DNA from: Devosia sp. Root436
Lineage (GTDB): Bacteria > Pseudomonadota > Alphaproteobacteria > Rhizobiales > Devosiaceae
DNA: 64,000 nucleotides
NCBI RefSeq assembly: GCF_001426345.1
Contig: NZ_LMEM01000010.1
Location: 112,774-176,773 of the forward strand
Reading direction: 5' to 3'
Both the position numbers and the translations under genes were made by a program. Shown here one piece after another: positions 1 to 64,000 of this stretch (position 1 is its first letter; every line of letters begins with the position of its first letter). The notes under the pieces are model-generated. The model worked only from the letters and a program-made list of their open reading frames with translations, made no database searches and was not told the DNA's origin.

Positions 1-993
1 CTGCGCCCCACCGAAGTCGTCGAAACCCTCGACCGCTCTGCCCGGCTCGAACTCGATCTGCGGCTCGAAGCCGCCGCCATTTCCGAAATGGCCGAGAATA
101 TCAAGGACGATACCGGCTTCGTCATTCCCACCGTGAGCTGGGACCATGTCGCCCAGAATGTACTGACCACGAGCTGGGTCGACGGCATCCCCATCCGCGA
201 GCATGCGGCGCTCGACGCAGCGGGCGTCGATCGCAAGGCGCTGGCATCAAAGCTGCTGCAGAGCTTCCTGCGGCATGCCATCCGCGACGGCTTCTTTCAC
301 GCCGACATGCATCCGGGCAATCTCTTCGCCGATCCGAAAACCGGCGACGTCATCGCCGTCGATTTCGGCATTATGGGCCGCATCAACCGCAAGGAACGGC
401 GGTTCCTTGCCGATATCCTCTACGGCTTCATCACCCGCAATTATCGCCTGGTGGCCGAGCGGCATTTCGACATCGGCTATGTCCCCGGGGATCAGTCGGT
501 CGACGACTTCGCCCTGGCCATCCGCTCCATCGGCGAGCCGCTGCATGGCCGCACCGCGTCGGATATTTCCATGGCCAAGGTGCTGGGTCAGCTCTTCACC
601 ATCACCGACCTGTTCGACATGCAGACCCGCCCCGAGCTGGTGCTGCTGCAGAAATCCATGGTGCTGGTGGAGGGCGTGGCCCGCGCGCTCGATCCCGATC
701 TCGATATCTGGACCGTGGCCGAGCCGGTGGTGGGCGACTGGCTGCGCAAGGAAGCCGGGCCGCTCGGGCGCCTGGAAGACTTCAAGGATCATTTCAAGGT
801 CATTGCTGAAGCGGCGGGCCGCCTGCCGGTTATCGCCGCGCAGGCCGAACTGGCTTTGGCCGATTACCATGCCGGCAAGCTGACGCCGCGCCGCGATCGC
901 CTGCTGCGCTGGGCGCTGCTGGGGCTGATCGGGGTGACCGGGCTCGCCATGCTGGCTTTGCTCTATCGGCTGGTCACCCTGTCATCCTGGTAA
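1..993 (+). CDS. ubiB: UbiB/ADCK-family atypical kinase, C-terminal part
   Basis: The reading frame is open from the first base of the window, so the gene begins upstream and only about 330 C-terminal residues are present. UbiB proteins are atypical kinase/ATPases of the inner membrane needed for ubiquinone synthesis. Visible family marks are HADMHPGNLF (catalytic loop equivalent) followed by AVDFGIMGRI (DFG-like metal-binding loop). Near the C-terminus a hydrophobic stretch (LLGLIGVTGLAMLALLYRLV) fits the usual membrane anchor. dut follows about 80 bases downstream on the same strand. In many alphaproteobacteria coaBC lies between ubiB and dut; it is not present here. Confidence 0.93.
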   Translation: MRPTEVVETLDRSARLELDLRLEAAAISEMAENIKDDTGFVIPTVSWDHVAQNVLTTSWVDGIPIREHAALDAAGVDRKALASKLLQSFLRHAIRDGFFHADMHPGNLFADPKTGDVIAVDFGIMGRINRKERRFLADILYGFITRNYRLVAERHFDIGYVPGDQSVDDFALAIRSIGEPLHGRTASDISMAKVLGQLFTITDLFDMQTRPELVLLQKSMVLVEGVARALDPDLDIWTVAEPVVGDWLRKEAGPLGRLEDFKDHFKVIAEAAGRLPVIAAQAELALADYHAGKLTPRRDRLLRWALLGLIGVTGLAMLALLYRLVTLSSW

Positions 994-1073
994 GCCGCTT
1001 GCCGATTCAATGACTTAACCCTAGATTGCCGCCGCAACATTTGAGTCCGTGCAGCGGTGGAGCGTCGCTACCG

Positions 1074-1532
1074 ATGAGCGATCCTGTTTCGATCGGCCTG
1101 GTCTGGCTCGCGCATGGCGAGGGCCTGCCGCTGCCCCGCCAGCAGACGCCGGGCGCAGCCGGGCTCGACCTCGCGGCGGCGCTGGCGCCCGATGTGGTGG
1201 TGGACATCGCCCCCGGCGCGGTGGCGATGATCCCCACCGGTCTCACTATTGCCCTGCCGCTCGGCTACGAAGCCCAGATTCGCCCACGCTCGGGCCTCGC
1301 CGCCAAACACGGCATCACCGTGCTCAATTCCCCCGGTACGGTCGATGCGGACTATCGGGGCGAGGTCAAGGTGCTGCTGATCAATCATGGCACCATGCCC
1401 TTTACGGTGCGCCGGGGCGAGCGCATCGCGCAGATGGTGGTGGCGCCGGTCAGCCGGGTCATATTCGAGGAACGGGAGGCGCTCGATGCAACCGAACGCG
1501 GCGAAGGCGGGTATGGCTCGACGGGGCGCTAG
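1074..1532 (+). CDS. dut: dUTP diphosphatase (dUTPase)
   Basis: Hydrolyses dUTP to dUMP and pyrophosphate, keeping uracil out of DNA and supplying dTMP synthesis. The ATG at 1074 gives 152 residues, the normal trimeric dUTPase length; an upstream in-frame start at 1026 adds 16 residues that do not look like the family. Motifs in order are AGLDLAAAL (motif 1), [12 protein letters not shown] (motif 2), [14 protein letters not shown] (motif 3 with the catalytic Asp), RIAQMVV (motif 4) and a C-terminal [11 protein letters not shown] (motif 5, P-loop-like). The 3' end overlaps the next gene by 20 bases, which suggests translational coupling. Confidence 0.96.
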
Positions 1533-2232
1533 TCTTTGCGCCGCTCTGGCGCTGCTGGCCAGTCCCGCTCTGGCCGGCGACCGGGCGCTGGTCGATATCA
1601 TCGGCTATTCCGATAGCGGACAATATTTCGCCTTCGAGGAATTTGGCATCCAGGACGGCTCGGGCTTTGCCTATTCGAGCCTCTATATCGTCGATCTCAA
1701 CAGAGATTCCTGGGTCGTCGGCACGCCGATCCGCGAACAGGCCGATGACGAAGGCTTCACGCTCAGCCATATCCGCGCCGAAGTGCGGTTGCAGGCGGCC
1801 GACGACCTTGCAGGCTTCGGCATCGACGTGCCGGCCGAATTTGCTGCACTGATCGGCGACGGCACGCCCGGCAATGACGGGCAGAGCCTGCATTTCGGCG
1901 CGCCCGGCTACAGTCCCGGCGAGGTCACGGGCGACCATGAACTGCGCCTGCGCAGCTTTCCCACCACGGCGGCGGCGCCCTGCGCCGACTGGTTCTCGGT
2001 CGAGCCGCTGGGCTATGAACTGGTGATCGCCGACGAGGGCGGCGAACGGCTGATCCACCGCGACGGCGCCCTGCCCCGCTCGCGCGGCTGCCCGATGACC
2101 TACCGCCTTCATAGCGTGGTTTTGCCCTTCAATGCCGGCTCGGTCGACGATGCCGTGGCCTTGATCTCGGTCTATCCGGGGGGCTTCGAAGGCCCCGACC
2201 GGCGCTTCATCGCGGTGCCGCTTGGCCTCTGA
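1513..2232 (+). CDS. DUF2259-type predicted secreted protein
   Basis: Exported protein of unknown function. The ATG at 1513 is preceded by a purine-rich site (GCGAAGGCGGG) and opens a clear signal peptide ([21 protein letters not shown]), giving 239 residues. A longer frame from 1387 exists but only adds sequence overlapping dut. The mature part shows the pattern [17 protein letters not shown] and [13 protein letters not shown] segments of proteins annotated as DUF2259 in rhizobia, which commonly sit between dut and a moeB/thiF gene, as here. It overlaps the next gene by 11 bases. Assignment to DUF2259 rests on recalled family features, not on a search. Confidence 0.75.
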
Positions 2233-2938
2233 TCCGCTCTCACCAGAGGAAACAAGCCGCTATAGCCGGCACCTGGTGCTCAAGGGCATGGGCGGGGCGG
2301 GCCAGCAGGCGCTGAAGCGCGCCAGAGTACTGGTGGTGGGCGCAGGCGGGCTGGGCAGTCCGGCCATCGCCTATCTCGCCGGCGCCGGCATCGGCACGCT
2401 GGGTATCGTCGATCACGATACGGTGTCGCTCTCCAACCTGCATCGCCAGGTGATCCACACCACCGTCGGCGACAGCAAGGCCGAAAGCGCCGGCCGCTTC
2501 GCCCATGCGCTCAATCCGCATGTCAGCATCGTCATCCACACCACCCGCCTCGACGCCACCAATGCCGCGGCCATCCACACCGGCTACGACCTGGTCCTCG
2601 ACGGCACCGACAATCTCAGTACCCGCCGCATCGTCGCCGCCACCTGCGAAAGCCTCGGCCTGCCGCTGGTCTCCGGGGCCGTCTCCATGTTCGACGGCCA
2701 GGTCACCGTCTTCGCCCCCGGCGGCCCCCGCTTTGGCGACCTCTACCCCGCCGAGGCCGACGACGCCGACCTGCCCAGCTGCGAAGCCACGGGCATCCTC
2801 GGCCCGCTCACCGGCGTCATCGGCACGCTGATGGCCATGGAAGCGATCAAGCTCATCACCGGCATCGGCGAGCCACTGATCGGCCGCGTCCTGACCTATG
2901 ACGGCAAGGGCGGGCGGTTCAGCGAGTTCGGGTATTGA
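2222..2938 (+). CDS. moeB: MoeB/ThiF-family adenylyltransferase
   Basis: E1-like enzyme that adenylates the C-terminal glycine of a small sulfur carrier such as MoaD or ThiS. The Rossmann nucleotide site is VLVVGAGGLGS (about residues 36-46), followed by DHDTVSLSNLHRQ with the conserved Arg. SCEATGILGPLTGVIG carries a Cys in the place of the family's MoeB cysteine. The two CxxC zinc pairs of E. coli MoeB are absent, which as far as I recall is normal in rhizobial MoeB. The start is TTG at 2222, overlapping the upstream gene; no better start exists. MoeB and ThiF cannot be separated from sequence alone. Confidence 0.85.
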   Translation: MASDPLSPEETSRYSRHLVLKGMGGAGQQALKRARVLVVGAGGLGSPAIAYLAGAGIGTLGIVDHDTVSLSNLHRQVIHTTVGDSKAESAGRFAHALNPHVSIVIHTTRLDATNAAAIHTGYDLVLDGTDNLSTRRIVAATCESLGLPLVSGAVSMFDGQVTVFAPGGPRFGDLYPAEADDADLPSCEATGILGPLTGVIGTLMAMEAIKLITGIGEPLIGRVLTYDGKGGRFSEFGY

Positions 2939-2944
2939 ACCACT

Positions 2945-3090
2945 TCCCCTCTCCCCTTGAGGGAGAGGGACGGCCTGACGCGTTCAGCGGAAGGCCAGGG
3001 TGAGGGGTGCTGCGCTCGCCCATGCCAGAAGCAAGAGAAGAGACCCCTCATCCGCCCTTCGGGCACCTTCTCCCTCAAGGGGAGAAGGGG
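2945..3090. repeat. Intergenic palindromic element, family A copy 1
   Basis: GC-rich element between the convergent ends of moeB and fabB. It begins with TCCCCTCTCCCCTTGAGGGA and ends with the near mirror TTCTCCCTCAAGGGGAGAAG. The inside contains GGTGAGGGGTGCTGCGCTCG and CCCCTCATCCGCCCTTCGGG. The same blocks recur near 47.6 kb and 50.5 kb. It can fold into a large hairpin and may act as a two-way terminator. It resembles the RIME/REP class of rhizobial repeats. Confidence 0.85.
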
Positions 3091-3130
3091 GGACTCGGTG
3101 TATGGGGTAGATCAGTGGCCCAAAGCCCAA

Positions 3131-4357
3131 TCAAGCATCCGGATGCTTGAACACCAGCGCCGCGTTCGTCCCGCCGAAGCCGAACGAATTACTCAGCACC
3201 ACGCCCAGATCCACGTCATCCCGCCGCTGGCGCAGGATCGGCATGTCCTCGAAGGCCGGGTCCAGCACTTCGATATTGGCGCTTTCGGCGATGAAGCGGT
3301 GCTTCATCATCAGGATTGAATAGATCGATTCATGCACGCCGGTCGCGCCCTGGCTGTGGCCGGTCAGCGACTTGGTGGCAGAGATGGGCGGGCATTTGTC
3401 CTCGTTGCCGAACAGCGCGCGGATCGCCTCGATCTCGCGCAGGTCGCCCACCGGGGTCGAGGTGGCATGCGGGTTGATATAATCCACCTTCTGCCTGACG
3501 TTTTTCAGCGCCATGCGCATGCAGCGCTCGGCGCCTTCGCCCGAGGGGGCGACCATGTCGAGCCCGTCCGAAGTGGCGCCATAACCCACCAGCTCGGCCC
3601 AGATCCTGGCGCCGCGCGCCCTGGCATGCTCGTATTCTTCCAGCACCAGCACCCCGGCGCCGCCCGAAATCACGAACCCGTCGCGGGCCGCGTCATAGCA
3701 GCGGCTGGCCTTTTCCGGGGTGGCATTGAAGTCGGAACTCATGGCGCCCATGGCGTCGAACAGGTCGCTGAGCGTCCAGTCGAGGTCCTCGTGGCCGCCG
3801 GCAAAGACGATATCCTGCTTGCCCAGCATGATCTGTTCCATGGCATTGCCGATGCAATGCTTGGAGGTCGCGCAGGCGGCGGTGATGGTATAGTTGATGC
3901 CCTTGATGCCGAAGGGCGTGGCCAAAGTCGCCGAGGCGGTGGACCCCATCGCCTTGGGCACGGCCAGCGGTCCGATGCGCTTGGGGCTCATATTCTTGCG
4001 GGTGATGTCGGCGGCCTCGACGATGGTGCGGGTCGAAGCGCCGCCCGACCCCATGACGATGCCCGTCATCGGGTTGGAAATGTCGCTTTCCTCCAGCCCC
4101 GCATCGGCTATGGCCTGCTGCATGGCGAGATAGTTCCAGGCGGCGCCCTTGCCCATGAAGCGGGTGACGCGGCGGTCGAGAATCTCGAACGGATCGAGCC
4201 CCGGATCGCCCTTGACCTGGCTGCGGAAACCCAGCTCGGCATAATCGGGCGCGGCGACAATGCCCGGTTTGGCGGCGCGCAGGCTTGCGGTCACCTCGTC
4301 CAGCGAATTGCCGATCGAGGAAATGATACCCATGCCGGTTACGACAACTCGTCTCAT
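3131..4357 (-). CDS. fabB: 3-oxoacyl-[ACP] synthase I (FabB)
   Basis: Condenses acyl-ACP with malonyl-ACP; the FabB type is needed to elongate unsaturated acyl chains in the FabA pathway. The 408-residue protein is full length. The catalytic triad is visible: Cys162 in AACATSKH, His297 in [11 protein letters not shown] and His334 in [11 protein letters not shown]. The C-terminal [15 protein letters not shown] is the family glycine-rich loop. A GAGG site lies just before the ATG. It follows fabA by about 87 bases on the same strand. In many rhizobia fabI follows fabB; here the strand switches to the convergent moeB instead. Confidence 0.97.
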
Positions 4358-4444
4358 CGTGTCCTCGCTTTGTCGTCTTGCTCGGGCGCCCTTGGGGCCG
4401 GCGCCTCATTATATGGTTCGGATCGGCGCGGCTTTAAGGCCGCT

Positions 4445-4978
4445 TCAGGCGCTTGCCTTCTGATCGTGCAACTGGGCGTCGGTAAACAGCCCGACGCGCA
4501 AATCCTTGGCCTCGTAGATCAACTTGCCATCGGCCTTCACCCAGCCATCGGCAATGCCCAGCGTCAGGCGCGAGCGCATGACGCGCTTGATGTCGATGCC
4601 GTATTCGACCAGCTTGACGTCGTCGGTCACCTGTCCGGTGAACTTGATCTCGCCGCCCAGGGCCCGGCCGCGGCCGGGCTGGCCGATCCAGCCGAGGAAA
4701 AAGCCGGTCATCTGCCACACCGCGTCCAGCCCGAGGCAGCCGGGCATGACCGGATCGCCAATGAAGTGGCATTTGAAGAACCACAGGTCCGGATTGACGT
4801 CGAGTTCGGCCCGCACCTGGCCCTTGCCATAGGCGCCACCGGTCTCGTCGATCTGGGTGATGCGGTCGAACATCAGCATGGGGGGAGCCGGCAGGCGGGC
4901 GTCCATCTGGCCGGGCAGTTCGCCGCGGCCATGCGCCAGCAGCTCGTCATACCCAAATGCGTTTTGCCGCTCGGCCAT
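4445..4978 (-). CDS. fabA: 3-hydroxydecanoyl-[ACP] dehydratase/isomerase (FabA)
   Basis: Dehydrates 3-hydroxydecanoyl-ACP and isomerises trans-2- to cis-3-decenoyl-ACP, the branch point to unsaturated fatty acids. Its 177 residues match the family length. The active-site His71 lies in [12 protein letters not shown] and Asp85 in GLDAVWQM. It is the first gene of a fabA-fabB pair and is divergent from irr across 184 bases, an arrangement that is conserved in rhizobia. The shared upstream region probably holds both promoters, but I see no clear consensus boxes there. Confidence 0.97.
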
Positions 4979-5162
4979 GCCTTGATACCCCTGATAACCT
5001 TGTATTTCGTCTCGTATAGGCGCGCGGGGGGAGGGTCAAGTCAGGCCCTCTTGACCATTCTGCGCAGAGCCGGGCCTGCGGCGCCCCTGCCGCTTGTGTG
5101 AAATTCCTGCCATAGCTATAAGGAAGCCAGCAATTCCGGCCCTTCCGACGTTCAAGGACCCA

Positions 5163-5609
5163 ATGACCGATCGTACCCAGACCGCCCGTTCCATGCCGTC
5201 GCGCAAGCCCTGCCTCACCGCGGTCCTGCGCATGGCCGGTCTTCGCCCGACCCGTCAGCGCGTGGCGCTGGCCGAGCTGCTGTTCGGCGGGCCGCACCGC
5301 CATGTCAGCGCCGAGCAGCTGCATGGCGAGGCCTCCGATGCCCGCGTCAATGTCTCGCTGGCCACCATCTACAATACGCTGCACCAGTTCCACGAAGCGG
5401 GGCTCCTGCGCGAAGTGGCGGTGGATGCCTCGCGCTCCTATTTCGACACCGACACGTCCGACCATCATCACTTCTACGTGGAAGACGAGCAGCGGATGAT
5501 CGACATTCCCGCGTCCTCGGTCGAATTCGCCAGCCTGCCCGAGGCCCCCAAGGGCATGAAGGTCAGCCATGTCGACGTGGTCATCCGCGTCCGCAGGGCC
5601 CAGGCTTAG
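5163..5609 (+). CDS. irr: Irr, haem-responsive iron regulator of the Fur family
   Basis: Fur-family transcription factor that in rhizobia represses or activates iron and haem genes and is inactivated by haem. The ATG at 5163 gives 148 residues; an upstream frame start at 5094 lacks family similarity. The winged-helix region includes RQRVALAELLFGG and SLATIYNTLHQFHEAGLL, typical of Fur proteins. The HHH run in TSDHHHFYVEDE (about residues 101-103) is the diagnostic haem-binding site of Irr. Ordinary Fur has metal-binding CxxC pairs near the C-terminus and none are seen here. Divergent position from fabA supports the assignment. Confidence 0.93.
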   Translation: MTDRTQTARSMPSRKPCLTAVLRMAGLRPTRQRVALAELLFGGPHRHVSAEQLHGEASDARVNVSLATIYNTLHQFHEAGLLREVAVDASRSYFDTDTSDHHHFYVEDEQRMIDIPASSVEFASLPEAPKGMKVSHVDVVIRVRRAQA

Positions 5610-5726
5610 GACCAATCCTGCCGTGTCCAGCCCCTCTCGCGGGCTAAATCGCCATCCCTGGCGGTGACAGCGGCGGCCTCATCGACCATATTGCACGCCG
5701 GACGAAAACTGCGGCAAGGGTGGCCA

Positions 5727-6557
5727 ATGAGCCAAAAGGTCAATCTCAACGCCTATTTCGAGCGAATCGGCTTCGCCGGATCGATCGCCCCGACCTTGGC
5801 GACTCTCGAACTCATTCATGCGCTGCATCCGGCGGCGATCCCCTTCGAAAACCTCAATCCGCTGCTGGGCCTGCCGGTCAATCTCGACCTGCCGAGCCTC
5901 GAAAAGAAGCTGCTCACCGACCGCCGCGGCGGCTATTGCTACGAGCATAACCTGCTGCTGATGGCGATGCTGCGCGATCTCGATTTCACCGTGCGGGGCC
6001 TGGCCGCGCGCGTGCTGTGGACCGATCCCGGCGCGGCCGGCCGGCCGCCCACGCATATGCTGCTGGCCGTCGATATCGGGGGCGCCACCTATATTGCCGA
6101 TGTCGGCTTTGGCGGGCTGACGCTGACGGCGCCGCTCCGGCTGCGGGCCGATAGCGAGCAAGCCACCCCGCACGAAACCTTCCGCCTTACCGGCGGCGAG
6201 CCGGACTGGGTGCTCGAAGCCCGGATCGGCGAGGACTGGCGGGCGCTCTACGTGTTCGACACCACCGAAAAAAGCGCCGACGACTATGCCGCGAGCAATC
6301 TCATGCTCTCGACCGATTCCCCCTTTACCCGCGAGCTGCGCGTAGCACTGTCGCCATCAGGCAAGCGGCTGGCCCTGCGCAACAACCGGTTCACCATCCA
6401 TAGTGCCGGCGAGCCCTCCGAAAGCCGGCTGCTGACCAGCGTGGCCGAAATGCGCGAGGTGCTTTCGGGCGCCTTCGGCATCCAGCTGCCGCCGGCCGAC
6501 CTGCTCGATCCCAGGCTCCAAGCCATCCTCGCCGATGCCGGTGTGACCGAGGTCTAG
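5727..6557 (+). CDS. Arylamine N-acetyltransferase
   Basis: Transfers acetyl (or another acyl group) from CoA to arylamines or hydrazines in the cytosol. The ATG at 5727 follows GGCAAGGGTGG and gives 276 residues, the usual bacterial NAT length. The Cys-His-Asp triad is in place: Cys71 in RRGGYCYEHN, His110 in PTHMLLAVD and Asp125 in YIADVGFGG. It is the first gene of a rightward run (NAT, YdeI-like, DUF1697, ribokinase) whose members are 2 bases apart or overlap. The physiological substrate cannot be told from sequence. Confidence 0.93.
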   Translation: MSQKVNLNAYFERIGFAGSIAPTLATLELIHALHPAAIPFENLNPLLGLPVNLDLPSLEKKLLTDRRGGYCYEHNLLLMAMLRDLDFTVRGLAARVLWTDPGAAGRPPTHMLLAVDIGGATYIADVGFGGLTLTAPLRLRADSEQATPHETFRLTGGEPDWVLEARIGEDWRALYVFDTTEKSADDYAASNLMLSTDSPFTRELRVALSPSGKRLALRNNRFTIHSAGEPSESRLLTSVAEMREVLSGAFGIQLPPADLLDPRLQAILADAGVTEV

Positions 6558-6559
6558 CC

Positions 6560-7156
6560 ATGGCTCCTGTTGTCGTCGATCCGGCCAAGGTCCGGGAGTT
6601 TGCCAGCAAGGACGAATTCTACGACTGGCTGGCGCAAAACCACGACAAGCAAGACGAAGTCTGGATACGCATCTTCAAGAAGGCCAGCGGCAAGCCCACC
6701 ATCACGCCGGTCGAAGCGATCGATGTCGTGTTGTGCTGGGGCTGGATCGACGCGATCAAGAAGAGTTGGGACGCCGAAAGCTTCGTGCAGCGCTATACCC
6801 ATCGCAAGCCGAAGAGCGCCTGGAGCGACGTCAACAAGGCCAATGTCGCCCGCCTGGTCGATGAAGGCAAAATGACCGGGCACGGCCTGCGCCATGTCGA
6901 ACTCGCCAAATCCGACGGCCGCTGGGACGCTTCCTACCGGACGACCATGGATCCGCCCCCGGACCTGCTGGCAGCGATCGAAGCCAGCCCCGCCGCCATG
7001 GACTTCTACCGCACGCTCACCGCGCAAAACCGCTTCTCGCTGATCTTCCGCGTCATCAATCTCAAGACCCCGGCCGCTCGGGCCAGGAAGATAGCAGGCT
7101 TCGTCGAGATGCTGGAAAAGGGCGAAACCATCTATCCGCAGAAAGCGAAATCCTGA
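6560..7156 (+). CDS. YdeI/OmpD-associated-like protein
   Basis: Cytosolic protein of about 198 residues in the family often named bacteriocin-protection YdeI/OmpD-associated; its biochemical role is not settled. Family-like segments are DWLAQNHDKQDEVWIRIFKK near the start, ALCWGWIDAIK-like VVLCWGWIDAIKKSWD, and QRYTHRKPKSAWSDVNKANV. It starts 2 bases after the NAT stop codon. Its own TGA overlaps the next ATG in a TGATG, so translation of the run is likely coupled. Confidence 0.85.
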   Translation: MAPVVVDPAKVREFASKDEFYDWLAQNHDKQDEVWIRIFKKASGKPTITPVEAIDVVLCWGWIDAIKKSWDAESFVQRYTHRKPKSAWSDVNKANVARLVDEGKMTGHGLRHVELAKSDGRWDASYRTTMDPPPDLLAAIEASPAAMDFYRTLTAQNRFSLIFRVINLKTPAARARKIAGFVEMLEKGETIYPQKAKS

Positions 7157-7695
7157 TGGGCCTCTGGTTCGCCTTCCTGCGCGGCATCAATCTGGGCAAG
7201 CGGCAGGTCAAGATGGCCGAACTGCGCGCCTGCCTCGAAGAGGCGGGCTTCACCGCCGTCAAGACGGTGGTGGCCAGCGGCAATGTGCGCTTCGCGGCCG
7301 CGGGCAAGGCCGAAACGATCAAGGCACAGCTCGAAAAGCTGATCGAGGCCCGTTTCGGCTTTGCCGTCGGCGTGGTGCTGCGCTCGGAGGCCGAAATGCG
7401 CGCCATGCTGGAAGGCCATCCCTTCGCCAGCCTCGATCCCGGCGCCGACGTGGCCCGGCATGTGGTGCTGTTCGACCAGCCGCTGCCGGCCGGCGTGACC
7501 CTCGACAGCCTGCCCGGCCACACCAAAATCCTGCGCATAGACCGGCGCGAGATTTACATCGCCGGCTATCGCCAGCCCAATGGGCGCTATACCGAAGGCA
7601 TCGAGGCGGTGCTGAAGCCCCTCTATGCCAGGCTCGGCAAAGGCGCGCTCGATACGGCGCGCAACTGGAACACCATGGAAAAGATGCTCGCATGA
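7156..7695 (+). CDS. DUF1697 domain protein
   Basis: Small cytosolic protein of 179 residues with the characteristic opening WFAFLRGINLGKRQVKMAEL and the segment VVASGNVRF that mark the DUF1697 family. No catalytic function is established for the family. It is translationally coupled on both sides: TGATG with the preceding gene and ATGA with ribokinase. Co-transcription with NAT and ribokinase does not by itself suggest a pathway. Confidence 0.88.
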   Translation: MGLWFAFLRGINLGKRQVKMAELRACLEEAGFTAVKTVVASGNVRFAAAGKAETIKAQLEKLIEARFGFAVGVVLRSEAEMRAMLEGHPFASLDPGADVARHVVLFDQPLPAGVTLDSLPGHTKILRIDRREIYIAGYRQPNGRYTEGIEAVLKPLYARLGKGALDTARNWNTMEKMLA

Positions 7696-8609
7696 TTACC
7701 GTCTTCGGCTCCACCAATCTCGACCAGATCGGCACTGTCAGCCGCCTGCCCAAGCCGGGCGAAACCGTGGCCGGCGGCACCTTTTCGATGGCGGCCGGGG
7801 GCAAGGGCGCCAACCAGGCCCTGGCCGCCCGCCGCGCCGGGGCCGAAGTGCGCCACGTTTCGGGCGTCGGCAACGACGCCTTTGCCGATCTCGCCCTCGC
7901 CTTGCTCAAAGCCGATGGCGTGGACCTGTCCGCCATGAAGGTGGTCGACGGCGCCACCGGCATTGCCATGATCTTCGTCGACAGCCACGGCGAAAACGTC
8001 ATCGCCATCCTGCCGGGCGCCAATGGCGCCATGACTGCCGCCGATGCCGATGCCGCCCTCAAGGGCGTCAGCGGGGGCGTCATGCTGGTGCAGCAGGAAA
8101 TCCCGCAGGCGGCGACCGAGCGGGCGCTGGACCTGGCGAAAGCCCAGGGCATCACCGCCATCCTCAATACCGCCCCCTTCCTCGACAGCACGGCCGCCCT
8201 CGCGCCCAAGGCGGCCATCCTCATCGCCAATGAAACCGAATTTGCCCTGCTGACCGGAAGCGGCATGGACCAGCTCGATGCCGCCATGGCCGATTGGGCC
8301 GCCAGGCACCACCAGACCGTCATCGTGACGCTGGGCGGCGATGGCGCCCGTGCCGTCACCGCGGAAGGCAAGGCCATCGCGGTCCCCGCCTTGCCGGTCA
8401 AGCCCGTCGATACGGTTGGCGCCGGCGACACCTTCTGCGGCTATCTCGCCGCCGGGCTCGATGCCGGCCTAGACCTGGAAGCCGCCATGCGCCGCGCCGC
8501 CGTCGCGGCGAGCCTGGCCTGCCTCAAGCCCGGCGCCCAGCCGGCCATCCCCACCGCCGATGAAGTCGCAGAAGTCGCCTCTCCCCTGAGGGGAGAGGTC
8601 GGCGCATAG
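7692..8609 (+). CDS. rbsK: Ribokinase (PfkB family)
   Basis: Phosphorylates ribose (or a related sugar or nucleoside) at the hydroxymethyl group using ATP. The 305-residue protein has the PfkB signature 1 GGKGANQALAARRAG (about residues 36-50) and signature 2 DTVGAGDTFCGYLAAGL with catalytic Asp246. No ribose transporter or deoxyribose genes lie nearby, so the substrate is uncertain. The last residues (ASPLRGEVGA) are encoded inside an intergenic palindromic repeat that covers the stop codon, so the native C-terminus was probably altered by the repeat. Confidence 0.9.
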   Translation: MITVFGSTNLDQIGTVSRLPKPGETVAGGTFSMAAGGKGANQALAARRAGAEVRHVSGVGNDAFADLALALLKADGVDLSAMKVVDGATGIAMIFVDSHGENVIAILPGANGAMTAADADAALKGVSGGVMLVQQEIPQAATERALDLAKAQGITAILNTAPFLDSTAALAPKAAILIANETEFALLTGSGMDQLDAAMADWAARHHQTVIVTLGGDGARAVTAEGKAIAVPALPVKPVDTVGAGDTFCGYLAAGLDAGLDLEAAMRRAAVAASLACLKPGAQPAIPTADEVAEVASPLRGEVGA

Positions 8610-8700
8610 CGCCGGGTGAGGGGTTCAGCGTTGCGTCTGGCACTGCGTCTTTCACCAGTGCTGAACCCCGCACCCCCACCCTCTCCAGGGGGAGAGGGAG
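8578..8700. repeat. Intergenic palindromic element, family B copy 1
   Basis: Starts with a 21-base palindrome whose core is CTCTCCCCTGAGGGGAGAG and ends with CCCTCTCCAGGGGGAGAGGG. Between these, GGTGAGGGGTTCAGC is mirrored by GCTGAACCCC. The element covers the last 11 codons of rbsK. Related copies lie near 30.7, 43.0 and 56.2 kb. Confidence 0.85.
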
Positions 8701-8720
8701 CCCCGCCGCGGCGCCAAACA

Positions 8721-8753
8721 AAAGGGCAGGCCCACCGGACCTGCCCTTTTTCT
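8721..8753. terminator. Bidirectional rho-independent terminator between rbsK and infC
   Basis: Perfect stem AAAGGGCAGG / CCTGCCCTTT with a 9-base loop, flanked by a T-run on the + side and by an A-run on the other. It sits between two convergent genes and can serve both rbsK (+) and infC (-). Confidence 0.85.
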
Positions 8754-8772
8754 ATTCCAAACCCGACACCCC

Positions 8773-9309
8773 TTACTTGGGCGCCAGCACCATGACCATC
8801 TGGCGGCCTTCCGAGCGCGGCTGGCTTTCCACCTTGGCGACGGCCTCGAACTGGTCCTTGACCTTGACGAGCAGCATCATGCCCAGTTCCTGGTGCGCCA
8901 TTTCGCGGCCGCGGAAGCGCATGGTGACCTTGACGCGGTCGCCATCGTCGAGGAAGCGCTCCACCGCCTTCATCTTGGTCTCGTAGTCATGCGTGTCGAT
9001 ATTCGGACGCAGCTGGACTTCCTTGACCTCGATCACCTTCTGCTTCTTGCGGGCCTCGGCAGCTTTCTTCTGCGCGGCATACTTGAAGCGCCCGAGGTCC
9101 AGCATCTTGGCGACCGGCGGGACGGCGTTGGGAGAGATCAGAACGAGGTCCAGCCCCTGTTCCTGGGCTTCTGCGAGGGCCGCGCGGGTATTGACGATCC
9201 CGCGGTTCTCGCCTTCAGCATCGATGAGCTGAACATCGGCGCTGGTGATATCTTCATTAGAGGGCGGCCCATCTTTCTGGGGCGCGACGGGTCTCATGGG
9301 ACGACGAAT
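8773..9309 (-). CDS. infC: Translation initiation factor IF-3, ATT start
   Basis: IF-3 binds the 30S subunit and checks start-codon and initiator-tRNA pairing. The frame contains [50 protein letters not shown] and the C-terminal IF3 domain with [13 protein letters not shown]. The likely start is ATT at 9309 (ATT CGT CGT CCC), preceded by AAGGA at nine bases. That gives 178 residues, the normal length, and matches the known use of a non-AUG start in infC for autoregulation. An ATG four codons later (9297) is the alternative. Longer upstream frames are untranslated leader. Confidence 0.93.
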
Positions 9310-9492
9310 GGCAAAGGATCCTTGCGTTGTTAAGCCGGGTGGTGAAATCGCGCATAAAATCGTGTTACGCGGACCATAAGTCAACTGGCAAACCACCAGA
9401 AAATCCGGCCTGTTGCGCCATTGAAACGCCAGAAACGCCGCGTCGATGCCCAGCTTGGCTAACGCTTCGTATCCACCTTACCGGAAAGTGCC

Positions 9493-10269
9493 ATGATCCT
9501 ATCACCTCCGCAGAGCTTCCGCATCCCCGTGGGCACGGGCGCCGCCGCACGCGACATTGCCGTCGCGCGGCGCGAAGGCAAGGCCCCCGGCATTTTCTGG
9601 CTCGGCGGCTTCCGCTCGGACATGATGGGGGGCAAGGCCATGGCGCTCGACGCGCTGGGCGCCGAACAGGGGCTGGCGGTCACGCGCTTCGATTATTCCG
9701 GTCACGGCATATCGGGCGGCGACTTCAACCAGGGCACCATCAGCCGCTGGCTCGAAGAGGCCGAGGCGGTCCTGGCCACCACCAACGGCCCCCAGATCAT
9801 CGTCGGCTCGTCCATGGGCGGCTGGCTGGCTCTGCTGCTGGCCCGCGCCCTGCTGGCGCGCGGCGCCCATGCCCACGGCCTCGTGCTGATCGCGCCGGCC
9901 CCCGACATGACGCAGGAGCTGATGCTGCCCGCCTTCACTCCCGAGGAGCACGAATCGCTGCAGAATAACGGCTATGTCGACCAGCCCAGCCAGTATTCCG
10001 ATACACCCTACCGCATCACCCGCGCCCTGATCGAGGACGGCGCCAATCACCTGCTGTTCGGCGGCGTCATCGAAACCGGCTGCCCGGTCACCATCCTGCA
10101 GGGCGGCGCCGACCCCGACGTGCCCCAGGCCCACGCCATCAAGCTGGTCACCCACATCCTGCACGACCCGGTGACCTTGACCCTGATCCCCGATGGCGAC
10201 CACCGGCTCAGCCGGGACGAGGATCTGGCGCAACTGAGGGACGCGGTGATGCGGCTGGTGAAGGGATAG
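9493..10269 (+). CDS. Alpha/beta-fold hydrolase
   Basis: Soluble 258-residue hydrolase of unknown substrate. The nucleophile elbow is VGSSMGG with Ser107. The acid and histidine of the triad are likely the Asp in GGADPDVP and the His in PDGDHRLS near the C-terminus. The RFDYSGHGISGGDF segment is typical of the esterase/thioesterase branch, including ABHD10-like thioesterases. The gene is divergent from infC across 183 bases and stands alone. It is followed by a palindromic repeat. Confidence 0.85.
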   Translation: MILSPPQSFRIPVGTGAAARDIAVARREGKAPGIFWLGGFRSDMMGGKAMALDALGAEQGLAVTRFDYSGHGISGGDFNQGTISRWLEEAEAVLATTNGPQIIVGSSMGGWLALLLARALLARGAHAHGLVLIAPAPDMTQELMLPAFTPEEHESLQNNGYVDQPSQYSDTPYRITRALIEDGANHLLFGGVIETGCPVTILQGGADPDVPQAHAIKLVTHILHDPVTLTLIPDGDHRLSRDEDLAQLRDAVMRLVKG

Positions 10270-10285
10270 GTGGCAGCCACCGGAC

Positions 10286-10470
10286 CCACCCTCCCCCTTG
10301 TGGGGAGGGAAGCGAGATAGGACTTAGCGTCAGCTAAGCCCGTTGAATCGAGCAGGGTGGGGGTATCTCTCCGCGAACGCGACGTACGAGGAGCCTCCGA
10401 TACCCCCACCCTAGCTACGCCAGGGCCTGTCGGCCCGGCTTTGCTACCCTCCCCTCAAGGGGGAGGGAGT
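10286..10470. repeat. Intergenic palindromic element, family D
   Basis: Lies between the convergent hydrolase and GNAT genes. Outer arms are CCCACCCTCCCCCTTGTGGGG and ACCCTCCCCTCAAGGGGGAG. Inner arms AGGGTGGGGGTATC and GATACCCCCACCCT are mirror images. The interior sequence differs from families A and B. Confidence 0.75.
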
Positions 10471-10502
10471 CGACTGAGAGTGCGGCCGCCAGAACGCAAA
10501 CC

Positions 10503-11156
10503 CTACCCCCGCGCGCCCAACTTCGTCTTCTGCACCCCGTCCGCCCCGAAATTCTCCGGGCTCAGCCACCGCTCATACTCCGCCCGCAGCGCCGGCCATT
10601 CGGCGTCGATCATCGCGAACCAGGCGGTGTCGCGGTTCTCGCCCTTGACGATCATGTCCTGGCGGAACACGCCCTCATATTTGAAGCCGAAGCGGGTGGC
10701 GGCCGCCTTGGAGGGCTCGTTGCGGTTGTTGCATTTCCATTCGAAGCGCCGATAACCCAGGTCGTCGAAGGCGTGCCGGGCGAACAGGTAGAGCGCTTCG
10801 GTGGCCAGCGGCGTGCGCGCCATGGGCAGGCCCCAATAGACGCCGCCGATCTCGATCGAGCCATGCTCGGGACGGATACGCATCCAGCCCTGCTGTCCGA
10901 CCGCCCTGCCGGTCCTGATATCGACCACCGCCACATAGCGGTCGGGCCCGGCATTGCTCTGGTCTATGCGGGCCTCCACATCGGCCAGCATCGCGGGGGC
11001 ATGGCTGAACAGCCAGCGATAGCGCTCGGCGCCGCCGGGCATGGTCGAGACGGCAAGGATATCGGCGGCGTGTTTCCGCTCGATCGGTTCGAGCCGCACA
11101 TAGCGGCCTTCGAGCACGATGCGGTCGGGGGCGGATTTGGCGGGCGACAGGGTCAT
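10503..11156 (-). CDS. GNAT-family N-acetyltransferase (RimJ/RimL-like)
   Basis: Transfers acetyl from acetyl-CoA to an amine; target unknown. The 217-residue protein shows the RimJ/RimL pattern: LEGRYVRLEPIERKHAADI at the start, then the acceptor-side strand VYWGLPMARTPLATEALYLF and the C-terminal WKCNNRNEPSKAAATRFGFKYEG block. Its start overlaps the stop of the SDR gene by 4 bases (ATGA), so it is the last gene of the brnT-brnA-queG-SDR-GNAT run. Confidence 0.88.
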   Translation of the reverse strand: MTLSPAKSAPDRIVLEGRYVRLEPIERKHAADILAVSTMPGGAERYRWLFSHAPAMLADVEARIDQSNAGPDRYVAVVDIRTGRAVGQQGWMRIRPEHGSIEIGGVYWGLPMARTPLATEALYLFARHAFDDLGYRRFEWKCNNRNEPSKAAATRFGFKYEGVFRQDMIVKGENRDTAWFAMIDAEWPALRAEYERWLSPENFGADGVQKTKLGARG

Positions 11157-12022
11157 GTCTCGGTCTCGTAAATGGCGGCGAGCCCTTCCCGATAAGTGGG
11201 ATAGAGCAGTTCGATTCCCAACGCCTGCTTGATGGCGGCGTTGGAGACGCGCTTGTTGTCGGCATAGAAGCTGTGTTGCATCGGCGTGAATTCGGCCTGC
11301 TCGTAGGGCACTTCCGGCGGCGGTTGCATGCCCATGAGGCCGGCCGCATGGCCGACCAGGTCCTGCGGCGGCGCCGGCTCGTCATCGGCCAGGTTGAACG
11401 TGCCGTCGAGCCGCGCCGCGGCGGCCAGGGCCGTCACCCTGCCGATATCCTCGACATGGATGCGATTGAACACCTGGCCGGGCTTGATCACCCGGCGCGC
11501 CGTGCCATCGCGGAGCTTGTCGAAAGTCGAACGGCCAGGCCCATAGATGCCGGCCAGCCGCAATATCGCCAGCTTCACGCCACGCGCCCGCGCATAGTCG
11601 CGCCAGACCTGTTCGGCCAGCACCCGGCGGTCGCTGCGCTCGTTGCGCGGCACCAGGGGCGCGCTTTCATCGATCCAGGCGCCGCCGAAATCCCCATAGA
11701 CCCCGACCGTGGAATAATAGCAGAGCCATTGCAGGTTCTCCGCCGCGTCGAGATCGGCCCGGTGATGCAGCAATGCCGGATCGCCCTCGGCGCCGGGGGC
11801 AATCGAGAAGATCACATGGCTGGCTTTGCGCAGGCTCGGACCCAGGGTGACGCCCGGCGCGGTGCCATCGAAAACATGCGCATCCACCCCCTGTCCGGTG
11901 AGCAGATCGGCCTTGTTTTGTGTCCTGACGCTACCCGAAACGTTAACAGTGTGTGAACCAGGTCCTAAGCGTGCTAACGCGGCCCGGGAGGAAAAACCCA
12001 GCCCGAAAAAGAAGGCGTCCAT
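11153..12022 (-). CDS. NAD(P)-dependent SDR / epimerase-like protein (YeeZ-like)
   Basis: Extended short-chain dehydrogenase/reductase fold of unknown substrate. The N-terminal MDAFFFGLGFSSRAALARL holds a variant Rossmann glycine motif (GLGFSS). A YYSTVGVYGDFGGAWIDE segment carries the catalytic-type Ser/Tyr region and RLAGIYGPGRS follows. The ATG at 12022 overlaps the queG stop in a TGATG, giving 289 residues; a start six codons upstream would overlap queG more. SDR genes of this kind sit next to queG and GST in other rhizobia. Confidence 0.87.
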   Translation of the reverse strand: MDAFFFGLGFSSRAALARLGPGSHTVNVSGSVRTQNKADLLTGQGVDAHVFDGTAPGVTLGPSLRKASHVIFSIAPGAEGDPALLHHRADLDAAENLQWLCYYSTVGVYGDFGGAWIDESAPLVPRNERSDRRVLAEQVWRDYARARGVKLAILRLAGIYGPGRSTFDKLRDGTARRVIKPGQVFNRIHVEDIGRVTALAAAARLDGTFNLADDEPAPPQDLVGHAAGLMGMQPPPEVPYEQAEFTPMQHSFYADNKRVSNAAIKQALGIELLYPTYREGLAAIYETET

Positions 12023-13149
12023 CAGATATCCCCGGTCCATTCGGCAGCCACCGAGCTATCGCCTTCCCACGCCAGATAGGCAAGCCGAAGCTGCTCGGCC
12101 CGCTCCGGCGCCAATCGCCGCAACGCCCAGATCGCCGCGCCGCGCACGATGGTTTCACCGGCATCGAGCCGCGCCTCGACCAGCGGGATCAGCGATGCGT
12201 CCCCGGAATTGCCGATGGCAATCAGGACGTTACGCAGGAATCGCGCCAGCCCGATACGCTTGATCGGCGAGCCGGCGAACAGCGCCCGGAACCCGGCATC
12301 GTCGAGCTGCACCAGGTCCGCCAGCCGGGGCCGTTCCAGCTCCTGCCGCGCCCGCAATTTTGCCTCGCGGCTCACCGAGGCGAATTTGTTCCAGGGGCAG
12401 ACCGCCAGGCAATCGTCGCAGCCATAGATGCGATTGCCCATGGCGATGCGAAAAGCCAATGGAATCTGATTCTTATGCTCGACCGTGAGATAAGCGAGGC
12501 ACCTGCGGGCATCGAGCTGGAAAGGGGCCGGAAAGGCATTGGTGGGGCAGATATCGAGGCAGCGCGTGCAGCTGCCGCAGCTCTCCTCATGCTTGTTATC
12601 CCCCGGCAGCTCGGCCGAGGTTAGAATAGCACCCAAAAACAGCCAGGAACCGAATTCCCGGCTCACCAGGACCGTGTGCTTCCCCTGCCAGCCGAGCCCC
12701 GCCGCCTCGGCCAGCGGCTTTTCCATCAGCGGCGCGGTATCGACGAAAACCTTGACCTCGGCGCCCGACCGCCGCGCGAGCAGCCCCGCCATGTCCTTGA
12801 GTTTGCCCTTGATGATCTCGTGATAATCCCGGTTGCGTGCATAGACCGAGATGGTGCCGAGCGATTTTTCGCCCAGGATGGCCAGCGGATCGCTCTCCGG
12901 CCCATAGTTGATCCCCAGCACGATCACCGACCGGGCTTCGGGCCACATGCCCCGCGGAGAGCCCCGCCGCGCCGCGGTTTCCGCCATCCACTCCATATCG
13001 CCATGCCAGCCCGCCGCCAGCGCCGCATTGAGCTTTTCAGGCAGATCCGGCCGCGCATCGGCCGGCGCAATGCCGAAACTGTCAAAGCCAAGCGCCAATG
13101 CGCGGGCGCGCAGTTCGGCGACGAGGGTTTCAGTATCGAGCTGGGTCAC
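12022..13149 (-). CDS. queG: Epoxyqueuosine reductase
   Basis: Cobalamin and Fe-S enzyme that reduces epoxyqueuosine to queuosine in the anticodon of tRNAs with GUN anticodons, the last step of queuosine synthesis. The two [4Fe-4S] ferredoxin motifs are SCGSCTRCLDICP (Cys191/194/197/201) and CDDCLAVCPWNKF (Cys244/247/251). The conserved VDTAPLMEKPLAEAAGLGWQ segment (Asp137) is present, followed by a C-terminal HEAT-like part. The start is GTG at 13149, overlapping the brnA stop as GTGA, so translation is likely coupled to the antitoxin gene. Confidence 0.95.
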   Translation of the reverse strand: MTQLDTETLVAELRARALALGFDSFGIAPADARPDLPEKLNAALAAGWHGDMEWMAETAARRGSPRGMWPEARSVIVLGINYGPESDPLAILGEKSLGTISVYARNRDYHEIIKGKLKDMAGLLARRSGAEVKVFVDTAPLMEKPLAEAAGLGWQGKHTVLVSREFGSWLFLGAILTSAELPGDNKHEESCGSCTRCLDICPTNAFPAPFQLDARRCLAYLTVEHKNQIPLAFRIAMGNRIYGCDDCLAVCPWNKFASVSREAKLRARQELERPRLADLVQLDDAGFRALFAGSPIKRIGLARFLRNVLIAIGNSGDASLIPLVEARLDAGETIVRGAAIWALRRLAPERAEQLRLAYLAWEGDSSVAAEWTGDI

Positions 13150-13397
13150 CGTCCGGCGATATCGTGCTCGAGCAACTGGCGAATATAGCGGGTGTAGGGA
13201 ATGCCACGCTCCTTGGCCTTGCTCTTCAACGCCTCCAGCAGCGACGCCGGCAGCCGCATGTTCAACTGCGCCGCCTTGGGATGGAACTCGAAGGGCGACG
13301 GCTTGAACTGGCTGAAATCGAGATCGGACAGGTCCTGATCGAGAAAGGCGGCGGCTTCCTCATCGGACTTGAAATGCGGGACTTTCCTACCACTCAT
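13146..13397 (-). CDS. brnA: BrnA-type antitoxin (CopG-like)
   Basis: Antitoxin of a type II BrnT/BrnA pair; these proteins bind the toxin and the operon promoter through a ribbon-helix-helix-like domain. The ATG at 13397 gives 83 residues: an N-terminal toxin-binding part (KVPHFKSDEEAAAFLDQDLSDLD-like, acidic) and a C-terminal DNA-binding part with QLNMRLPASLLEALKSKAKE. It overlaps brnT by 11 bases and queG by 4 bases. The toxin-first order is the known brnTA order. A 14-bp palindrome upstream of brnT is a candidate operator. Confidence 0.87.
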   Translation of the reverse strand: MSGRKVPHFKSDEEAAAFLDQDLSDLDFSQFKPSPFEFHPKAAQLNMRLPASLLEALKSKAKERGIPYTRYIRQLLEHDIAGR

Positions 13398-13671
13398 AGC
13401 GCCTGAACTCCTTGACATGCATGTACCGCGCACTGATCGGCCGGACTAACAGCCGACCAGCGTTCAGCCGCGTGGTGAACACCAGGAAGAGTGGTCGGCC
13501 AGCATCGGTGTGGCCGATGGCGAGGAACCGCTCTTCGTCCCCGGAATGCTTCATATCCGGCGTTATGCGGTGCGGCCTTGTGAAGAGGCTTTCGATCTCG
13601 ACCAGCGAGACACCGTGGCTGCTGCATTTCTCCAGATTTCCGGCATCCCAATCGAAGCCATCGATCTGCAT
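13387..13671 (-). CDS. brnT: BrnT-type ribonuclease toxin
   Basis: Toxin of the BrnT family (DUF497), RelE-fold ribonucleases that block translation when free of antitoxin. The 94-residue protein opens with FDWDAGNLEKCSSHGVS, matching the family FEWDxxKAxxNxxKHGV pattern. It continues with the ERFLAIGHTDAGRPLFLVFT block and ends with the LLVRPISARYMHVKEFRRYE region, which carries the conserved Arg/His/Glu-type residues. It is the first gene of the operon that continues into queG. Confidence 0.88.
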   Translation of the reverse strand: MQIDGFDWDAGNLEKCSSHGVSLVEIESLFTRPHRITPDMKHSGDEERFLAIGHTDAGRPLFLVFTTRLNAGRLLVRPISARYMHVKEFRRYEW

Positions 13672-13681
13672 TAGCTATGCC

Positions 13682-13695
13682 TTTGTATATACAAA
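13682..13695. promoter_or_regulatory. Candidate BrnA operator / brnT promoter
   Basis: TTTGTATATACAAA is a perfect 14-bp palindrome ending 11 bases upstream of the brnT start codon. Its AT-rich centre can double as a -10 element in an otherwise GC-rich region. Position and symmetry fit the autorepression known for BrnA. Confidence 0.7.
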
Positions 13696-13702
13696 ATTGG
13701 TG

Positions 13703-14380
13703 TCAGAAATCAAGGTCGGCATAGCCCTTTTGCGGCGGCATGGCCACGACGCGGTCATTGAGCAGGGTCCGAAATGCCGGGCGGGACTTGATGCGGGAAT
13801 ACCAGTCGCGGGTCTCCCCGGCCTTGCCCCAGTCGATATCGCCCAGATAGTCGAGGGTGGACAGATGCGCCGCCAGGGCGAAATCGGCCAGGGTCAGGGT
13901 GTCGCCTGCCAGCCAGGACCGGTTGGCGAAGAGCCAGTTGAAATAGAGCATATGCTCGTTGAGATTGGCCTTGGCCACCCGCAGAACGGCCGGGTCCGGC
14001 GTCGCGCCCTTATGGTCGCGCTTGACGATCTTTTCTTCCAGCACATAGCGGGTCACTTCGTCGCTGAGCTTGACGATGACCCATTCGATCATCCGCCACA
14101 TCTCGGCGCGCGGCCCCGGTTCGGCCGGGATCAGGCCTTCGACCGAGGTCGGGGTATAGAGGTCTTCCACCGTGTGGATGGTCGCCAGCACGCCGACAAT
14201 GGGCTGGTCGCCATCGCCGATCAGGATAGGCAGGGTGGCGGCCGGGTTGATCTCCAGCAGTTCCGGCTCGCGCAGCCACGGCTTGATCTCCTCCATGTCC
14301 AGCGGCACGCCATATTCGGCGCACATCAGGCGGATGAGCCGCGAGGACGGATCGAGGGGATGATGGATGAGGCTCGGCAT
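13703..14380 (-). CDS. Glutathione S-transferase family protein
   Basis: Cytosolic GST-fold protein. The N-terminal thioredoxin-like domain contains HHPLDPSSRLIRLM (the Ser/Pro region at the usual active-site position) and the cis-Pro motif INPAATLPIL. The C-terminal helical domain has the TLADFALAAHLSTLDY N-capping box. The ATG at 14380, preceded by AAAAAGAGACGAG, gives 225 residues and begins directly with the GST strand; an in-frame ATG at 14422 is possible but has no ribosome site. GST, queG, SDR and uppP cluster in other rhizobia as well. Substrate unknown. Confidence 0.85.
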   Translation of the reverse strand: MPSLIHHPLDPSSRLIRLMCAEYGVPLDMEEIKPWLREPELLEINPAATLPILIGDGDQPIVGVLATIHTVEDLYTPTSVEGLIPAEPGPRAEMWRMIEWVIVKLSDEVTRYVLEEKIVKRDHKGATPDPAVLRVAKANLNEHMLYFNWLFANRSWLAGDTLTLADFALAAHLSTLDYLGDIDWGKAGETRDWYSRIKSRPAFRTLLNDRVVAMPPQKGYADLDF

Positions 14381-14482
14381 CTGGACGCTCGTCTCTTTTT
14401 GAGGCCGCTGCTTGGCTGACATCGCGAACAGCGCTAGAGCTTGCCAGCATTACCGGCCCGCTGGACTGAATTAGGGGATCAA

Positions 14483-15295
14483 ATGAACGCCGATCAAGGT
14501 CTTTTTGTGCCGCTGATCCTTGGAATTCTCGAAGGGCTTACCGAATTCCTGCCCGTCAGTTCCACCGGCCACCTGCTGCTGGCCGGCCATTTCTTCGGGC
14601 TGAGCCAGCCGGCCACCTTCATCGTGCTCATCCAGCTCGGGGCGATCCTGGCCGTGATCACGGTCTATTTCGCCAAGCTGGGCATGCTGATCCGCGATGC
14701 GCTGACCGGCAAGGCCTATGCCTGGCAATTCGCGCTGGCGGTCATTCTCGCCTGCCTGCCGGCGGTGGTGGCGGGCGTCCTGCTGCGCGATTTCATCCAG
14801 GGCGATCTCTGGGAATCGGCGCAGCTCATCTGCTGGACCTTGCTGATCGGCGGCGTCATCCTGCTGGTCGTCGATCGCCTGAAACTCACGCCGAAATATG
14901 ACGATATCTACCACTTTCCCTGGCATCTGGCGCTGATCGTGGGCCTGTTCCAGATGCTGAGCCTGGTGCCCGGCGTGTCGCGCTCGGGCTCGACCGTGGT
15001 GGGCGCCATGCTGTTCGGCGCGTCCAAGCGGGCGGCGGCCGAATTCACCTTCTTCATCGCCCTGCCGATCATGATCGGCGCTTTCGGCTACGATCTCTAC
15101 AAGAGCCGCGAGTTGATCGACACCAGCCTCGCGCTCAATGTCGGCGTGGGTTTTGCCGCCGCCTTCATCGTCGGGGCATTGGTGGTGCGATACCTGCTCG
15201 GCTTTGTCGGCAAATACGGTTTTGCCCCCTTCGCCTGGTGGCGGATCGCGGTGGGTGCCGCCGGGCTGGTGGCGATCTATATGCTGGGGAGATAG
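14483..15295 (+). CDS. uppP: Undecaprenyl-diphosphatase
   Basis: Inner-membrane phosphatase (BacA family) that converts undecaprenyl diphosphate to the monophosphate carrier for cell-wall and O-antigen synthesis; excess gives bacitracin resistance. The 270-residue, multi-spanning protein carries the two family motifs: EGLTEFLPVSSTGHL near the N-terminus and PGVSRSGSTVVGAML in the middle. The ATG at 14483 follows TTAGGGGATC. It is divergent from the GST gene. Confidence 0.96.
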   Translation: MNADQGLFVPLILGILEGLTEFLPVSSTGHLLLAGHFFGLSQPATFIVLIQLGAILAVITVYFAKLGMLIRDALTGKAYAWQFALAVILACLPAVVAGVLLRDFIQGDLWESAQLICWTLLIGGVILLVVDRLKLTPKYDDIYHFPWHLALIVGLFQMLSLVPGVSRSGSTVVGAMLFGASKRAAAEFTFFIALPIMIGAFGYDLYKSRELIDTSLALNVGVGFAAAFIVGALVVRYLLGFVGKYGFAPFAWWRIAVGAAGLVAIYMLGR

Positions 15296-15337
15296 GCCCT
15301 TCTTACCGCTTCCTTTGGGGGAGAGGTCAGAAAGAGC

Positions 15338-15961
15338 CTACTGTTCCATCGGCTTGTAGGTCGCCGGGATGGAGAAGAAAGCCCGCGGAATCTCGACGTT
15401 CTTTTCCACGTCGTAGAGCGAGAAGGTCAGTTCCGCCCCACTGGGCTCGACCAGGCTCCACTGCGCCAGTTCCAGGGTGTCGGTATCGAAGATCAGCGAC
15501 ACCTGGACGGTGCCCGCCACCGTCTCGTCGATGACCGTGATCGACATGTAGCCATCCGACGAGGTGACATCGACCACATTGGCATTGAGCAGGTTGATCT
15601 GGTCGCCCAGGAACTGCCGCAGCGGAATCGAATCCTGCGGATAGGCGTAATAGGTCTCGTCACGCCGGTTGAGCACGTAGAAGCCGCGGCCGACCGAGAC
15701 GATTTCCTCGCGGCTGGGCGGGGCATAGCGGAAGGCGATCTTGTCGGGGCGTTCGAGGAAGAAGGTTCCCTCGGTGCGGCCGCCATTGGTGTCGATCTGC
15801 AGGAACCGGCCGACCATGGTGCGGATCGCCGAATTGTGGGTGCCGATATCGACGATGAGCTGCTGCTCCTCGGGGGTCAAGGCCCGGTCGAGCGCCCAGG
15901 CGGGCACGCTCAGGGCAAAGGCGGCGGAAAGGCCGAGCAGCAAGGCATCGCGGCGAATCAT
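15338..15961 (-). CDS. lolA: LolA-like outer-membrane lipoprotein carrier
   Basis: Periplasmic chaperone of the LolA/LolB fold that ferries lipoproteins from the LolCDE exporter to the outer membrane. A signal peptide (MIRRDALLLGLSAAFALSVP, cut after AWA) precedes a 180-residue beta-rich domain with the family segments GRFLQID, EGTFFLERPDKIAFRY and LRQFLGDQINLL. It lies downstream of ftsK on the same strand, the usual rhizobial order, but here a SRPBCC-ArsR pair separates them. A 16-bp perfect palindrome lies 30 bases upstream. Confidence 0.88.
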   Translation of the reverse strand: MIRRDALLLGLSAAFALSVPAWALDRALTPEEQQLIVDIGTHNSAIRTMVGRFLQIDTNGGRTEGTFFLERPDKIAFRYAPPSREEIVSVGRGFYVLNRRDETYYAYPQDSIPLRQFLGDQINLLNANVVDVTSSDGYMSITVIDETVAGTVQVSLIFDTDTLELAQWSLVEPSGAELTFSLYDVEKNVEIPRAFFSIPATYKPMEQ

Positions 15962-15990
15962 GGAGGAAGGTCCCCTGGCTGACTGTTGTC

Positions 15991-16006
15991 TCTAGGCTAG
16001 CCTAGA
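15991..16006. promoter_or_regulatory. 16-bp perfect CTAG-rich palindrome upstream of lolA
   Basis: TCTAGGCTAGCCTAGA reads the same on both strands and contains three CTAG tetramers, a word that is rare in many proteobacteria. It lies between the ArsR stop (16044) and the lolA start (15961). It could be an operator for lolA or a tight hairpin ending the upstream transcript. Confidence 0.5.
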
Positions 16007-16043
16007 AAGCAATTACGGCAACAGGTGGTTCCGTCGGCAGTGG

Positions 16044-16376
16044 TCAGAGCTCGCCCCGCGCCTTCTTGCCGCGGGCGACTTCGGTGGCCAGAGCGTCGAG
16101 CCGGATGGGCCAGAACACCCGGAAACGCTCCAGCCAGTCGTCGATATCGCGCAAGGGCGTGGCGTCGAGCGCATAGACCCGCCGCGTGCCTTCGGGCCGC
16201 ACCCGGGCGAAGCCGGCTTCGCGCAGAACCTTGAGATGCTGGCTGACGCCGGCCTGGGAAATGCCGAATTCGGCCGATATGACCTCCACCACCTCGCCGG
16301 ACGTGTGCTCACGCTCGGCGAGGAGTTCGAGAATGCGGCGGCGGACGGGATCGCCCAGGACGTCGAAAGCGTGCAT
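16044..16376 (-). CDS. ArsR-family winged-helix repressor
   Basis: DNA-binding protein of 110 residues. The opening FDVLGDPVRRRILELLAE and the recognition-helix region ISQAGVSQHLKVLREAGFARVR are typical of ArsR. There are no cysteines in the usual metal sites, so it is probably not a metal sensor. It belongs to the common set of ArsR proteins paired with a SRPBCC (AHSA1) gene. Its ATG overlaps the SRPBCC stop (TGATG). The dyad upstream of the SRPBCC gene is the likely operator. Confidence 0.9.
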   Translation of the reverse strand: MHAFDVLGDPVRRRILELLAEREHTSGEVVEVISAEFGISQAGVSQHLKVLREAGFARVRPEGTRRVYALDATPLRDIDDWLERFRVFWPIRLDALATEVARGKKARGEL

Positions 16377-17020
16377 CAGTTTTCCGGGGGGGCCTCGCCC
16401 GTATAGAATTTTCTGGTCGCCTCGGCCGCCTCCAGCGCGTGCCGGCGGTCTGCACCGGCGGCGATATCCGCCTGGCCCCAGCCGTCGCCGGTGGTGCGCA
16501 CCAAAGACTTGTATTCGTCAGTGGCATACCATTGGGCAGCCGCCTCGGGCGGCATTTCAAAGCTCAGATCGGCAAGGTAACGCGCCAGGCCCATGAAGCT
16601 CAGATCCCAGCCGATGCCGACCGCACCCGGACCGAACCGATCCCAATGCGGGCTGATATGGGCGATATGTTCCAGTTCAAGCCGCGTGCCGGCGCCTTCA
16701 GGCGTCAGCGTCAGGTTGACCCATGAGATTGCCCCGGCAAATTCCCAGGTCAGGGCCACCTTCTTTTCCGGCTCGCATTCAAGCACGGTGCCGCTGGCAT
16801 TGCCTTCCACCGAGTAGCGGCCGCCCAGCTTGAGATCGCCGCTGACGGGGGCAAACCAGCGCTTGATTCGCTCCGGCCGGGTCAAAGCATCCCACAGGTC
16901 GGGCGGCGTGGTATCATAGACGCGAGAAGCGAAAACCGCCTTGGCGGGCTGGCCGTCCTTTTCCAGGTTATGCACTTCGCGGGTCATGGCGCCCAGATGG
17001 GCGGCGAGATCGAAAGCCAT
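16376..17020 (-). CDS. SRPBCC / AHSA1-like protein
   Basis: START-like fold protein related to the C-terminal domain of the Hsp90 activator Aha1; in bacteria these bind hydrophobic ligands and their roles are mostly unknown. The 214-residue protein has the motif TPPDLWDALTRPERIKRWFAP, then GGRYSVEGNASGTVLECEP and LTLTPEGAGTRLELEH, in family order. A further 70 residues follow the domain. It is the first gene of the pair with arsR, which is the reverse order of the second ArsR-SRPBCC pair at 39 kb. Confidence 0.88.
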   Translation of the reverse strand: MAFDLAAHLGAMTREVHNLEKDGQPAKAVFASRVYDTTPPDLWDALTRPERIKRWFAPVSGDLKLGGRYSVEGNASGTVLECEPEKKVALTWEFAGAISWVNLTLTPEGAGTRLELEHIAHISPHWDRFGPGAVGIGWDLSFMGLARYLADLSFEMPPEAAAQWYATDEYKSLVRTTGDGWGQADIAAGADRRHALEAAEATRKFYTGEAPPEN

Positions 17021-17032
17021 GGGGAACTCCTT

Positions 17033-17068
17033 ATTTCAGTTGCTGCTTATATAAGTGCAAACTGAAAT
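17033..17068. promoter_or_regulatory. Nested dyad, candidate ArsR operator
   Basis: Outer arms ATTTCAGTT and AACTGAAAT (9 of 9 paired) surround a perfect inner palindrome CTTATATAAG; both share the same centre (17050.5). The element lies 13-48 bases upstream of the SRPBCC start, where a self-regulating ArsR repressor would bind. Confidence 0.65.
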
Positions 17069-17117
17069 AGAGTCGAGTCCCTTCGATTGCGCTTGGAGCC
17101 CCGGACCGCGAAAGTGG

Positions 17118-19817
17118 CTAATACCCATCCGCGTTGTTGCCCACCAGGATTTCGCGCTTGCCGGCATGGTTGGCCTGCGAAATCACCCCTTCGCGTTCCA
17201 TGCGTTCGATCAGGGTCGCTGCCTTGTTATAGCCGACGCCCAGGCGCCGCTGCACATAGGAGGTGGACGCCTTCTTGTCGCTCAACACGATATGGACGGC
17301 CTTGTCATAAAGCTCGTCGCCCGAGCCGCCACCGGCTTCACCGAATGCTTCCTCGCCGAATTCGCCGCCTTCATCCTCTTCCTCGGTGATCGAGTCGAGA
17401 TAGTCGGGCGCGCCCTGGCTCTTGAGATGGTTGACCACGGCCTCGACTTCGCTGTCGGCCACGAAGGGGCCGTGCAGGCGCTTGGTGCGGCCGCCCGAGG
17501 CCATGTAGAGCATGTCGCCATTGCCCAGCAGCTGTTCGGCGCCCTGCTCGCCCAGGATGGTGCGGCTGTCGATCTTACTCGTCACCATGAACGAGATGCG
17601 GGTCGGGAAGTTGGCCTTGATCGTGCCGGTGATGACGTCGACCGAGGGGCGCTGGGTGGCGGTGATGATGTGGATGCCGGCGGCGCGGGCCATCTGGGCC
17701 AGGCGCTGGATGGCGCCTTCGATATCCTTGCCCGCCACCATCATCAGGTCGGCCATTTCGTCGACGATGACGACGATATAGGGCAGCGGCTCGAGATCGA
17801 ATTCCTCGCTCTCGAAGATGGCCTCGCCGGTTTCGCGGTCGAAGCCGGTCTGCACCGTGCGGGTGATGACCTCGCCCTTGGCCTTGGATTCGGTGACGCG
17901 CTGGTTGAAGCCGTCGATATTGCGGACGCCAATCTTGCTCATCTTGCGATAGCGATCTTCCATCTCGCGCACCGCCCATTTGAGCGCCACGACCGCCTTT
18001 TGCGGGTCGGTGACGACGGGGGTCAGCAGATGGGGGATGCCGTCATAGATGCTGAGTTCAAGCATCTTGGGATCGATCATGATCATGCGGCATTGCTCGG
18101 GCGTCATCTGGTAGAGCAGGCTGAGAATGAAGGTATTGATGCCCACCGACTTGCCCGAGCCGGTGGTGCCCGCAATGAGCAGATGCGGCATGCGCGCGAG
18201 GTCTGCAATGACGGGCTCGCCGCCAATGGTCTTGCCGAGGCAGATGGGCAGCTTGCCCTTCATCTTCTCGAAATCGGAGCTGGCCAGCATTTCGCGGAAA
18301 TAGACAGTTTCCCTGACCTGGTTGGGCAATTCGATGCCGATGGCATTGCGGCCGGGCACCACGGCAACGCGAGCGGAAATGGCCGACATGGAACGGGCAA
18401 TATCGTCGGCGAGGGAAATCACGCGGCTCGACTTGATGCCGGGGGCCGGCTCCAGCTCGAACAGGGTCACGACCGGGCCGGGGCGGACATTGATGATGTC
18501 GCCCTTGACGCCGAAATCGCTCAGCACCTCTTCCAGGCGCCGCGCCATGGCTTCCAGCCGCTCCGGCGCATGCTCGGGCGACGGGCCCAGATGCCGGGGC
18601 TCGGAGAGCAGGCTCAGCGGCGGCAGCTCGAAGCCGCCGGGTTCGTCGAGAAAACTGGCCTGGGCTTCGCGCATCATGCGCTGGCCCGGGGCCGGACGCG
18701 GAGCGGGCGCCGCGACGCGCGGCTTGGCCGGATCGACCGGATGGAAGCGCGAATCGCCGCGCTGCTGATGGCCGGCGACCGGGGCAGCATCGGGCACGAA
18801 GGGGGTATCGTCCTCGGCCTCGTCGGGGTAGTCGAGCTCGGTATCGTCGTAGCTTGGACGCGCATTGATGCGCGGCGAGATTTCGGGCTCGAAGCCCGGT
18901 TCGGCAGGCGCATGAATGCGGCGCGGCGCGATGGAAGGCTCGCGGCGTTCGCCCGATGGCGCATGGCTATCCATGCTCGGCTCGATCTCGTCGTCGCGCC
19001 AGCTGGCGGCTTCGGCGGCGCGGCGTTCGGCATGGCTGGCGCGGGCACGGCGGAAGGCGGTGCGCAGGGAATAGCCGGTATGGACCAGCGCGCCGAGCAC
19101 GATATCGACAACCGGGTTGGTTTCGGGTTCGTCATCCTCGACCGGGGCAGCGGCGCCCTTGCGGCCCGCAGCCAGCGGCGCGACCTTGCGCGGGCCTGTT
19201 GGCATGGCCGTGCCCAGGCCCATGGCGATCCAGAAGGCAGCCAGAGCCGGAATGGCGATGATGATGGCAAAGAGCACCGCAGTCACCGCCTGCGGGGCTT
19301 CGCCGGTAACGAGAGCGGCCAGGGTGGTGAAGCCATTGCCCAGCAGGCCACCCAGGCCGGTGGGCAGCGGCCAGGTGGCGGGCATGGCGACGAAGGACAG
19401 CACGCCGGCGCCCAGCACGGTCGCGGCGAGCCAGGCCAGGCTGCGCAGGCCCATATGAGTGGGCATGCGGCGGCGGGCAAAAGCCCAGCCCCAGAGCGCC
19501 GGCGGCACCAGCAGCGCCAAAGCGGCAAGCCCCAGCACCTGGAACAGGGCGTCGGCTATGACGGCGCCGGGAAAACCCAGCCAGTTGGCCGCCGGCTTGG
19601 CCGTGGCGTAAGAAAAGCTCGGATCGTCGACCGACCAGGAGGCCAGGGCCACGAGGCAGACCGCCACCAGTGCAAGCAGCACCAGGCCGACCAGCCGCAC
19701 CGGGATGCGAATCGCCAATGCCGGGGGCGGCACCGGCGCTGCCCTCGAGGCGGCGCTGCGCGAACGCTGCGGCACGGAGCGGATTTCATCGAGTACTGGC
19801 GAGGGGGAACTGGGCAT
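17118..19817 (-). CDS. ftsK: DNA translocase FtsK
   Basis: Septal DNA pump that clears and aligns chromosome termini for XerCD recombination. The protein has an N-terminal membrane domain of four to five helices (starting [20 protein letters not shown]), a Pro/Glu-rich linker, and the motor domain. The motor shows Walker [13 protein letters not shown] near residue 550 and Walker [13 protein letters not shown] near residue 680. The C-terminal gamma winged helix ([22 protein letters not shown]) reads KOPS sites. The ATG at 19817 gives 899 residues; a TTG four codons upstream is possible. Confidence 0.96.
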
Positions 19818-20001
19818 GGGCGAACTCAATACTGCCCGGCTGAGACCGGGCCCACTATGCCGCCAGATTAGCGAGGTCGGGTTAACCCAAGGCTAACCAT
19901 GGGATTTTGGACGTACCGAGTGGCGCCGGCGTCATCTCTCCGAAGAGAGATCGACCCAGAGGGGAACGGACACTCCACGCCATACCAGCGCACAAAGAAA
20001 A

Positions 20002-20022
20002 GCCCGCCTCCAGGAGGCGGGC
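20002..20022 (-). terminator. Rho-independent terminator downstream of amtB
   Basis: On the minus strand a perfect GCCCGCCTC / GAGGCGGGC stem with a 3-base loop is followed by TTTTCTTTG. It lies about 180 bases after the amtB stop and before the ftsK start. Confidence 0.75.
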
Positions 20023-20060
20023 CAGGTTGGCCGCTGGTCGCGAGGAGGGACCGGCGGGAC

Positions 20061-20150
20061 ATTGATCGTGGGGTGCGGCCCGTGCAGTTTTGCGAGTGGG
20101 AAGCCTCTGTGGCGGGCCAAGAGGGACACGAGCCGCACGCCACGATCAAT
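20061..20150. repeat. Long imperfect inverted repeat between amtB and ftsK
   Basis: Arms of 24 bases: ATTGATCGTGG then GTGCGGC and CGTG on the left, matched by CACG, GCCGCAC and CCACGATCAAT on the right with single mismatches. The 42-base loop contains a further CCTCT/AGAGG pair. The stretch from 19818 to 20203 holds no convincing gene; this hairpin and the terminator at 20002 are its only clear contents. Confidence 0.7.
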
Positions 20151-20203
20151 CCTTGGTCGGAAGGCAGGCCGGGCGGCCACGGAAAGCCGCCCGGCGATCA
20201 GGC

Positions 20204-21565
20204 TTAGTTGTAGGCGCGCTCGCCGTGGCTCGACAGGTCGAGGCCATCACTTTCGGAGGATTCGGAGACACGGGCGCCGCCGAAGATGGCCTTGACGATG
20301 AGCATGGCGACCAGGGCCACGACGCCCGACCAGACGATGGCGATACCGACGGCGGTCAACTGGATCGTGAGCTGGCCGCCGATGGAGTAGGCGGCAGCAT
20401 CGCCCAGCGGATAGCCGCCGAGGCCGGGAGCGGCGACGATGGCGGTGCCCAGTGCGCCGACGATGCCGCCGATGCCGTGAATGCCGAACACGTCGAGGCT
20501 GTCGTCATACTTGAGCCAGGGCTTGAGGTTCACCACGGCCCACAGGCAGACGATGCCGGCCACGGCGCCCAGCACGATGGCGCCGCCGACACCGGCAAAG
20601 CCGGCGGCGGGGGTGATGGCAACGAGACCGGCGACGGCACCGGAAACAGCGCCGAGTGCCGAAGCATGGCCGCGGGTGATCTTTTCACCGATGACCCAGG
20701 CCAGAGCCGCGGCGGCCGGAGCCAGCACGGTGTTGATGAGGGCAACCGCGGTCAGCGCATTGGCTTCGAGGTTGGAGCCGGCGTTGAAGCCGAACCAGCC
20801 GAACCATAGCAGGCCGGCACCAACATAGGTCCAGACCAGGTTGTGCGGGGCAATCGGCTCCTTCATGTAGCCGATGCGCGGGCCAAGCACGATGGCGGCG
20901 ACGAGGGCAGCCACACCGGAATTGATGTGAACCACGGTGCCGCCGGCAAAGTCATAGGCGCCCAGGCCGAAGAGCAGGCCCGGACCCGACCAGACCATGT
21001 GGGCCATCGGGATGTAGGAGAAGGTGAACCAGATGGCCAGGAACGCCATCAGCGCGCCGAACTTCATGCGCTCGGCGATGCCGCCGACGATGAGGGTCGA
21101 GGTGATGCAGGCAAAGGTCAGCTGGAAGGTCACGAAGACCAATTCGGGCAGCTCGAACCCGGCCGAGAAGGTGGCGGCGCGGCTGTCGAGCGTCACGCCG
21201 GAGAGGAAGAACTTGGAGAAATCGCCCACGAAAGCCGAGAGCCCGCCTTCGGTCGGACCAGCAAAGGCCAGCGAATAGCCATAGGCCACCCAGAGAATGG
21301 ATATCATCGAGAAGCCGAGGAACACCTGGGTCAGAACGCTCAGAATATTCTTGGCGCGGACGAGGCCGCCATAGAACAGGGCCAGGCCCGGAATGGTCAT
21401 GACGATGACGACCATGGTCGAGACCAGCATCCAGGCCACGTCGCCCTTATCGACGATGGCGGCGGCCTCTTCAACGACAGGCGCGGCAGCGTCCTGGGCG
21501 AATGCCGGCAGGGCCAGCAGCAGGGAGGCGAGTGCGGCGCTCCCCAAAATCTTTGACGTCTTCAT
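20204..21565 (-). CDS. amtB: Ammonium transporter AmtB
   Basis: Trimeric inner-membrane channel for ammonium/ammonia. The 453-residue protein starts with a signal peptide (MKTSKILGSAALASLLLALP, AFA-Q) followed by about eleven membrane spans. Family segments include TIPGLALFYGGLVRAKN, IPMAHMVWSGPG, GGTVVHINSGVAAL and VFGIHGIGGIVGALGTA, with the conserved pore histidines in HINSG and HGIGG. It lies 18 bases after glnK, whose product blocks the channel when nitrogen is plentiful. Confidence 0.97.
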   Translation of the reverse strand: MKTSKILGSAALASLLLALPAFAQDAAAPVVEEAAAIVDKGDVAWMLVSTMVVIVMTIPGLALFYGGLVRAKNILSVLTQVFLGFSMISILWVAYGYSLAFAGPTEGGLSAFVGDFSKFFLSGVTLDSRAATFSAGFELPELVFVTFQLTFACITSTLIVGGIAERMKFGALMAFLAIWFTFSYIPMAHMVWSGPGLLFGLGAYDFAGGTVVHINSGVAALVAAIVLGPRIGYMKEPIAPHNLVWTYVGAGLLWFGWFGFNAGSNLEANALTAVALINTVLAPAAAALAWVIGEKITRGHASALGAVSGAVAGLVAITPAAGFAGVGGAIVLGAVAGIVCLWAVVNLKPWLKYDDSLDVFGIHGIGGIVGALGTAIVAAPGLGGYPLGDAAAYSIGGQLTIQLTAVGIAIVWSGVVALVAMLIVKAIFGGARVSESSESDGLDLSSHGERAYN

Positions 21566-21583
21566 TGTTTTCTCCCGATGACG

Positions 21584-21922
21584 CTAGAGGGCAGAAGCGC
21601 CGGTTTCACCGGTGCGAATACGGGTGACGGCGAGCAGATCGAGCACGAAAATCTTGCCGTCGCCGATGCGGCCCGTCTGGGCGCTGTCACGGATGGCGGA
21701 GCTGACGGCATCGGCGAGAGCGTCGTCGACGGCGATCTCGACCTTGAGCTTGGGCAGGAAGTGAACGGCGTATTCCGTGCCGCGATAAATTTCCGAATGC
21801 CCCTTCTGGCGGCCATAGCCCTTCACCTCGGTCACGGTCATCCCGTGAACATCCAAGGAATTGAGAGCCTGGCGAACCTCTTCGAGGCGTGATGGCTTGA
21901 TAATTGCGATCACCAGTTTCAT
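21584..21922 (-). CDS. glnK: Nitrogen regulatory protein PII (GlnK)
   Basis: Trimeric signal protein sensing 2-oxoglutarate, ATP/ADP and glutamine. The 112 residues carry GRQKGHSEIYRGTEYAVHFL with the uridylylated Tyr51 in the T-loop, the KIEVAV-like KVEIAVDDALADAV and the C-terminal GRIGDGKIFVLDLLAVTRIRTGE signature. Linkage to amtB marks it as GlnK rather than GlnB. A sigma-54-type promoter element is visible upstream, consistent with NtrC control. Confidence 0.97.
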   Translation of the reverse strand: MKLVIAIIKPSRLEEVRQALNSLDVHGMTVTEVKGYGRQKGHSEIYRGTEYAVHFLPKLKVEIAVDDALADAVSSAIRDSAQTGRIGDGKIFVLDLLAVTRIRTGETGASAL

Positions 21923-21967
21923 GTGAGCCCCTTTGCGCTTGGCGCTGTCTGGAATGGCAAACTAGAC

Positions 21968-21982
21968 TCAAAAGCCGTGCCA
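21968..21982 (-). promoter_or_regulatory. Sigma-54-like -24/-12 promoter of glnK-amtB
   Basis: Read on the minus strand, TGGCACGGCTTTTGA matches the consensus TGGCACG-N4-TTGC except that the last C is A. It ends 45 bases upstream of the glnK start codon. Nitrogen-regulated glnK-amtB operons commonly use RpoN and NtrC. Confidence 0.65.
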
Positions 21983-22181
21983 ACTGGCGCGAGCGGGAAA
22001 AGCGCTCACAATTTCAACGGGTTAAGGATTTGATAGACGTCCCGCCTGCTTCCGCATCACGAAAATGCCCAATGTTTGGGCGGATCGGCGGAGGATTGGG
22101 CAAAAAACAGGCATCGCCCGCGGCGATCGGCGCGCTTGCGCAAAACCATGGCAGGGCCACAATGGCGACAAGGAGATCGGG

Positions 22182-23399
22182 ATGAGCGAACAAGCCTTTG
22201 ACGTGCTGATCGTAGGGGGCGGGCCGGTTGGCCTGACGCTGGCTTTGGCGCTGGTGCAATCGGCGCGCGGCATCCGCGTCGGGCTGGTGGACCGCCGGCC
22301 GCTTTCGGTGCCGCGCGATGCCCGAGCCTCGGCCATTGCCGCCGGCGTGCGCCGGGTGTTCGAGGCGCTGGGCGTGTGGCCGGCCATGGAAGCCGCCTCG
22401 CAGCCGATCAAGGCCATGCGGATCACCGATTCGGGTGCGGGCGACATTTCGCGACCGCTCTTCCTCACCTTCGACGGCGATATCGCGCCGGGCGAGGCCT
22501 TTGCCCATATGGTGCCCAACAGCGTGAGCGGGCAGGTGCTGCTCGACGTCGTGTCCGACAGGATTTCCGTCATCGCGCCGGCCACGATCACCGGCTATGG
22601 CGCTGAATCCGGCACGGCCCGGCTGCTGCTGGACGACGGGCGCATCCTCACCGCACCGCTGCTGGTGGCCGCAGATGGCGGGCAATCCGCCCTGCGCGGC
22701 ATGGCCGGCATCGGCGTCATCGCCAATGACTACGGGCAGACCGGGCTCGTCACCACGATTGGCCATGAGCTACCGCATGACGGGGTGGCCTATGAGCATT
22801 TCCGCCCGGCCGGCCCCTTTGCCAGCCTGCCGCTGCCAGGCAATCGTTCGTCGCTGGTCTGGACCGAAAGCGCGGAGACTGCGCCGCGATTCCTCGCCAT
22901 GGCGCCGGCCGAACTGGCGGGGGAGATCGAGGCCGTAATGGGCTCGACGCTGGGCGCCGTTACGACAGAGGAAAAGCTTGTGGGGTTTCCGCTGCGGCTG
23001 CAGATCGCCCGGAGCTTCATCGCGCCGCGGCTGGCGCTGGTGGGCGACGCCGCCCATGTGGTCCATCCCATTGCCGGGCAGGGCCTCAATCTCGGCCTCA
23101 AGGATGTGGCGGCCCTGGCCGAAGTGGTGATCGAGGCGATCCGCCTCGGGCTCGACCATGGCAGCGACGACGTGCTCGGCCGCTACCAGGCCTGGCGCCG
23201 GCTCGATACATCGAGCATGGCCGCCATGACCGACGGGCTCAATCGCCTCTTCTCCAACGATATCGCCCCGGTGCGGGCCTTGCGCGATTTCGGCCTGGGC
23301 CTGGTCGACCGCGCCGGCCCCCTCAAATCGGCGCTGATCCGCACCGCCTCGGGCGTCGGCGCCAGCGGGCCCAGGCTGCTCAGCGGGTTGCCGATCTGA
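22182..23399 (+). CDS. UbiH/UbiF/COQ6-family FAD-dependent monooxygenase
   Basis: Flavin hydroxylase of the ubiquinone-synthesis class. The ATG at 22182 follows AAGGAGATCGGG and gives 405 residues; a longer frame from 22065 is spurious. The N-terminal FDVLIVGGGPVGLTLALAL is the FAD Rossmann motif, and GDAAHVVHPIAGQGLNLGLKDV is the second FAD motif with the family hydroxylase signature. Which ring carbon it hydroxylates (UbiH, UbiF, UbiI or UbiL role) cannot be told. It is divergent from glnK, a neighbourhood shared with other rhizobia. Confidence 0.92.
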   Translation: MSEQAFDVLIVGGGPVGLTLALALVQSARGIRVGLVDRRPLSVPRDARASAIAAGVRRVFEALGVWPAMEAASQPIKAMRITDSGAGDISRPLFLTFDGDIAPGEAFAHMVPNSVSGQVLLDVVSDRISVIAPATITGYGAESGTARLLLDDGRILTAPLLVAADGGQSALRGMAGIGVIANDYGQTGLVTTIGHELPHDGVAYEHFRPAGPFASLPLPGNRSSLVWTESAETAPRFLAMAPAELAGEIEAVMGSTLGAVTTEEKLVGFPLRLQIARSFIAPRLALVGDAAHVVHPIAGQGLNLGLKDVAALAEVVIEAIRLGLDHGSDDVLGRYQAWRRLDTSSMAAMTDGLNRLFSNDIAPVRALRDFGLGLVDRAGPLKSALIRTASGVGASGPRLLSGLPI

Positions 23400-23401
23400 C
23401 C

Positions 23402-23611
23402 ATGGTGCGCCTGAACTCCAGCGCGATCTGGCGGGCGGAGTATGATGCGGAGGAGCGCTTGCTGCATTTGTGGTTCGCCGGCGACGACAAGCCCTATGGC
23501 TATCGCGACGTGCCCGAAGAGGTGTTCGACGACTTGTGCGCGGCAGAGTCGCAGGGGCGCTATTTCGCGGCGCATATCCGCGACCGCTACGAGGTCATTC
23601 CCCCGCCCTAG
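23402..23611 (+). CDS. KTSC-domain protein
   Basis: Very small protein (69 residues) that opens with VRLNSSAIWRAEYDAEERLL and has the YGYRDVPEEVFDDL and GRYFAAHIRDRYEV segments typical of KTSC domains, a group of unknown function sometimes fused to RNA-related enzymes. It begins 2 bases after the UbiH-like stop, so it is probably co-transcribed. Its 3' end overlaps the convergent Trm112 gene by 4 bases. Confidence 0.82.
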   Translation: MVRLNSSAIWRAEYDAEERLLHLWFAGDDKPYGYRDVPEEVFDDLCAAESQGRYFAAHIRDRYEVIPPP

Positions 23612-23850
23612 TCGTCGCCCTTGAGTTCGGGCAGTTGCCGCAGGGCTTCCGGCTCGACGCTGCGGGCTTCCTCCAGCGTGAGCAGGGGAACGCCCTTGAC
23701 GATGGGGAAGGCCAGCCTCGCCGCCACCGAGATCAGTTCGGTCCGGTCGGCCGAAAGGGTCAGCCGCGTCTTGGTCAGTGGACAGACCAGCATTTCGAGC
23801 GTCTTTACATCGAAGACATGGCGCGGATCGATGGCCGGCGTCTGGCTCAT
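23608..23850 (-). CDS. Trm112-family protein
   Basis: Small protein of 80 residues with the pattern LEMLVCPLTKTRLTLS and ELISVAARLAFPIVKGVPLLT, the usual bacterial Trm112 (YcaR-like) layout. Eukaryotic Trm112 activates methyltransferases; the bacterial role is less clear. Only one cysteine of the zinc set remains, as is frequent in alphaproteobacteria. It follows the LonN gene by 2 bases in a thioredoxin-LonN-Trm112 run. Confidence 0.88.
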   Translation of the reverse strand: MSQTPAIDPRHVFDVKTLEMLVCPLTKTRLTLSADRTELISVAARLAFPIVKGVPLLTLEEARSVEPEALRQLPELKGDD

Positions 23851-23852
23851 GA

Positions 23853-24521
23853 TTAGTTGAGCGGCGCGGCGCCGCCGCTGCCGCCGCGGGCGATTTCATA
23901 TTCGGTCATGGCAATCAGCGTCTCGGCGCGCTGCTCTAGCGTCTGCGCCTCCAGCAGAACCTGCTTTTCGGCCGGACCATAGGGGCCGACCATGCAGCAG
24001 AAATTGACTAGGTCGGCCGTGCCGGTGCGCTCGATCTCGTCCCAGTTGAGCTCGATGCTGGCAAATTCGGCATAGTCGCGCATCATCCGCACGAAGCGCT
24101 CGCGATCCACCGCGTCCTCGCCAAAATCGCGGGCGAAATCCGTGGCGAAATCCTCGGCCGCGATCACCCCCTGCCGATAGGGCGTCATCACAGTCAGCTC
24201 ATGAGCGAGGCGGAAGCGGGTAACGCCTTCGAGGATGATGAAATAGCGCCCCTCGCCGCTTTCCTCGAAATGGGTCAGCCGCCCCAGGCAGCCGATGGCC
24301 TGCAGCGGGCTGCGGCCCTTGGGGCTCTCCTCGCTGGTATCCTCGGGCTGGATCAGCCCGATCAACCGGTCGCCGCGCAGGGCCGCATCCACCATCTCGA
24401 TATAGCGCGGCTCGAAGATATTGAGCGGGCGATGAGAAAACGGCAGCAAAAGAGCTCCGCTGAGCGGAAACAGCGGGACCGATTTTGGCAGGTCAGCCGG
24501 CGATGCAGGGCGCTTGAGCAT
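23853..24521 (-). CDS. LON N-terminal substrate-binding domain protein
   Basis: Stand-alone LonN domain (222 residues) without ATPase or protease parts. The N-terminus VPLFPLSGALLLPFSHRPLN and IFEPRYIEMVDAALRGDRLIG are the characteristic start of the Lon substrate-binding domain. The ATG at 24521 lies 10 bases beyond the thioredoxin-like stop; an upstream extension inside that gene is spurious. Function is unknown, probably protein or peptide binding in the cytosol. Confidence 0.9.
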   Translation of the reverse strand: MLKRPASPADLPKSVPLFPLSGALLLPFSHRPLNIFEPRYIEMVDAALRGDRLIGLIQPEDTSEESPKGRSPLQAIGCLGRLTHFEESGEGRYFIILEGVTRFRLAHELTVMTPYRQGVIAAEDFATDFARDFGEDAVDRERFVRMMRDYAEFASIELNWDEIERTGTADLVNFCCMVGPYGPAEKQVLLEAQTLEQRAETLIAMTEYEIARGGSGGAAPLN

Positions 24522-24531
24522 GGCGGCTGTC

Positions 24532-25482
24532 TCAGGAGAATAGGGCTGCCGACAGCAGGCGGCGACCCTTGGCAGTGGCAGGGTCCTTGGGGCCCCAGGC
24601 CTCGAAGAATTCCAGCAGCTTCTTGCGGGCACCATCCTCGTTCCAGGTGCGGTCACGCTTGAAAATGGTCACCAGCGCCTCGGCGGCTTCCAGCCTCTTG
24701 CCTTCGGCATTGAGCGCCAGAGCCAGGTCGTAGCGGGCCTGGTGGTCGTCCGGATTGGCGGCGACGGCAGCTTCGAGTGCCGCGGTTTCGCTGAGATTGG
24801 CGGCTTCCCCCAGCAGGCGGATGGAATTGGCAAGTGTGGTATAAGCATCGCCCTTACGCTCGGCCTCGGGCACCATGTCGAGCGTGGCCTTGGCCTGCTC
24901 GGTCTCGTTGGCGGCCAGGTAGACGCGCGTCAGGCCGAGCAGCGAGGCGACATGATCGGGCTGGTGCTGCAGCACCATGCCGAAGATCTGCGCGGCACGG
25001 CCCAGATCGCCAGCCGTCAGCGCAGCTTCGGCGGCGGCGACCGCTTCGGTGATCTGGGCTTCCATCGAGCCCTCGTCCGGCTGCGGAGCCGGCGCGCCGG
25101 CAATGACGCGCTCGGCAAAGCGGCGCACCTCACCCTCGGGCATGGCGCCCATGAAACCATCGACCGGGCGGCCGCCGGAAAAGGCGAAGACCGCCGGAAT
25201 CGACTGCACGCCGAGCTGGCCGGCAATCTGGGGATGCTCGTCGATATTGATCTTGATCAGCTTGATGGCCCCAGCCTTCTCGTTGACGACCTTTTCCAGC
25301 GTGGGGGTCAGCTGCCGGCACGGGCCACACCAGGGCGCCCAGAAATCGACCAGAACGGGCTGGTCGAGCGAGGCATCGATCACGTCGGCCTTGAAGGCCT
25401 GATCCGACGATTCCTTGATCAGTGCCCCGGCGGGAGGGGCGGACTGGGGAGCAGGGGCAACGCCATTGAACGGAGTGGACAT
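24532..25482 (-). CDS. Thioredoxin-TPR co-chaperone (YbbN/CnoX-like)
   Basis: Two-domain cytosolic protein of 316 residues. The thioredoxin domain has WAPWCGPCRQL (Cys52/Cys55), so the redox pair is intact, unlike E. coli YbbN where it is SxxC. About 190 residues of helical TPR-like repeats follow (EAALTAGDLGRAAQIFGMVL, DDHQARYDLALALNAEGKRL). YbbN/CnoX proteins protect unfolded clients and pass them to GroEL/DnaK. It heads the run with LonN and Trm112. Confidence 0.9.
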   Translation of the reverse strand: MSTPFNGVAPAPQSAPPAGALIKESSDQAFKADVIDASLDQPVLVDFWAPWCGPCRQLTPTLEKVVNEKAGAIKLIKINIDEHPQIAGQLGVQSIPAVFAFSGGRPVDGFMGAMPEGEVRRFAERVIAGAPAPQPDEGSMEAQITEAVAAAEAALTAGDLGRAAQIFGMVLQHQPDHVASLLGLTRVYLAANETEQAKATLDMVPEAERKGDAYTTLANSIRLLGEAANLSETAALEAAVAANPDDHQARYDLALALNAEGKRLEAAEALVTIFKRDRTWNEDGARKKLLEFFEAWGPKDPATAKGRRLLSAALFS

Positions 25483-25687
25483 GAGCTAAACAGGGCCCTT
25501 AGACACAAGCAAACTGGGATATTCGCGGCCCTTCTTGCGCCCGCGAACGGTGATGTGACAAGCCCTTCAATCCACAAGGCGACGACAAGATGGCATCCGC
25601 GCCAAAATGTGGGTTGCAATAGGCGTTTCGATTGGGCATATAGGCGCGCGTCGCCGGACTGCCAAGGCAGCACGAAGACAACGGAGC

Positions 25688-25762
25688 GCGGGTGTAGCTC
25701 AGGGGTAGAGCATAACCTTGCCAAGGTTAGGGTCGTGGGTTCGAATCCCATCGCCCGCTCCA
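25688..25762 (+). tRNA. tRNA-Gly(GCC)
   Basis: Acceptor stem GCGGGTG pairs with CGCCCGC (one G-T pair). The D-arm is TAGCTCAGGGGTAGAGC, the anticodon stem TAACC/GGTTA with loop TTGCCAA (anticodon GCC), and the T-loop GTTCGAATC. The terminal CCA is encoded. The molecule is 75 nt with no interruption. Confidence 0.98.
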
Positions 25763-25787
25763 AATCTCCATCATCGGAGAAACGATC

Positions 25788-25813
25788 AAAGGGCCAGACG
25801 CAAGTCTGGCCCT
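25788..25813. terminator. Hairpin terminator after tRNA-Gly
   Basis: GGGCCAGAC / GTCTGGCCC perfect stem with a GCAA tetraloop, preceded by AAA and followed by TTC. It lies 26 bases after the tRNA and can also face the ALDH transcript from the other side. Confidence 0.75.
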
Positions 25814-25914
25814 TCGTTGCTTTCAAAGATGACGCCAGCAATCAAATCCTGCTGGACGATGCTCGATACCTGCAGACCTCAAAATCCGGCCAGTAGGCTG
25901 CGTCCAATATCCCC

Positions 25915-27362
25915 TCAGATCGGATAGTGGATCGGGCCGTCCTGTACGGTGATCCAGCGCAGTTCGGTGAATTCGGCGATGCCGGCCTTGCCGCCGAAGC
26001 GGCCATAGCCCGACGCCTTGACGCCGCCAAAGGGCATTTGCGCCTCGTCATGCACGGTGGGGCCGTTGACGTGGCAGATGCCCGATTCGATGCGGGCGGC
26101 CACGCCCATGGCGCGAGTGACATCGCGGCCGAACACGGCGGCGGAAAGCCCGTATTCGGTATCGTTGGCGACCCGCACCGCTTCGTCAATGCTGCCGGTA
26201 CGGATCACTGCCACGACTGGCCCGAAGGATTCATCGCGATAGAGCTTCATGCCCGAGGTGACGCCATCGACCACCGTGGCCTGCATGATGGTGCCGTCGA
26301 TGCCGCCCCCGGCCACGACGCGGGCGCCCTTGGCCACCGCATCCTTGATCAGCGCATCGATGCGCTGGGCGGCGCTGAGATCGACGAGGCACCCCAGCGG
26401 GGTATTGCCTTGGCGCGGATCGCCGGCCTTGAGCGAGGCGGCCTTGGCAGCCAGCGCGGCGACGAACTGGTCGGCCACTTTCTCATCGACCACGATGCGC
26501 TCGGTCGACATGCAGATCTGGCCCTGGTTCATGTAGGCGCCGAAGGCGGCAGCGGCGACGGCCTGTTCGAGGTCGGCGTCGTCGAGCACCACGAGGGGCG
26601 CCTTGCCCCCCAGTTCCAGCAAAGCCGGCTTGAGGTTGCGGGCCGAGACTTCGGCAATGTGGCGGCCGACCCGGGTCGAGCCGGTGAAATTGACGCGGCG
26701 CACCCCCTTATGGGCGATCAGCGCCTCGACCAGTTCGGGCGCATCCTCAGGCGCGTTGGACACCACATTGAGCACGCCGGGCGGCAGGCCCGCCTCGAAC
26801 AGCGCATCGGCGATCAGCCGGTGGGTGCGCGGGCAAATCTCGCTCGATTTGAACACCACCGTATTGCCGCAGGCCAAAGGCGTGGCCAGCGAGCGCACGC
26901 CGAGGATGACCGGGGCATTCCACGGCGCGATGGACAACACCACGCCGGCCGCCTGGCGCACGCCATAAGCGGTGGAGCCGGGGCGGTTGCTCGGAATGAT
27001 CTCGCCGGAAATCTGGGTGGTGAGGGATGCCGCTTCGCGCAGCATTTCGGCGGCGAGCATGACATTGAAGCCGGCCCAGCCTGCCGTGGCGCCGGTTTCG
27101 GCACCCATGGCCGCGATGAAATCATCCGTGCGGGCTTCGAGCCGATCGGCGGCAGCGAGCAATATCCTGCGCCGGGCGGCGGGCGCCGTCCGGCTCCACC
27201 CGGGGAAGGCGGCCGCCGCGGCATCGGCGGCGCGCAACGCGTCATCCACCGTCGCGGCGGCGGCGCGGGTCGCCAATTCCCCGGTAATGGGATTGTTGCG
27301 GGTGAAAGTCCCGCCGCCGGTGGCTTGCAATTCCTCGTTATTGATGAGCAGGCCGAGATCGG

Positions 27363-27366
<4 letters not shown>
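25915..27366 (-). CDS. Aldehyde dehydrogenase (benzaldehyde/vanillin-like clade)
   Basis: NAD(P)-dependent oxidation of an aldehyde to the acid. The 483-residue protein is full length, with VLSIAPWNAPVIL (cofactor site), NFTGSTRVGRHIA (Rossmann loop), general base Glu251 in LLELGGKAPLVV and nucleophile Cys285 in QGQICMSTER. The MSTER form of the active-site motif recalls vanillin and salicylaldehyde dehydrogenases. The gene is the last of a Liv-type ABC transporter operon (ATGA overlap), so it probably acts on the imported compound or a product of it. Confidence 0.9.
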
Positions 27367-28095
<729 letters not shown>

Positions 28096-28103
<8 letters not shown>

Positions 28104-28821
28104 GGTCGTCCCCCAGATACGCGCGGATGACTTCGGCATCGGCCAGCACCTCGGCGGTCGGGCCATCGGCAATCTTGCTGCCGGCATTCATGACGATGCA
28201 GCGGGTGCAGAGCGCGCGGACGGCGTCCATGACATGCTCCACCAGCAGGATGGTGATGCCGCGCTGGCGCAGGCTGGTGATGAGGGCGATGCCGGCACGC
28301 AATTCGGTCGGGTTGAGGCCGGCCAGCCATTCGTCGAGCAGCAGCAGTTGCGGATCGGAGGCCAAAGCCCGCGCCAGTTCCATGCGCTTGAGATCGATAT
28401 AGGTGAGGCTGTCGGCCGGCTGGGCGGCGCGGCCGGCAAGGCCCACATCGGCCAGCAGGCGCTCGATATGGCTTTCGGCCTGCCTGCCCCAGACCGGCGC
28501 CTTGCGGAAAGCCAGGGCCGCCAGCACATTTTCACCCACCGAAAGCGACGGCAAGGCGCGCACCAGCTGGAAGGTGCGGGCCACGCCGCGATGGGCGATA
28601 CGCTCGGGGCCGATTGTGCTGATGGTCTCGCCGGAGAGGGCGATGATGCCGTCGCTGACCGGCAGATAGCCCGAAATCAGGTTGAGCGCGGTGGTCTTGC
28701 CCGAGCCATTGGGGCCGAGCAGGCCGACGGTTTCGCCCGCGATGAGATCGAAGGAGAGCCCGTTGACGGCCGTGAGGCCGCCAAAGCTTTTGGTGACGCC
28801 ACGGAGCGAGAGGAGGCTCAT
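28096..28821 (-). CDS. Branched-chain-type ABC transporter ATP-binding protein (LivG-like)
   Basis: Second ATPase of the importer, 241 residues from the ATG at 28821, which overlaps the permease stop as ATGA. Walker A is GLLGPNGSGKTTALNL. The signature region reads SLTYIDLKRMELARAL in place of the usual LSYGDQRRLEIARAL, and Walker B reads LLLLDEWLAGLNPTE with DEW for DEP. These deviations are within the LivG/BraF group but unusual, and ATPase activity could be asymmetric. The longer upstream frame is an artefact of the overlapping permease. Confidence 0.9.
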
Positions 28822-29738
28822 GGGCGCACCGCCTTGCGGGTCAGGCGCGACCATAGGCTGTCGCCGGCCGCCAGCACGCCATTGGGCAGCACGAAGACGA
28901 TGGCGATAAAGAGCAAGCCCAGGATGATCGAATAATGGTTGGGGAAGTTGGCGGAGAGCCACTCGAACAGCAGGAAGAGCGGGATAGCGCCGAGCAGCGG
29001 GCCGAACAGCCTGTTGGGGCCGCCGAGCAGGGCCATGATGACGACGAGGAATGATGTGGTCGGATTGAACACGATGGACGGCTCGATATAGGTCCAGCGT
29101 GGCGCCTGGATGGCGCCGGCCAAGGTCATGATGACGCAGGAGATGGAGAACAGCGTCAGCTTGGTGCGGGTAATCCGCACGCCGAGATGGCTGGCCACAT
29201 CGGGATCGTCGCCGATGACGCGCAGCGCCAGGCCAATGCGCGAGCGGCTGACCCAGAAGGCAATGGCCAGCGTTGCCGCGAGCAGTGCCAGCAATTGCCA
29301 ATAGATATGTTCCGGGCCGATCGGCAGGAAGACATAGCGGCCGAGCGTGCGGGTGACGTTGACCTCGTAATAGGTCACGAGCTGGCGCACCAGTTCGGTC
29401 AGCCCGAAGGTGAAGATGACAAAATAGATGCCGGCGAGGCGCAGCGTCGCCAGCCCCACGATCAGCGCCACCACAAGCCCGACCAGGGCCGCGACCAGCA
29501 GCACCAGCGGATAGGGCAACACATCGGCCAGCACGGCGACGGTGTAAGCGCCGAGCCCGAAGAAGGCGACCGTCGCCAGCGAGATATAGCGGGTGGGGCC
29601 GGAGAACATGGCCCAGGCGGTGGCCAGCACGCCATAGCCGAGAATGCCGATGCCCAGGCCGAGCGGATAGGGGCCGGCAAAGGCCGGCACGAAGGCGAGT
29701 GCGGCAAGGGCGACGAGGGCGGCAAGCAGCTTCATCAT
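28818..29738 (-). CDS. Branched-chain-type ABC transporter permease (LivM-like)
   Basis: Inner-membrane permease of 306 residues with eight to ten hydrophobic helices. The start ATG at 29738 overlaps the LivH-like stop (ATGA). Family segments are SGPTRYISLATVAFFGLGAY and RSRIGLALRVIGDDPDVASHLGV, the cytoplasmic loop that docks the ATPases. LLGGPNRLFGPLLGA follows near the C-terminus. It forms the channel with the LivH-like subunit. Confidence 0.92.
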   Translation of the reverse strand: MMKLLAALVALAALAFVPAFAGPYPLGLGIGILGYGVLATAWAMFSGPTRYISLATVAFFGLGAYTVAVLADVLPYPLVLLVAALVGLVVALIVGLATLRLAGIYFVIFTFGLTELVRQLVTYYEVNVTRTLGRYVFLPIGPEHIYWQLLALLAATLAIAFWVSRSRIGLALRVIGDDPDVASHLGVRITRTKLTLFSISCVIMTLAGAIQAPRWTYIEPSIVFNPTTSFLVVIMALLGGPNRLFGPLLGAIPLFLLFEWLSANFPNHYSIILGLLFIAIVFVLPNGVLAAGDSLWSRLTRKAVRP

Positions 29739-30607
29739 CGCGCGGCCTTTCCGAACAGGCCCTGCGGGCGGATGACGAGCACGGCGAGGAAGATGAGATA
29801 GGTGGCGGCCAGCGTCAGGCCGGGATCGATGAAGCTGGCGACCAGCGTTTCGACAAGGCCCAGGATGAGCCCGGCAGCCAGCGCCCCCATGAGATTGCCG
29901 ACGCCGCCCATGATGACGACGATCAGCGCCTTCATGGTGAAGATGACGCCCATGGTGGCCGAGAAAGTGAGATACATCGAGACCACGACACCCCCTGCCG
30001 CGGCGAGCGCGCCGCCCAGCGCGAAGGCGAAGCGGGCGGCGCTGTCGACATTGATACCCACCAGGGGCGCCGAGGCCGGATTGGCGGCGACGGCGCGGAT
30101 GACGGTGCCAAAGCGGGTGCGGGTCAGCATGAGCCACAGGCCCAGGCCGAAGACCACCGCCAAAACGAAGGCCAGCAGCCGGTTGGCGGCGATGGTGGTG
30201 CCGAGAATATCGACCGGCACGGCGAGGAAGCTGTAGCTCTGGAAGCCGGCGCCGAAGATGACCAAAGCCACGCCCTGGATGACGAAGAGCAGGCCGAAGG
30301 TGGCGAGGATGGAGTCACCCTCCAGCCGCCCGCGATCGCGCGAACGGCGGGCCAGCGGCTGCAGCATAACGGCATAGATCAGCCAGCTCAGCACGAAGCC
30401 GGCGGGGATGACGACGAGCATGCCGAGCAGCGGATTGATGCCCAGGGCGGTGAACAGCACGAAGGCGCCGAAGCTGGCAGCGATGATGACGTCGCCATAG
30501 GCCAGGTTCATGATGCGCGCCACGCCATACTGCAGCGTCAGGCCCATGGCCACGAGGGCATAGGTGCCCCCGAGAACGAGGCCGGTAAGGATGGCGCTGA
30601 GCAGCAT
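29735..30607 (-). CDS. Branched-chain-type ABC transporter permease (LivH-like)
   Basis: Inner-membrane permease of 290 residues. It shows the LivH opening TGLVLGGTYALVAMGLTLQYGVARIMNLAYGD-type motif, the coupling loop TRTRFGTVIRAVAANPASAPLVGIN and the IVVIMGGVGNLMGAL segment. It follows the binding-protein gene after a 247-base gap that is filled mainly by palindromic repeats, which may reduce downstream expression relative to the binding protein. Confidence 0.93.
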   Translation of the reverse strand: MLLSAILTGLVLGGTYALVAMGLTLQYGVARIMNLAYGDVIIAASFGAFVLFTALGINPLLGMLVVIPAGFVLSWLIYAVMLQPLARRSRDRGRLEGDSILATFGLLFVIQGVALVIFGAGFQSYSFLAVPVDILGTTIAANRLLAFVLAVVFGLGLWLMLTRTRFGTVIRAVAANPASAPLVGINVDSAARFAFALGGALAAAGGVVVSMYLTFSATMGVIFTMKALIVVIMGGVGNLMGALAAGLILGLVETLVASFIDPGLTLAATYLIFLAVLVIRPQGLFGKAAR

Positions 30608-30640
30608 GAGGCGCTCCGGGTTTGAACAGGCACAATAGGG

Positions 30641-30826
30641 CTCCCTCCCCCTTGCGGGGAGGTGGAGGGACTGGTTCCATCAGTCCCACTGAGCGTAGGC
30701 TCCCTCTCCCTGAGGGGAGAGGGGTGGGGTGAGGGGTTCAGTGTCGGCTAACGGGCACGGTGCCGGACGCGGCGCTGAACCCCTCACCCGACCCTGCGGG
30801 TCGACCTCTCCCCTCAGGGGAGAGGT
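30641..30826. repeat. Intergenic palindromic element, family B copy 2
   Basis: Inside the ABC operon, between the binding-protein and LivH-like genes. Contains TCCCTCTCCCTGAGGGGAGA, GGGGTGAGGGGTTCAG, its mirror CTGAACCCCTCACCC, then GACCCTGCGGGTC and CTCTCCCCTCAGGGGAGAG. A second partial palindrome (CTCCCTCCCCCTTGCGGGGA) precedes it. Its position fits transcript processing or attenuation that favours the binding protein. Confidence 0.85.
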
Positions 30827-30854
30827 GACTGTCGCTCCACTCGATTCCCTCCCC

Positions 30855-32090
30855 TCAGGCCGCAGGAACCCAAGCAGGCTTCGGCACCACCGGGTCGCGC
30901 GCGCCGTCCCGTTCCGTATGCGCCAACCCAACAAACTTGCCGCCCTGCCACTGGCCGACGGTCCACAGCGCGCGCAACTGGTTGTCCACCAGCTTCACCT
31001 TGCCGATGACGGTATCGAACTCCCCGGTCGAAATCTCGTTGGCCACCGCCTCGCGGTCGAGATCGCCGACCCGCTCGATGGCCTGCTGCAGGATTTCGAG
31101 GCTGGCATAGGTGATGGCGCTGGCCCAGCTGTCGGGCGCCTGGCCGTTGAGCGCGGTGTGGCGCTCGAAATAGGCGGCGAGGGCCTCGCTGTCCGGATCG
31201 ATGCCGCCTACCCCCATGACGCCGTCATGATTGGGACCGGCCACATTGGGATAGATCGGGAAGGCGGTGCCGACGCCGAGATAGAAGACCTTGGGGCTGA
31301 AATTGGCGACGACGGCCTGCTGGGTCAGGGCGAATGTGTCGGGCGGATAGGAGAAGGCCACGAATGTATCGACGCCGAGCCCCGAGACTTCGTTGATGAT
31401 GGGGGCGAAATCGGAGGTGCCGAGCGGATAGGTCTTGTCATAGACCAGCTCGAACCCGGCCTCGGTAAAAGCGGGCGTCGCGGCCTTGGAGAGGTCGATG
31501 CCGAAGCCGTCGGCCACCGAGGCGATGGCCACCTTGTTGTTGATGGCGCCGGCCTCGCGCTGCTTGACCAGCAGGGCGACCAGCGCATTGGCGTAATCAT
31601 GCCCGCCGCCGAGCATCCAGAAGCTGTGCTTCCAGCGCTGGACCAGGTCGGGCGCCATGTCGGTGACGGCGGTGGCCGCAAGCTGGGGATAGCCGAAGCG
31701 GTCGAAAGTGGGGCCGGAAGCCAGGTTGGGGCCGGTGCCCCAGCTCGGCAGGATGAAATCGACATTGTCCTGGGTCGCCAGGCGCTCGATGGCGCGCACC
31801 AGTTCCTCGGTGGTCGAGCGATCGTCATATTCGACCACTTCGAGCGGCAGGGTGACGCCCAGCTTGCTGAGTTCCAGGCCGCCGGCCTTGTTCACGTCAT
31901 CCACCCAGAGCAGGTAGTTGGGGATGGTCGAAATGCCGGCGCCGGCGGCATTGGCGCCGGTCTTTGGCACGGCATAGCCGATGCGGATGGCCGTGCGGTC
32001 CTGTGCGAGGACCGGCAGGCCTGCCAGGGCCGTGGCCAGGGCGCTGACGCCCATGCCCTGCAAGACGGTTCTGCGGCGTAATGTGGTCAT
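30855..32090 (-). CDS. HAAT-family ABC transporter substrate-binding protein (LivK-like)
   Basis: Periplasmic binding protein of 411 residues. The ATG at 32090 follows GGAGGAAGCT; the longer frame to 32222 overlaps the divergent regulator region. An export signal with a twin-arginine flavour (TTLRRRTVLQGMGVSALATA) is cut near VLAQ. The body has IRIGYAVPKTGANAAGAG, VEYDDRSTTEELVRAIERL and FYLGVGTAF segments of the periplasmic-binding type 1 fold. Substrate unknown. Confidence 0.9.
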   Translation of the reverse strand: MTTLRRRTVLQGMGVSALATALAGLPVLAQDRTAIRIGYAVPKTGANAAGAGISTIPNYLLWVDDVNKAGGLELSKLGVTLPLEVVEYDDRSTTEELVRAIERLATQDNVDFILPSWGTGPNLASGPTFDRFGYPQLAATAVTDMAPDLVQRWKHSFWMLGGGHDYANALVALLVKQREAGAINNKVAIASVADGFGIDLSKAATPAFTEAGFELVYDKTYPLGTSDFAPIINEVSGLGVDTFVAFSYPPDTFALTQQAVVANFSPKVFYLGVGTAFPIYPNVAGPNHDGVMGVGGIDPDSEALAAYFERHTALNGQAPDSWASAITYASLEILQQAIERVGDLDREAVANEISTGEFDTVIGKVKLVDNQLRALWTVGQWQGGKFVGLAHTERDGARDPVVPKPAWVPAA

Positions 32091-32273
32091 AGCTTCCTCC
32101 TCCATGCCCGCTGCGGGCGCTCCCAGATGCGGATCCGGCGGCGATCCTGGCGATCGTCTTGTTGTCCGGTTCCCTCCTTGGCCCGAACGGTAGCTCGCGC
32201 CCGATCGGGCGAAAATGGACATTACGGAAAGATAAATGTACTTTTGCAGCCATTTGATCGTTTAGGGGCCCCG

Positions 32274-33170
32274 ATGACCCAAACTTCCATGCGCCCCCTG
32301 CCCGGCCCCGGCCTGGTGCAGGATGTCGAGGTCGACGATATTGCCGGCTCGCTATCGACGGCGGAGTGGGAGTTTTCCGCGGCGCGGGCGCGGTTGGGTG
32401 CCCATGGTTTCGTGCTGGCCTCGGGCCGCGGCGCGGTGCGGCTGGAGAGTGGCGTCACCCCCATAGAAGCGCCCTGCGTCATCTGGCTGCCCAGCGGCAT
32501 GAGCGGCAGCGTGCGGCTGGAGGCCGGCGCCCGCGGCGTGGTGATGACGGTGTCGGACGCTGCCCTGGGCCGCGTGGTGCCGGCCAGCTCGATTGCCGGC
32601 CCCTTGCGGCAGGCCATCGACCGGCCGCTGCTCGGCATGCGCATCGAGGCCGAAGCGGCCCGCGCCAGCCTCCGCGATCTCGAGGATATCAGGCGCGAAA
32701 CGCTGGAGGACTTGCCCGGCATGCGCGAGGCGATCATGAGCCGGCTATGCCTCGTGCTCATCGCCTTCTGGCGGCTGGGCGGCGTCGTGGCGCAACCGCA
32801 GGCCGCGCCGCGCGTGCTGGTGCAGAATTTCATGCAGCTGGTCGAACTCAATGCCAGGGCGCAGTGGCGCGTGGCCGACTATGCGCGCAGCATGGGCATT
32901 TCCACCGACCGGCTGACCTCGGCCATCCGCCGCGCCACCGGACGGTCACCGCTGGAGCTGGTGCATGCGCGCCTGCTGGAGGATGCCGAGAGCCTGTTGG
33001 AACGCTCGGCTTTGCAGGTGAGCGAAATCGCCGACGCGCTGGGCTTCCGCGACGCCGGCTATTTCAATCGCTTCTTCAGCCGGCTCAAGGGCGTGTCGCC
33101 GGGCCGCTATCGCCAGCAGGTGCAACGGCTGCGCGCCAGCCGCGACGGCTCCTATGCCGCCTGGCCCTAG
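32274..33170 (+). CDS. AraC-family transcriptional regulator
   Basis: Regulator of 298 residues. The C-terminal part is an AraC/XylS double helix-turn-helix: WRVADYARSMGISTDRLTSAIRRATGRSPLELVHARLLEDAE, then SEIADALGFRDAGYFNRFFSRLKGVSPGRYR. The N-terminal part looks like a cupin-type ligand-binding domain. The ATG at 32274 follows TTTAGGGG. It is divergent from the ABC binding-protein gene across 183 bases, so it is the probable local activator of that operon. Confidence 0.92.
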   Translation: MTQTSMRPLPGPGLVQDVEVDDIAGSLSTAEWEFSAARARLGAHGFVLASGRGAVRLESGVTPIEAPCVIWLPSGMSGSVRLEAGARGVVMTVSDAALGRVVPASSIAGPLRQAIDRPLLGMRIEAEAARASLRDLEDIRRETLEDLPGMREAIMSRLCLVLIAFWRLGGVVAQPQAAPRVLVQNFMQLVELNARAQWRVADYARSMGISTDRLTSAIRRATGRSPLELVHARLLEDAESLLERSALQVSEIADALGFRDAGYFNRFFSRLKGVSPGRYRQQVQRLRASRDGSYAAWP

Positions 33171-34096
33171 GGTAGGGTATGCCCCGCCGCCCGGAACAGG
33201 CGGTACCATTCCTCGCGCGTCAGCTCCACATCCGAACCCGCCGCCGCATCCCTCACCCGCCCCGGATTGGTGGTGCCGAGCACGACCTGGATATGGGCCG
33301 GGTGCCTGGTGATCCAGGCCACGGCGATGCCGGTGGGCGTCACGCCATACTGGCTGGCCAGGGCATCGATGGCGTCGTTCAGCGCGGCGAAATTCTCGCG
33401 GTCGCCGAGGAAGACGCCGTCGAAAAAGGCCTTCTGGAACGGCGACCAGGCCTGCAGCATCATATTGTTCAGCCGCGAATAGTCGAGCAGGCCATTGTCG
33501 CGCGAGATGGACTGGTCGAGCCCGGCCATATTGGCGGCGACACCCTGGGCGAAGAGCGGCGCATGGGTGATGGAGAGCTGCACCTGGTTGGCCAGCAGCG
33601 GCTGTTTCACGGCCGTCTTGAGCAATTCCACCTGGCCCGGCGTATGGTTGGAAACGCCGAAATGGCGCACCTTTCCTGATGCGACCAGTTGCTCGAAGGC
33701 TTCGGCCACCTCTTCGGGCTCCACCAGCGTATCGGGCCGGTGCAGCAGCAACAGGTCGAGATAATCGGTGCGCAAAGCCGCCAGCGATTCATCGACACTG
33801 GTCAGGATGTGCTCTTTGGAGAAATCGAAATAGCCCTTGCGGATGCCCACCTTGGACTGGATGACGATCTGCTCGCGCTGGGCCGGCGTGAGGGCCACCG
33901 CCTCGCCGAAGCGCTGCTCGCAGCGATGGCGCTCCCCGCCATAGATATCGGCATGATCGAACACATCGATGCCGGCATCGCGGGCGCTGCCGAACAGGGT
34001 GGCGATCTCGGCATCGCTCATCTTGGCAATGCGCATCAGGCCGAGGACGACGCTGGATACGGCGCGGCCGGTATGGGGGAGGATGTAGGTTTTCAC
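33167..34096 (-). CDS. Aldo/keto reductase (YdhF-like)
   Basis: NADPH-dependent carbonyl reductase with a TIM-barrel fold, 309 residues from a GTG at 34096. The catalytic tetrad is visible as Asp and Tyr in FDHADIYGG, Lys in IQSKVGIRKG and His in LLLLHRPDTLV. The C-terminal VVLGTTNPGRVRDAA is the NADPH-binding signature. A longer frame to 34162 overlaps the neighbouring gene and lacks similarity. Its 3' end overlaps the convergent AraC gene by 4 bases. Confidence 0.9.
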   Translation of the reverse strand: MKTYILPHTGRAVSSVVLGLMRIAKMSDAEIATLFGSARDAGIDVFDHADIYGGERHRCEQRFGEAVALTPAQREQIVIQSKVGIRKGYFDFSKEHILTSVDESLAALRTDYLDLLLLHRPDTLVEPEEVAEAFEQLVASGKVRHFGVSNHTPGQVELLKTAVKQPLLANQVQLSITHAPLFAQGVAANMAGLDQSISRDNGLLDYSRLNNMMLQAWSPFQKAFFDGVFLGDRENFAALNDAIDALASQYGVTPTGIAVAWITRHPAHIQVVLGTTNPGRVRDAAAGSDVELTREEWYRLFRAAGHTLP

Positions 34097-34163
34097 GTTT
34101 TGGTCTCTCGAGGCGAATCTTGGCGGAGGATAGCCCCGATATCGCGGCCAACCCACCCCCAAC

Positions 34164-35267
34164 TCAGCGCAGGGTAATCCCCAGAAACTCCGTCAATTCC
34201 CGCGCCGCGACCGCACCGGCCCGGTTCGCCCCGATGGTCGAGGCCGATGGCCCGTAGCCCACCAGATGCACGCGCGGGTCGCGCGCCACCTGCGTCGCCA
34301 GCCGCCCGGTCATGGTGATGCCGCCGCTCTCTTCCCGCAATTGCAGCGGGGCAAGGTGATCGAGCGCCGAACGGAAGCCGGTGCACCAGAGGATCACGTC
34401 GACATCCAGACTGCGGCCATCGGCCCAGTGCACGCCCGATGGCGTGATCTCGGAAAACATCTCCTGCCGCTCCAGCACGCCGCGGGCACGCATGGCCGCG
34501 ATGGCCGGCGTCATGGGCAGGCCGGTCACCGAAACCACCGAGTTCGGCGGCAGGCCGGCGCGCACGCGGTCTTCCACCAGCTTGACGGCGGCGCGGCCCG
34601 CCTCCTGGTCGAAGGGGCCTTCGCGGAAACGCGGCGGCGTGCGGGTGACCCAGCTGGTCCGCGTCACCGCAGAGATCTGGTCGAGCAGCTGAATGGCCGA
34701 AATACCGCCGCCGACCACCAGCACATGCTGGCCGGCAAAGTCTTCCGCCCTGTGGAACTGGTTGGTGTGGAGCTGGCGGCCGGCAAAGCTGTCGCGCCCC
34801 GGATAGTCGGGAATATAGGGCTTTTCCCAAGTGCCAGTCGCATTGATGATGCCCCGCGCCGAGAACAGGCCCCGATCGCTCTCGACGCGCAGCCGCCCAC
34901 CGCGGTCGCAGACGACGCTCACCGTGGCGGGGCGTAGCACATCGAGGCCGAAACGCTCCTCGTAAGCGGCGAAATAATGCGGCACGGCGACCGAGGCCAT
35001 GACGCTGTCATCGCCCCCGGCATTGTCGGCAAAGCTGAGGCCCGGCAGGTCATGCACGCGATTGACGGTGGAAAGCGTCAGCGACGGCCAGCGATATTGC
35101 CACGCCCCGCCAGGCTGCGGCGCCCGGTCCAGCACGAGGAAATCGCGGCCGGGCACGAGGCCGAGCTGCTTGAGGTGATAGGCGGAACTGAGCCCCGCCT
35201 GCCCGGCGCCGATAACGACGATATCGAGCTTGAGCGCGGTGCGGGCGGTGGGGGATGGGTCCGGCAT
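34164..35267 (-). CDS. Flavin-containing monooxygenase / CzcO-like NAD(P)-FAD protein
   Basis: FAD/NAD(P) oxidoreductase of 367 residues from the ATG at 35267. Two dinucleotide motifs are seen: DIVVIGAGQAGLSSAYHL for FAD and HVLVVGGGISAIQLLDQI for NAD(P). Between them RGIINATGTWEKPYIPDYPG is the conserved ATG-containing stretch of the group. Proteins of this kind are called CzcO-like or putative flavin monooxygenases and the substrate is rarely known. It lies between the UvrA-like gene and the aldo/keto reductase on the same strand. Confidence 0.87.
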   Translation of the reverse strand: MPDPSPTARTALKLDIVVIGAGQAGLSSAYHLKQLGLVPGRDFLVLDRAPQPGGAWQYRWPSLTLSTVNRVHDLPGLSFADNAGGDDSVMASVAVPHYFAAYEERFGLDVLRPATVSVVCDRGGRLRVESDRGLFSARGIINATGTWEKPYIPDYPGRDSFAGRQLHTNQFHRAEDFAGQHVLVVGGGISAIQLLDQISAVTRTSWVTRTPPRFREGPFDQEAGRAAVKLVEDRVRAGLPPNSVVSVTGLPMTPAIAAMRARGVLERQEMFSEITPSGVHWADGRSLDVDVILWCTGFRSALDHLAPLQLREESGGITMTGRLATQVARDPRVHLVGYGPSASTIGANRAGAVAARELTEFLGITLR

Positions 35268-35325
35268 GGTGGGGAAGATGTAGGGGCTCGGTGTGTGCGG
35301 AAGCAACCCCACTCACTGCTCGGCC

Positions 35326-37581
35326 CTACCCCCGCGCCGCCAGATGCTGCCCCGTCAGCGAATGTTTCGCCCGCGCCAGGTCCCCCGGCACGCCCTCGAA
35401 CTGGATGGTGCCGCCATCCTGGCCCGCCCCCGGCCCCAGGTCGATCACCCAGTCGGCCCGCGAGATCACATCCAGATTATGCTCGATGACGATCACGCTC
35501 GATCCGGCATCGACCAGCCGGTCGAACAGCCCGATCAGCGTATCGACATCGTTCATATGCAGGCCCGTCGTGGGTTCGTCGAGCACGTAGATATTGCCCT
35601 TCTTGCCCAGCTCGGCGGCCAGCTTGAGCCGCTGGCGTTCGCCGCCCGACAGGGTCGAGAGCGGCTGGCCCAGCGTCAGGTAGCCCAGCCCCACATCGTC
35701 CAGACTCTTCAATATCTTGGCAATGGCCGGCTCGGTGAAGAAGTCCACCGCGTCCGAAATGCTCATCAAATAGACATCGCTGATCGATTTGCCGCGCAGG
35801 TGATGCTCCAGCACTTCGGGCAGGAAGCGCTTGCCCTCGCAGGTCTCGCAGGTGGTGATCATCGGATCAAGGTGAGCGAGGTCGGTATAGATGACGCCCA
35901 GCCCGTTGCAGTCGGGGCAGGCGCCCTTGGAATTGGCCGAGAACAAAGCCGCGTCGACGCCATTCTCCTTGGCGAAGGCCTTGCGCACATTGTCGAGAAT
36001 GCCGGTATAGGTCGCGGTATTGGAGCGGCGCGAGCCGCGCGCCAGGTTCTGGTCGATGATGATGGTGTCGGGATAGGCCTTGGGCAGGCAGCCCTGGATC
36101 AGGCTCGACTTGCCCGAGCCGGCCACGCCCGAAATCGCCGTCAGCACGCCGCGGGGGATGGACACCGAGACATCCCTGAGATTGTTCAGCCTGGCATGCT
36201 CGATCCTGAGCGCGCCATCGGGTTTACGAGGCTTGTCCTTGATCGGCTGGTGCTTCCTGATGTGGTTGCCGGTCAGCGTGCCCGAGGTCAGCAGGCCCGC
36301 ATAGTCGCCCTCATAGACCACCTCGCCGCCCTTGCTGCCGGCAAACGGCCCCATATCCACCACATGGTCGGCAATGGCGATCATGTCGGGCTTGTGCTCG
36401 ACGACAAGCACCGTATTGCCCTTGTCGCGCAGCTGCTGCATCAGCCCGGCAAGGCGCCCCACATCGTGGGGATGCAGCCCCACCGAAGGCTCGTCGAAGA
36501 CATAGGTGATATCGGTCAGCGAGCTGCCGAGATGGCGCACCATCTTGACGCGCTGGCTTTCGCCGCCTGAAAGCGTCGAGCTTTCGCGGTCAAGGCTGAG
36601 ATAGCCCAGCCCGATGGTCACGAGGTTTTCCAGCCGTTGCGCCAGCGCTTCGAGCATCGGCCCGACCTGCGGCGCCTCGATGCCGCGGACGAAGATGGCC
36701 AATTCGCTCACCTGCATGGCCGAAAGCTCGGCAATGTTCCTGCCGTTGACCCTGCTGCCCAAAGCCGCCTGGTTGAGGCGGGTGCCGTGGCAGGCGGGGC
36801 AGGTGGCGCGGGTGAAAATCTTCTCGTATTCGCGCAGCACATGGGGCTGCAGGCTTTCGGGATCCTTGGAGCCCAGCCCCTTCTTGAGCTTGGCGACCAC
36901 GCCTTCATAGGTCAGCCCGATCTTGCCGACCTTGATCTTGCGGCCATCATCGAGATTGAGCAGGTTTTCCCGCTCCTCGGCCGAATATTTGCCGATCGGC
37001 TTGTCCATGTCGAACAGGCCGGAATTCTTGTAGATTTCCCAATACCAGGTATCGACCGCAAAATCCTTGGGCAGCAGGGCGCCCTGGTTGAGCGACTTGG
37101 ACTCGTCGATGACCGCCGCCATGTCCATGGCCGCCACCTGCCCGATCCCCTCGCAGTCCGGGCACATGCCGCGCGGGTCGTTGTAGGAATAAAGGCTGGG
37201 CGGCCCCAGTTTCGGCTCGGCCAGCCGCGAGAACAGCACGCGCAGCATCTGCGCCGCATCGGTCACCGTGGCGACGGTCGAGCGCGAATTGCCGCCCAGC
37301 CTTTGCTGGTCGACGATGATGGCGGCCGAGATGTTTTCCAACTGGTCGGCATCGGGCTGGCCATAGCGCGGCATGAATTGCTGCACGAAGCTGGGATAGG
37401 TCTCGTTGATCAGCCGCTGGCTTTCCGCCGCGATGGTGCCAAAGACCAGCGACGACTTGCCCGAGCCCGAAACCCCGGTGAAGACGCTGATCTTTCGCTT
37501 GGGAATATCGAGCGAGACATTCTTGAGATTGTTCTCGCGGGCACCGCGAATAATGATCGAGCCGTAATCGGGGGTGGTCAC
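35326..37581 (-). CDS. Short UvrA paralogue (excinuclease ABC subunit A-like)
   Basis: ABC-type DNA-binding ATPase of 751 residues, clearly shorter than canonical UvrA (about 940). Both ATP sites are complete: Walker [13 protein letters not shown] and [13 protein letters not shown], signatures [12 protein letters not shown] and [12 protein letters not shown]. Zinc-finger cysteines remain in [24 protein letters not shown] and TCETCEG. Short paralogues of this type occur beside antibiotic or xenobiotic genes and may remove DNA-bound drugs; it cannot be assumed to replace UvrA. The start is GTG at 37581. It follows the ArsR-SRPBCC-VOC-DUF1801 run. Confidence 0.9.
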
Positions 37582-37606
37582 GGGCAGTCCTTCTGTTGGG
37601 CCGGGG

Positions 37607-37690
37607 CCTCGTGGTTCGACAGGCTCACCATGAGGTCCGTTCGGAAATCTCGGCAGACCTCATCCTGGGCCTGTCGAGGGACGAGGTCAT
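37607..37690. repeat. Intergenic inverted repeat with GTTCGACAGGCTCACC core
   Basis: CCTCGTGGTTCGACAGGCTC / ATGAGGTC on the left is mirrored by GACCTCAT and CCTGTCGAGGGACGAGG on the right. The core matches a repeat that I recognise as widespread in proteobacterial intergenic regions. It separates the DUF1801 gene from the UvrA-like gene. Confidence 0.7.
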
Positions 37691-37775
37691 GGCACTGCAG
37701 TCCTGATCAACACCAGGCCTGCTGACATGACGCGTCAGCAGGCCCGATTTCGACAGTGTGGCCGATTTTTCGGCG

Positions 37776-38228
37776 TCAGCCGACAGCCTTTTCCAGCAAG
37801 GCGCCGATGGCCTTCTTCTCGGCGGGGCCGAGCTTGAGCAGGGCAAACGAGGTCGGCCACATATTGCCGTCGTCGAGTTTTGCGCCAGTGTTGAAGCCCA
37901 GCGAGGCGTAGCGCTCCTTGAACTTGACGGCGGGGGTGAAAAAGCACACCGCCTTGCCGTCCTCCCCGGCCCAGGCCGGCATGCCATACCAGGTCCTGGG
38001 CGCAAGGCTCGGCGCATGCGCCTTGACCAGGGCATGCAGGCCCTCGGCCAGCTCCTTGTCCAGCCCTTCCATCTCGGCGACCTTGGCGAGCAGGTCGGCT
38101 TCGCCGTCGAGTTTCCTGCCACCCTTGCGGCGGGCGGCCTTTTCGGCCTTTTCCTCGGCGACCTTGTCCTTCATCGCCTCGATTTCTTCGGCGGAGAAGG
38201 ACTGGCTGGCGGTCTTGCGCGTTGCCAT
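37776..38228 (-). CDS. DUF1801 / YdhG-like protein
   Basis: Cytosolic protein of 150 residues. A Lys/Glu-rich N-terminal helix (EEIEAMKDKVAEEKAEKAAR) precedes a domain with LAPRTWYGMPAWAGEDGKAV and KFKERYASLGFNTGAKLDDG, which matches the DUF1801 (iron-chaperone-like) pattern. The ATG at 38228 gives this length; an upstream frame overlaps the VOC gene. It is the fourth gene of the ArsR-led run and its function is unknown. Confidence 0.82.
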   Translation of the reverse strand: MATRKTASQSFSAEEIEAMKDKVAEEKAEKAARRKGGRKLDGEADLLAKVAEMEGLDKELAEGLHALVKAHAPSLAPRTWYGMPAWAGEDGKAVCFFTPAVKFKERYASLGFNTGAKLDDGNMWPTSFALLKLGPAEKKAIGALLEKAVG

Positions 38229-38239
38229 GGCAGGATCTC

Positions 38240-38635
38240 CTACCAGTTCAGCTGGGTGAGCTGGATGATATTGCCGCAACCATCGTCGAGCTGGGCAATG
38301 GTCGAGGCGGTGACGTCGGTCGGCTCCATCCGCAGCGTCCCGCCCTTGGCCTTGATGGCGGCGCAATCGGCCCTGACGTCATCGGTGAAGAACTGGATGG
38401 CCGGCTGGCCCTGCTCGAAGGTCGCCTGCTGGAAAGCCTTGCCCGCCGGATTGGCATTGGAGGCCAGCTGCAGCTCGACACCCTCGGGATCTTCGGCCGG
38501 AACGACGGTCAGCCAGCGATAGCCGCCATTGCCGAAGTCGTTCTTCTTGGTGAAGCCCAGCGTGCCGGTATAGAAGGCCAGCGCCTTGTCCTGGTCATCG
38601 ACATAGATGGTCGTTACCTTGATCTTCATGGTCAT
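38240..38635 (-). CDS. VOC-family protein (glyoxalase/bleomycin-resistance fold)
   Basis: Single-domain vicinal-oxygen-chelate protein of 131 residues that opens with IKVTTIYVDDQDKALAFYTGTLGF, the standard VOC start. FFTDDVRADCAAIKAKGG and LDDGCGNIIQLTQL carry the later metal-ligand strand. Members range from metalloenzymes to ligand-binding resistance proteins. It follows the SRPBCC gene by 30 bases. Confidence 0.9.
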   Translation of the reverse strand: MTMKIKVTTIYVDDQDKALAFYTGTLGFTKKNDFGNGGYRWLTVVPAEDPEGVELQLASNANPAGKAFQQATFEQGQPAIQFFTDDVRADCAAIKAKGGTLRMEPTDVTASTIAQLDDGCGNIIQLTQLNW

Positions 38636-38665
38636 ACTCCTTGTTACGAATGTGGGCGCTGACCC

Positions 38666-39088
38666 TCAATCGAGGTCGGCCACGACTTTCTCCAATGCGG
38701 CAATGAACTGCTTCCAGGAGGCCCGCGCACCCTTGAAGGCCAAGTCCTGATCCGGCCGGAAGCCGGTCTGCTCCATGCGGATAACGGTCCCGGCCGGTGT
38801 CGGCTCCAGGGTGAAAGTCACGACGCTTTCGAGCCCGAAAGCCTCCCAGCTATAGGACAGCGTCCTGTTGGGCTCGACATCGAGCACTTCGCAATCCACC
38901 ACCACATTCACCTCGGGCCTGGGCTGGTTGCGGAAGGTGAATTTCTGACCCTTGACCGGCTTGAAATCGGATTTCATCAGCCACTCCTCGATCAGGTGCG
39001 GTTGGGTCAGCGCCCGCCAGATCTTCTCGGGCGGAAAGGCGACCTCGCGTTCGATGACGACGGTGCGGATGGGCGGCGTTTCGGTCAT
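38666..39088 (-). CDS. SRPBCC / AHSA1-like protein (second copy)
   Basis: Protein of 140 residues with the AHSA1 pattern VIEREVAFPPEKIWRALTQP, then FNLRP-like KFTFRNQPRPEVNVVVDCEV and VVTFTLEPTPAGTVIRMEQ. The ATG at 39088 overlaps the ArsR stop (ATGA). Ligand and role are unknown. The order here is ArsR then SRPBCC, opposite to the pair at 16-17 kb, and the two SRPBCC proteins are not close relatives. Confidence 0.9.
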   Translation of the reverse strand: MTETPPIRTVVIEREVAFPPEKIWRALTQPHLIEEWLMKSDFKPVKGQKFTFRNQPRPEVNVVVDCEVLDVEPNRTLSYSWEAFGLESVVTFTLEPTPAGTVIRMEQTGFRPDQDLAFKGARASWKQFIAALEKVVADLD

Positions 39089-39417
39089 TGGTCCATCCTT
39101 GTGAGCAAATTTTCGAGGTCGTCGAACCGGCCCTCCCAGAAGCCGGCCATTTCGCTGGTCCAATCGACCAGCGGCGCCAGCGCACCTGGCAGGGCGCGGT
39201 AATGGGTCTGCCGGCCGGCATGGCGATCACGCACCAGCCCGGCCTGCTTGAGCACGCCCAGATGCCGCGACACCACCGGCTGGGAAACCCCGGCCTGGGC
39301 CGTCAGCGCCCCCACCGTAACCTCGCCTTCCCGGCACAGCCGCTCGAACAAGGCGCGCCGCGTCGGATCGGCAAGCGTGCGGAAGATCACATCCTGGGCA
39401 GTCGATGGCTGAGACAA
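39085..39417 (-). CDS. ArsR-family repressor (second copy), TTG start
   Basis: Winged-helix regulator of 110 residues: VIFRTLADPTRRALFERLC then the recognition region AGVSQPVVSRHLGVLKQAGLVRDR. No metal-site cysteines are visible. The start is TTG at 39417 with GAGG six bases upstream. That ribosome site is one arm of the dyad at 39418-39465, so bound repressor would cover both promoter and ribosome-site DNA. It heads the SRPBCC-VOC-DUF1801 run. Confidence 0.88.
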   Translation of the reverse strand: MSQPSTAQDVIFRTLADPTRRALFERLCREGEVTVGALTAQAGVSQPVVSRHLGVLKQAGLVRDRHAGRQTHYRALPGALAPLVDWTSEMAGFWEGRFDDLENLLTRMDQ

Positions 39418-39465
39418 TTCATACCTCGTCGGCTATGAATTTATGTATAGCCATGGAGGTATGAA
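39418..39465. promoter_or_regulatory. 48-bp nested dyad, candidate ArsR operator
   Basis: Outer arms TTCATACCTC and GAGGTATGAA are perfect mirrors (10 of 10). Inner arms GGCTAT (39431-39436) and ATAGCC (39447-39452) share the same centre at 39441.5. The AT-rich centre GAATTTATGT probably contains the -10 element. Because of the symmetry, each strand also has a GAGG site and an adjacent start codon. Confidence 0.7.
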
Positions 39466-39687
39466 TGAGTCAAGCGGGCGATGTGGCTGACGGGGTAGAA
39501 CAGGTTCCCGTCATGCTTGCCGGGGCCATACTCCCTACCCCGTCGCGGCACATCGGCCCGGTGGTCGGCGAACTCTACGGCCTGGGCGACCCGGACGGCG
39601 CCTTCGATTTCGGCCTGGAACGGATCCTGGAGGGGCTGGCCGTGATGATCGAGCGGGAGCGCGGGGGCCGACAGGCTCCCGCGGCGC

Positions 39688-39690
<3 letters not shown>
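39465..39690 (+). pseudogene. Possible remnant of a TetR-type regulator C-terminus
   Basis: A rightward frame starts with ATG at 39465, after a GAGG provided by the dyad, and runs 84 codons into the end of the ABC ATPase gene. The segment HIGPVVGELYGLGDPDGAFD and FGLERILEGLAVMIERE resembles the C-terminal end of TetR proteins with FEFGLDxxLDGLE. No helix-turn-helix part is present. It may be a degenerate 3' fragment or chance; evidence is limited to one motif. Confidence 0.4.
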
Positions 39691-40746
<1,056 letters not shown>

Positions 40747-40755
40747 GGAACTCTC

Positions 40756-41841
40756 CTAAGCCGCCCGGAACTGGGCCGGAACCCAGCTTTCGTAGAGCGG
40801 ATGGCCGGGGCCGATGGGCAGGACGACATCCTCGTTGGTTGCCGACGAATGATAGAAGGCGGTGACCAGTTCGAGCGACCGGCGCGAATCCGCCGATGTG
40901 ACCGGCAGCGGGCCGACGCCCGTGAGTGCATCGTGGAAGCGGGCCATCTGCGTCTGGAAGCGCGATGGTACGTGGCTCCAGTCCTTGAGCAGCGCATCGA
41001 TCCTGGCCGCCGTTTCAGGATTGCGCGCCTGGATTTTCCAGGGCTTTTCGCCCGGATTATATGCCGCATGGTCGCTTTCGAAGGTGACATTCTCGAAAGC
41101 TAGGCGAATGCGCGTCGTATCGTCGGCCGAACCCAGCGTCGCCGTGAGGCTGGCCAGTGCGCCATTCTTCATCAGCAACGAGGCCGAGATGGTGTCCTCC
41201 ACCTCGATCGGATTGACGCGGGTGGCGACCCTGCCGAACACACGCTCGATATCGCCCATGAGATAGGTGAACAGGTCATGCGGGTGGATGGCATGGCCCA
41301 TCAGCACGCCGCCCAGCTCGGTGGCCCACTTGCCGCGCCAGGGCACGGCATAATAGGGCGCATCGCGCCGCCACAGCGTTTCCACCGTCCCCATGAAGGG
41401 CTTTCCGGCAATGCCGGCATCGATGATGGCCTTGGCCTGCTCGATGCCGTTGCCGAAGCGATACTGGAACACCGGCATCAGCATGCCGCGGCTCCGCTTT
41501 TCCTCTTCCATCACCGCGTCGACCTGGGCGAGCGAACCCACCAGCGGCTTTTCGCAGATGACATGCTTGCCGGCCTTGAGCGCCGCCATGACCATGGAGA
41601 AATGCAGCCCCGGCGGGGTGCAGATATCGACCACGTCGATATCCTCCATGCCCAGAACGTCCTCGAAGCTGGTGACGCGGCGTTCGACGCCGAATTCGTC
41701 GGCCACCGGGGTCATGCGCTCGACATTGAGGTCGCAGAGCGCCTTGACCTTGAACTTGTCGGCATTGGGCAGGTAGCCCTCCACGATATGGCTGCGGCCG
41801 ATGCCGCAACCGACGACGGCGACGTTGAAAATCGAACTCAT
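40756..41841 (-). CDS. Gfo/Idh/MocA-family oxidoreductase A
   Basis: NAD(P)-dependent sugar or polyol dehydrogenase of 361 residues from the ATG at 41841, which overlaps the next gene's stop (ATGA). The Rossmann part opens FNVAVVGCGIGRSHIVEGYL, and the conserved catalytic-lysine motif is GKHVICEKPLVGS. AIHPHDLFTYLMGDIERVFG is the substrate-side helix of the C-terminal domain. It sits inside a sugar ABC operon, so it probably oxidises the imported sugar or glycoside. Confidence 0.9.
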   Translation of the reverse strand: MSSIFNVAVVGCGIGRSHIVEGYLPNADKFKVKALCDLNVERMTPVADEFGVERRVTSFEDVLGMEDIDVVDICTPPGLHFSMVMAALKAGKHVICEKPLVGSLAQVDAVMEEEKRSRGMLMPVFQYRFGNGIEQAKAIIDAGIAGKPFMGTVETLWRRDAPYYAVPWRGKWATELGGVLMGHAIHPHDLFTYLMGDIERVFGRVATRVNPIEVEDTISASLLMKNGALASLTATLGSADDTTRIRLAFENVTFESDHAAYNPGEKPWKIQARNPETAARIDALLKDWSHVPSRFQTQMARFHDALTGVGPLPVTSADSRRSLELVTAFYHSSATNEDVVLPIGPGHPLYESWVPAQFRAA

Positions 41842-42857
41842 TGCGCCCACTCCGTGCCGCGTTCCGCCAATGTTTGGGCCGTCAGCGCCAGCTTCATGGC
41901 GTTGAAGCACCGCTCCTGCGGCATGGCCGTCTCGGTGCGGTTGCGCACATCGTCCAGGAACTGCCTGCCGAAGGGCCGTTCGACCCTGGAGCAGTCGATG
42001 TGACGCGGGCCTTCATGGTTGACGATGAAAAGGTGGTTTTCGCCGGGCCTTCCGGCAATGTCGATATATTTGCGCAGCTCGATATAGCCCTCGGTGCCCA
42101 GGATGGTCAGGCGCCCGTCGCCCCAGGTCGGCAGTCCCGACGGCGTGAACCAGTCGACGCGGATATAGCCCGATGTATCGGCGGTCCGCAGATGCACGTC
42201 GCCCACATCCTGCAGGCCCGGCCGGTCCGGATTGCCGCGATTGGCGACGCTGGCCGAGACCACTTCGGCATCCATGGCGTTGGAAAAGAACAGATACTGC
42301 TCGAACTGGTGGCTGGCGATATCGCAGAGAATGCCGCCATAACGCTGGCGGTCGAAGAACCACTCCGGCCGCTGGTTGTTGCGGATGGCATGGGGCCCCA
42401 GGCCCACCGTATTGACCACCTTGCCAATGGCGCCCTGGGCAATCAGGTTGCCGGCCTCCACCGTCGCCCGCACCTCGAAATGCTCGGAATAGAGCACCGA
42501 GTAGATGCGGCCCGTTTCCTGCTGCACGCGCCTGAGTTCGTCGAGCTGGGCGAAGGTGGTCATGCCCGGCTTGTCGGTCAGCACGTCCTTGCCGTGCCGC
42601 ATGGCGGCGAGCGAGATCGCGGCGCGATCGGCCGGGATGGCCGAGGTCAGCACCACGGCAATGGAGGCATCCTCCAGGATGGCCCTGGCATCGCCGACAC
42701 GCCTGGCCTCGGGATATTTCGCCCCGAAGGCCGCCGCGAGATCGTCCTCGACGGCATGAAAGGCGACGAACTGGGCGCCGGCATCCTTGAGGCAGTCGAC
42801 CTGGCCGTAGATATGGCTGTGGTTGATGCCGATGGCGGCAAATTTGATATCGGTCAT
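41838..42857 (-). CDS. Gfo/Idh/MocA-family oxidoreductase B
   Basis: Second dehydrogenase of the operon, 339 residues. The N-terminus is atypical: KFAAIGINHSHIYGQVDCLK lacks the full GxGxxG motif of the Rossmann fold. The lysine motif is GKDVLTDKPGMTTFAQLDEL and the helix containing CDIASHQFEQYLFFS provides the His of the C-terminal domain. Two different family members in one operon suggest successive oxidation and reduction at sugar carbons, as known for inositol and 3-keto-glycoside routes. Confidence 0.87.
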   Translation of the reverse strand: MTDIKFAAIGINHSHIYGQVDCLKDAGAQFVAFHAVEDDLAAAFGAKYPEARRVGDARAILEDASIAVVLTSAIPADRAAISLAAMRHGKDVLTDKPGMTTFAQLDELRRVQQETGRIYSVLYSEHFEVRATVEAGNLIAQGAIGKVVNTVGLGPHAIRNNQRPEWFFDRQRYGGILCDIASHQFEQYLFFSNAMDAEVVSASVANRGNPDRPGLQDVGDVHLRTADTSGYIRVDWFTPSGLPTWGDGRLTILGTEGYIELRKYIDIAGRPGENHLFIVNHEGPRHIDCSRVERPFGRQFLDDVRNRTETAMPQERCFNAMKLALTAQTLAERGTEWAQ

Positions 42858-42906
42858 AGAAAGAGGCCTTGGTGGAAACTGGATGGATCAACGGGCGCCG
42901 GGCGAC

Positions 42907-43055
42907 CCCCTCGCCCCTCAGGGGAGAGGGTAGCGGCGCCGGGAGCGCAGCGACCTGGCAGAGCTGGGGTGAGGGGTGAAGCCGCCTCCGCTCGAGCCGA
43001 GAGTGTGAACCCCTCACCCGACCCTGCGGGTCGACCTCTCCCTTCAGGGGAGAGG
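42907..43055. repeat. Intergenic palindromic element, family B copy 3
   Basis: Located between the second permease gene and dehydrogenase B within one operon. Contains CGCCCCTCAGGGGAGAGGG, GGGGTGAGGGG, GAACCCCTCACCCGACCCTG and CTCTCCCTTCAGGGGAGAG. Closely resembles the copy at 30.7 kb, including the GACCCTGCGGGTCGACC block. Confidence 0.85.
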
Positions 43056-43074
43056 CGATCAGAAAGGGTGTCAC

Positions 43075-43962
43075 TCACCGCTTCATCCCCGTCGTGGCGA
43101 TGCCTTCGATCAGCAGCCGCTGGAAGAACAGGAAGAACAGGAAGATCGGCACGAGGCTCAGCACGCTCATGGCGAAGAGCCCGCCATAATCGCTCTCGCC
43201 CGTGCTGTCGGTGAACGTGCGCAGGCCCAGCATCACCGTGTAGGACTTCATCTCGCTGAGATAGATCAGCGGGCCGAAGAAGTCGTCCCAGGTCCAGATG
43301 AAGGTGAAGATCGCCGCCGTGGCCAGCACCGGCATGGAAAGCGGCATGATGATCTTCCAGTAGATGCGCCAGGGGGAGCAGCCATCCATCTGCGCCGCCT
43401 CGTCCAGCTCCTTGGGCAGGCCGCGGAAGAACTGCACCATGAGGAAGATGAAGAAGCCGTCGGCAGCGAGGAATTTCGGCACGACCAGGGGCAGGAACGT
43501 GTTCACCCAGCCGAGCTGGCGGAACAGCACATATTGCGGGATCAGCGTCACCTGGTAGGGCAGCATCAGCGTCATCAGCATCATGGCGAACCAGAAGCTC
43601 CTGAACCTGAAGTTCAGCCGGGCAAAGGCAAAGGCCGCCATCGAGCAGGCCAGCACGTTGCCGCAGACCGACAGGATCGAGACGATGAAGCTGTTGGTGA
43701 AGAAGGTGCCGAAGCCGGTGCGCAATCCGTTCCAGCCGCGCACATAGGCGTCCAGGCTCCATTCGGAAGGAATGATGCTGGCCGAGGTGAAGATCTCGTT
43801 TTCCGGCCGGAACGAGGCCGCCAGCATCCACAGCAGCGGATAGAGCATGAACACCGACACCGTCAGCAGCGCAGCATGCATCAGCACGGAGACGATCCGG
43901 CGCTGCGTCGGGGTGAGCCGGTTGGCGCCGACCACGGTCAGCTTGGCGGGGGCATCAGTCAT
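43075..43962 (-). CDS. Carbohydrate ABC transporter permease (MalG-like)
   Basis: Inner-membrane permease of 295 residues and six helices. The ATG at 43962 overlaps the first permease's stop by 8 bases. The EAA loop that contacts the ATPase is RGLPKELDEAAQMDGCSPWRIYWKIIMPLS. It forms the channel with the MalF-like subunit. The C-terminal ATTGMKR is typical of the family. Confidence 0.93.
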   Translation of the reverse strand: MTDAPAKLTVVGANRLTPTQRRIVSVLMHAALLTVSVFMLYPLLWMLAASFRPENEIFTSASIIPSEWSLDAYVRGWNGLRTGFGTFFTNSFIVSILSVCGNVLACSMAAFAFARLNFRFRSFWFAMMLMTLMLPYQVTLIPQYVLFRQLGWVNTFLPLVVPKFLAADGFFIFLMVQFFRGLPKELDEAAQMDGCSPWRIYWKIIMPLSMPVLATAAIFTFIWTWDDFFGPLIYLSEMKSYTVMLGLRTFTDSTGESDYGGLFAMSVLSLVPIFLFFLFFQRLLIEGIATTGMKR

Positions 43963-44902
43963 CGTAGTGCACCCAGTATTTGGACGTGAGGAAGGAGAAG
44001 GCCGTGAACAGCCCCACCAGCGCCAGCAGTACCCAGGCCAGCGCCGAGGCATAGCCCATGCGGAAGAAGCCGAAGGCCTCCTGGTAGAGATAGAGCGTGT
44101 AGAACAGCGTCGAATTGATCGGATTGCCGGTACCGCCCGAGATGATGAAGGCCGGCGTGAAGCTCTTGAAGGCCTCGATGGTCTGGATGATGGCGTTGAA
44201 GAACACCACCGGAGTCAGCAGCGGCAGCGTGATCTTGACGAATTGCCGCCACTTGCTGGCGCCGTCGAGGCTGGCCGCCTCATACATGTCCTGCGGAATC
44301 TGGCGCAGGCCGGCCAGGAAGATGATCATGGGCGAGCCGAACTGCCACACCGCCAGGATGATGATGGTCCACAGCGAATATTGCGGCGTCGAAATCCAGC
44401 TCGGGCCCACAATGCCGAAGATGGAGAGGAAATCGTTGACCAGACCCTCGCGGGCGAAGATCTGGCGCCACAGGATGGCGATGGCCACCGACGCGCCGAG
44501 CAGGCTGGGCAGGTAGAACAGCGCCCGGTAGAGCGGCAGGCCCCGCATGCCGCGGTTGAGCAGCATGGCAACGGCCAGCGCGAAGGCAAGCTTGAGCGGC
44601 ACCGAGAAGATGACGAACACCATGGTCACGCGCATCGACGCCAGGAATTTGGGGTCGTTGGTAAACATGCGGACATAGTTGCTGGCGCCCACCCAGTTGG
44701 GGTCGGTCAGCAGGTCGAAGTCGGTGAAGCTGAGATAGAGCGAGGAGATGATCGGCCCGATGGTGAGGCCGAAAAAGCCGATCAGCCAGGGCAGCAGGAA
44801 GAGATAGCCCGGGGCATCGTTCTGCCAGATACGAGCCCAGAGCGAGGGTGAGGCCGCGCGCTCCCTTGCGGGAGCGCCCGATTCCAGGGAGCGCGCGGTC
44901 AT
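43955..44902 (-). CDS. Carbohydrate ABC transporter permease (MalF-like)
   Basis: Inner-membrane permease of 315 residues with six helices after a short cytoplasmic head. YLFLLPWLIGFFGLTIGPII is the first span, and the EAA loop is LRQIPQDMYEAASLDGASKWRQFVKITLPLL. It starts 3 bases after the binding-protein stop codon, consistent with tight co-expression. Confidence 0.93.
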   Translation of the reverse strand: MTARSLESGAPARERAASPSLWARIWQNDAPGYLFLLPWLIGFFGLTIGPIISSLYLSFTDFDLLTDPNWVGASNYVRMFTNDPKFLASMRVTMVFVIFSVPLKLAFALAVAMLLNRGMRGLPLYRALFYLPSLLGASVAIAILWRQIFAREGLVNDFLSIFGIVGPSWISTPQYSLWTIIILAVWQFGSPMIIFLAGLRQIPQDMYEAASLDGASKWRQFVKITLPLLTPVVFFNAIIQTIEAFKSFTPAFIISGGTGNPINSTLFYTLYLYQEAFGFFRMGYASALAWVLLALVGLFTAFSFLTSKYWVHYDD

Positions 44903-44905
44903 GTC

Positions 44906-46195
44906 TTATGCTCGGCTGAGGATTTCGGCAGCGCCGGTAACCAGGTCCTTGCCGGCCTGTTCCGGAGTCTTGGCGCCGAAGCCCACTTCCTGGCCCAGCG
45001 TACGGATCAGGGAGAGATCGACTTCACCGGCAGCGGCCGGCGGCGGCGGGGGCAGCGGGCCAAGCAGGTCGCCCAGGTTGGCCACGAAGTTCAGCGCAAT
45101 CTGGTTGGCCTCGTCCAGGGTCGGCGACACGGCGTCGCGAACCGCGGCGGAGCAGGGAATACCGCGTTCCACGCCCAGGATCTTGCCGGCTTCCACGTCG
45201 TTGACGAAGTAGCTGACAAAATTGGTGGCCGCTTCCTTGTTGGCGGACGAGCCGCCGACCGAGAAGAACATCGAGGGCTTGCGATAGTGACCGCCGCCGA
45301 CGCCCGCGGCGATGCGGGGGTAGCCGACCATGTTGAGCTTGTCCTGCACCAGGGCCTGGTAGCCGACGAGCTGGTTGGAGTTGGACGGCATGAGCGCGGC
45401 CTTGCCCTGGACCAGCATGGTCGATTCCAGCGGGCCGGTATCGAGCGCCTGGTCGTCGGGGGAGACGCAGACGCCCGCTTCGCGCAGCTTGGCCCAGAGC
45501 TGGTACCATTCCACGGCGTCCTGCTCTTCGAAGCCGAGCTTGCCGTCGGCGGTATAGAGCGCCTTGCCGCGCTGGCGCAGCCAGTTGTCGAGCGAGGGCT
45601 CGTTGTAGGACGAGTCCGAGATGGCCTTCATGCCGCCACGGATATTGGCCGAGTTGAAGGCCTCGCCCATGGTCATCAGGTCGTCATAGGTCCAGGCATT
45701 GGTCGGGGCTTCGACGCCGGCTTCTTCGAAGGCAGTGGTATTGACCAGGGTCGCCACCGAGTTGGCGCCCAGCGAAATGCCGTAGAGCTTGCCGTCGACC
45801 TTGCCGCCTTCGAGCTGGTCGGCGTCGAAGTCGTCGAGCTTGAGCACGCCGCCGACGAATTCATCGAGCGGCGCGATGGCGTTGCGCTTGGCGTATTCGA
45901 CGATATAGCGGTAGTCCATCTGGATGATGTCGGGGGCATTGCCGCCGGCCGTCTGGGTGGCCAGCTTGGGCCAGTAGTCGTTCCAGGCGAGGAATTCGCC
46001 CTCGACGGCCCCGCCATTGGCGGCGGTGTAAAGGTCGGTCACGCCATAGGTGCGATCGGCGCGGGCCTGGCCGCCCCAGAAGATCAGCCGCAGGTCGGCG
46101 CCCTGGGCCCAGGCCGGCATCACGCCAGCAGCGCCAGCAGCGACGAGCGCAGACGTGCCCATCAGGAACTGGCGGCGATCGATACGAGTAGTCAT
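44906..46195 (-). CDS. Carbohydrate ABC transporter substrate-binding protein
   Basis: Periplasmic sugar-binding protein of 429 residues (family 1 extracellular solute-binding). The N-terminus TTRIDRRQFLMGTSALVAAG has a twin-arginine signal with cleavage near AWAQ. DLRLIFWGGQARADRT and GNAPDIIQMDYRYIVEYAKR match the fold. The start follows GGGAGGAAAACCTG. It is the first gene of the six-gene operon and two copies of the 16-bp GTAACC-N4-GGTTAC-type site lie upstream. Confidence 0.93.
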   Translation of the reverse strand: MTTRIDRRQFLMGTSALVAAGAAGVMPAWAQGADLRLIFWGGQARADRTYGVTDLYTAANGGAVEGEFLAWNDYWPKLATQTAGGNAPDIIQMDYRYIVEYAKRNAIAPLDEFVGGVLKLDDFDADQLEGGKVDGKLYGISLGANSVATLVNTTAFEEAGVEAPTNAWTYDDLMTMGEAFNSANIRGGMKAISDSSYNEPSLDNWLRQRGKALYTADGKLGFEEQDAVEWYQLWAKLREAGVCVSPDDQALDTGPLESTMLVQGKAALMPSNSNQLVGYQALVQDKLNMVGYPRIAAGVGGGHYRKPSMFFSVGGSSANKEAATNFVSYFVNDVEAGKILGVERGIPCSAAVRDAVSPTLDEANQIALNFVANLGDLLGPLPPPPPAAAGEVDLSLIRTLGQEVGFGAKTPEQAGKDLVTGAAEILSRA

Positions 46196-46270
46196 CAGGT
46201 TTTCCTCCCATGAAACTGTGATCGTTCCGATGTCCGGAACGGAAGCGATCCGCAGCCTCCCCGCTGCTAA

Positions 46271-46286
46271 ATCACCAATCGGTTAC
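46271..46286. promoter_or_regulatory. 16-bp palindromic operator-like site 1 (ABC operon)
   Basis: ATCACCAATCGGTTAC, 76 bases upstream of the binding-protein start. It shares the right half GGTTAC and the ACC left half with sites at 46370, 51767 and 52722. Confidence 0.6.
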
Positions 46287-46369
46287 TTCGTCTGTTACGG
46301 TATCGGCAATGGTCACCGAAGCCGCGGGTCGTGCTTTTTGCCCGGAATCTCCCTACGCAAATTGCACAA

Positions 46370-46385
46370 ATAACCGACTGGTTAC
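46370..46385. promoter_or_regulatory. 16-bp palindromic operator-like site 2 (ABC operon)
   Basis: ATAACCGACTGGTTAC: TAACC/GGTTA arms perfect around GACT. It lies 175 bases upstream of the binding-protein start and 99 bases from site 1. The rest of the 464-base gap (46196-46659) contains site 1, a palindrome at 46449 and the LysR site at 46629, and no credible gene. Confidence 0.65.
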
Positions 46386-46448
46386 GACATAGCACACACT
46401 TTTGCGGCAAGGCAATCACTTGTATGGAAGATGCGGAAAGCTGGTGAA

Positions 46449-46464
46449 TTCCCCGATCGGGGAA
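46449..46464. promoter_or_regulatory. 16-bp perfect palindrome in the ABC operon / lysR gap
   Basis: TTCCCCGATCGGGGAA reads identically on both strands. It differs from the GGTTAC-type sites and from the LysR site, so it suggests a third regulator or a compact terminator-like hairpin. Confidence 0.5.
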
Positions 46465-46628
46465 GTGTCCCGCAGAGGCAGATCGCCCCGGATTCCCGCT
46501 GTTTCAGGCCGCCCCCACAGCCGGGACGCGCCGCTCTCCCCTGGCCGTCCGGCGGCCGGTTTTTGTCTTGCTGGTCCTAGACTGGCGCAGTCTCGACCAA
46601 AAGAAAAATACGAAATATCCTGTCCGAT

Positions 46629-46643
46629 ATAGATTTCTTCTAT
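46629..46643. promoter_or_regulatory. LysR-type binding site upstream of the LysR gene
   Basis: ATAGATTTCTTCTAT has 5-5-5 dyad symmetry and fits T-N11-A, the LysR box. It ends 16 bases before the LysR start codon. An overlapping ATATC-N6-GATAT dyad (46615-46630) may be part of the same site. Confidence 0.6.
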
Positions 46644-46659
46644 GTCTTAGGGACACGCC

Positions 46660-47583
46660 ATGGACAAGCTGCTCAACCAGTTCCTCGCCGTGGCCGAGGC
46701 CGGCACGATCAGCGCCGCGGCGACGGCTTTGTTCGTCACCCAGCCGACGCTGACCTTCAACATGCGCAAGCTCGAGGAAAATCTGGGCGTGCCGCTGCTG
46801 ATCCGCACGCCGCGCGGGGTGGAGCTGACCGAATATGGCGAGACGCTCTACCAGAACGGGCGGCTGATGCGCCGGCTCTACGACAATACGCTCAATGCCA
46901 TTGCTCACCAGCGCGGCCGCACCGAGCAGGGCTTGCGCATCGGCTCGGGCTATTCGTGGTGGACCTTGTTCATCCGCGACATGGTGCTCGACTATTCCGC
47001 GAGCTATCCCAATGCGCGCATCCATGTGAGCCTGGGCAACCAGCTGCGCTGCATGGACCAGTTGCTGAGTGGCGACATATCGCTGTTCGTCGCCCATGAA
47101 ATCGAAGGGCTGAGCCGCAGCACCGGGGCCCGGCTGATCCCGCTGACGCGGGTCGGCCAGGGCTATTTCGTGCATGAAGGCCATCCGCTGCTCAGCCGCC
47201 CGCGCTCCATTGCCGAAGTGGAAGCCTATCCCGCCGTGACCAGTTCCTTGCCCGAGATTCGCCATCAGCGCTTCTTCGAGGCCTGGAGCCGCACCACCGG
47301 CGGCAGCGCCCCGTTCGACCAGGGCAAATATGTCTTCGCCTCCAATTCGCTGGCCGCCTGCCTCGATTATGTCGAGCGCACCGATGCGGTGATCGGCCAT
47401 ACCGAAGTGATGGAAGACGAATTCATCCGCCGCGGGCTGCGGCGCATCAGCATCACTGAACCGACACGGCAGAGCCTGATCGGCATCTACGTCCTGCAGG
47501 AGCGCGCCGAAGAGCCCCGCGTGGTGGAACTGATCGAACGCTTGAAGGAAAAGGCCAGCGCGGTGCTGCCGCCGCTGGGATAG
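46660..47583 (+). CDS. LysR-family transcriptional regulator
   Basis: Regulator of 307 residues. The N-terminal helix-turn-helix is LLNQFLAVAEAGTISAAATA and LFVTQPTLTFNMRKLEENLG, with the wing LLIRTPRGVELTEYG. The rest is the periplasmic-binding-like effector domain. It is divergent from the sugar ABC operon across 464 bases, the typical place for its regulator. The sequence SSYPNARIHVSLGNQ is a common effector-domain segment. Effector unknown. Confidence 0.93.
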   Translation: MDKLLNQFLAVAEAGTISAAATALFVTQPTLTFNMRKLEENLGVPLLIRTPRGVELTEYGETLYQNGRLMRRLYDNTLNAIAHQRGRTEQGLRIGSGYSWWTLFIRDMVLDYSASYPNARIHVSLGNQLRCMDQLLSGDISLFVAHEIEGLSRSTGARLIPLTRVGQGYFVHEGHPLLSRPRSIAEVEAYPAVTSSLPEIRHQRFFEAWSRTTGGSAPFDQGKYVFASNSLAACLDYVERTDAVIGHTEVMEDEFIRRGLRRISITEPTRQSLIGIYVLQERAEEPRVVELIERLKEKASAVLPPLG

Positions 47584-47593
47584 GTCTTCTTCC

Positions 47594-47740
47594 CCGCCCC
47601 TTGAGGGAGAGGGGGATTTTTGCGGCGTTCAGCCGGAAAAATCGGGTGAGGGGTGCTGCGCTCGCCCATGCTTCAATGCGGATGGATAACTCGTGACCCC
47701 TCATCCGCCCTTCGGGCACCTTCTCCCTCAAGGGGAGAAG
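47594..47740. repeat. Intergenic palindromic element, family A copy 2
   Basis: Between the convergent LysR and TetR genes. GCCCCTTGAGGGAGAGGG, GGGTGAGGGGTGCTGCGCTC, CCCCTCATCCGCCCTTCGGG and TTCTCCCTCAAGGGGAGAAG repeat the copy at 2945. The stop codon and last codons of the TetR gene lie inside its right arm. Confidence 0.85.
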
Positions 47741-48411
47741 AGGTAGTCCAGCACCATCTGCACCGCCTGCGCCTCGCGCTCCTGCACCATGTCGATGCCG
47801 GACAAATCCCGCGCAAAGATCACCGACAGCGTCGCCATGTTGGACACGTAGAAAAAGCCCAGGGCAGCGATGGAAATATAGAGCTGCACCGGATCGACGT
47901 CGCGGCGGAAAATCTTCAGCTCCGCCCCGCGCTCGACGATGGTGCGGATTTGCCCCACCAGCGGGGAATGCAAGGCCTGGATATCGGGCAGGGTCTTGAG
48001 GAACCGGGCATTTTCGATGTTCTCGGTGCCGAGCAGCCGCGGAAACCACGGATTGGCGAGGAAGTGGCGGAAGGTGAAGCGCACCAGCCGGTCCATGGCA
48101 TCGACCGGGCCGTATTGGTCGAGCGACAGCGCCCGCTCGCCGCGCCTGATCTCCTGATAGGCATCGAGCAAAACCGCCCGGTAGAGGTCTTCCTTGTTGC
48201 CGAAATAGTGGTAGAGCAGCCGTTTATTGGCCCCTGCCAGCGCCGCGATGGCATCCACCCGCGCGCCCTCGAAGCCGCGTTCGGCGAATTCGGCGCGGCC
48301 GGCGACCAGGATCGCCGCCTTGGTCCGGATCGAATTGCGCGCCCGCTTGGCCGGAGCCGCCTCAGCTTTCGGCTGGGGCGGGGCTGCCGCGGGTGAAGAG
48401 GGATCTGACAC
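47728..48411 (-). CDS. TetR-family transcriptional regulator
   Basis: Repressor-type protein of 227 residues. After a Pro/Ala-rich 25-residue head comes the helix-turn-helix: RTKAAILVAGRAEFAERGFE, GARVDAIAALAGANKRLLYHYFGNKEDLYRAVL. The C-terminal ligand domain includes ENIENARFLKTLPDI. It starts 50 bases inside the end of tctA on the same strand, so it is co-transcribed with tctCBA and probably represses that operon. The palindrome type GTAACC-N4-GGTTAC found upstream of tctC and two nearby operons fits a TetR operator. The last residues (FSP-stop) come from the repeat. Confidence 0.92.
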   Translation of the reverse strand: MSDPSSPAAAPPQPKAEAAPAKRARNSIRTKAAILVAGRAEFAERGFEGARVDAIAALAGANKRLLYHYFGNKEDLYRAVLLDAYQEIRRGERALSLDQYGPVDAMDRLVRFTFRHFLANPWFPRLLGTENIENARFLKTLPDIQALHSPLVGQIRTIVERGAELKIFRRDVDPVQLYISIAALGFFYVSNMATLSVIFARDLSGIDMVQEREAQAVQMVLDYLFSP

Positions 48412-49885
48412 GCTTGGATACCGCCGGAATGGACATCAGGATGGTGAAGACGATGATGAGGCAGATAACAGCACTGATCGGACGGGTAAAGAACGGGCTG
48501 GGATCGCCATTGGTCAACAGCAATCCGCGCCGCAGGTTGAGATCGAGCAGGTCGCCCAGCACGATCCCCAGCACCAGTGGCGCCATGGGATATTTCATCT
48601 CGCGCAGGATGAAGCCGACGACGCCGAAAGCCAGCATGACATAGACGTCGAACATGCGCTGGGTGATGGCGAAACTGCCGACCACGCAGAGAATATAGAT
48701 CACCGCCATCAGCCGTTGCCGCGGCACCCGCAGCACCTGGATGAACAGCTTGGTCAGCGACAGCCCGAACACCAGGTTGGCCAGGGTCGCCAGCAGCAGC
48801 ATGGCCACGACCTGGTAGAGGAAGGTGGGGTTCTCCACCATGATCATCGGGCCCGGCCTTATGCCGTGGATATACATGGCCGCGATCAGCACCGCCGCCG
48901 CCGCCGAGCCGGGCAGAGCCAGCGTCAGCGTCGGGATCATCGCCGCCGAGACCACCGCATTGTCGCCGGTTTCCGCCGCGATCAGCCCTTCCTGGCTGCC
49001 CTTGCCGAATTCCTCGGGATGCTTGGATGCCCGCTTGGCCGCGGCATAGGAGGTCCAGGAGCCGACATCCTCGCCCACGCCGGGAATGATGCCGATGAAG
49101 GTGCCGATAATGCCCGAGCGCAGGATGGTCCTCCAATACTGGAAGATTTCGCGGAAGGTCGGCACCACCCGGTCATTGACCGAGGCGACATGCGCCACCG
49201 CGTTGCGCTTCATGGCCGAGAGGATTTCGGAGAGACCGAACGCGCCCACCATGGCCGGGATCAGGTCGATGCCGCCGCCCAAAGCAGGAATGCCGAAGGT
49301 GAAGCGCTGATGGGCATGCAAGGTCTCCATGCCCACCATGGCGACGAGCAGGCCCAGAATGCCGGCAATATAGCCCTTGAGCGGGGTATCGCTGCCGGTC
49401 ATCTGGCCCGAGATCACCACGCCGAACAAAGCCAGCCAGAAGAATTCGTAGGAGCCGAATTTCAGCGCCGCTTCGGCCAGGAATGGCGCGATGATGGCCA
49501 GAAAGAAAATGCCGACCAGCGTGCCCAGGGTGGACGAGGTGGTGGCCAGCCCCATGGCGAGCCCCGCCCGGCCCTGCTGGGCCAGCGGATGCCCGTCGAG
49601 CGTTGCCGCCGCATTGGCGGGCGTGCCGGGAATATTGAGCAGGATGGCGGTGCGGCTGCCGCCATAGATGGCGCCCAGATAGACACACATCAGCGTCAGG
49701 ATCGCCTGGTCGGGCGCCATCTTGTAGGTGAGCGTGACCAGCAGGGCCACGCCCATGGTGGCGGTCAGCCCCGGCAGGATGCCGATGACCACGCCGAGCA
49801 GGGTGGCCCAGACGACGTTGAACAAGGCGGCCGGGGTGAGGAAGTGGCCGATGCCCTGGCCGAGAAGGAGCAGTCCGTCGAACAT
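48362..49885 (-). CDS. tctA: Tripartite tricarboxylate transporter, large permease
   Basis: Large membrane subunit of a TTT transporter (507 residues, about 12 helices). LLLLGQGIGHFLTPAALFNVVWATLLGVVIGILPGLTATMG-type opening is characteristic, together with GAIYGGSRTAILLNIPGTPANAAATLDGHPLA, the conserved substrate/ion region, and GEDVGSWTSYAAAKRASKHPEEFGKG. The ATG at 49885 lies 10 bases after tctB; the longer frame to 50008 overlaps tctB. It works with TctB and periplasmic TctC. Substrates of these systems are mostly carboxylates. Confidence 0.95.
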   Translation of the reverse strand: MFDGLLLLGQGIGHFLTPAALFNVVWATLLGVVIGILPGLTATMGVALLVTLTYKMAPDQAILTLMCVYLGAIYGGSRTAILLNIPGTPANAAATLDGHPLAQQGRAGLAMGLATTSSTLGTLVGIFFLAIIAPFLAEAALKFGSYEFFWLALFGVVISGQMTGSDTPLKGYIAGILGLLVAMVGMETLHAHQRFTFGIPALGGGIDLIPAMVGAFGLSEILSAMKRNAVAHVASVNDRVVPTFREIFQYWRTILRSGIIGTFIGIIPGVGEDVGSWTSYAAAKRASKHPEEFGKGSQEGLIAAETGDNAVVSAAMIPTLTLALPGSAAAAVLIAAMYIHGIRPGPMIMVENPTFLYQVVAMLLLATLANLVFGLSLTKLFIQVLRVPRQRLMAVIYILCVVGSFAITQRMFDVYVMLAFGVVGFILREMKYPMAPLVLGIVLGDLLDLNLRRGLLLTNGDPSPFFTRPISAVICLIIVFTILMSIPAVSKRVRSLFTRGSPAPAES

Positions 49886-49895
49886 GGCTTGCTCC

Positions 49896-50423
49896 TTAGG
49901 GCAGGCGGACGAGGAAGATGCGTTCGAAGACCAGGTAGATGCCCCCGCCGCCCAGCACGGCAATGGCGATGGCCCAGGCCAGCGACGACAGCGGACTGAC
50001 GGGCCCATCGGCCATCCAGATTTCGAAAATCATGATGAAGGCGAAGATGAACAGCATGGCCGCGGCCCAGAAGGGCAGCCAGCCCACCAGGATCAGCGTA
50101 TGCACCAGCGCCAGGCCCAGGATAACCAGCACGCGCATGGCCTGCCGTGTGGTGAAGACCGCAGCGAGCCCCCGCCAGCCGCCCTCGGCCTCGATATGCC
50201 AGGAGCGCCAGGCCAGCAGGGTGCCGCACAAGGTCAGCGCCACCGACAGGATCAGCGGCACCAGCCCCGGAATGGTGGCGGGATGAATATGCCGCGCCTC
50301 GAGACGCGGCATGGTCCAGGACAGGTAGAAAATGGTGAGGCCCAGCGCCACCAGCACGATTGATGTCAACAGATCGGCCCGCGCCCGGACGGCGGTTTCA
50401 TTGGGTTCGGTCGGCACGTCCAT
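49896..50423 (-). CDS. tctB: Tripartite tricarboxylate transporter, small permease
   Basis: Small membrane subunit of 175 residues with four predicted helices (TSIVLVALGLTIFYLSWTMP, IPGLVPLILSVALTLCGTLL, two more near the C-terminus). This fits the TctB family in size and topology, and its place between tctC and tctA is the standard order. Sequence similarity within the family is low, so position carries part of the weight. Confidence 0.9.
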   Translation of the reverse strand: MDVPTEPNETAVRARADLLTSIVLVALGLTIFYLSWTMPRLEARHIHPATIPGLVPLILSVALTLCGTLLAWRSWHIEAEGGWRGLAAVFTTRQAMRVLVILGLALVHTLILVGWLPFWAAAMLFIFAFIMIFEIWMADGPVSPLSSLAWAIAIAVLGGGGIYLVFERIFLVRLP

Positions 50424-50452
50424 GCTGGTCCTCTCGGTAAGGCCACCTCTAT

Positions 50453-50602
50453 CCCTCTCCCCTTGAGGGAGAGGGTGGTTCTTCCGCGTTCAGCGGGAAG
50501 AACCGGGTGAGGGGTCCTGCGTCATCCCATGCTTCAATGGGTGCGGGTAGCGCGACACCCCTCATCCGCCCTTCGGGCACCTTCTCCCTCGAGGGAGAAG
50601 GG
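50453..50602. repeat. Intergenic palindromic element, family A copy 3
   Basis: Inside the tct operon between tctC and tctB. CCCTCTCCCCTTGAGGGAG, GGGTGAGGGGTCCTGCGTC, CCCATGCTTCAATG, CCCCTCATCCGCCCTTCGGG and CTTCTCCCTCGAGGGAGAAG. The CCCATGCTTCAATG block is shared with the copy at 47.6 kb. Confidence 0.85.
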
Positions 50603-50636
50603 AACCGCCACGGACCTTGCGGCCCGTGACTGCAGC

Positions 50637-51674
50637 TTACTTCCCGACTTCCGTCCGCGTCTCGCAGTCGATGCCGATGGTGGACGGATCGTTGACCGCC
50701 TCGCCGCGCGCCACCGACGAGCAGGCTTCCAGGATCGCGACCGGCATGGCCAGCGCGCGGGCCTCGGGCCCATAGGAGGGGGCGAAGACTGCGCCGAAGG
50801 TTTCGGCATAGGTCTTGAGCTCGGGCGAGTTCATCACCTTGTCGGCCCAGATCGCGTCGACCGTCGCCAGCACTTCGGGCGGCGCGTCGGAGGGGATGAA
50901 TATGCCGAAATAGTCGGGAGCCAGTTCCATGTCCGGCAGCCAGTCGGTGATCGGCGGGATCGGGTCGACGCCATCGAGCACCAGCGGGTGGTCGGACAAG
51001 ACGGCCAGGGCCTTGAGGCGGCCGCCGCGGATCAGTTCGGTCTGTTCCACCGCCAGTTGGGTGGTGACCATGGCTTCGCCCGAGGCGGTGGCGATGGCGG
51101 CCGGGCCGCCGCCGTCATAGGTGATCATGTTGTACTGGAAGCCATCGGCCGCGTCGGAAAGCGCCGCAATGGCCGTGCCGCCGGAGGAGGTAATGCCGGC
51201 CGTGGCGACGGTGATGCCCTGCCCGCGGCTCTTGAGCGCTTCGAGCAACTGGCCGAAATCGGTGAATTCGCTGTCGGCCGGCACGCTGACCACGGGCACG
51301 TTGGCGACCGAAAGATAGATGTGCCAGTCGTCGATATCGGTGTCCGCCAGGAGGCCCGAGACATGGTAGGTCGCGTTGTTGGCGATGGCGTTGGCGGTCC
51401 AGGTATAGCCGTCATGGGCGGCGTTGAGCACTTCCTGGGTGCCGATGGCGCCCGAGGCGCCCGGCTGGTTGACCACCACGACCTCGACGCCCAGCGCCTC
51501 GGCCAGGATGGGTGCGGTGACGCGGGTGACCTGGTCGGTCGAGCCGCCAGCACCCCAGGGTACGATCAGGTTGATCGGCCGATCGGGCTTCCACTCCTGC
51601 GCGGCGGCCAAAGATGTGCCCAGCAACAGCGCCGATGCGCCGCCAGCCAGGACAAACAGCAGTCGTCTGTTCAT
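50637..51674 (-). CDS. tctC: Tripartite tricarboxylate transporter, substrate-binding protein
   Basis: Periplasmic TctC/Bug-family receptor of 345 residues from the ATG at 51674. A signal peptide (MNRRLLFVLAGGASALLLGT, cut near LAAAQ) precedes PDRPINLIVPWGAGGSTDQVTRV, the typical Bug start where the loop binds carboxylate. GVEVVVVNQPGASGAIGTQEV is the second diagnostic block. It heads the tctC-tctB-tctA-tetR operon, and a 16-bp operator-like site lies 93 bases upstream. Confidence 0.94.
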   Translation of the reverse strand: MNRRLLFVLAGGASALLLGTSLAAAQEWKPDRPINLIVPWGAGGSTDQVTRVTAPILAEALGVEVVVVNQPGASGAIGTQEVLNAAHDGYTWTANAIANNATYHVSGLLADTDIDDWHIYLSVANVPVVSVPADSEFTDFGQLLEALKSRGQGITVATAGITSSGGTAIAALSDAADGFQYNMITYDGGGPAAIATASGEAMVTTQLAVEQTELIRGGRLKALAVLSDHPLVLDGVDPIPPITDWLPDMELAPDYFGIFIPSDAPPEVLATVDAIWADKVMNSPELKTYAETFGAVFAPSYGPEARALAMPVAILEACSSVARGEAVNDPSTIGIDCETRTEVGK

Positions 51675-51766
51675 CGTGTTCCTCCCTTGGTGCGCGGTGC
51701 CCGGATATTTCCAGTGCCCGCCGCGGGGCAGACTGGGGGGCATTTTCAGCAGAGTCAACCTGTGAA

Positions 51767-51782
51767 GTAACTATCTGGTTAT
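51767..51782. promoter_or_regulatory. 16-bp palindromic operator-like site 3 (tct operon)
   Basis: GTAACTATCTGGTTAT in the tctC / TauE divergent gap, 93 bases upstream of tctC and 112 bases upstream of the TauE gene. It matches the GTAACC-N4-GGTTAC pattern with two changes, one in each half. Confidence 0.55.
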
Positions 51783-51893
51783 CCGCAAACGTTTTCGGTG
51801 CTGGAAGTTTTTCCCGTTGCTGCCAATAGATAGCCATTGCGTTGGCGCGCCAACCGACGCAACCTGAACCGATAGTAGATTTGGGGAACGGGC

Positions 51894-52634
51894 TTGGAAC
51901 CGCAATCGATCGTCATCATGACCCTGGCCCTGACGGCGGGGGCCGTGGTCAAGGGCGCCACCGGCATGGGCCTGCCGCTGGTCGCGCTGCCGGTGCTGAC
52001 AGCCGCCTTCGGCCTGCAGCATGCCGTAGGCCTGATGACCATTCCGCTCATCGTCACCAATGCCTGGCAGGTCTGGCGCTTCCGCGCCGAGGCGGGGTCG
52101 CCGCGCCTCTCCTTCATGCCGCTGTTCCTGGTGGGGGGCGTGGTGGGCATCGGCGTGGGCACCTGGGCGCTGACCAACCTGCCCGAGCGGGTGCTGGTGC
52201 TGACGCTCGGCCTGCTGCTGCTGGCCTATATCGCTTTGCGCCTCGCCACGCCGCATTGGTCGCTCGGCCTGCCTCTGGCCAGGCGCCTGGGGCCGCTGGC
52301 CGGCCTTGGCGGCGGCACCTTGCAGGGCGCAACGGGCATTTCGGCGCCTGTTGGCGTGACCTTCATCCATTCGATGAACCTCGACCGCGATGCCCATGTC
52401 TTCACCGTCTCGACCATGTTCCTCACCTTTGCCGTGGTGCAGCTGCCGGCTTTGTGGGCTGCCGGCGTCATGCGTCCCGAATGGATGCTGCAGGGCGTGC
52501 TGGCGCTGGCCCCCATCCTCGCCTTCATGCCTGTCGGCCACTGGATCAGCGGCAAGCTCAGCCGCAAGGCCTTCGACCGGATGATCCTGGTCTTCCTGGG
52601 CCTCATCGGATTGAAGATGGTGCTGGGACTGTAG
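51894..52634 (+). CDS. TauE/SafE-family sulfite/organosulfonate exporter-like membrane protein
   Basis: Membrane protein of 246 residues with about eight helices. The repeated family motif appears as GAVVKGATGMGLPLVALPVL near the N-terminus and GGGTLQGATGISAPVGVTFI in the second half. Members export small anions such as sulfite or organic acids. The start is TTG at 51894 after GGGGAACGGGC; an ATG eight codons later (51918) is the alternative. It is divergent from tctC and precedes the oxidoreductase-DUF993 operon. Confidence 0.88.
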   Translation: MEPQSIVIMTLALTAGAVVKGATGMGLPLVALPVLTAAFGLQHAVGLMTIPLIVTNAWQVWRFRAEAGSPRLSFMPLFLVGGVVGIGVGTWALTNLPERVLVLTLGLLLLAYIALRLATPHWSLGLPLARRLGPLAGLGGGTLQGATGISAPVGVTFIHSMNLDRDAHVFTVSTMFLTFAVVQLPALWAAGVMRPEWMLQGVLALAPILAFMPVGHWISGKLSRKAFDRMILVFLGLIGLKMVLGL

Positions 52635-52721
52635 GAGGCGCCGTTCAGTCGCCCCAGCAGCCCTCATCCCAAAGTCCTCCACCGATCCCGCTTGACGCCA
52701 TTCCTCATCGCGTATAGCTAA

Positions 52722-52737
52722 GTAACCAATCAGTTAC
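52722..52737. promoter_or_regulatory. 16-bp palindromic operator-like site 4 (oxidoreductase-DUF993 operon)
   Basis: GTAACCAATCAGTTAC, ending 29 bases before the ATG of the oxidoreductase gene, in promoter position. Arms GTAAC/GTTAC are perfect. Confidence 0.65.
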
Positions 52738-52766
52738 ACGCCGAATGCGGCATGGGAGGTTTACAA

Positions 52767-53918
52767 ATGGCAGACAGGCGGCTCGGACTCATCATGCACG
52801 GGGTCACCGGGCGCATGGGTTACAACCAGCATCTGGTGCGCTCGATCCTGGCGATCCGCGACCAGGGCGGCGTTGTGCTGTCCAACGGCGACCGCCTGGT
52901 GGTGGACCCGATCATCGTCGGCCGCGATGCCGACAAGATCGAGCGCCTGGCCAAAAAGCACGATATCAAGCGCTGGAGCAGCGACCTCGACGCCGCGCTC
53001 GCCAACCCCGACGACACCGTGTTCTTCGATGCCGGCACCACGCTGATGCGGGCCAGCCTGCTGGAACGCGCCTTGGCCGCCGGCAAGCATGTCTATTGCG
53101 AGAAGCCGACTTCCGATTCCCTCGACGTGGCCCTCAACCTCGCCAAGACCGCCCGCGCCTCCGGCCTCAAGCATGGCGTGGTGCAGGACAAGCTGTTTTT
53201 GCCCGGTCTGCTCAAGCTCAAGATGCTCCGCGACTCCGGCTTTTTCGGCAAGATCCTCTCGGTGCGCGGCGAGTTCGGCTATTGGGTCTTCGAGGGCGAC
53301 TGGCAGCCGGCCCAGCGCCCCTCCTGGAATTATCGCAAGGCCGACGGCGGCGGCATCATCCTCGATATGCTCTGCCACTGGCGCTATGTGCTCGACAACC
53401 TGTTCGGCGAAGTGCAGGCCGTGTCCTGCCTGGGCGCCACCCATATCCCCGAGCGCGTCGACGAAAAGGGCGTTCCCTTCAAGGCCGATACGGACGATGC
53501 GGCCTATGCCACCTTCCAGCTCGAAGGCGGTATCGTCGCCCAGATCAATTCCTCCTGGGTCACCCGCGTTCGCCGCGACGATCTCGTCACCTTCCATGTC
53601 GATGGCACGCATGGATCGGCCGTGGCGGGCCTGCACAAATGCTGGAGCCAGCATCGCGTGAACACACCCAAGCCGGTGTGGAATCCCGACCAGCCGCAGA
53701 CCATGAATTTCTTCAACGATTGGGAAGAAGTGCCGGATAACTGGCCGGCGCAGAACGGCTTCAAGGCGCAATGGGAAATGTTCCTGCGCCACGTCGCCGA
53801 GGACGCGCCCTGGGAATATGGCCTCGAAGCCGGCGCCAAGGGCGTGCAGCTGGCCGAACTCGGCCTCAAGAGCTGGGCCGAACGCCGCTGGCTCGACGTG
53901 CCGAAGCTGGAATTCTAG
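52767..53918 (+). CDS. Gfo/Idh/MocA-family oxidoreductase C
   Basis: Dehydrogenase of 383 residues. The ATG at 52767 follows GGGAGGT. The Rossmann start RLGLIMHGVTGRMGYNQHLV is unusual (GVTGRMG, as in dihydrodipicolinate-reductase-like proteins), and the lysine motif is GKHVYCEKPTSDSLDVALNL. GGGIILDMLCHWRYVLDNLF carries the active-site His of the C-terminal domain. It is the first gene of an operon with a DUF993 protein and a sugar isomerase, so it probably starts oxidation of a sugar or sugar acid. Confidence 0.9.
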   Translation: MADRRLGLIMHGVTGRMGYNQHLVRSILAIRDQGGVVLSNGDRLVVDPIIVGRDADKIERLAKKHDIKRWSSDLDAALANPDDTVFFDAGTTLMRASLLERALAAGKHVYCEKPTSDSLDVALNLAKTARASGLKHGVVQDKLFLPGLLKLKMLRDSGFFGKILSVRGEFGYWVFEGDWQPAQRPSWNYRKADGGGIILDMLCHWRYVLDNLFGEVQAVSCLGATHIPERVDEKGVPFKADTDDAAYATFQLEGGIVAQINSSWVTRVRRDDLVTFHVDGTHGSAVAGLHKCWSQHRVNTPKPVWNPDQPQTMNFFNDWEEVPDNWPAQNGFKAQWEMFLRHVAEDAPWEYGLEAGAKGVQLAELGLKSWAERRWLDVPKLEF

Positions 53919-53940
53919 TCGCCGGTTCACGCACCCACAG

Positions 53941-54041
53941 TGTCATTCCGGCGCAGGCCGGAATCCATCCTGAGATATTTCCACACTCGGTGAGCGTTGA
54001 TCGACCTCAGGATGGACCCCGGCCTGCGCCGGGGTGACATT
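53941..54041. repeat. Intergenic inverted repeat, CCGGCGCAGGCCGG type
   Basis: GTCATTCCGGCGCAGGCCGG and ATCCATCCTGAG on the left, mirrored by CTCAGGATGGA and CCGGCCTGCGCCGGGGTGAC on the right. It lies between the oxidoreductase and DUF993 genes, and belongs to a repeat type that is common in proteobacterial genomes. Confidence 0.75.
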
Positions 54042-54073
54042 CGAATTTGTTGAGGCTTTTGAGGAAGTCGAAC

Positions 54074-55246
54074 ATGCCCACCATCAATCTGCCCAATCCC
54101 GACCGGACCATCACGCTCTATACGCTGACCGGCATCCCGATCCCCTTCGTCAAGCACAAGGCGAGCGACTTCAATCGCATCGCCTATGCCGCCGCCCATG
54201 TCGTGGCTGACCCGCTGGCCAGCAACGATCCCTGGCTCACCCCCGCCATCGATTGGGACACCACCCTCAAATTCCGCCATCGCCTGTGGGATCTCGGCCT
54301 CGGCGTCGCCGAAGCCATGGATACCGCCCAGCGCGGCATGGGCCTGACCTGGACCGAGGCGCAGGAGCTGATCCGCCGCGCCCAGGCCGAAGCCCGCACC
54401 CGTACCGATAGCCTCATCGCCTATGGCGCCGGCACCGATCACCTGGCTCCCGGCCCCGATGTCACCATTGACGACATCATCCGCGCCTATGAGGAGCAGG
54501 TCGGCTTCGTCGAAGCCCAGGGCGGCCGCGTCATTCTCATGGCATCGCGTGCCCTCGCCGCGGCGGCCAGGTCGCCGGACGATTATGCGCGCGTCTATGG
54601 CCGCATCCTGAGCCAGGTGAAGCGGCCTGTGATCATGCACTGGCTGGGCGAGATGTTCGATCCGGCCTTGCAGGGCTATTGGGGCAATATCGACCACGAC
54701 AAGGCGATGGATGTCTGCCTCGACGTCATCGCGGCCAATGCGGGAAATGTCGACGGCATCAAGATTTCGCTGCTGTCGGCGGAGAAGGAAATCGCCATGC
54801 GCCGCCGCCTGCCGGCTTCGGTGAAAATGTACACTGGCGACGACTTCAACTATGCCGAGCTCATCGCCGGCGACGATCAGGGCTATAGCCACGCCCTGCT
54901 CGGCATTTTCGACGCCATTGCGCCAGCCGCCTCGGCCGGGCTCGCGGCACTCGGCAAGGGCAACACACAAGAATTCTTCGACCTGCTCGAACCCACCGTG
55001 CCGCTCAGCCGCCACATCTTCGCGGCGCCGACCCGCTTCTACAAGACGGGCGTGGTATTCCTCGCCTATCTCAACGGGCTGCAGGACCATTTCCAGATGG
55101 TGGGCGGGCAGCAATCGACCCGCTCGGTGCAGCATCTGAGCGAGCTGTTCCGCCTTGCGGATAAAGCCCGAGTCTTGAGTGACCCCGAATTGGCCGTTTC
55201 GCGCATGAATGCGGTGCTCAACGTCAACAGTGTGCGAACCAAATGA
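54074..55246 (+). CDS. DUF993 protein (dihydrodipicolinate-synthase-like aldolase fold)
   Basis: Protein of 390 residues from the ATG at 54074. Segments GAGTDHLAPGPDVTIDDIIRAYEEQVGFVE, GGRVILMASRALAAAA, KRPVIMHWLGEMFDPALQGYWG-type and GNVDGIKISLLSAEKEIAMR match proteins annotated DUF993, distantly related to the DapA/NanA aldolases. The Lys in DGIKIS is a candidate Schiff-base residue. Between a dehydrogenase and an isomerase, cleavage of a keto-sugar-acid intermediate is plausible. It ends in an ATGA overlap with the isomerase gene. Confidence 0.85.
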   Translation: MPTINLPNPDRTITLYTLTGIPIPFVKHKASDFNRIAYAAAHVVADPLASNDPWLTPAIDWDTTLKFRHRLWDLGLGVAEAMDTAQRGMGLTWTEAQELIRRAQAEARTRTDSLIAYGAGTDHLAPGPDVTIDDIIRAYEEQVGFVEAQGGRVILMASRALAAAARSPDDYARVYGRILSQVKRPVIMHWLGEMFDPALQGYWGNIDHDKAMDVCLDVIAANAGNVDGIKISLLSAEKEIAMRRRLPASVKMYTGDDFNYAELIAGDDQGYSHALLGIFDAIAPAASAGLAALGKGNTQEFFDLLEPTVPLSRHIFAAPTRFYKTGVVFLAYLNGLQDHFQMVGGQQSTRSVQHLSELFRLADKARVLSDPELAVSRMNAVLNVNSVRTK

Positions 55247-56067
55247 CCCAACGTGCTATCTCGCTGAACCTGGCCACGACGCGCCAGGTCTGGGGCTTTG
55301 CCGAAGCCGTGGATGGGTGCCTGCGGGCCGGCATCACCGGCATTTCGCCCTGGCGCGACCAGATCGCGGCCATCGGTCTCGACGAGGCGGCGCGCATCGT
55401 CAAGGCCAACGGGTTGCAGGTCACCGGCGTCTGCCGCGGCGGCATGTTCCCGGCGGAAACGGCCGCCGGGCGGCAGGCCAATATCGATGATAACCTGCGC
55501 GCCATCGACGAAGCGGCGGCGCTCAATGCCGATTGCATCGTGCTGGTAGTGGGCGGATTGCCGGGCAGTTCCAGGGACTTGCCGGGCGCCCGCCAGATGG
55601 TGACCGATGGCATTGCCGCCATGCTGCCGCATGCCCGCGCCTCGGGGATAAAGATCGCCATCGAGCCGCTGCATCCCATGTATGCCGCCGACCGGGCCTG
55701 CGTGAACACCATCGACCAGGCGCTCGACATCTGCGAGACGCTGGGCGAAACCGTCGGCGTCGCCGTCGACGTCTATCATGTCTGGTGGGATCCGCGGCTG
55801 GCCCAGGCCATTGCCCGCGCCGGCCGCATGAAGCGCATTTTCGCCCACCACATCTGCGACTGGCTGGTCCCGACCAGGGACATGCTGCTCGACCGCGGCA
55901 TGATGGGCGACGGCGTCATCGACCTCCCCGCGATCCGCAAAATGATCGAGGATGCAGGCTTTTTCGGGCCCCAGGAGGTCGAGATTTTCAGCCAGGACAA
56001 TTGGTGGAAGCGCCCCGGCGACGAGGTTCTCGCCACCATCAAGGAGCGCGTGGCCACAGTGTGCTAG
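55243..56067 (+). CDS. Sugar phosphate isomerase/epimerase (xylose-isomerase-like TIM barrel)
   Basis: TIM-barrel protein of 274 residues of the AP-endonuclease-2 superfamily. Likely metal ligands are Glu in KIAIEPLHPMYAADR, Asp and His in VAVDVYHVWWDP, His in IFAHHICDW and Glu in PQEVEIFSQ. Relatives include hydroxypyruvate isomerase, tagatose epimerase and keto-glycoside lyases. It is translationally coupled to the DUF993 gene. Confidence 0.9.
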   Translation: MTQRAISLNLATTRQVWGFAEAVDGCLRAGITGISPWRDQIAAIGLDEAARIVKANGLQVTGVCRGGMFPAETAAGRQANIDDNLRAIDEAAALNADCIVLVVGGLPGSSRDLPGARQMVTDGIAAMLPHARASGIKIAIEPLHPMYAADRACVNTIDQALDICETLGETVGVAVDVYHVWWDPRLAQAIARAGRMKRIFAHHICDWLVPTRDMLLDRGMMGDGVIDLPAIRKMIEDAGFFGPQEVEIFSQDNWWKRPGDEVLATIKERVATVC

Positions 56068-56090
56068 GCCGACATCTTGCGCTGAACGCA

Positions 56091-56244
56091 GGCTCCCTCT
56101 CCCCTGAGGGGAGAGGGTGGGGCGAGGGGTTCAGCGCCGGTGAGAGACGGGAGCCTGACCCGGACCTGAACCCCTCACCCGCCCCGGAGCCTGCCCTCGT
56201 GCGCGAAGCGACACGGCGGGCGACCGCTCCCCAGGGCGAGGTGA
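56091..56244. repeat. Intergenic palindromic element, family B copy 4
   Basis: Between the convergent isomerase and DUF2147 genes: CTCCCTCTCCCCTGAGGGGA, GGGGCGAGGGGTTCAGCG, CTGAACCCCTCACCCGCCCC, then a degenerate right end with CTCCCCAGGGCGAGGTGA. The right half has diverged from the other copies. Confidence 0.8.
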
Positions 56245-56256
56245 CTCAAACACCCG

Positions 56257-56640
56257 CTACGTCCGCGTATAGGTCAGCGTCTGGCAGAAGATGCCGCCGC
56301 GGCAGCCCTGGATATCGATGGTGTCGGGGCTGGTCATGGTCACCGTCGCCGCGGCACTGATGCCACCGGCTTCGAGTTCGCCCTTCCACTGGTTGGGCGC
56401 AACCTGCTTGGCCTGCATCACCTGCTTGCCGACAAAGGCCAGGTTTTCCTCGGTGGCCGATTTCCCCTCGAGATTGGTCAGAACACCGCATAGAGCCGTG
56501 CCATCGCCGCAGAGCGAGAAATCGAACGAGGTGCCATAGCTGTCAACGAAAGTGCCGTCCGGCGTGGCCGTGGCGGCAAAAACCGGAATGGCAGTCGCGG
56601 CGCATAGCGCGCCAATGGCAAGAATCTTCTGAATACGCAT
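56257..56640 (-). CDS. DUF2147-like exported protein
   Basis: Small secreted protein of 127 residues. The ATG at 56640 follows GTGGAGATACCC and opens a signal peptide (MRIQKILAIGALCAATAIPV, cut after FAA). The mature part has GTALCGVLTNLEGKSA and NQWKGELEAGG, in the pattern of DUF2147 proteins, which are periplasmic and of unknown function. Four cysteines could form disulfides. It stands alone. Confidence 0.75.
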   Translation of the reverse strand: MRIQKILAIGALCAATAIPVFAATATPDGTFVDSYGTSFDFSLCGDGTALCGVLTNLEGKSATEENLAFVGKQVMQAKQVAPNQWKGELEAGGISAAATVTMTSPDTIDIQGCRGGIFCQTLTYTRT

Positions 56641-56747
56641 GGGTATCTCCACGCGACTACACCCGCCCGGGCCGCCGCTATTTCATGATTGATATATGGC
56701 CAACGCCAACCGCCCGGAAGGGTTGCGTTAACCGCGTCAATCGTGAC

Positions 56748-57941
56748 CTAGCGCCGAAATGTGGCAGCAATTTCGATGTGGGTGGATTGAGTAAACTGAT
56801 CCACCGCCACAAGGTCGCTCATGGCGTAGCCGCCGGCGATGAGAATGGCTGCGTCACGGGCAAAGGTCCGGCTATCGCAGGCCACCATGACCACGGTCCG
56901 GACCTTGGAAGTGGCCAGTTCCCTGACCTGCGCCTCGGCCCCGGCCCGCGGCGGATCGAGCACCACGGCCTCATAGGGCAGCTCGAACCGGGTCAGGGGA
57001 TCGCGAAACAGGTCGCGCGCCTTGGCCGTCACCTCGCGCAGGCCCTTGGTGAAGCGCCGCGCCTTGTCGAGCGCGGCAATGCCGGCTTTGTCGCTGTCGG
57101 CGGCAAAGACCGGCCGTTGCTCGGCCAGCCGCAGGGCGAAGGGGCCGACGCCGCAGAACAGGTCGGCCACGGTCTTGGCCTTGCCAACGGCAGCGATCAC
57201 ATAGTCCGCCAGGGCATGTTCCGCCGCTTCCGTGGCCTGGAGGAAACTGCCGATCGGCAGCTCCACGCGGGCCCTGCCCATCTCGATCACCGGCGCCTGG
57301 GCCTGCAGCACCATTTCGCCATTGAGCGCCAGCCGGGCCAGCCGGAACCGGCTCACCAGCGGCGCAACGCGATCGGCGCGGGCCTGCTTCTTCTCGGTGC
57401 GGATGGCGACATCGAGCCCGCTCAGCGTAGCGGTAAAACTCACATCGGCCTCGCCCAAAACCTGCATCACCGCACGGGCAATGTCGGGCGCCCTGGCCAG
57501 GCCCGGCGCCAGGATGGGGCAGGCATCGATATCATGCACGTCATGGCTGCGCAGCCGCATATAGCCGGCGCCTTCCCGCCGGGCATGCAGGGTCGCCCGG
57601 CGCCGCCCCGCGCCCGCGGCATCGATGAAGCGGGACACCTTGTGGTCGATACCGGCAAAATGCAGCGGCGTTTCCACCAGCCCGATCTTGAAGGCCTCGT
57701 AGCTCGGCCGATCCATATGCTGCAGCTGGCAGCCGCCGCAGGCGCCAAAATGCGGGCAGAACGGCTCGACGCGATTGGCGGCCGGGGTGACCACAGCAAG
57801 CAGCGTGCCGCGCTCGCCCTCGGCGTCGATCTCCACCATCTCGCCGGGCAGCGCCAGCGGCACGAAGAGTTTGCGGCCGTCGATTTCGACAACACCCTCG
57901 CCCTTGTGGCCGAGGCTGGAAATGGTAGCGGTGATGGTCAT
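56748..57941 (-). CDS. Class I SAM-dependent rRNA (uracil-5-)-methyltransferase, RlmD/RumA-like
   Basis: Methylates a uracil in 23S rRNA (or tRNA in some members). The 397-residue protein starts with a small TRAM-like domain, then the Fe-S cysteines CPHFGACGGCQLQH with a fourth Cys in DACPILAP. The methyltransferase core has VADLFCGVGPFALRLAE for SAM, LDPPRAGAEAQVREL and the nucleophile region VACDSRTFARD. It cannot be assigned to RlmC, RlmD or TrmA from sequence alone. Confidence 0.92.
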   Translation of the reverse strand: MTITATISSLGHKGEGVVEIDGRKLFVPLALPGEMVEIDAEGERGTLLAVVTPAANRVEPFCPHFGACGGCQLQHMDRPSYEAFKIGLVETPLHFAGIDHKVSRFIDAAGAGRRRATLHARREGAGYMRLRSHDVHDIDACPILAPGLARAPDIARAVMQVLGEADVSFTATLSGLDVAIRTEKKQARADRVAPLVSRFRLARLALNGEMVLQAQAPVIEMGRARVELPIGSFLQATEAAEHALADYVIAAVGKAKTVADLFCGVGPFALRLAEQRPVFAADSDKAGIAALDKARRFTKGLREVTAKARDLFRDPLTRFELPYEAVVLDPPRAGAEAQVRELATSKVRTVVMVACDSRTFARDAAILIAGGYAMSDLVAVDQFTQSTHIEIAATFRR

Positions 57942-58004
57942 TGATATCCGGGGGCTTGCTGGGGTTCAGTAGCCGTTTTGTGTCGGAAGGTCACCCATCC
58001 TGTT

Positions 58005-58118
58005 CCTCTCCCCGTCGGGGAGAGGTGGCTCGGCGCAGCCGAGTCGGTGAGGGGGCTTCTGCGGCCAACCACAGCACCCCCTCATCCGGCGCTAAGCGCC
58101 ACCCCGATGGGGAGAAGA
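58005..58118. repeat. Intergenic palindromic element, family C
   Basis: TTCCTCTCCCCGTCGGGGAG on the left and CCCCGATGGGGAGAAG on the right. Inside are GGCTCGGCGCAGCCGAG, a compact hairpin, and CGGCGCTAAGCGCC. It lies between the dehydrogenase and methyltransferase genes (same strand), just before the dehydrogenase stop region. Confidence 0.75.
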
Positions 58119-58129
58119 ATATAAGAGCG

Positions 58130-61009
58130 CTATGGCCGGCTCGCCCATTCCAGCAGGCTCGCCAGCCCCACAAACGGCACCCCGGCATGTTCACTCAGCC
58201 CCGAGGCGCAGGTGCTGACCGTCGACACGCCCAGCGTGCAGCCGGCAGGAATATCCCCTTTGGCAAACCGCGTGGCGTGTTTGTTCAGCTCCGGAAAAAA
58301 CAGCCCCTTGTCGCCGGCATAGCCGCAGCAGGTGACCGATGACAGCACGGCGATCTGGTCGGCGCAGGCACTTGCGATGGCCTCGGTCATCGGCTGTTCG
58401 GCGAGGCGCTGGGCCGAGCAATTGTGATGCACGGCAACGACCGGCAGCTTCTGGGTGATGGTCAATCGCGGCAGCACCTGGCTGAGCAGGAACTGGCTGG
58501 AATCCAGCACCGGTGCATCGCCGGGGAATTCGCGCAGATGCTTGGCGCAGGTGGAGGCATCGGTGACGACACTCAGCCGTCCAGCGTCGCTGAGAGCCGA
58601 CAATTCGCGCTTCAGTGCAGTACCGACTTCGGCAGCCTGCTCGGGAAAGCCTTTGGACTGGAATGGCTGGCCGCAGCATTGCCCATTGAGATGGTCGGGC
58701 ACGATGACATCGAAGCCGGCCCGCTCGAGCAGCGCCAGCATGGCCTCGGGCGCATCAAGCAGGTCATGCTCGCTTTTCGGGGCGCCGAACATGCGCGTGG
58801 CGCAACTGGGGAAATAGACGATGGACTGGCGCAGGCTCTGTCGGCTGGTTTTGGCTTTGGGTGAGCCCGGACCATGCCGCAATGACCGCGAGACGCGCGG
58901 CACCCGGTCGCCGGTGAGGCGGCGGGCCGTATCGGTGATGGCTTCGACGGCCGGCGCAGGGATGATCGCCCTTGCCGCATCGGCCAGCGCCACGCCGCCG
59001 CGCATCATGGTCTCGACCGCGCCGCGGTGATCGGCGGCGAAGCCGGCGACGGCGCGGGCCGTGGCGCCGCGTCTTTGCCCGCGCTGGCCGATGATCATCG
59101 TGCCGGTCTCGATGCCCACCGGGCAGCGCAAGGAGCAGAGATTGCAGGCGGCGCAGGTATCGAGCCCGGCATATTGGAAATCGTCATCGAGGCGCTTGAG
59201 CCGCGCCGGGTCTTCGCCGCTGGCGCGCAGCCGTTCACGTTCGCGGGTGACGGCGATGCGCTGGCGCGGCGACAGCGTCATCTGGTGGCTGGGGCAGGCC
59301 GGTTCGCAGAAGCCGCATTCGATGCAGAGATCGACCAGCTCATCGGCCAGCGGCATGAGCTTGAGGTGCTTGATATGCACCTTGTCGTCGGGGTTGAGCA
59401 GCACGCCGGGATTGAGCAGGCCTTCGGGATCGAACAGGTCTTTTATCCGGTGCATCAGGCCATAGGCCTTGGCCCCCCATTCGGCTTCGACAAAGGGCGC
59501 GATGGCGCGGCCGGTGCCGTGTTCGGCCTTGAGCGAGCCGCCATATTGCACCGAGACGAGGGTGCTCAGCGCCCTGGAAAAAGCATCGAACTTTTCGGCC
59601 GAGCCGGGCTTGGAGAAATCGTCGCCCATCTGGAAATGCAGGTTCCCCGCCAGAGCGTGGCCGAAGATCACCGCATCCTGGTAGCCGTGTTGGTCGAGCA
59701 TGGCGCGCAGGTCGACCACGAAATCGGCCAGCCGCTCGATAGGCGCGGCCACGTCCTCGGTCAGCATGATGCTGCCCTTGGGGCGGGCGGCGCCGGCCGA
59801 GGCGAAGAAGCCCTTGCGGATGTCCCAGAGGGCATGGCTGCGATGGTCGTCGGTGGAAAAATCGACATGGGTGGCGCCGTGGCGGGACAACAGGTCCACG
59901 GCCTTGGCCACCTCCAGTTCGAGCGTCTCCGCATCGGGGGCGGTGACGTCGATCAGCACGGCGGGGGAATTGTCGGTCAGCCATGGCAGCAATGGCGCCA
60001 TGGGCGGCAGGTGTTCCACCGTGGCCAGGGCGCGGCGCTCGATATATTCGGCGGCGGTGACGCCGGTCGTCACCTGCACCCCGCCATTGGCCATTTCGAT
60101 AATGGCGCGGCCGGCCGATTGCGGATCGGGGAAGGGCACCAGGGCCGTGGACTTGAACGGGTGCTCGGGCACCGTATTGTAGGTGACTTCGGAGACGAAG
60201 CCGAGCGTGCCCTCCGAGCCCACCATCAGGTGGATGAGGATATCGAGCGGGTCGTGATAGTCGACCAGCGCATTGAGCGAATAGCCGACCGTATTCTTGA
60301 TGCGATATTTGTGGCGGATCAAGGCCACGAGATCGGCATCATCCATCACCTCGTGATGCAGCCGATGCAGCCCCTCCAGCATCGCCGCATGGCTGGCGCG
60401 GAAAGTGTCCCGGCTTGCCGCATCGCCGCTGTCGAGCATGGTGCCATCGGTCAGCACGATGCGCAGCCGGGCCATGGTGTGATAGGTATTCTGCGCCACG
60501 CCGCAGCACATGCCGGACGAATTGTTGTTGACCACGCCGCCGATCTTGCAGGTGGCCTGGCTTGCCGGATCGGGCCCGATCTTGCGGTTGAACGGCTTCA
60601 GCGCCTTGTTGGCATTGGCGACGATGATGGCCGGCCCCAGCGTGACCTGCTCGGCGCCGGGATGGATGTCCAGCTTGCGCCAGCCATCGCCCAGCACGGC
60701 CAGCACGCCATCGGTCACGGCCTGGCCGGAGAGCGAGGTTCCCGCCGCGCGAAAGGTGATCGGCAGGCCCTCGGCACGGGCCGCGGCCATCACGGCGCGC
60801 ACTTCGTCCTCGGAATTGATGAAGACCACCACGGCTGGAATCAGCCGGTAGGAGCTGGCATCGCCGCTCCAGGCATAGGTCATCAGCGGGTCGGTATGAA
60901 TGCGCCCGCGCACCCGGCCCTTGAGGCGGGCGGCGACGCGCTCACCGGCTTCCTGCCGGTCGGGCGCGGGTTGCGGGGCAGAGTTGGGGAGGGTGTTGGC
61001 TTGCTGCAT
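58130..61009 (-). CDS. FAD/Fe-S D-2-hydroxyacid dehydrogenase (YdiJ-like, GlcD-GlpC fusion)
   Basis: Large two-part oxidoreductase of 959 residues. The N-terminal FAD-binding (PCMH) domain has ITFRAAGTSLSGQAV, and KIGGVVNNNSSGMCCG covers the FAD pocket; VGSEGTLGFVSEVTY follows. The C-terminal part carries two ferredoxin clusters, CIECGFCEPACPS and CAACNLCSLRCPVG, and a GlpC-like cysteine-rich domain (CCGQPFQSKGF, HHNCSAQRL, CCGYAGDKG). The layout matches E. coli YdiJ and D-lactate/D-2-hydroxyglutarate dehydrogenases feeding electrons to quinone. The ATG at 61009 is preferred over TTG at 61015. Confidence 0.9.
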   Translation of the reverse strand: MQQANTLPNSAPQPAPDRQEAGERVAARLKGRVRGRIHTDPLMTYAWSGDASSYRLIPAVVVFINSEDEVRAVMAAARAEGLPITFRAAGTSLSGQAVTDGVLAVLGDGWRKLDIHPGAEQVTLGPAIIVANANKALKPFNRKIGPDPASQATCKIGGVVNNNSSGMCCGVAQNTYHTMARLRIVLTDGTMLDSGDAASRDTFRASHAAMLEGLHRLHHEVMDDADLVALIRHKYRIKNTVGYSLNALVDYHDPLDILIHLMVGSEGTLGFVSEVTYNTVPEHPFKSTALVPFPDPQSAGRAIIEMANGGVQVTTGVTAAEYIERRALATVEHLPPMAPLLPWLTDNSPAVLIDVTAPDAETLELEVAKAVDLLSRHGATHVDFSTDDHRSHALWDIRKGFFASAGAARPKGSIMLTEDVAAPIERLADFVVDLRAMLDQHGYQDAVIFGHALAGNLHFQMGDDFSKPGSAEKFDAFSRALSTLVSVQYGGSLKAEHGTGRAIAPFVEAEWGAKAYGLMHRIKDLFDPEGLLNPGVLLNPDDKVHIKHLKLMPLADELVDLCIECGFCEPACPSHQMTLSPRQRIAVTRERERLRASGEDPARLKRLDDDFQYAGLDTCAACNLCSLRCPVGIETGTMIIGQRGQRRGATARAVAGFAADHRGAVETMMRGGVALADAARAIIPAPAVEAITDTARRLTGDRVPRVSRSLRHGPGSPKAKTSRQSLRQSIVYFPSCATRMFGAPKSEHDLLDAPEAMLALLERAGFDVIVPDHLNGQCCGQPFQSKGFPEQAAEVGTALKRELSALSDAGRLSVVTDASTCAKHLREFPGDAPVLDSSQFLLSQVLPRLTITQKLPVVAVHHNCSAQRLAEQPMTEAIASACADQIAVLSSVTCCGYAGDKGLFFPELNKHATRFAKGDIPAGCTLGVSTVSTCASGLSEHAGVPFVGLASLLEWASRP

Positions 61010-61090
61010 GGCCAAGCACTAACATGTTAGCGCTTGGCAGCGAAAGGCCCTGCGGATGAAAGGCGGCGGTTTCCCGCCGCCCGTCCGGTT

Positions 61091-61140
61091 GTCGCGTTTC
61101 CGAACCGCAAAACCGTTTCCACTTTTGCTGGAAACGCTCC
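61091..61140. repeat. Rhizobial-type intergenic element with GTTTCCA/TGGAAAC
   Basis: AAAACCGTTTCCACTTTTGC followed by TGGAAACGCTCC: 7-bp mirror arms GTTTCCA and TGGAAAC. Very similar blocks are, to my knowledge, frequent between genes in Hyphomicrobiales. Confidence 0.55.
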
Positions 61141-61145
61141 GATGT

Positions 61146-61877
61146 TCAGATATCCACGTCGTCGTCGCCCAGCGCCTCGATCTCGGCGGCGGCGCGCTTG
61201 AGGATATCGGCAGCGTGGCGCTGCTGGTCCTCATTGCCCTTGCGCGCCTTCTTGATGGCGGCCTTGAGCGCGCGGCGGGCGTCGTTGAGTTCGGGCACCA
61301 CATCCCTGAGGTCGCGGTCGGCATCGGGTCCCGGACCCCAGCCGGGGCCGTGGCCGCGATGGGGCGGGCGATTGCCGAAATCGGGGCCGTCTTCGCGGTT
61401 GAACGGCCAATCGGCCTTGGCGAATTCGCGGAAGCGGTTCATCTGCTCGCCGGCCTTGGCCAAAAAGGCCAAAGTCGATTCGATCGAATCGCGGTTGTCG
61501 GCCAGATGCGCCCGGCCTTCTGCGGTGATGGTATAGAGCTTCTTGTTGCCATCGGCTTCCGAGGTAACGAAGCCAGCCTCCTCAAGGAAGGTCAGCGCCG
61601 GATAGACGATGCCGGGGCTCGGCGTGTAGAAGCCGGCCGATTTTTCCTCGACCGCCTTGATCAGGTCATAGCCGTGGCGCGGCTGCTGCTCGATCAGGTA
61701 GAGCGCGACCAGCCGCAGATCGCCCGAGGCGAGCATGCGCCCGACGCGCAGATTGCCGGCCATATTGCCCCAGCCTTCGCCGCTTTCGACGCCGGCAGCG
61801 AACCGCCCCCAGCCGCGACGCGCCATGGCTTCCATGCGGCGCCAGTTGGGTTCGCCGTTTCTCCAGTAACCACTCAT
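61146..61877 (-). CDS. PadR-family transcriptional regulator
   Basis: Regulator of 243 residues from the ATG at 61877. A Trp/Arg/Gly-rich head of about 50 residues precedes the PadR winged helix: LRLVALYLIEQQPRHGYDLI, KAVEEKSAGFYTPSPGIVYP, ALTFLEEAGFVTS. PadR proteins bind phenolics or other effectors and are usually autorepressed. The rear part is charged and includes a GHGPGWGPGPDADRD stretch. Two GATATATCTTAC sites upstream are the likely operators. Confidence 0.92.
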   Translation of the reverse strand: MSGYWRNGEPNWRRMEAMARRGWGRFAAGVESGEGWGNMAGNLRVGRMLASGDLRLVALYLIEQQPRHGYDLIKAVEEKSAGFYTPSPGIVYPALTFLEEAGFVTSEADGNKKLYTITAEGRAHLADNRDSIESTLAFLAKAGEQMNRFREFAKADWPFNREDGPDFGNRPPHRGHGPGWGPGPDADRDLRDVVPELNDARRALKAAIKKARKGNEDQQRHAADILKRAAAEIEALGDDDVDI

Positions 61878-61888
61878 GATGGGTCTCC

Positions 61889-61956
61889 GATATATCTTAC
61901 ATTGCATTGACGTGGGATATCGGCGCCGTCGGTGGCGATTTCAAGATATATCTTAC
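61889..61956. promoter_or_regulatory. Two GATATATCTTAC boxes, candidate PadR operators
   Basis: GATATATCTTAC occurs exactly at 61889-61900 and again at 61945-61956, 56 bases apart. The second lies in the perfect palindrome AAGATATATCTT (61943-61954). Both are AT-rich islands in GC-rich DNA, 12 and 68 bases upstream of the PadR start. Confidence 0.65.
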
Positions 61957-62130
61957 GATAGATTTTGAGCGGGTGTTTCCACAACGTGGGTGCGCGTGCA
62001 TCAAAAGCAGGCGCTCGACGCTGCGCAGGCGGCGAGAGGCCTTCGGTCAAGTCCGAGGGAACGGGGTGGGGGAAATGACGGGAGCAAGCAAAGGCCCCGG
62101 ACGATGTCCGAAGGCCTCAAGCAGCGAAGC

Positions 62131-63117
62131 CTAGAGGATCGGCGCGGGCGCGTTGTCGCGGTCGAACTGGCCGTGCTTGCGATAGCGATACATGTAGGTA
62201 GGCAGGATGGCATCCATCGCCGTCGGCGTGATGCCGAAGGCGGCAAAGGTCCGCTTGTCCTTGATCGCGGCATCGGAGACGACATTGTCGACACCGAGCA
62301 GCGCGACCTGGTCGCCGGTCAGCAAGGGCGGAAACGGCAGGATGGCGAAAGGCAAAGCCATCAGCTTGGCAAGGCCGGCCGGCAGCGGCAGCATGGGACG
62401 GTTGCGCCCGGCCTCGCGCTGCACGCGGGCGAGCAGCTCGCGGTGGGTTTCGACCTGCGGCCCGCCCAGTTCATAGATGCGGCCGGGTTTCACCCTGCCC
62501 TCGGCGGCCCGGGCAAAAGCCTCGGCCACGTCGCCGACATAGGCCGGCTGGAAGTTTGTATCGCCACCGATGACCGGCAGCACCGGGAAGAGGCGCGCCA
62601 GCGCGCCCATCAGGTTGAAGAAGCCATCGTCCTGCCCGAACAGGATCGAGGGGCGCATGATGATGGCATTGGGAAAGGCCTTGAACACGGCGGCTTCGCC
62701 GGCCAGCTTGCTGGCGGCATAGGCGCTGACATCGGCCGCCCGATCGGCGCCCAGCGCCGACATATGCACCAGCGTCGTGACGCCGGCCGCCCTGGCAGCC
62801 TCGGCCACATGGGCCGCGCCATCGACATGCACCGCGTCAAACGTCTGCGCACCGCGCGAAAAACCGATGCCGGCCAGGTTGATGACGATATCGACGCCGG
62901 CAACGGCGCGCCGCACCGAGGCGGCGTTGCGCACATTGGCCTGGATCGGCTGAATCTGCCCGACACTGCCGAACATCTTGGTGTGTCCCGCCAGATCGGG
63001 CCGGCGCACGGCGACGCGGATGCGATGGCCGTTCCTGGCCAACAATTGCACGATCTGGGTGCCGACAAAGCCCGAACCGCCGAAAATCGTGACGAGTTTA
63101 GGTTCGATTCTGTCCAT
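62131..63117 (-). CDS. Complex I NDUFA9-like SDR-family protein
   Basis: Atypical SDR of 328 residues. LVTIFGGSGFVGTQIVQLLA is the NAD(P) motif, IQPIQANVRNAASVRRAVAG and VDIVINLAGIGFSRGAQTFD follow, and MSALGADRAADVSAYAASKLAGE carries the YxxxK pair (Tyr, Lys). This matches NDUFA9-like proteins, which in alphaproteobacteria are annotated as complex I accessory homologues but may be free enzymes. Two adjacent ATGs (63120, 63117) follow GGAG; the second has better spacing. Linkage to tRNA-Leu is common in rhizobia. Confidence 0.9.
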   Translation of the reverse strand: MDRIEPKLVTIFGGSGFVGTQIVQLLARNGHRIRVAVRRPDLAGHTKMFGSVGQIQPIQANVRNAASVRRAVAGVDIVINLAGIGFSRGAQTFDAVHVDGAAHVAEAARAAGVTTLVHMSALGADRAADVSAYAASKLAGEAAVFKAFPNAIIMRPSILFGQDDGFFNLMGALARLFPVLPVIGGDTNFQPAYVGDVAEAFARAAEGRVKPGRIYELGGPQVETHRELLARVQREAGRNRPMLPLPAGLAKLMALPFAILPFPPLLTGDQVALLGVDNVVSDAAIKDKRTFAAFGITPTAMDAILPTYMYRYRKHGQFDRDNAPAPIL

Positions 63118-63263
63118 CATAGGCTCCGGCAACAGGCGTCATTTCGTTTCCCCGCTTCTATCGCATGGCCGCCGCCAATGTCGAGGCCCGGGCGCGGGAA
63201 TCGGCTTGACTCTCGCGCATATTTGTTCTTGTTTCGTTCCAAACAACACAGGAGGGGCCAGAT

Positions 63264-63626
63264 ATGCCCGATACCAAGACCTATCGCGGCCAGTGCCATT
63301 GCGGCGCCGTGCAATATGACGTCGTCACCGACCTCGGCTCGATGGGCGACTGCAACTGCTCGCGCTGCCGGCGCCTGGGCTGGGTGCTGCAATCGGCGCC
63401 GGCCAGCCAGTTCACCCTGCTCAGCGGCGCGGAAAACCTCACGACCTACCACTTCAACACCGAGAATATCGATCATCTGTTCTGCAAGACCTGCGGCGTG
63501 GAATCCTTCGCGCGCGGGCATGACGGCAAGGGCGCCGAGACGGTGATGGTCAATGTCAACTGCCTCGAACCGGCAGTGGCGGTGGACCGCAACGCCATCA
63601 AGCACTGGGACGGTGCAAACTGGTGA
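63264..63626 (+). CDS. GFA-family (glutathione-dependent formaldehyde-activating-like) protein
   Basis: Zinc-binding protein of 120 residues. The seven-cysteine set of the family is visible: GQCHCGAVQYD, GDCNCSRCRRLGWV and HLFCKTCGVESFA. The family name comes from a claimed glutathione-formaldehyde role that is not general, so the function is uncertain. It is a single gene, divergent from the NDUFA9-like gene, with GAGGGGCC before the start. Confidence 0.92.
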   Translation: MPDTKTYRGQCHCGAVQYDVVTDLGSMGDCNCSRCRRLGWVLQSAPASQFTLLSGAENLTTYHFNTENIDHLFCKTCGVESFARGHDGKGAETVMVNVNCLEPAVAVDRNAIKHWDGANW

Positions 63627-63683
63627 GGCCGGCAACAAACCCGGTTGACATCGCCCGGCGCTCACCCTAGTTACACCGCGCTT

Positions 63684-63768
63684 GCCCAGATGGCGGAATT
63701 GGTAGACGCGCACGGTTCAGGTCCGTGTACCGCAAGGTGTGGAGGTTCGAGTCCTCTTCTGGGCACCA
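63684..63768 (+). tRNA. tRNA-Leu(CAG)
   Basis: Acceptor GCCCAGA pairs with TCTGGGC. The D-arm is GGCGGAATTGGTAGACGC, the anticodon stem CACGG/CCGTG with loop TTCAGGT (anticodon CAG), then a long variable arm (TACCGCAAGGTG) as expected for leucine and T-loop GTTCGAGTC. CCA is encoded. The molecule is 85 nt. Confidence 0.98.
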
Positions 63769-63774
63769 GATTTC

Positions 63775-63812
63775 AAACCCCGGTCACGACGGATGTCGGG
63801 GCCGGGGTTTTT
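63775..63812. terminator. Rho-independent terminator after tRNA-Leu
   Basis: AAACCCCGG / CCGGGGTTT stem with an 18-base loop, followed by TTTTT. It starts 7 bases after the tRNA. Beyond it (63813-64000) no gene or clear element is visible. Confidence 0.85.
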
Positions 63813-64000
63813 GGTTTTTCGGTCGGGGAGTGGCGCACGCCGTCCGAGATCGCGCCACCGCCGCAAGGTGGATCGGTGCTAAACACCCCTCACAGGCCCA
63901 AATTTATCCATCTTATCCCCCTCGCCAGAACTGCGCGTATCATCTCCCCATCCCTCCGCATGGGCGGCCTGCAGGCGAACAGTGGCGGAGGGCGCCGGGC

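Follow-up and report, generated by a model that had tools for sequence, protein, structure and literature searches.

The palindrome GTAACY-N4-RGTTAC, which stands ahead of three transcription units in the 64,000-nucleotide stretch of Devosia sp. Root436 DNA analysed here (the window), is very probably the operator of a RutR-like TetR-family regulator encoded among them (47728-48411), a predicted repressor of all three units until a pathway metabolite releases it. A sequence-only reading of this DNA had proposed one regulon over the three operons, and this proposal is supported, at the level of sequence, by the same site being present at each operon and kept at the orthologous promoters. The three gene sets look like an uptake and breakdown route, likely for a sugar-derived compound, and comprise the following genes and candidate operators:

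39688-40746, minus strand: ABC ATPase, UgpC-like (open reading frame; UgpC name from the annotation of the S. meliloti counterpart)
40756-41841, minus strand: gfoA, Gfo/Idh/MocA enzyme (Pfam)
41838-42857, minus strand: gfoB, Gfo/Idh/MocA enzyme (Pfam)
43075-44902, minus strand: two ABC permeases (open reading frames, synteny, annotation of the S. meliloti counterpart)
44906-46195, minus strand: ABC solute-binding protein (SBP), first gene of the sugar-ABC operon (PF13416/PF01547)
46271-46286: putative sugar-ABC proximal operator, ATCACCAATCGGTTAC (found at SBP promoters of the genus)
46370-46385: putative sugar-ABC distal operator, ATAACCGACTGGTTAC (second site of lysR-bearing SBP promoters)
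46660-47583, plus strand: lysR (PF00126/PF03466)
47728-48411, minus strand: tetR, RutR-like TetR-family regulator (PF00440 and PF17938)
48362-49885, minus strand: tctA, tripartite tricarboxylate transporter membrane subunit (open reading frame, tblastn conservation)
49896-50423, minus strand: tctB (open reading frame, synteny)
50637-51674, minus strand: tctC, solute-binding protein (PF03401)
51767-51782: putative operator between the divergent tctC and tauE, GTAACTATCTGGTTAT (conserved, weaker)
51894-52634, plus strand: tauE-like exporter, divergent from tctC (PF01925)
52722-52737: putative gfoC-DUF993-isomerase operator, GTAACCAATCAGTTAC (conserved site)
52767-53918, plus strand: gfoC, Gfo/Idh/MocA oxidoreductase (Pfam; nearest PDB chain 3oqb, 'Oxidoreductase')
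54074-55246, plus strand: DUF993 protein (PF06187; sole PDB match 4dnh, 'Uncharacterized protein')
55243-56067, plus strand: iso, xylose-isomerase-like TIM barrel (PF01261)

Pfam agreed with the gene identities for the ten proteins scanned, namely TetR, LysR, SBP, the three Gfo/Idh/MocA enzymes, TctC, TauE, DUF993 and the xylose-isomerase-like barrel. The name of tctA comes from the sequence-only reading and from the tctB-tctC context, and its start codon was chosen within a longer frame; tetR overlaps tctA by 50 bp, so that tetR is probably co-transcribed with tctCBA. The tauE gene, which the sequence-only reading did not list, has a common site with the divergent tctC. The PDB matches of gfoC and DUF993 (3oqb and 4dnh) carry no attached function, and a literature search for 'DUF993' or 'PF06187' returned no paper.

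The regulator shows the marks of the TetR family: a TetR_N helix-turn-helix (PF00440, 57.2 bits against a cut-off of 24), an all-helical AlphaFold model (mean pLDDT 91; helices at 27-49, 52-59, 63-70 and so on) whose top Foldseek matches are TetR-family proteins and, from sequence evidence, a palindromic operator both near its gene and over the presumed target promoters. Its best fold match in the PDB is RutR (Foldseek E 1.5e-8, 23% identity), and the NCBIfam RutR profile (TIGR03613) covers residues 22-222 with 49.9 bits against a cut-off of 368. The pyrimidine regulator RutR of E. coli likewise has a palindrome of about 16 bp, but it is found with the rut pyrimidine genes, whereas the neighbours in the window are gfoC-DUF993-iso, tctCBA and the sugar-ABC genes. 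The RutR operator consensus differs from the window palindrome, and Lys63 of the window TetR is what we take to be the counterpart of RutR Lys52 (alignment by eye to the RutR sequence). In the available text of PMC10891134, RutR is reported to bind a palindrome of ~16 bp and to contact DNA through Lys52, where helix 3 begins. Classical TetR/TetA-type repressors have short palindromic operators beside the regulator gene and over the promoter, and control neighbouring transporters or enzymes (PMC3511530, in the part accessible to us). The window system resembles them in having palindromes beside the regulator and neighbouring transporters and enzymes as likely targets, but it differs in covering three transcription units with two importers, one of whose operons keeps its sites even tens of kilobases from tetR.

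All four palindromes claimed by the sequence-only reading were confirmed on the plus strand at the coordinates listed above, ahead of the three named operons. They lie 75 and 174 bp from the start of the SBP gene, 92 bp from that of tctC and 29 bp from that of gfoC (assuming the start codon at 52767). When up to three mismatches are allowed, the pattern occurs nine times in the 64 kb against 7.4 expected, a chance-level count, and the matches with one or two mismatches are only these four sites, inside 6.5 kb. The same reading had named a scan for similar matches elsewhere as a test. In the whole 3.9-Mb genome, searched at up to one mismatch, RTAACY-N4-RGTTAY occurs at 22 places, four of them the window sites, and a reversed control pattern at 40. 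According to a weight matrix built solely from 113 sites of relatives, the window sites score 24.3, 22.2, 21.0 and 19.7, and the best of the other 18 matches scores 16.3. Seventeen of these 18 fall inside an open frame of at least 159 aa and one in a frame of 106 aa. This counts as weak evidence, since G+C-rich DNA such as this has many open frames and sites 46271 and 51767 fall within frames too (107 and 141 aa). By their scores and their location within open frames, we did not retain the 18 as further regulon members. As read from translations, three of the matches lie in a recG-like (L001), a dihydroorotase-like (L008) and a dprA-like (L009) gene.

Conservation at orthologous promoters, another test named by the sequence-only reading, was found at gfoC, tctC and SBP alike. 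All 37 same-genus loci outside the window have a perfect GTAACY-N4-RGTTAC in the 150 bp that precede gfoC, and 359 rearranged palindromes used as controls gave a mean of 0.08 loci, with a largest value of 28. The site is present at up to two mismatches in 21 of 21 same-genus tctC loci (up to one mismatch in 11, perfect in one) and in 21 of 21 linked SBP loci (perfect in 16). By contrast with these promoters, the internal gene starts (perm1, gfoB, gfoA, ugpC, DUF993, iso, tctA and tctB; 17-37 loci per gene) gave no site at up to one mismatch. The position relative to promoter boxes is also fixed. At gfoC of the window, TTGACG (52692-52697) and a -10-like TAGCTA (52715-52720) are followed by one base and then the operator, and 36 of the 38 genus loci, counting the window, have TTGAC 30-31 nt 5' of the first operator base. 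On the tctC strand, TTGAC begins 20-24 nt past the operator start in 22 of 22 loci, again with the window included. Most of the 31 genus SBP promoters listed have the proximal site at about -87 to -93, and most SBP promoters with lysR have the distal one at about -163 to -192. The distal site is not present in L050, L071 and L072, nor in the four loci without lysR, where the one remaining site is at about -90. In these respects the four sites behave like regulatory DNA. That they are chance or structural palindromes, such as transcription terminators or repeats, would agree with the chance-level window count at three mismatches, but we consider it virtually negligible given the conservation, the fixed spacing, the lack of sites at internal gene starts and the sites at relocated operons described below.

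The three-operon site set was borne out with one refinement: tctC has the weakest site, which, unlike that of gfoC, lies 5' of a conserved -35-like box. Judged from the promoter boxes, the putative operator abutting the -10 of gfoC is in the position of a repressor and that of tctC is upstream of the -35, a geometry that departs from the classical roadblock; the tctC site is moreover degenerate in most relatives. Since the tctC operator is just upstream of the -35-like box, either repression or activation could occur there. It is therefore conceivable, although we regard it as rather unlikely, that TetR represses at gfoC and SBP but activates at tctC, or modulates it without a roadblock. The rigid spacing, with the operator ending a few bases 5' of the TTGAC box in 22 of 22 loci, the reverse of gfoC, would fit this possibility, and against it speaks the tctC of f40/f21 relatives, where a different palindrome follows TTGACA, as is usual for a repressor site.

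Further evidence came from genomes in which the SBP operon is separated from tetR. In eight genomes without an SBP gene in the 18.7-kb tetR locus, the SBP orthologs, chosen by protein search and not by motif, had the two-site promoter in 8/8 cases: seven with a perfect distal and a one-mismatch proximal site, and one with two two-mismatch sites. Among seven paralogous SBP matches, five could be scored and none had a site (0/5); the tandem paralogs in L293 and L296 went unscored, as the ortholog beside them was picked instead. In a motif-first search, 10 of the 20 regions examined were an SBP operon outside the tetR loci previously examined; L166 held no member. In three same-genus genomes without this TetR (G446, G441 and G036), the SBP ortholog is missing too and no conserved-type site was found, with zero matches in G441 and G036 and two in G446 that are off-type at position 7. 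A fourth genome without this TetR, G016 (62% complete), was left out of this comparison.

With regard to the protein that reads the sites, the sequence-only reading had preferred TetR and had kept the LysR protein as the alternative. In the window, lysR (46660-47583) neighbours the SBP operon in divergent orientation, and it is beside the SBP ortholog in 8/9 loci of the relocated-SBP comparison, so that LysR could read the palindromes while TetR does something else. However, among 34 same-genus tetR loci 18 gave no lysR hit and keep the gfoC site, which argues that LysR is not the common reader; furthermore, SBP promoters without lysR retain a site (4/4), and among the matches listed for Rhizobiaceae loci no lysR hit exceeds 45%. 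Because the sites outlive the absence of lysR in many loci, we discarded LysR as common reader and consider this explanation very unlikely, although it may act on the ABC promoter alone. An unlinked TetR paralog could also be the reader, the local TetR using another operator, as most genomes contain several weaker TetR homologs and paralogs of 44-47% identity adjoin transporter loci elsewhere, of which three out of four have tct genes. This seems highly improbable to us, since the paralog loci (L077-L080) have no perfect site, only L078 having a one-mismatch match about 7 kb from the regulator, and since the site adjoins this tetR in many arrangements, including families in which only tetR and gfoC are adjacent. 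The local TetR is therefore favoured as the most likely regulator, both by the persistence of the sites without lysR and by an operator type that tracks the TetR helix, the latter trend not being significant on the tree.

The arrangement is not restricted to the genus. In Rhizobium, Ensifer, Sinorhizobium, Agrobacterium and Aureimonas the order is ABC operon (leftward), site, tetR (rightward), site and gfoC (rightward). Outside the genus, a site at up to two mismatches was found within 200 bp for 20 of 54 gfoC genes (17 perfect), and some other families have different palindromes or none that we found. In two loci, L133 and L136, gfoC has a perfect site nearby, but the stretch examined, which in L136 stops at the contig end, gave no TetR hit. 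The TetR of S. meliloti Ak57, with 50% identity over 189 residues, is flanked by a perfect site on either side. By gene order, SMc04134 of S. meliloti is the likely counterpart of the window TetR, with which its Ak57 counterpart has in common the same operators on both sides and 50% identity. In proteomics of S. meliloti, SMc04132, SMc04133, SMc04135, SMc04138 and SMc04139 belong to one module, with log2 changes of -1.07 to -3.65 in TY (Table 2 of PMC12542648), and these five genes flank the TetR on both sides, with SMc numbers assigned by order and annotation, not by sequence. According to the available portion of PMC12542648, the module also includes many unrelated genes and the proteins were undetected in a second medium; these data come from a phaR comparison, and a phaR effect differs from a tetR effect. 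SMc04134 appears among the transcription factors of a predicted network (PMC11387232, accessible text), and in the partially available literature that we searched no description of its regulon or operator was found, although RhizoBindingSites or RegPrecise may hold a prediction.

We also compared the recognition helix with the operator in 149 loci, selected for a readable helix and for gfoC and TetR hits above 55% and 36%, respectively. A perfect site is nearby in 94 of 105 gfoC-linked loci with the helix NKR[LM][LI]YHY and in 5 of 44 with other helices, one of these five (L129) relying on a doubtful TetR match; when TetRs are clustered at 70% identity the figures are 12/13 and 4/16 (Fisher p 0.0005). 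For L129 and L155 one listing gave a misread TetR frame. All 11 YHY misses belong to family f19, and in 11/11 the pattern occurs elsewhere in the locus (six perfect, five at one mismatch), outside the scored stretches. In L148, an f19 locus, the pattern and the 5' end of an ABC permease frame overlap. On the TetR tree the helix-operator link gave four independent contrasts, about two in the same direction (2.5 when any perfect site in the locus counts) and none opposite, and the sign test was not significant. Among six aligned loci with an SKP helix, five show ACTAGT and L152 another palindrome. A search of other families for palindromes with 6-bp arms gave the known type in f17 and a GTGAGT palindrome far downstream in eight f35 loci. 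The operator classes other than the window type were recognised by promoter alignment, and the loci that revealed them also serve for their description. It is possible, and we propose it only tentatively, that this lineage of TetR proteins forms a natural series of specificities in which helix and operator were swapped together while gfoC-DUF993 was kept, with at least three pairs: NKR[LM][LI]YHY with GTAACY-N4-RGTTAC, ANKRMLYYHV with TTATCC-N4-GGTTAA, and SKP[ML]IY with TTACYTACTAGTYRGTAA, of wider half-site spacing. The window operator would then be a roadblock at two promoters and upstream and -35-proximal at the third.

Finally, these observations can be accommodated in a mechanism in which a TetR dimer would bind the palindromes through its third helix (residues 63-70) and block RNA polymerase at the gfoC and ABC promoters, and tetR, if co-transcribed with tctCBA, would regulate itself through the tctC site. 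A pathway metabolite would release TetR and turn on all three units, so that the sugar-type ABC importer, the TctABC carboxylate importer and the Gfo/Idh/MocA-DUF993-isomerase enzymes would rise together, as one would expect of a single route importing a sugar or glycoside together with its oxidised acid form. The putative regulon is widespread and apparently undescribed. It would bring loosely annotated genes (DUF993 and an oxidoreductase, each close to a solved structure and with no named function) into one regulated unit, common to Devosia, Rhizobium, Sinorhizobium, Agrobacterium and others, and therefore predicts that two different importers and the enzymes serve one substrate. It also provides a short list of promoters and one sequence to test, and the related TetR-operator pairs could let the DNA specificity of the family be read.

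The sequence-only reading had placed four sites of the palindromic pattern GTAACC-N4-GGTTAC at 46271, 46370, 51767 and 52722, in front of the sugar-ABC operon, tctC and the gfoC-DUF993-isomerase operon, and all four are present there. The bare pattern is not rare when up to three mismatches are allowed (nine matches in the 64-kb window vs. 7.4 expected), so the case cannot rest on window counts. Genome-wide, RTAACY-N4-RGTTAY was found with at most one mismatch at 22 places (the reversed control pattern at 40), four of which are the window sites, all inside 6.5 kb. Taking the other 18 as background, we estimated by hand a probability of about 3e-8 for such clustering by chance, a figure that is a guide only because the pattern was chosen after the sites were seen. 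Each of these 18 matches falls within an open frame; as evidence this is weak, because two of the four window sites are also in short open frames. The concern that similar matches in unrelated DNA would speak against a regulon is answered by a weight matrix built from the relatives' sites alone, in which the window sites scored 24.3 to 19.7 and took ranks 1-4 while the next genome match reached 16.3, so that the window four outscore all of the other 18.

Ten window proteins were assigned by a Pfam scan as follows.

Proteins of the locus and their Pfam assignment
47728-48411, minus strand: TetR regulator, RutR-like (PF00440, PF17938)
46660-47583: LysR regulator, product of lysR
SBP: ABC solute-binding protein, first gene of the sugar-ABC operon
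Three Gfo/Idh/MocA enzymes, including the product of gfoC
TctC, of the tripartite carboxylate transporter
TauE
DUF993 protein
Xylose-isomerase-like barrel protein

For the gfoC product and the DUF993 protein, the PDB matches 3oqb and 4dnh cover almost the full length and are labelled only 'Oxidoreductase' and 'Uncharacterized protein', respectively. The tetR and tctA genes share 50 bp, and tetR is probably transcribed together with tctCBA. Both sides of tetR-tctA-tctB carry a 117-nt repeat (82% identical copies at 47618-47734 and 50479-50595), accompanied by an inverted pair at 47583-47613/47719-47749.

TetR-family matches were obtained in 58 of 61 genomes (E 0.001), with a TetR ortholog in 34 same-genus relatives (73-98% identity); in five Devosia loci, L187-L191 (L188 from D. 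psychrophila), TetR identity is 91-95%. We read 16-19 kb around each of these 34 genes and in three more same-genus genomes found via gfoC. The predicted conservation at orthologous promoters was borne out at all three operons. A perfect site (GTAACY-N4-RGTTAC) lies at most 150 bp upstream of gfoC in 37/37 same-genus loci, versus a mean of 0.08 and a maximum of 28 for 359 rearranged half-sites. At tctC a site with no more than two mismatches was found in 21/21 loci (11 with at most one, one perfect) and at the linked SBP operon also in 21/21, 16 of them perfect. None of eight internal gene starts of the operons had a site with one mismatch or fewer in the same-genus loci. The site is found at tauE in 12 of 23 same-genus loci because tauE and tctC have a common intergenic region. 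Of 54 gfoC genes from other genera, 20 had a site no more than 200 bp away with at most two mismatches, and in 17 of these the site was perfect. Two loci, L071 and L193, gave gfoC as a pair of separate tblastn fragments, and no complete gfoC match was obtained in G025, the genome of L071; gene disruption or misassembly is the probable cause.

The sites also follow the sugar-ABC operon when it is found elsewhere. In one genome (G015, locus L059) the operon is inverted and its two sites have moved along, and in several others it lies outside the tetR locus read. A motif-only scan of 121 family genomes yielded further perfect sites, and 20 regions were picked among the matches listed; ten of these were SBP operons outside the tetR loci read earlier. 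Nine of the ten were separated from tetR or gfoC by at least 25 kb or were on a different contig, and the tenth (L172) was on the far side of gfoC at a distance of about 10 kb. The remaining regions, again among the matches listed, were two known member loci and eight something else, seven of these inside open frames. Because these regions had been picked by the motif, we repeated the test in reverse, searching 12 genomes with the SBP protein. Where the tetR locus has no SBP gene, the SBP ortholog had the two-site promoter in 8/8 genomes; the 12 also included G013, already known to have the ortholog linked, and three same-genus genomes without TetR, which had neither an SBP ortholog nor a conserved-type site. 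Seven paralogous SBP matches were found and five scored, none with a site. Among four more family genomes, neither TetR nor site was present in G433 and G380; G387 has a 38% identical TetR and no site, and G399 a 42% identical TetR and perfect sites.

As to the reader of these sites, lysR adjoins the SBP operon in most Devosia and its product was the alternative to TetR. The site is kept in 4/4 SBP promoters without lysR, and lysR gave no match in 18 of the 34 same-genus tetR loci, which nevertheless retain the gfoC site; this makes LysR very unlikely as the common reader and favours TetR, as had been proposed. Loci of Rhizobium, Ensifer, Agrobacterium and Aureimonas show a divergent ABC operon, a site, tetR, a second site and gfoC, with no lysR above 45% among the matches listed. 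The annotated locus of S. meliloti Ak57 (L267) has the same gene plan: its perfect sites are at positions 8053 and 8927, and its TetR shows 50% identity across 189 residues. No perfect site was found at four TetR paralog loci (L077-L080, three with tct genes); in one of them a one-mismatch match lies some 7 kb away from the regulator gene. Two loci speak against TetR as the reader: in L133 and L136 a perfect site is close to gfoC, and the stretch read gave no TetR match.

The position of the operator differs among the promoters. At gfoC, TTGAC precedes the start of the operator by 30-31 nt in 36/38 loci, and in the window a single base separates a -10-like TAGCTA from the operator that follows it, so that a bound TetR dimer would cover the start region. 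TTGAC lies 28-31 nt before the proximal SBP site in 17 of 31 promoters (the window box at the corresponding place reads GTGACC). The tctC promoter has the opposite arrangement, with the operator in front and TTGAC 20-24 nt from the operator start in 22/22. From this geometry, repression would be the natural reading at gfoC and SBP, where the operator is behind the promoter box, and the action at tctC, where it is ahead, may differ. Upstream of the SBP operators there is a second box at 46419-46430 (CTTGTATGGAAG on the plus strand, CTTCCATACAAG on the SBP strand), conserved in 30/31 same-genus SBP promoters, including 4/4 without lysR. It resembles GntR-type TTGTATACAA operators, so a further regulator may act there.

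The TetR model (mean pLDDT 91), whose closest folds are RutR structures, places the third helix, the proposed DNA-reading one, at residues 63-70. Among 149 gfoC-linked TetR loci, a perfect site was nearby in 94/105 with the helix NKR[LM][LI]YHY and in 5/44 with other helices; in clusters at 70% TetR identity the figures were 12/13 and 4/16. Families with other helices have other palindromes at the corresponding promoters. Five of six aligned SKP-helix loci have TTACYTACTAGTYRGTAA upstream of tctC, and in 10/11 loci of family f35 (helix ANKRMLYYHV) tetR is followed by TTATCC-N4-GGTTAA or a close variant. This suggests a helix-operator link that is attractive, if historically thin, because a tree built without the helix leaves only four independent contrasts, about two in the expected direction (2.5 with a looser score) and none against, which is not significant. 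In G399, without a strong gfoC match, a perfect GTAAC site adjoins the TetR, of helix NKRMIYHY; its two perfect sites (L278, L280) are about 10.8 kb apart, one upstream of a seemingly unrelated gene, and the same operator possibly serves a different regulon there. Eight of the 11 f35 loci (e.g., L155, L159) also carry, downstream of the gfoC start by about 4-10 kb, a perfect GTGAGT-N4-ACTCAC to which a different regulator may bind.

In S. meliloti, we matched by order and annotation DUF993, gfoC, SBP and two oxidoreductases to SMc04132, SMc04133, SMc04135, SMc04138 and SMc04139, on both sides of SMc04134, which is listed as a transcription factor in PMC11387232. According to PMC12542648, these five belong to one proteomics module, with log2 changes of -1.69, -3.65, -1.23, -1.31 and -1.07, respectively (TY, phbC phaR vs. 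phbC), and are not detected in low phosphate. This module also holds many other genes (PMC12542648), and it is co-variation in another species, not evidence of TetR control. The S. meliloti DUF993 operon contains a mandelate-racemase-like gene (L267 11321-12736), which the window operon does not have. Judged from translations, a similar-looking frame is present in L148 (family f19), where another ABC transporter precedes the gfoC-DUF993-isomerase genes; thus the importer may be exchangeable while these enzymes stay.

Within the part of the open literature covered, we found no description of this regulon. The proposed TetR circuit is of the local repressor type, a kind already known, and what seems to be new is the regulon itself, its breadth and the variation of its operator.
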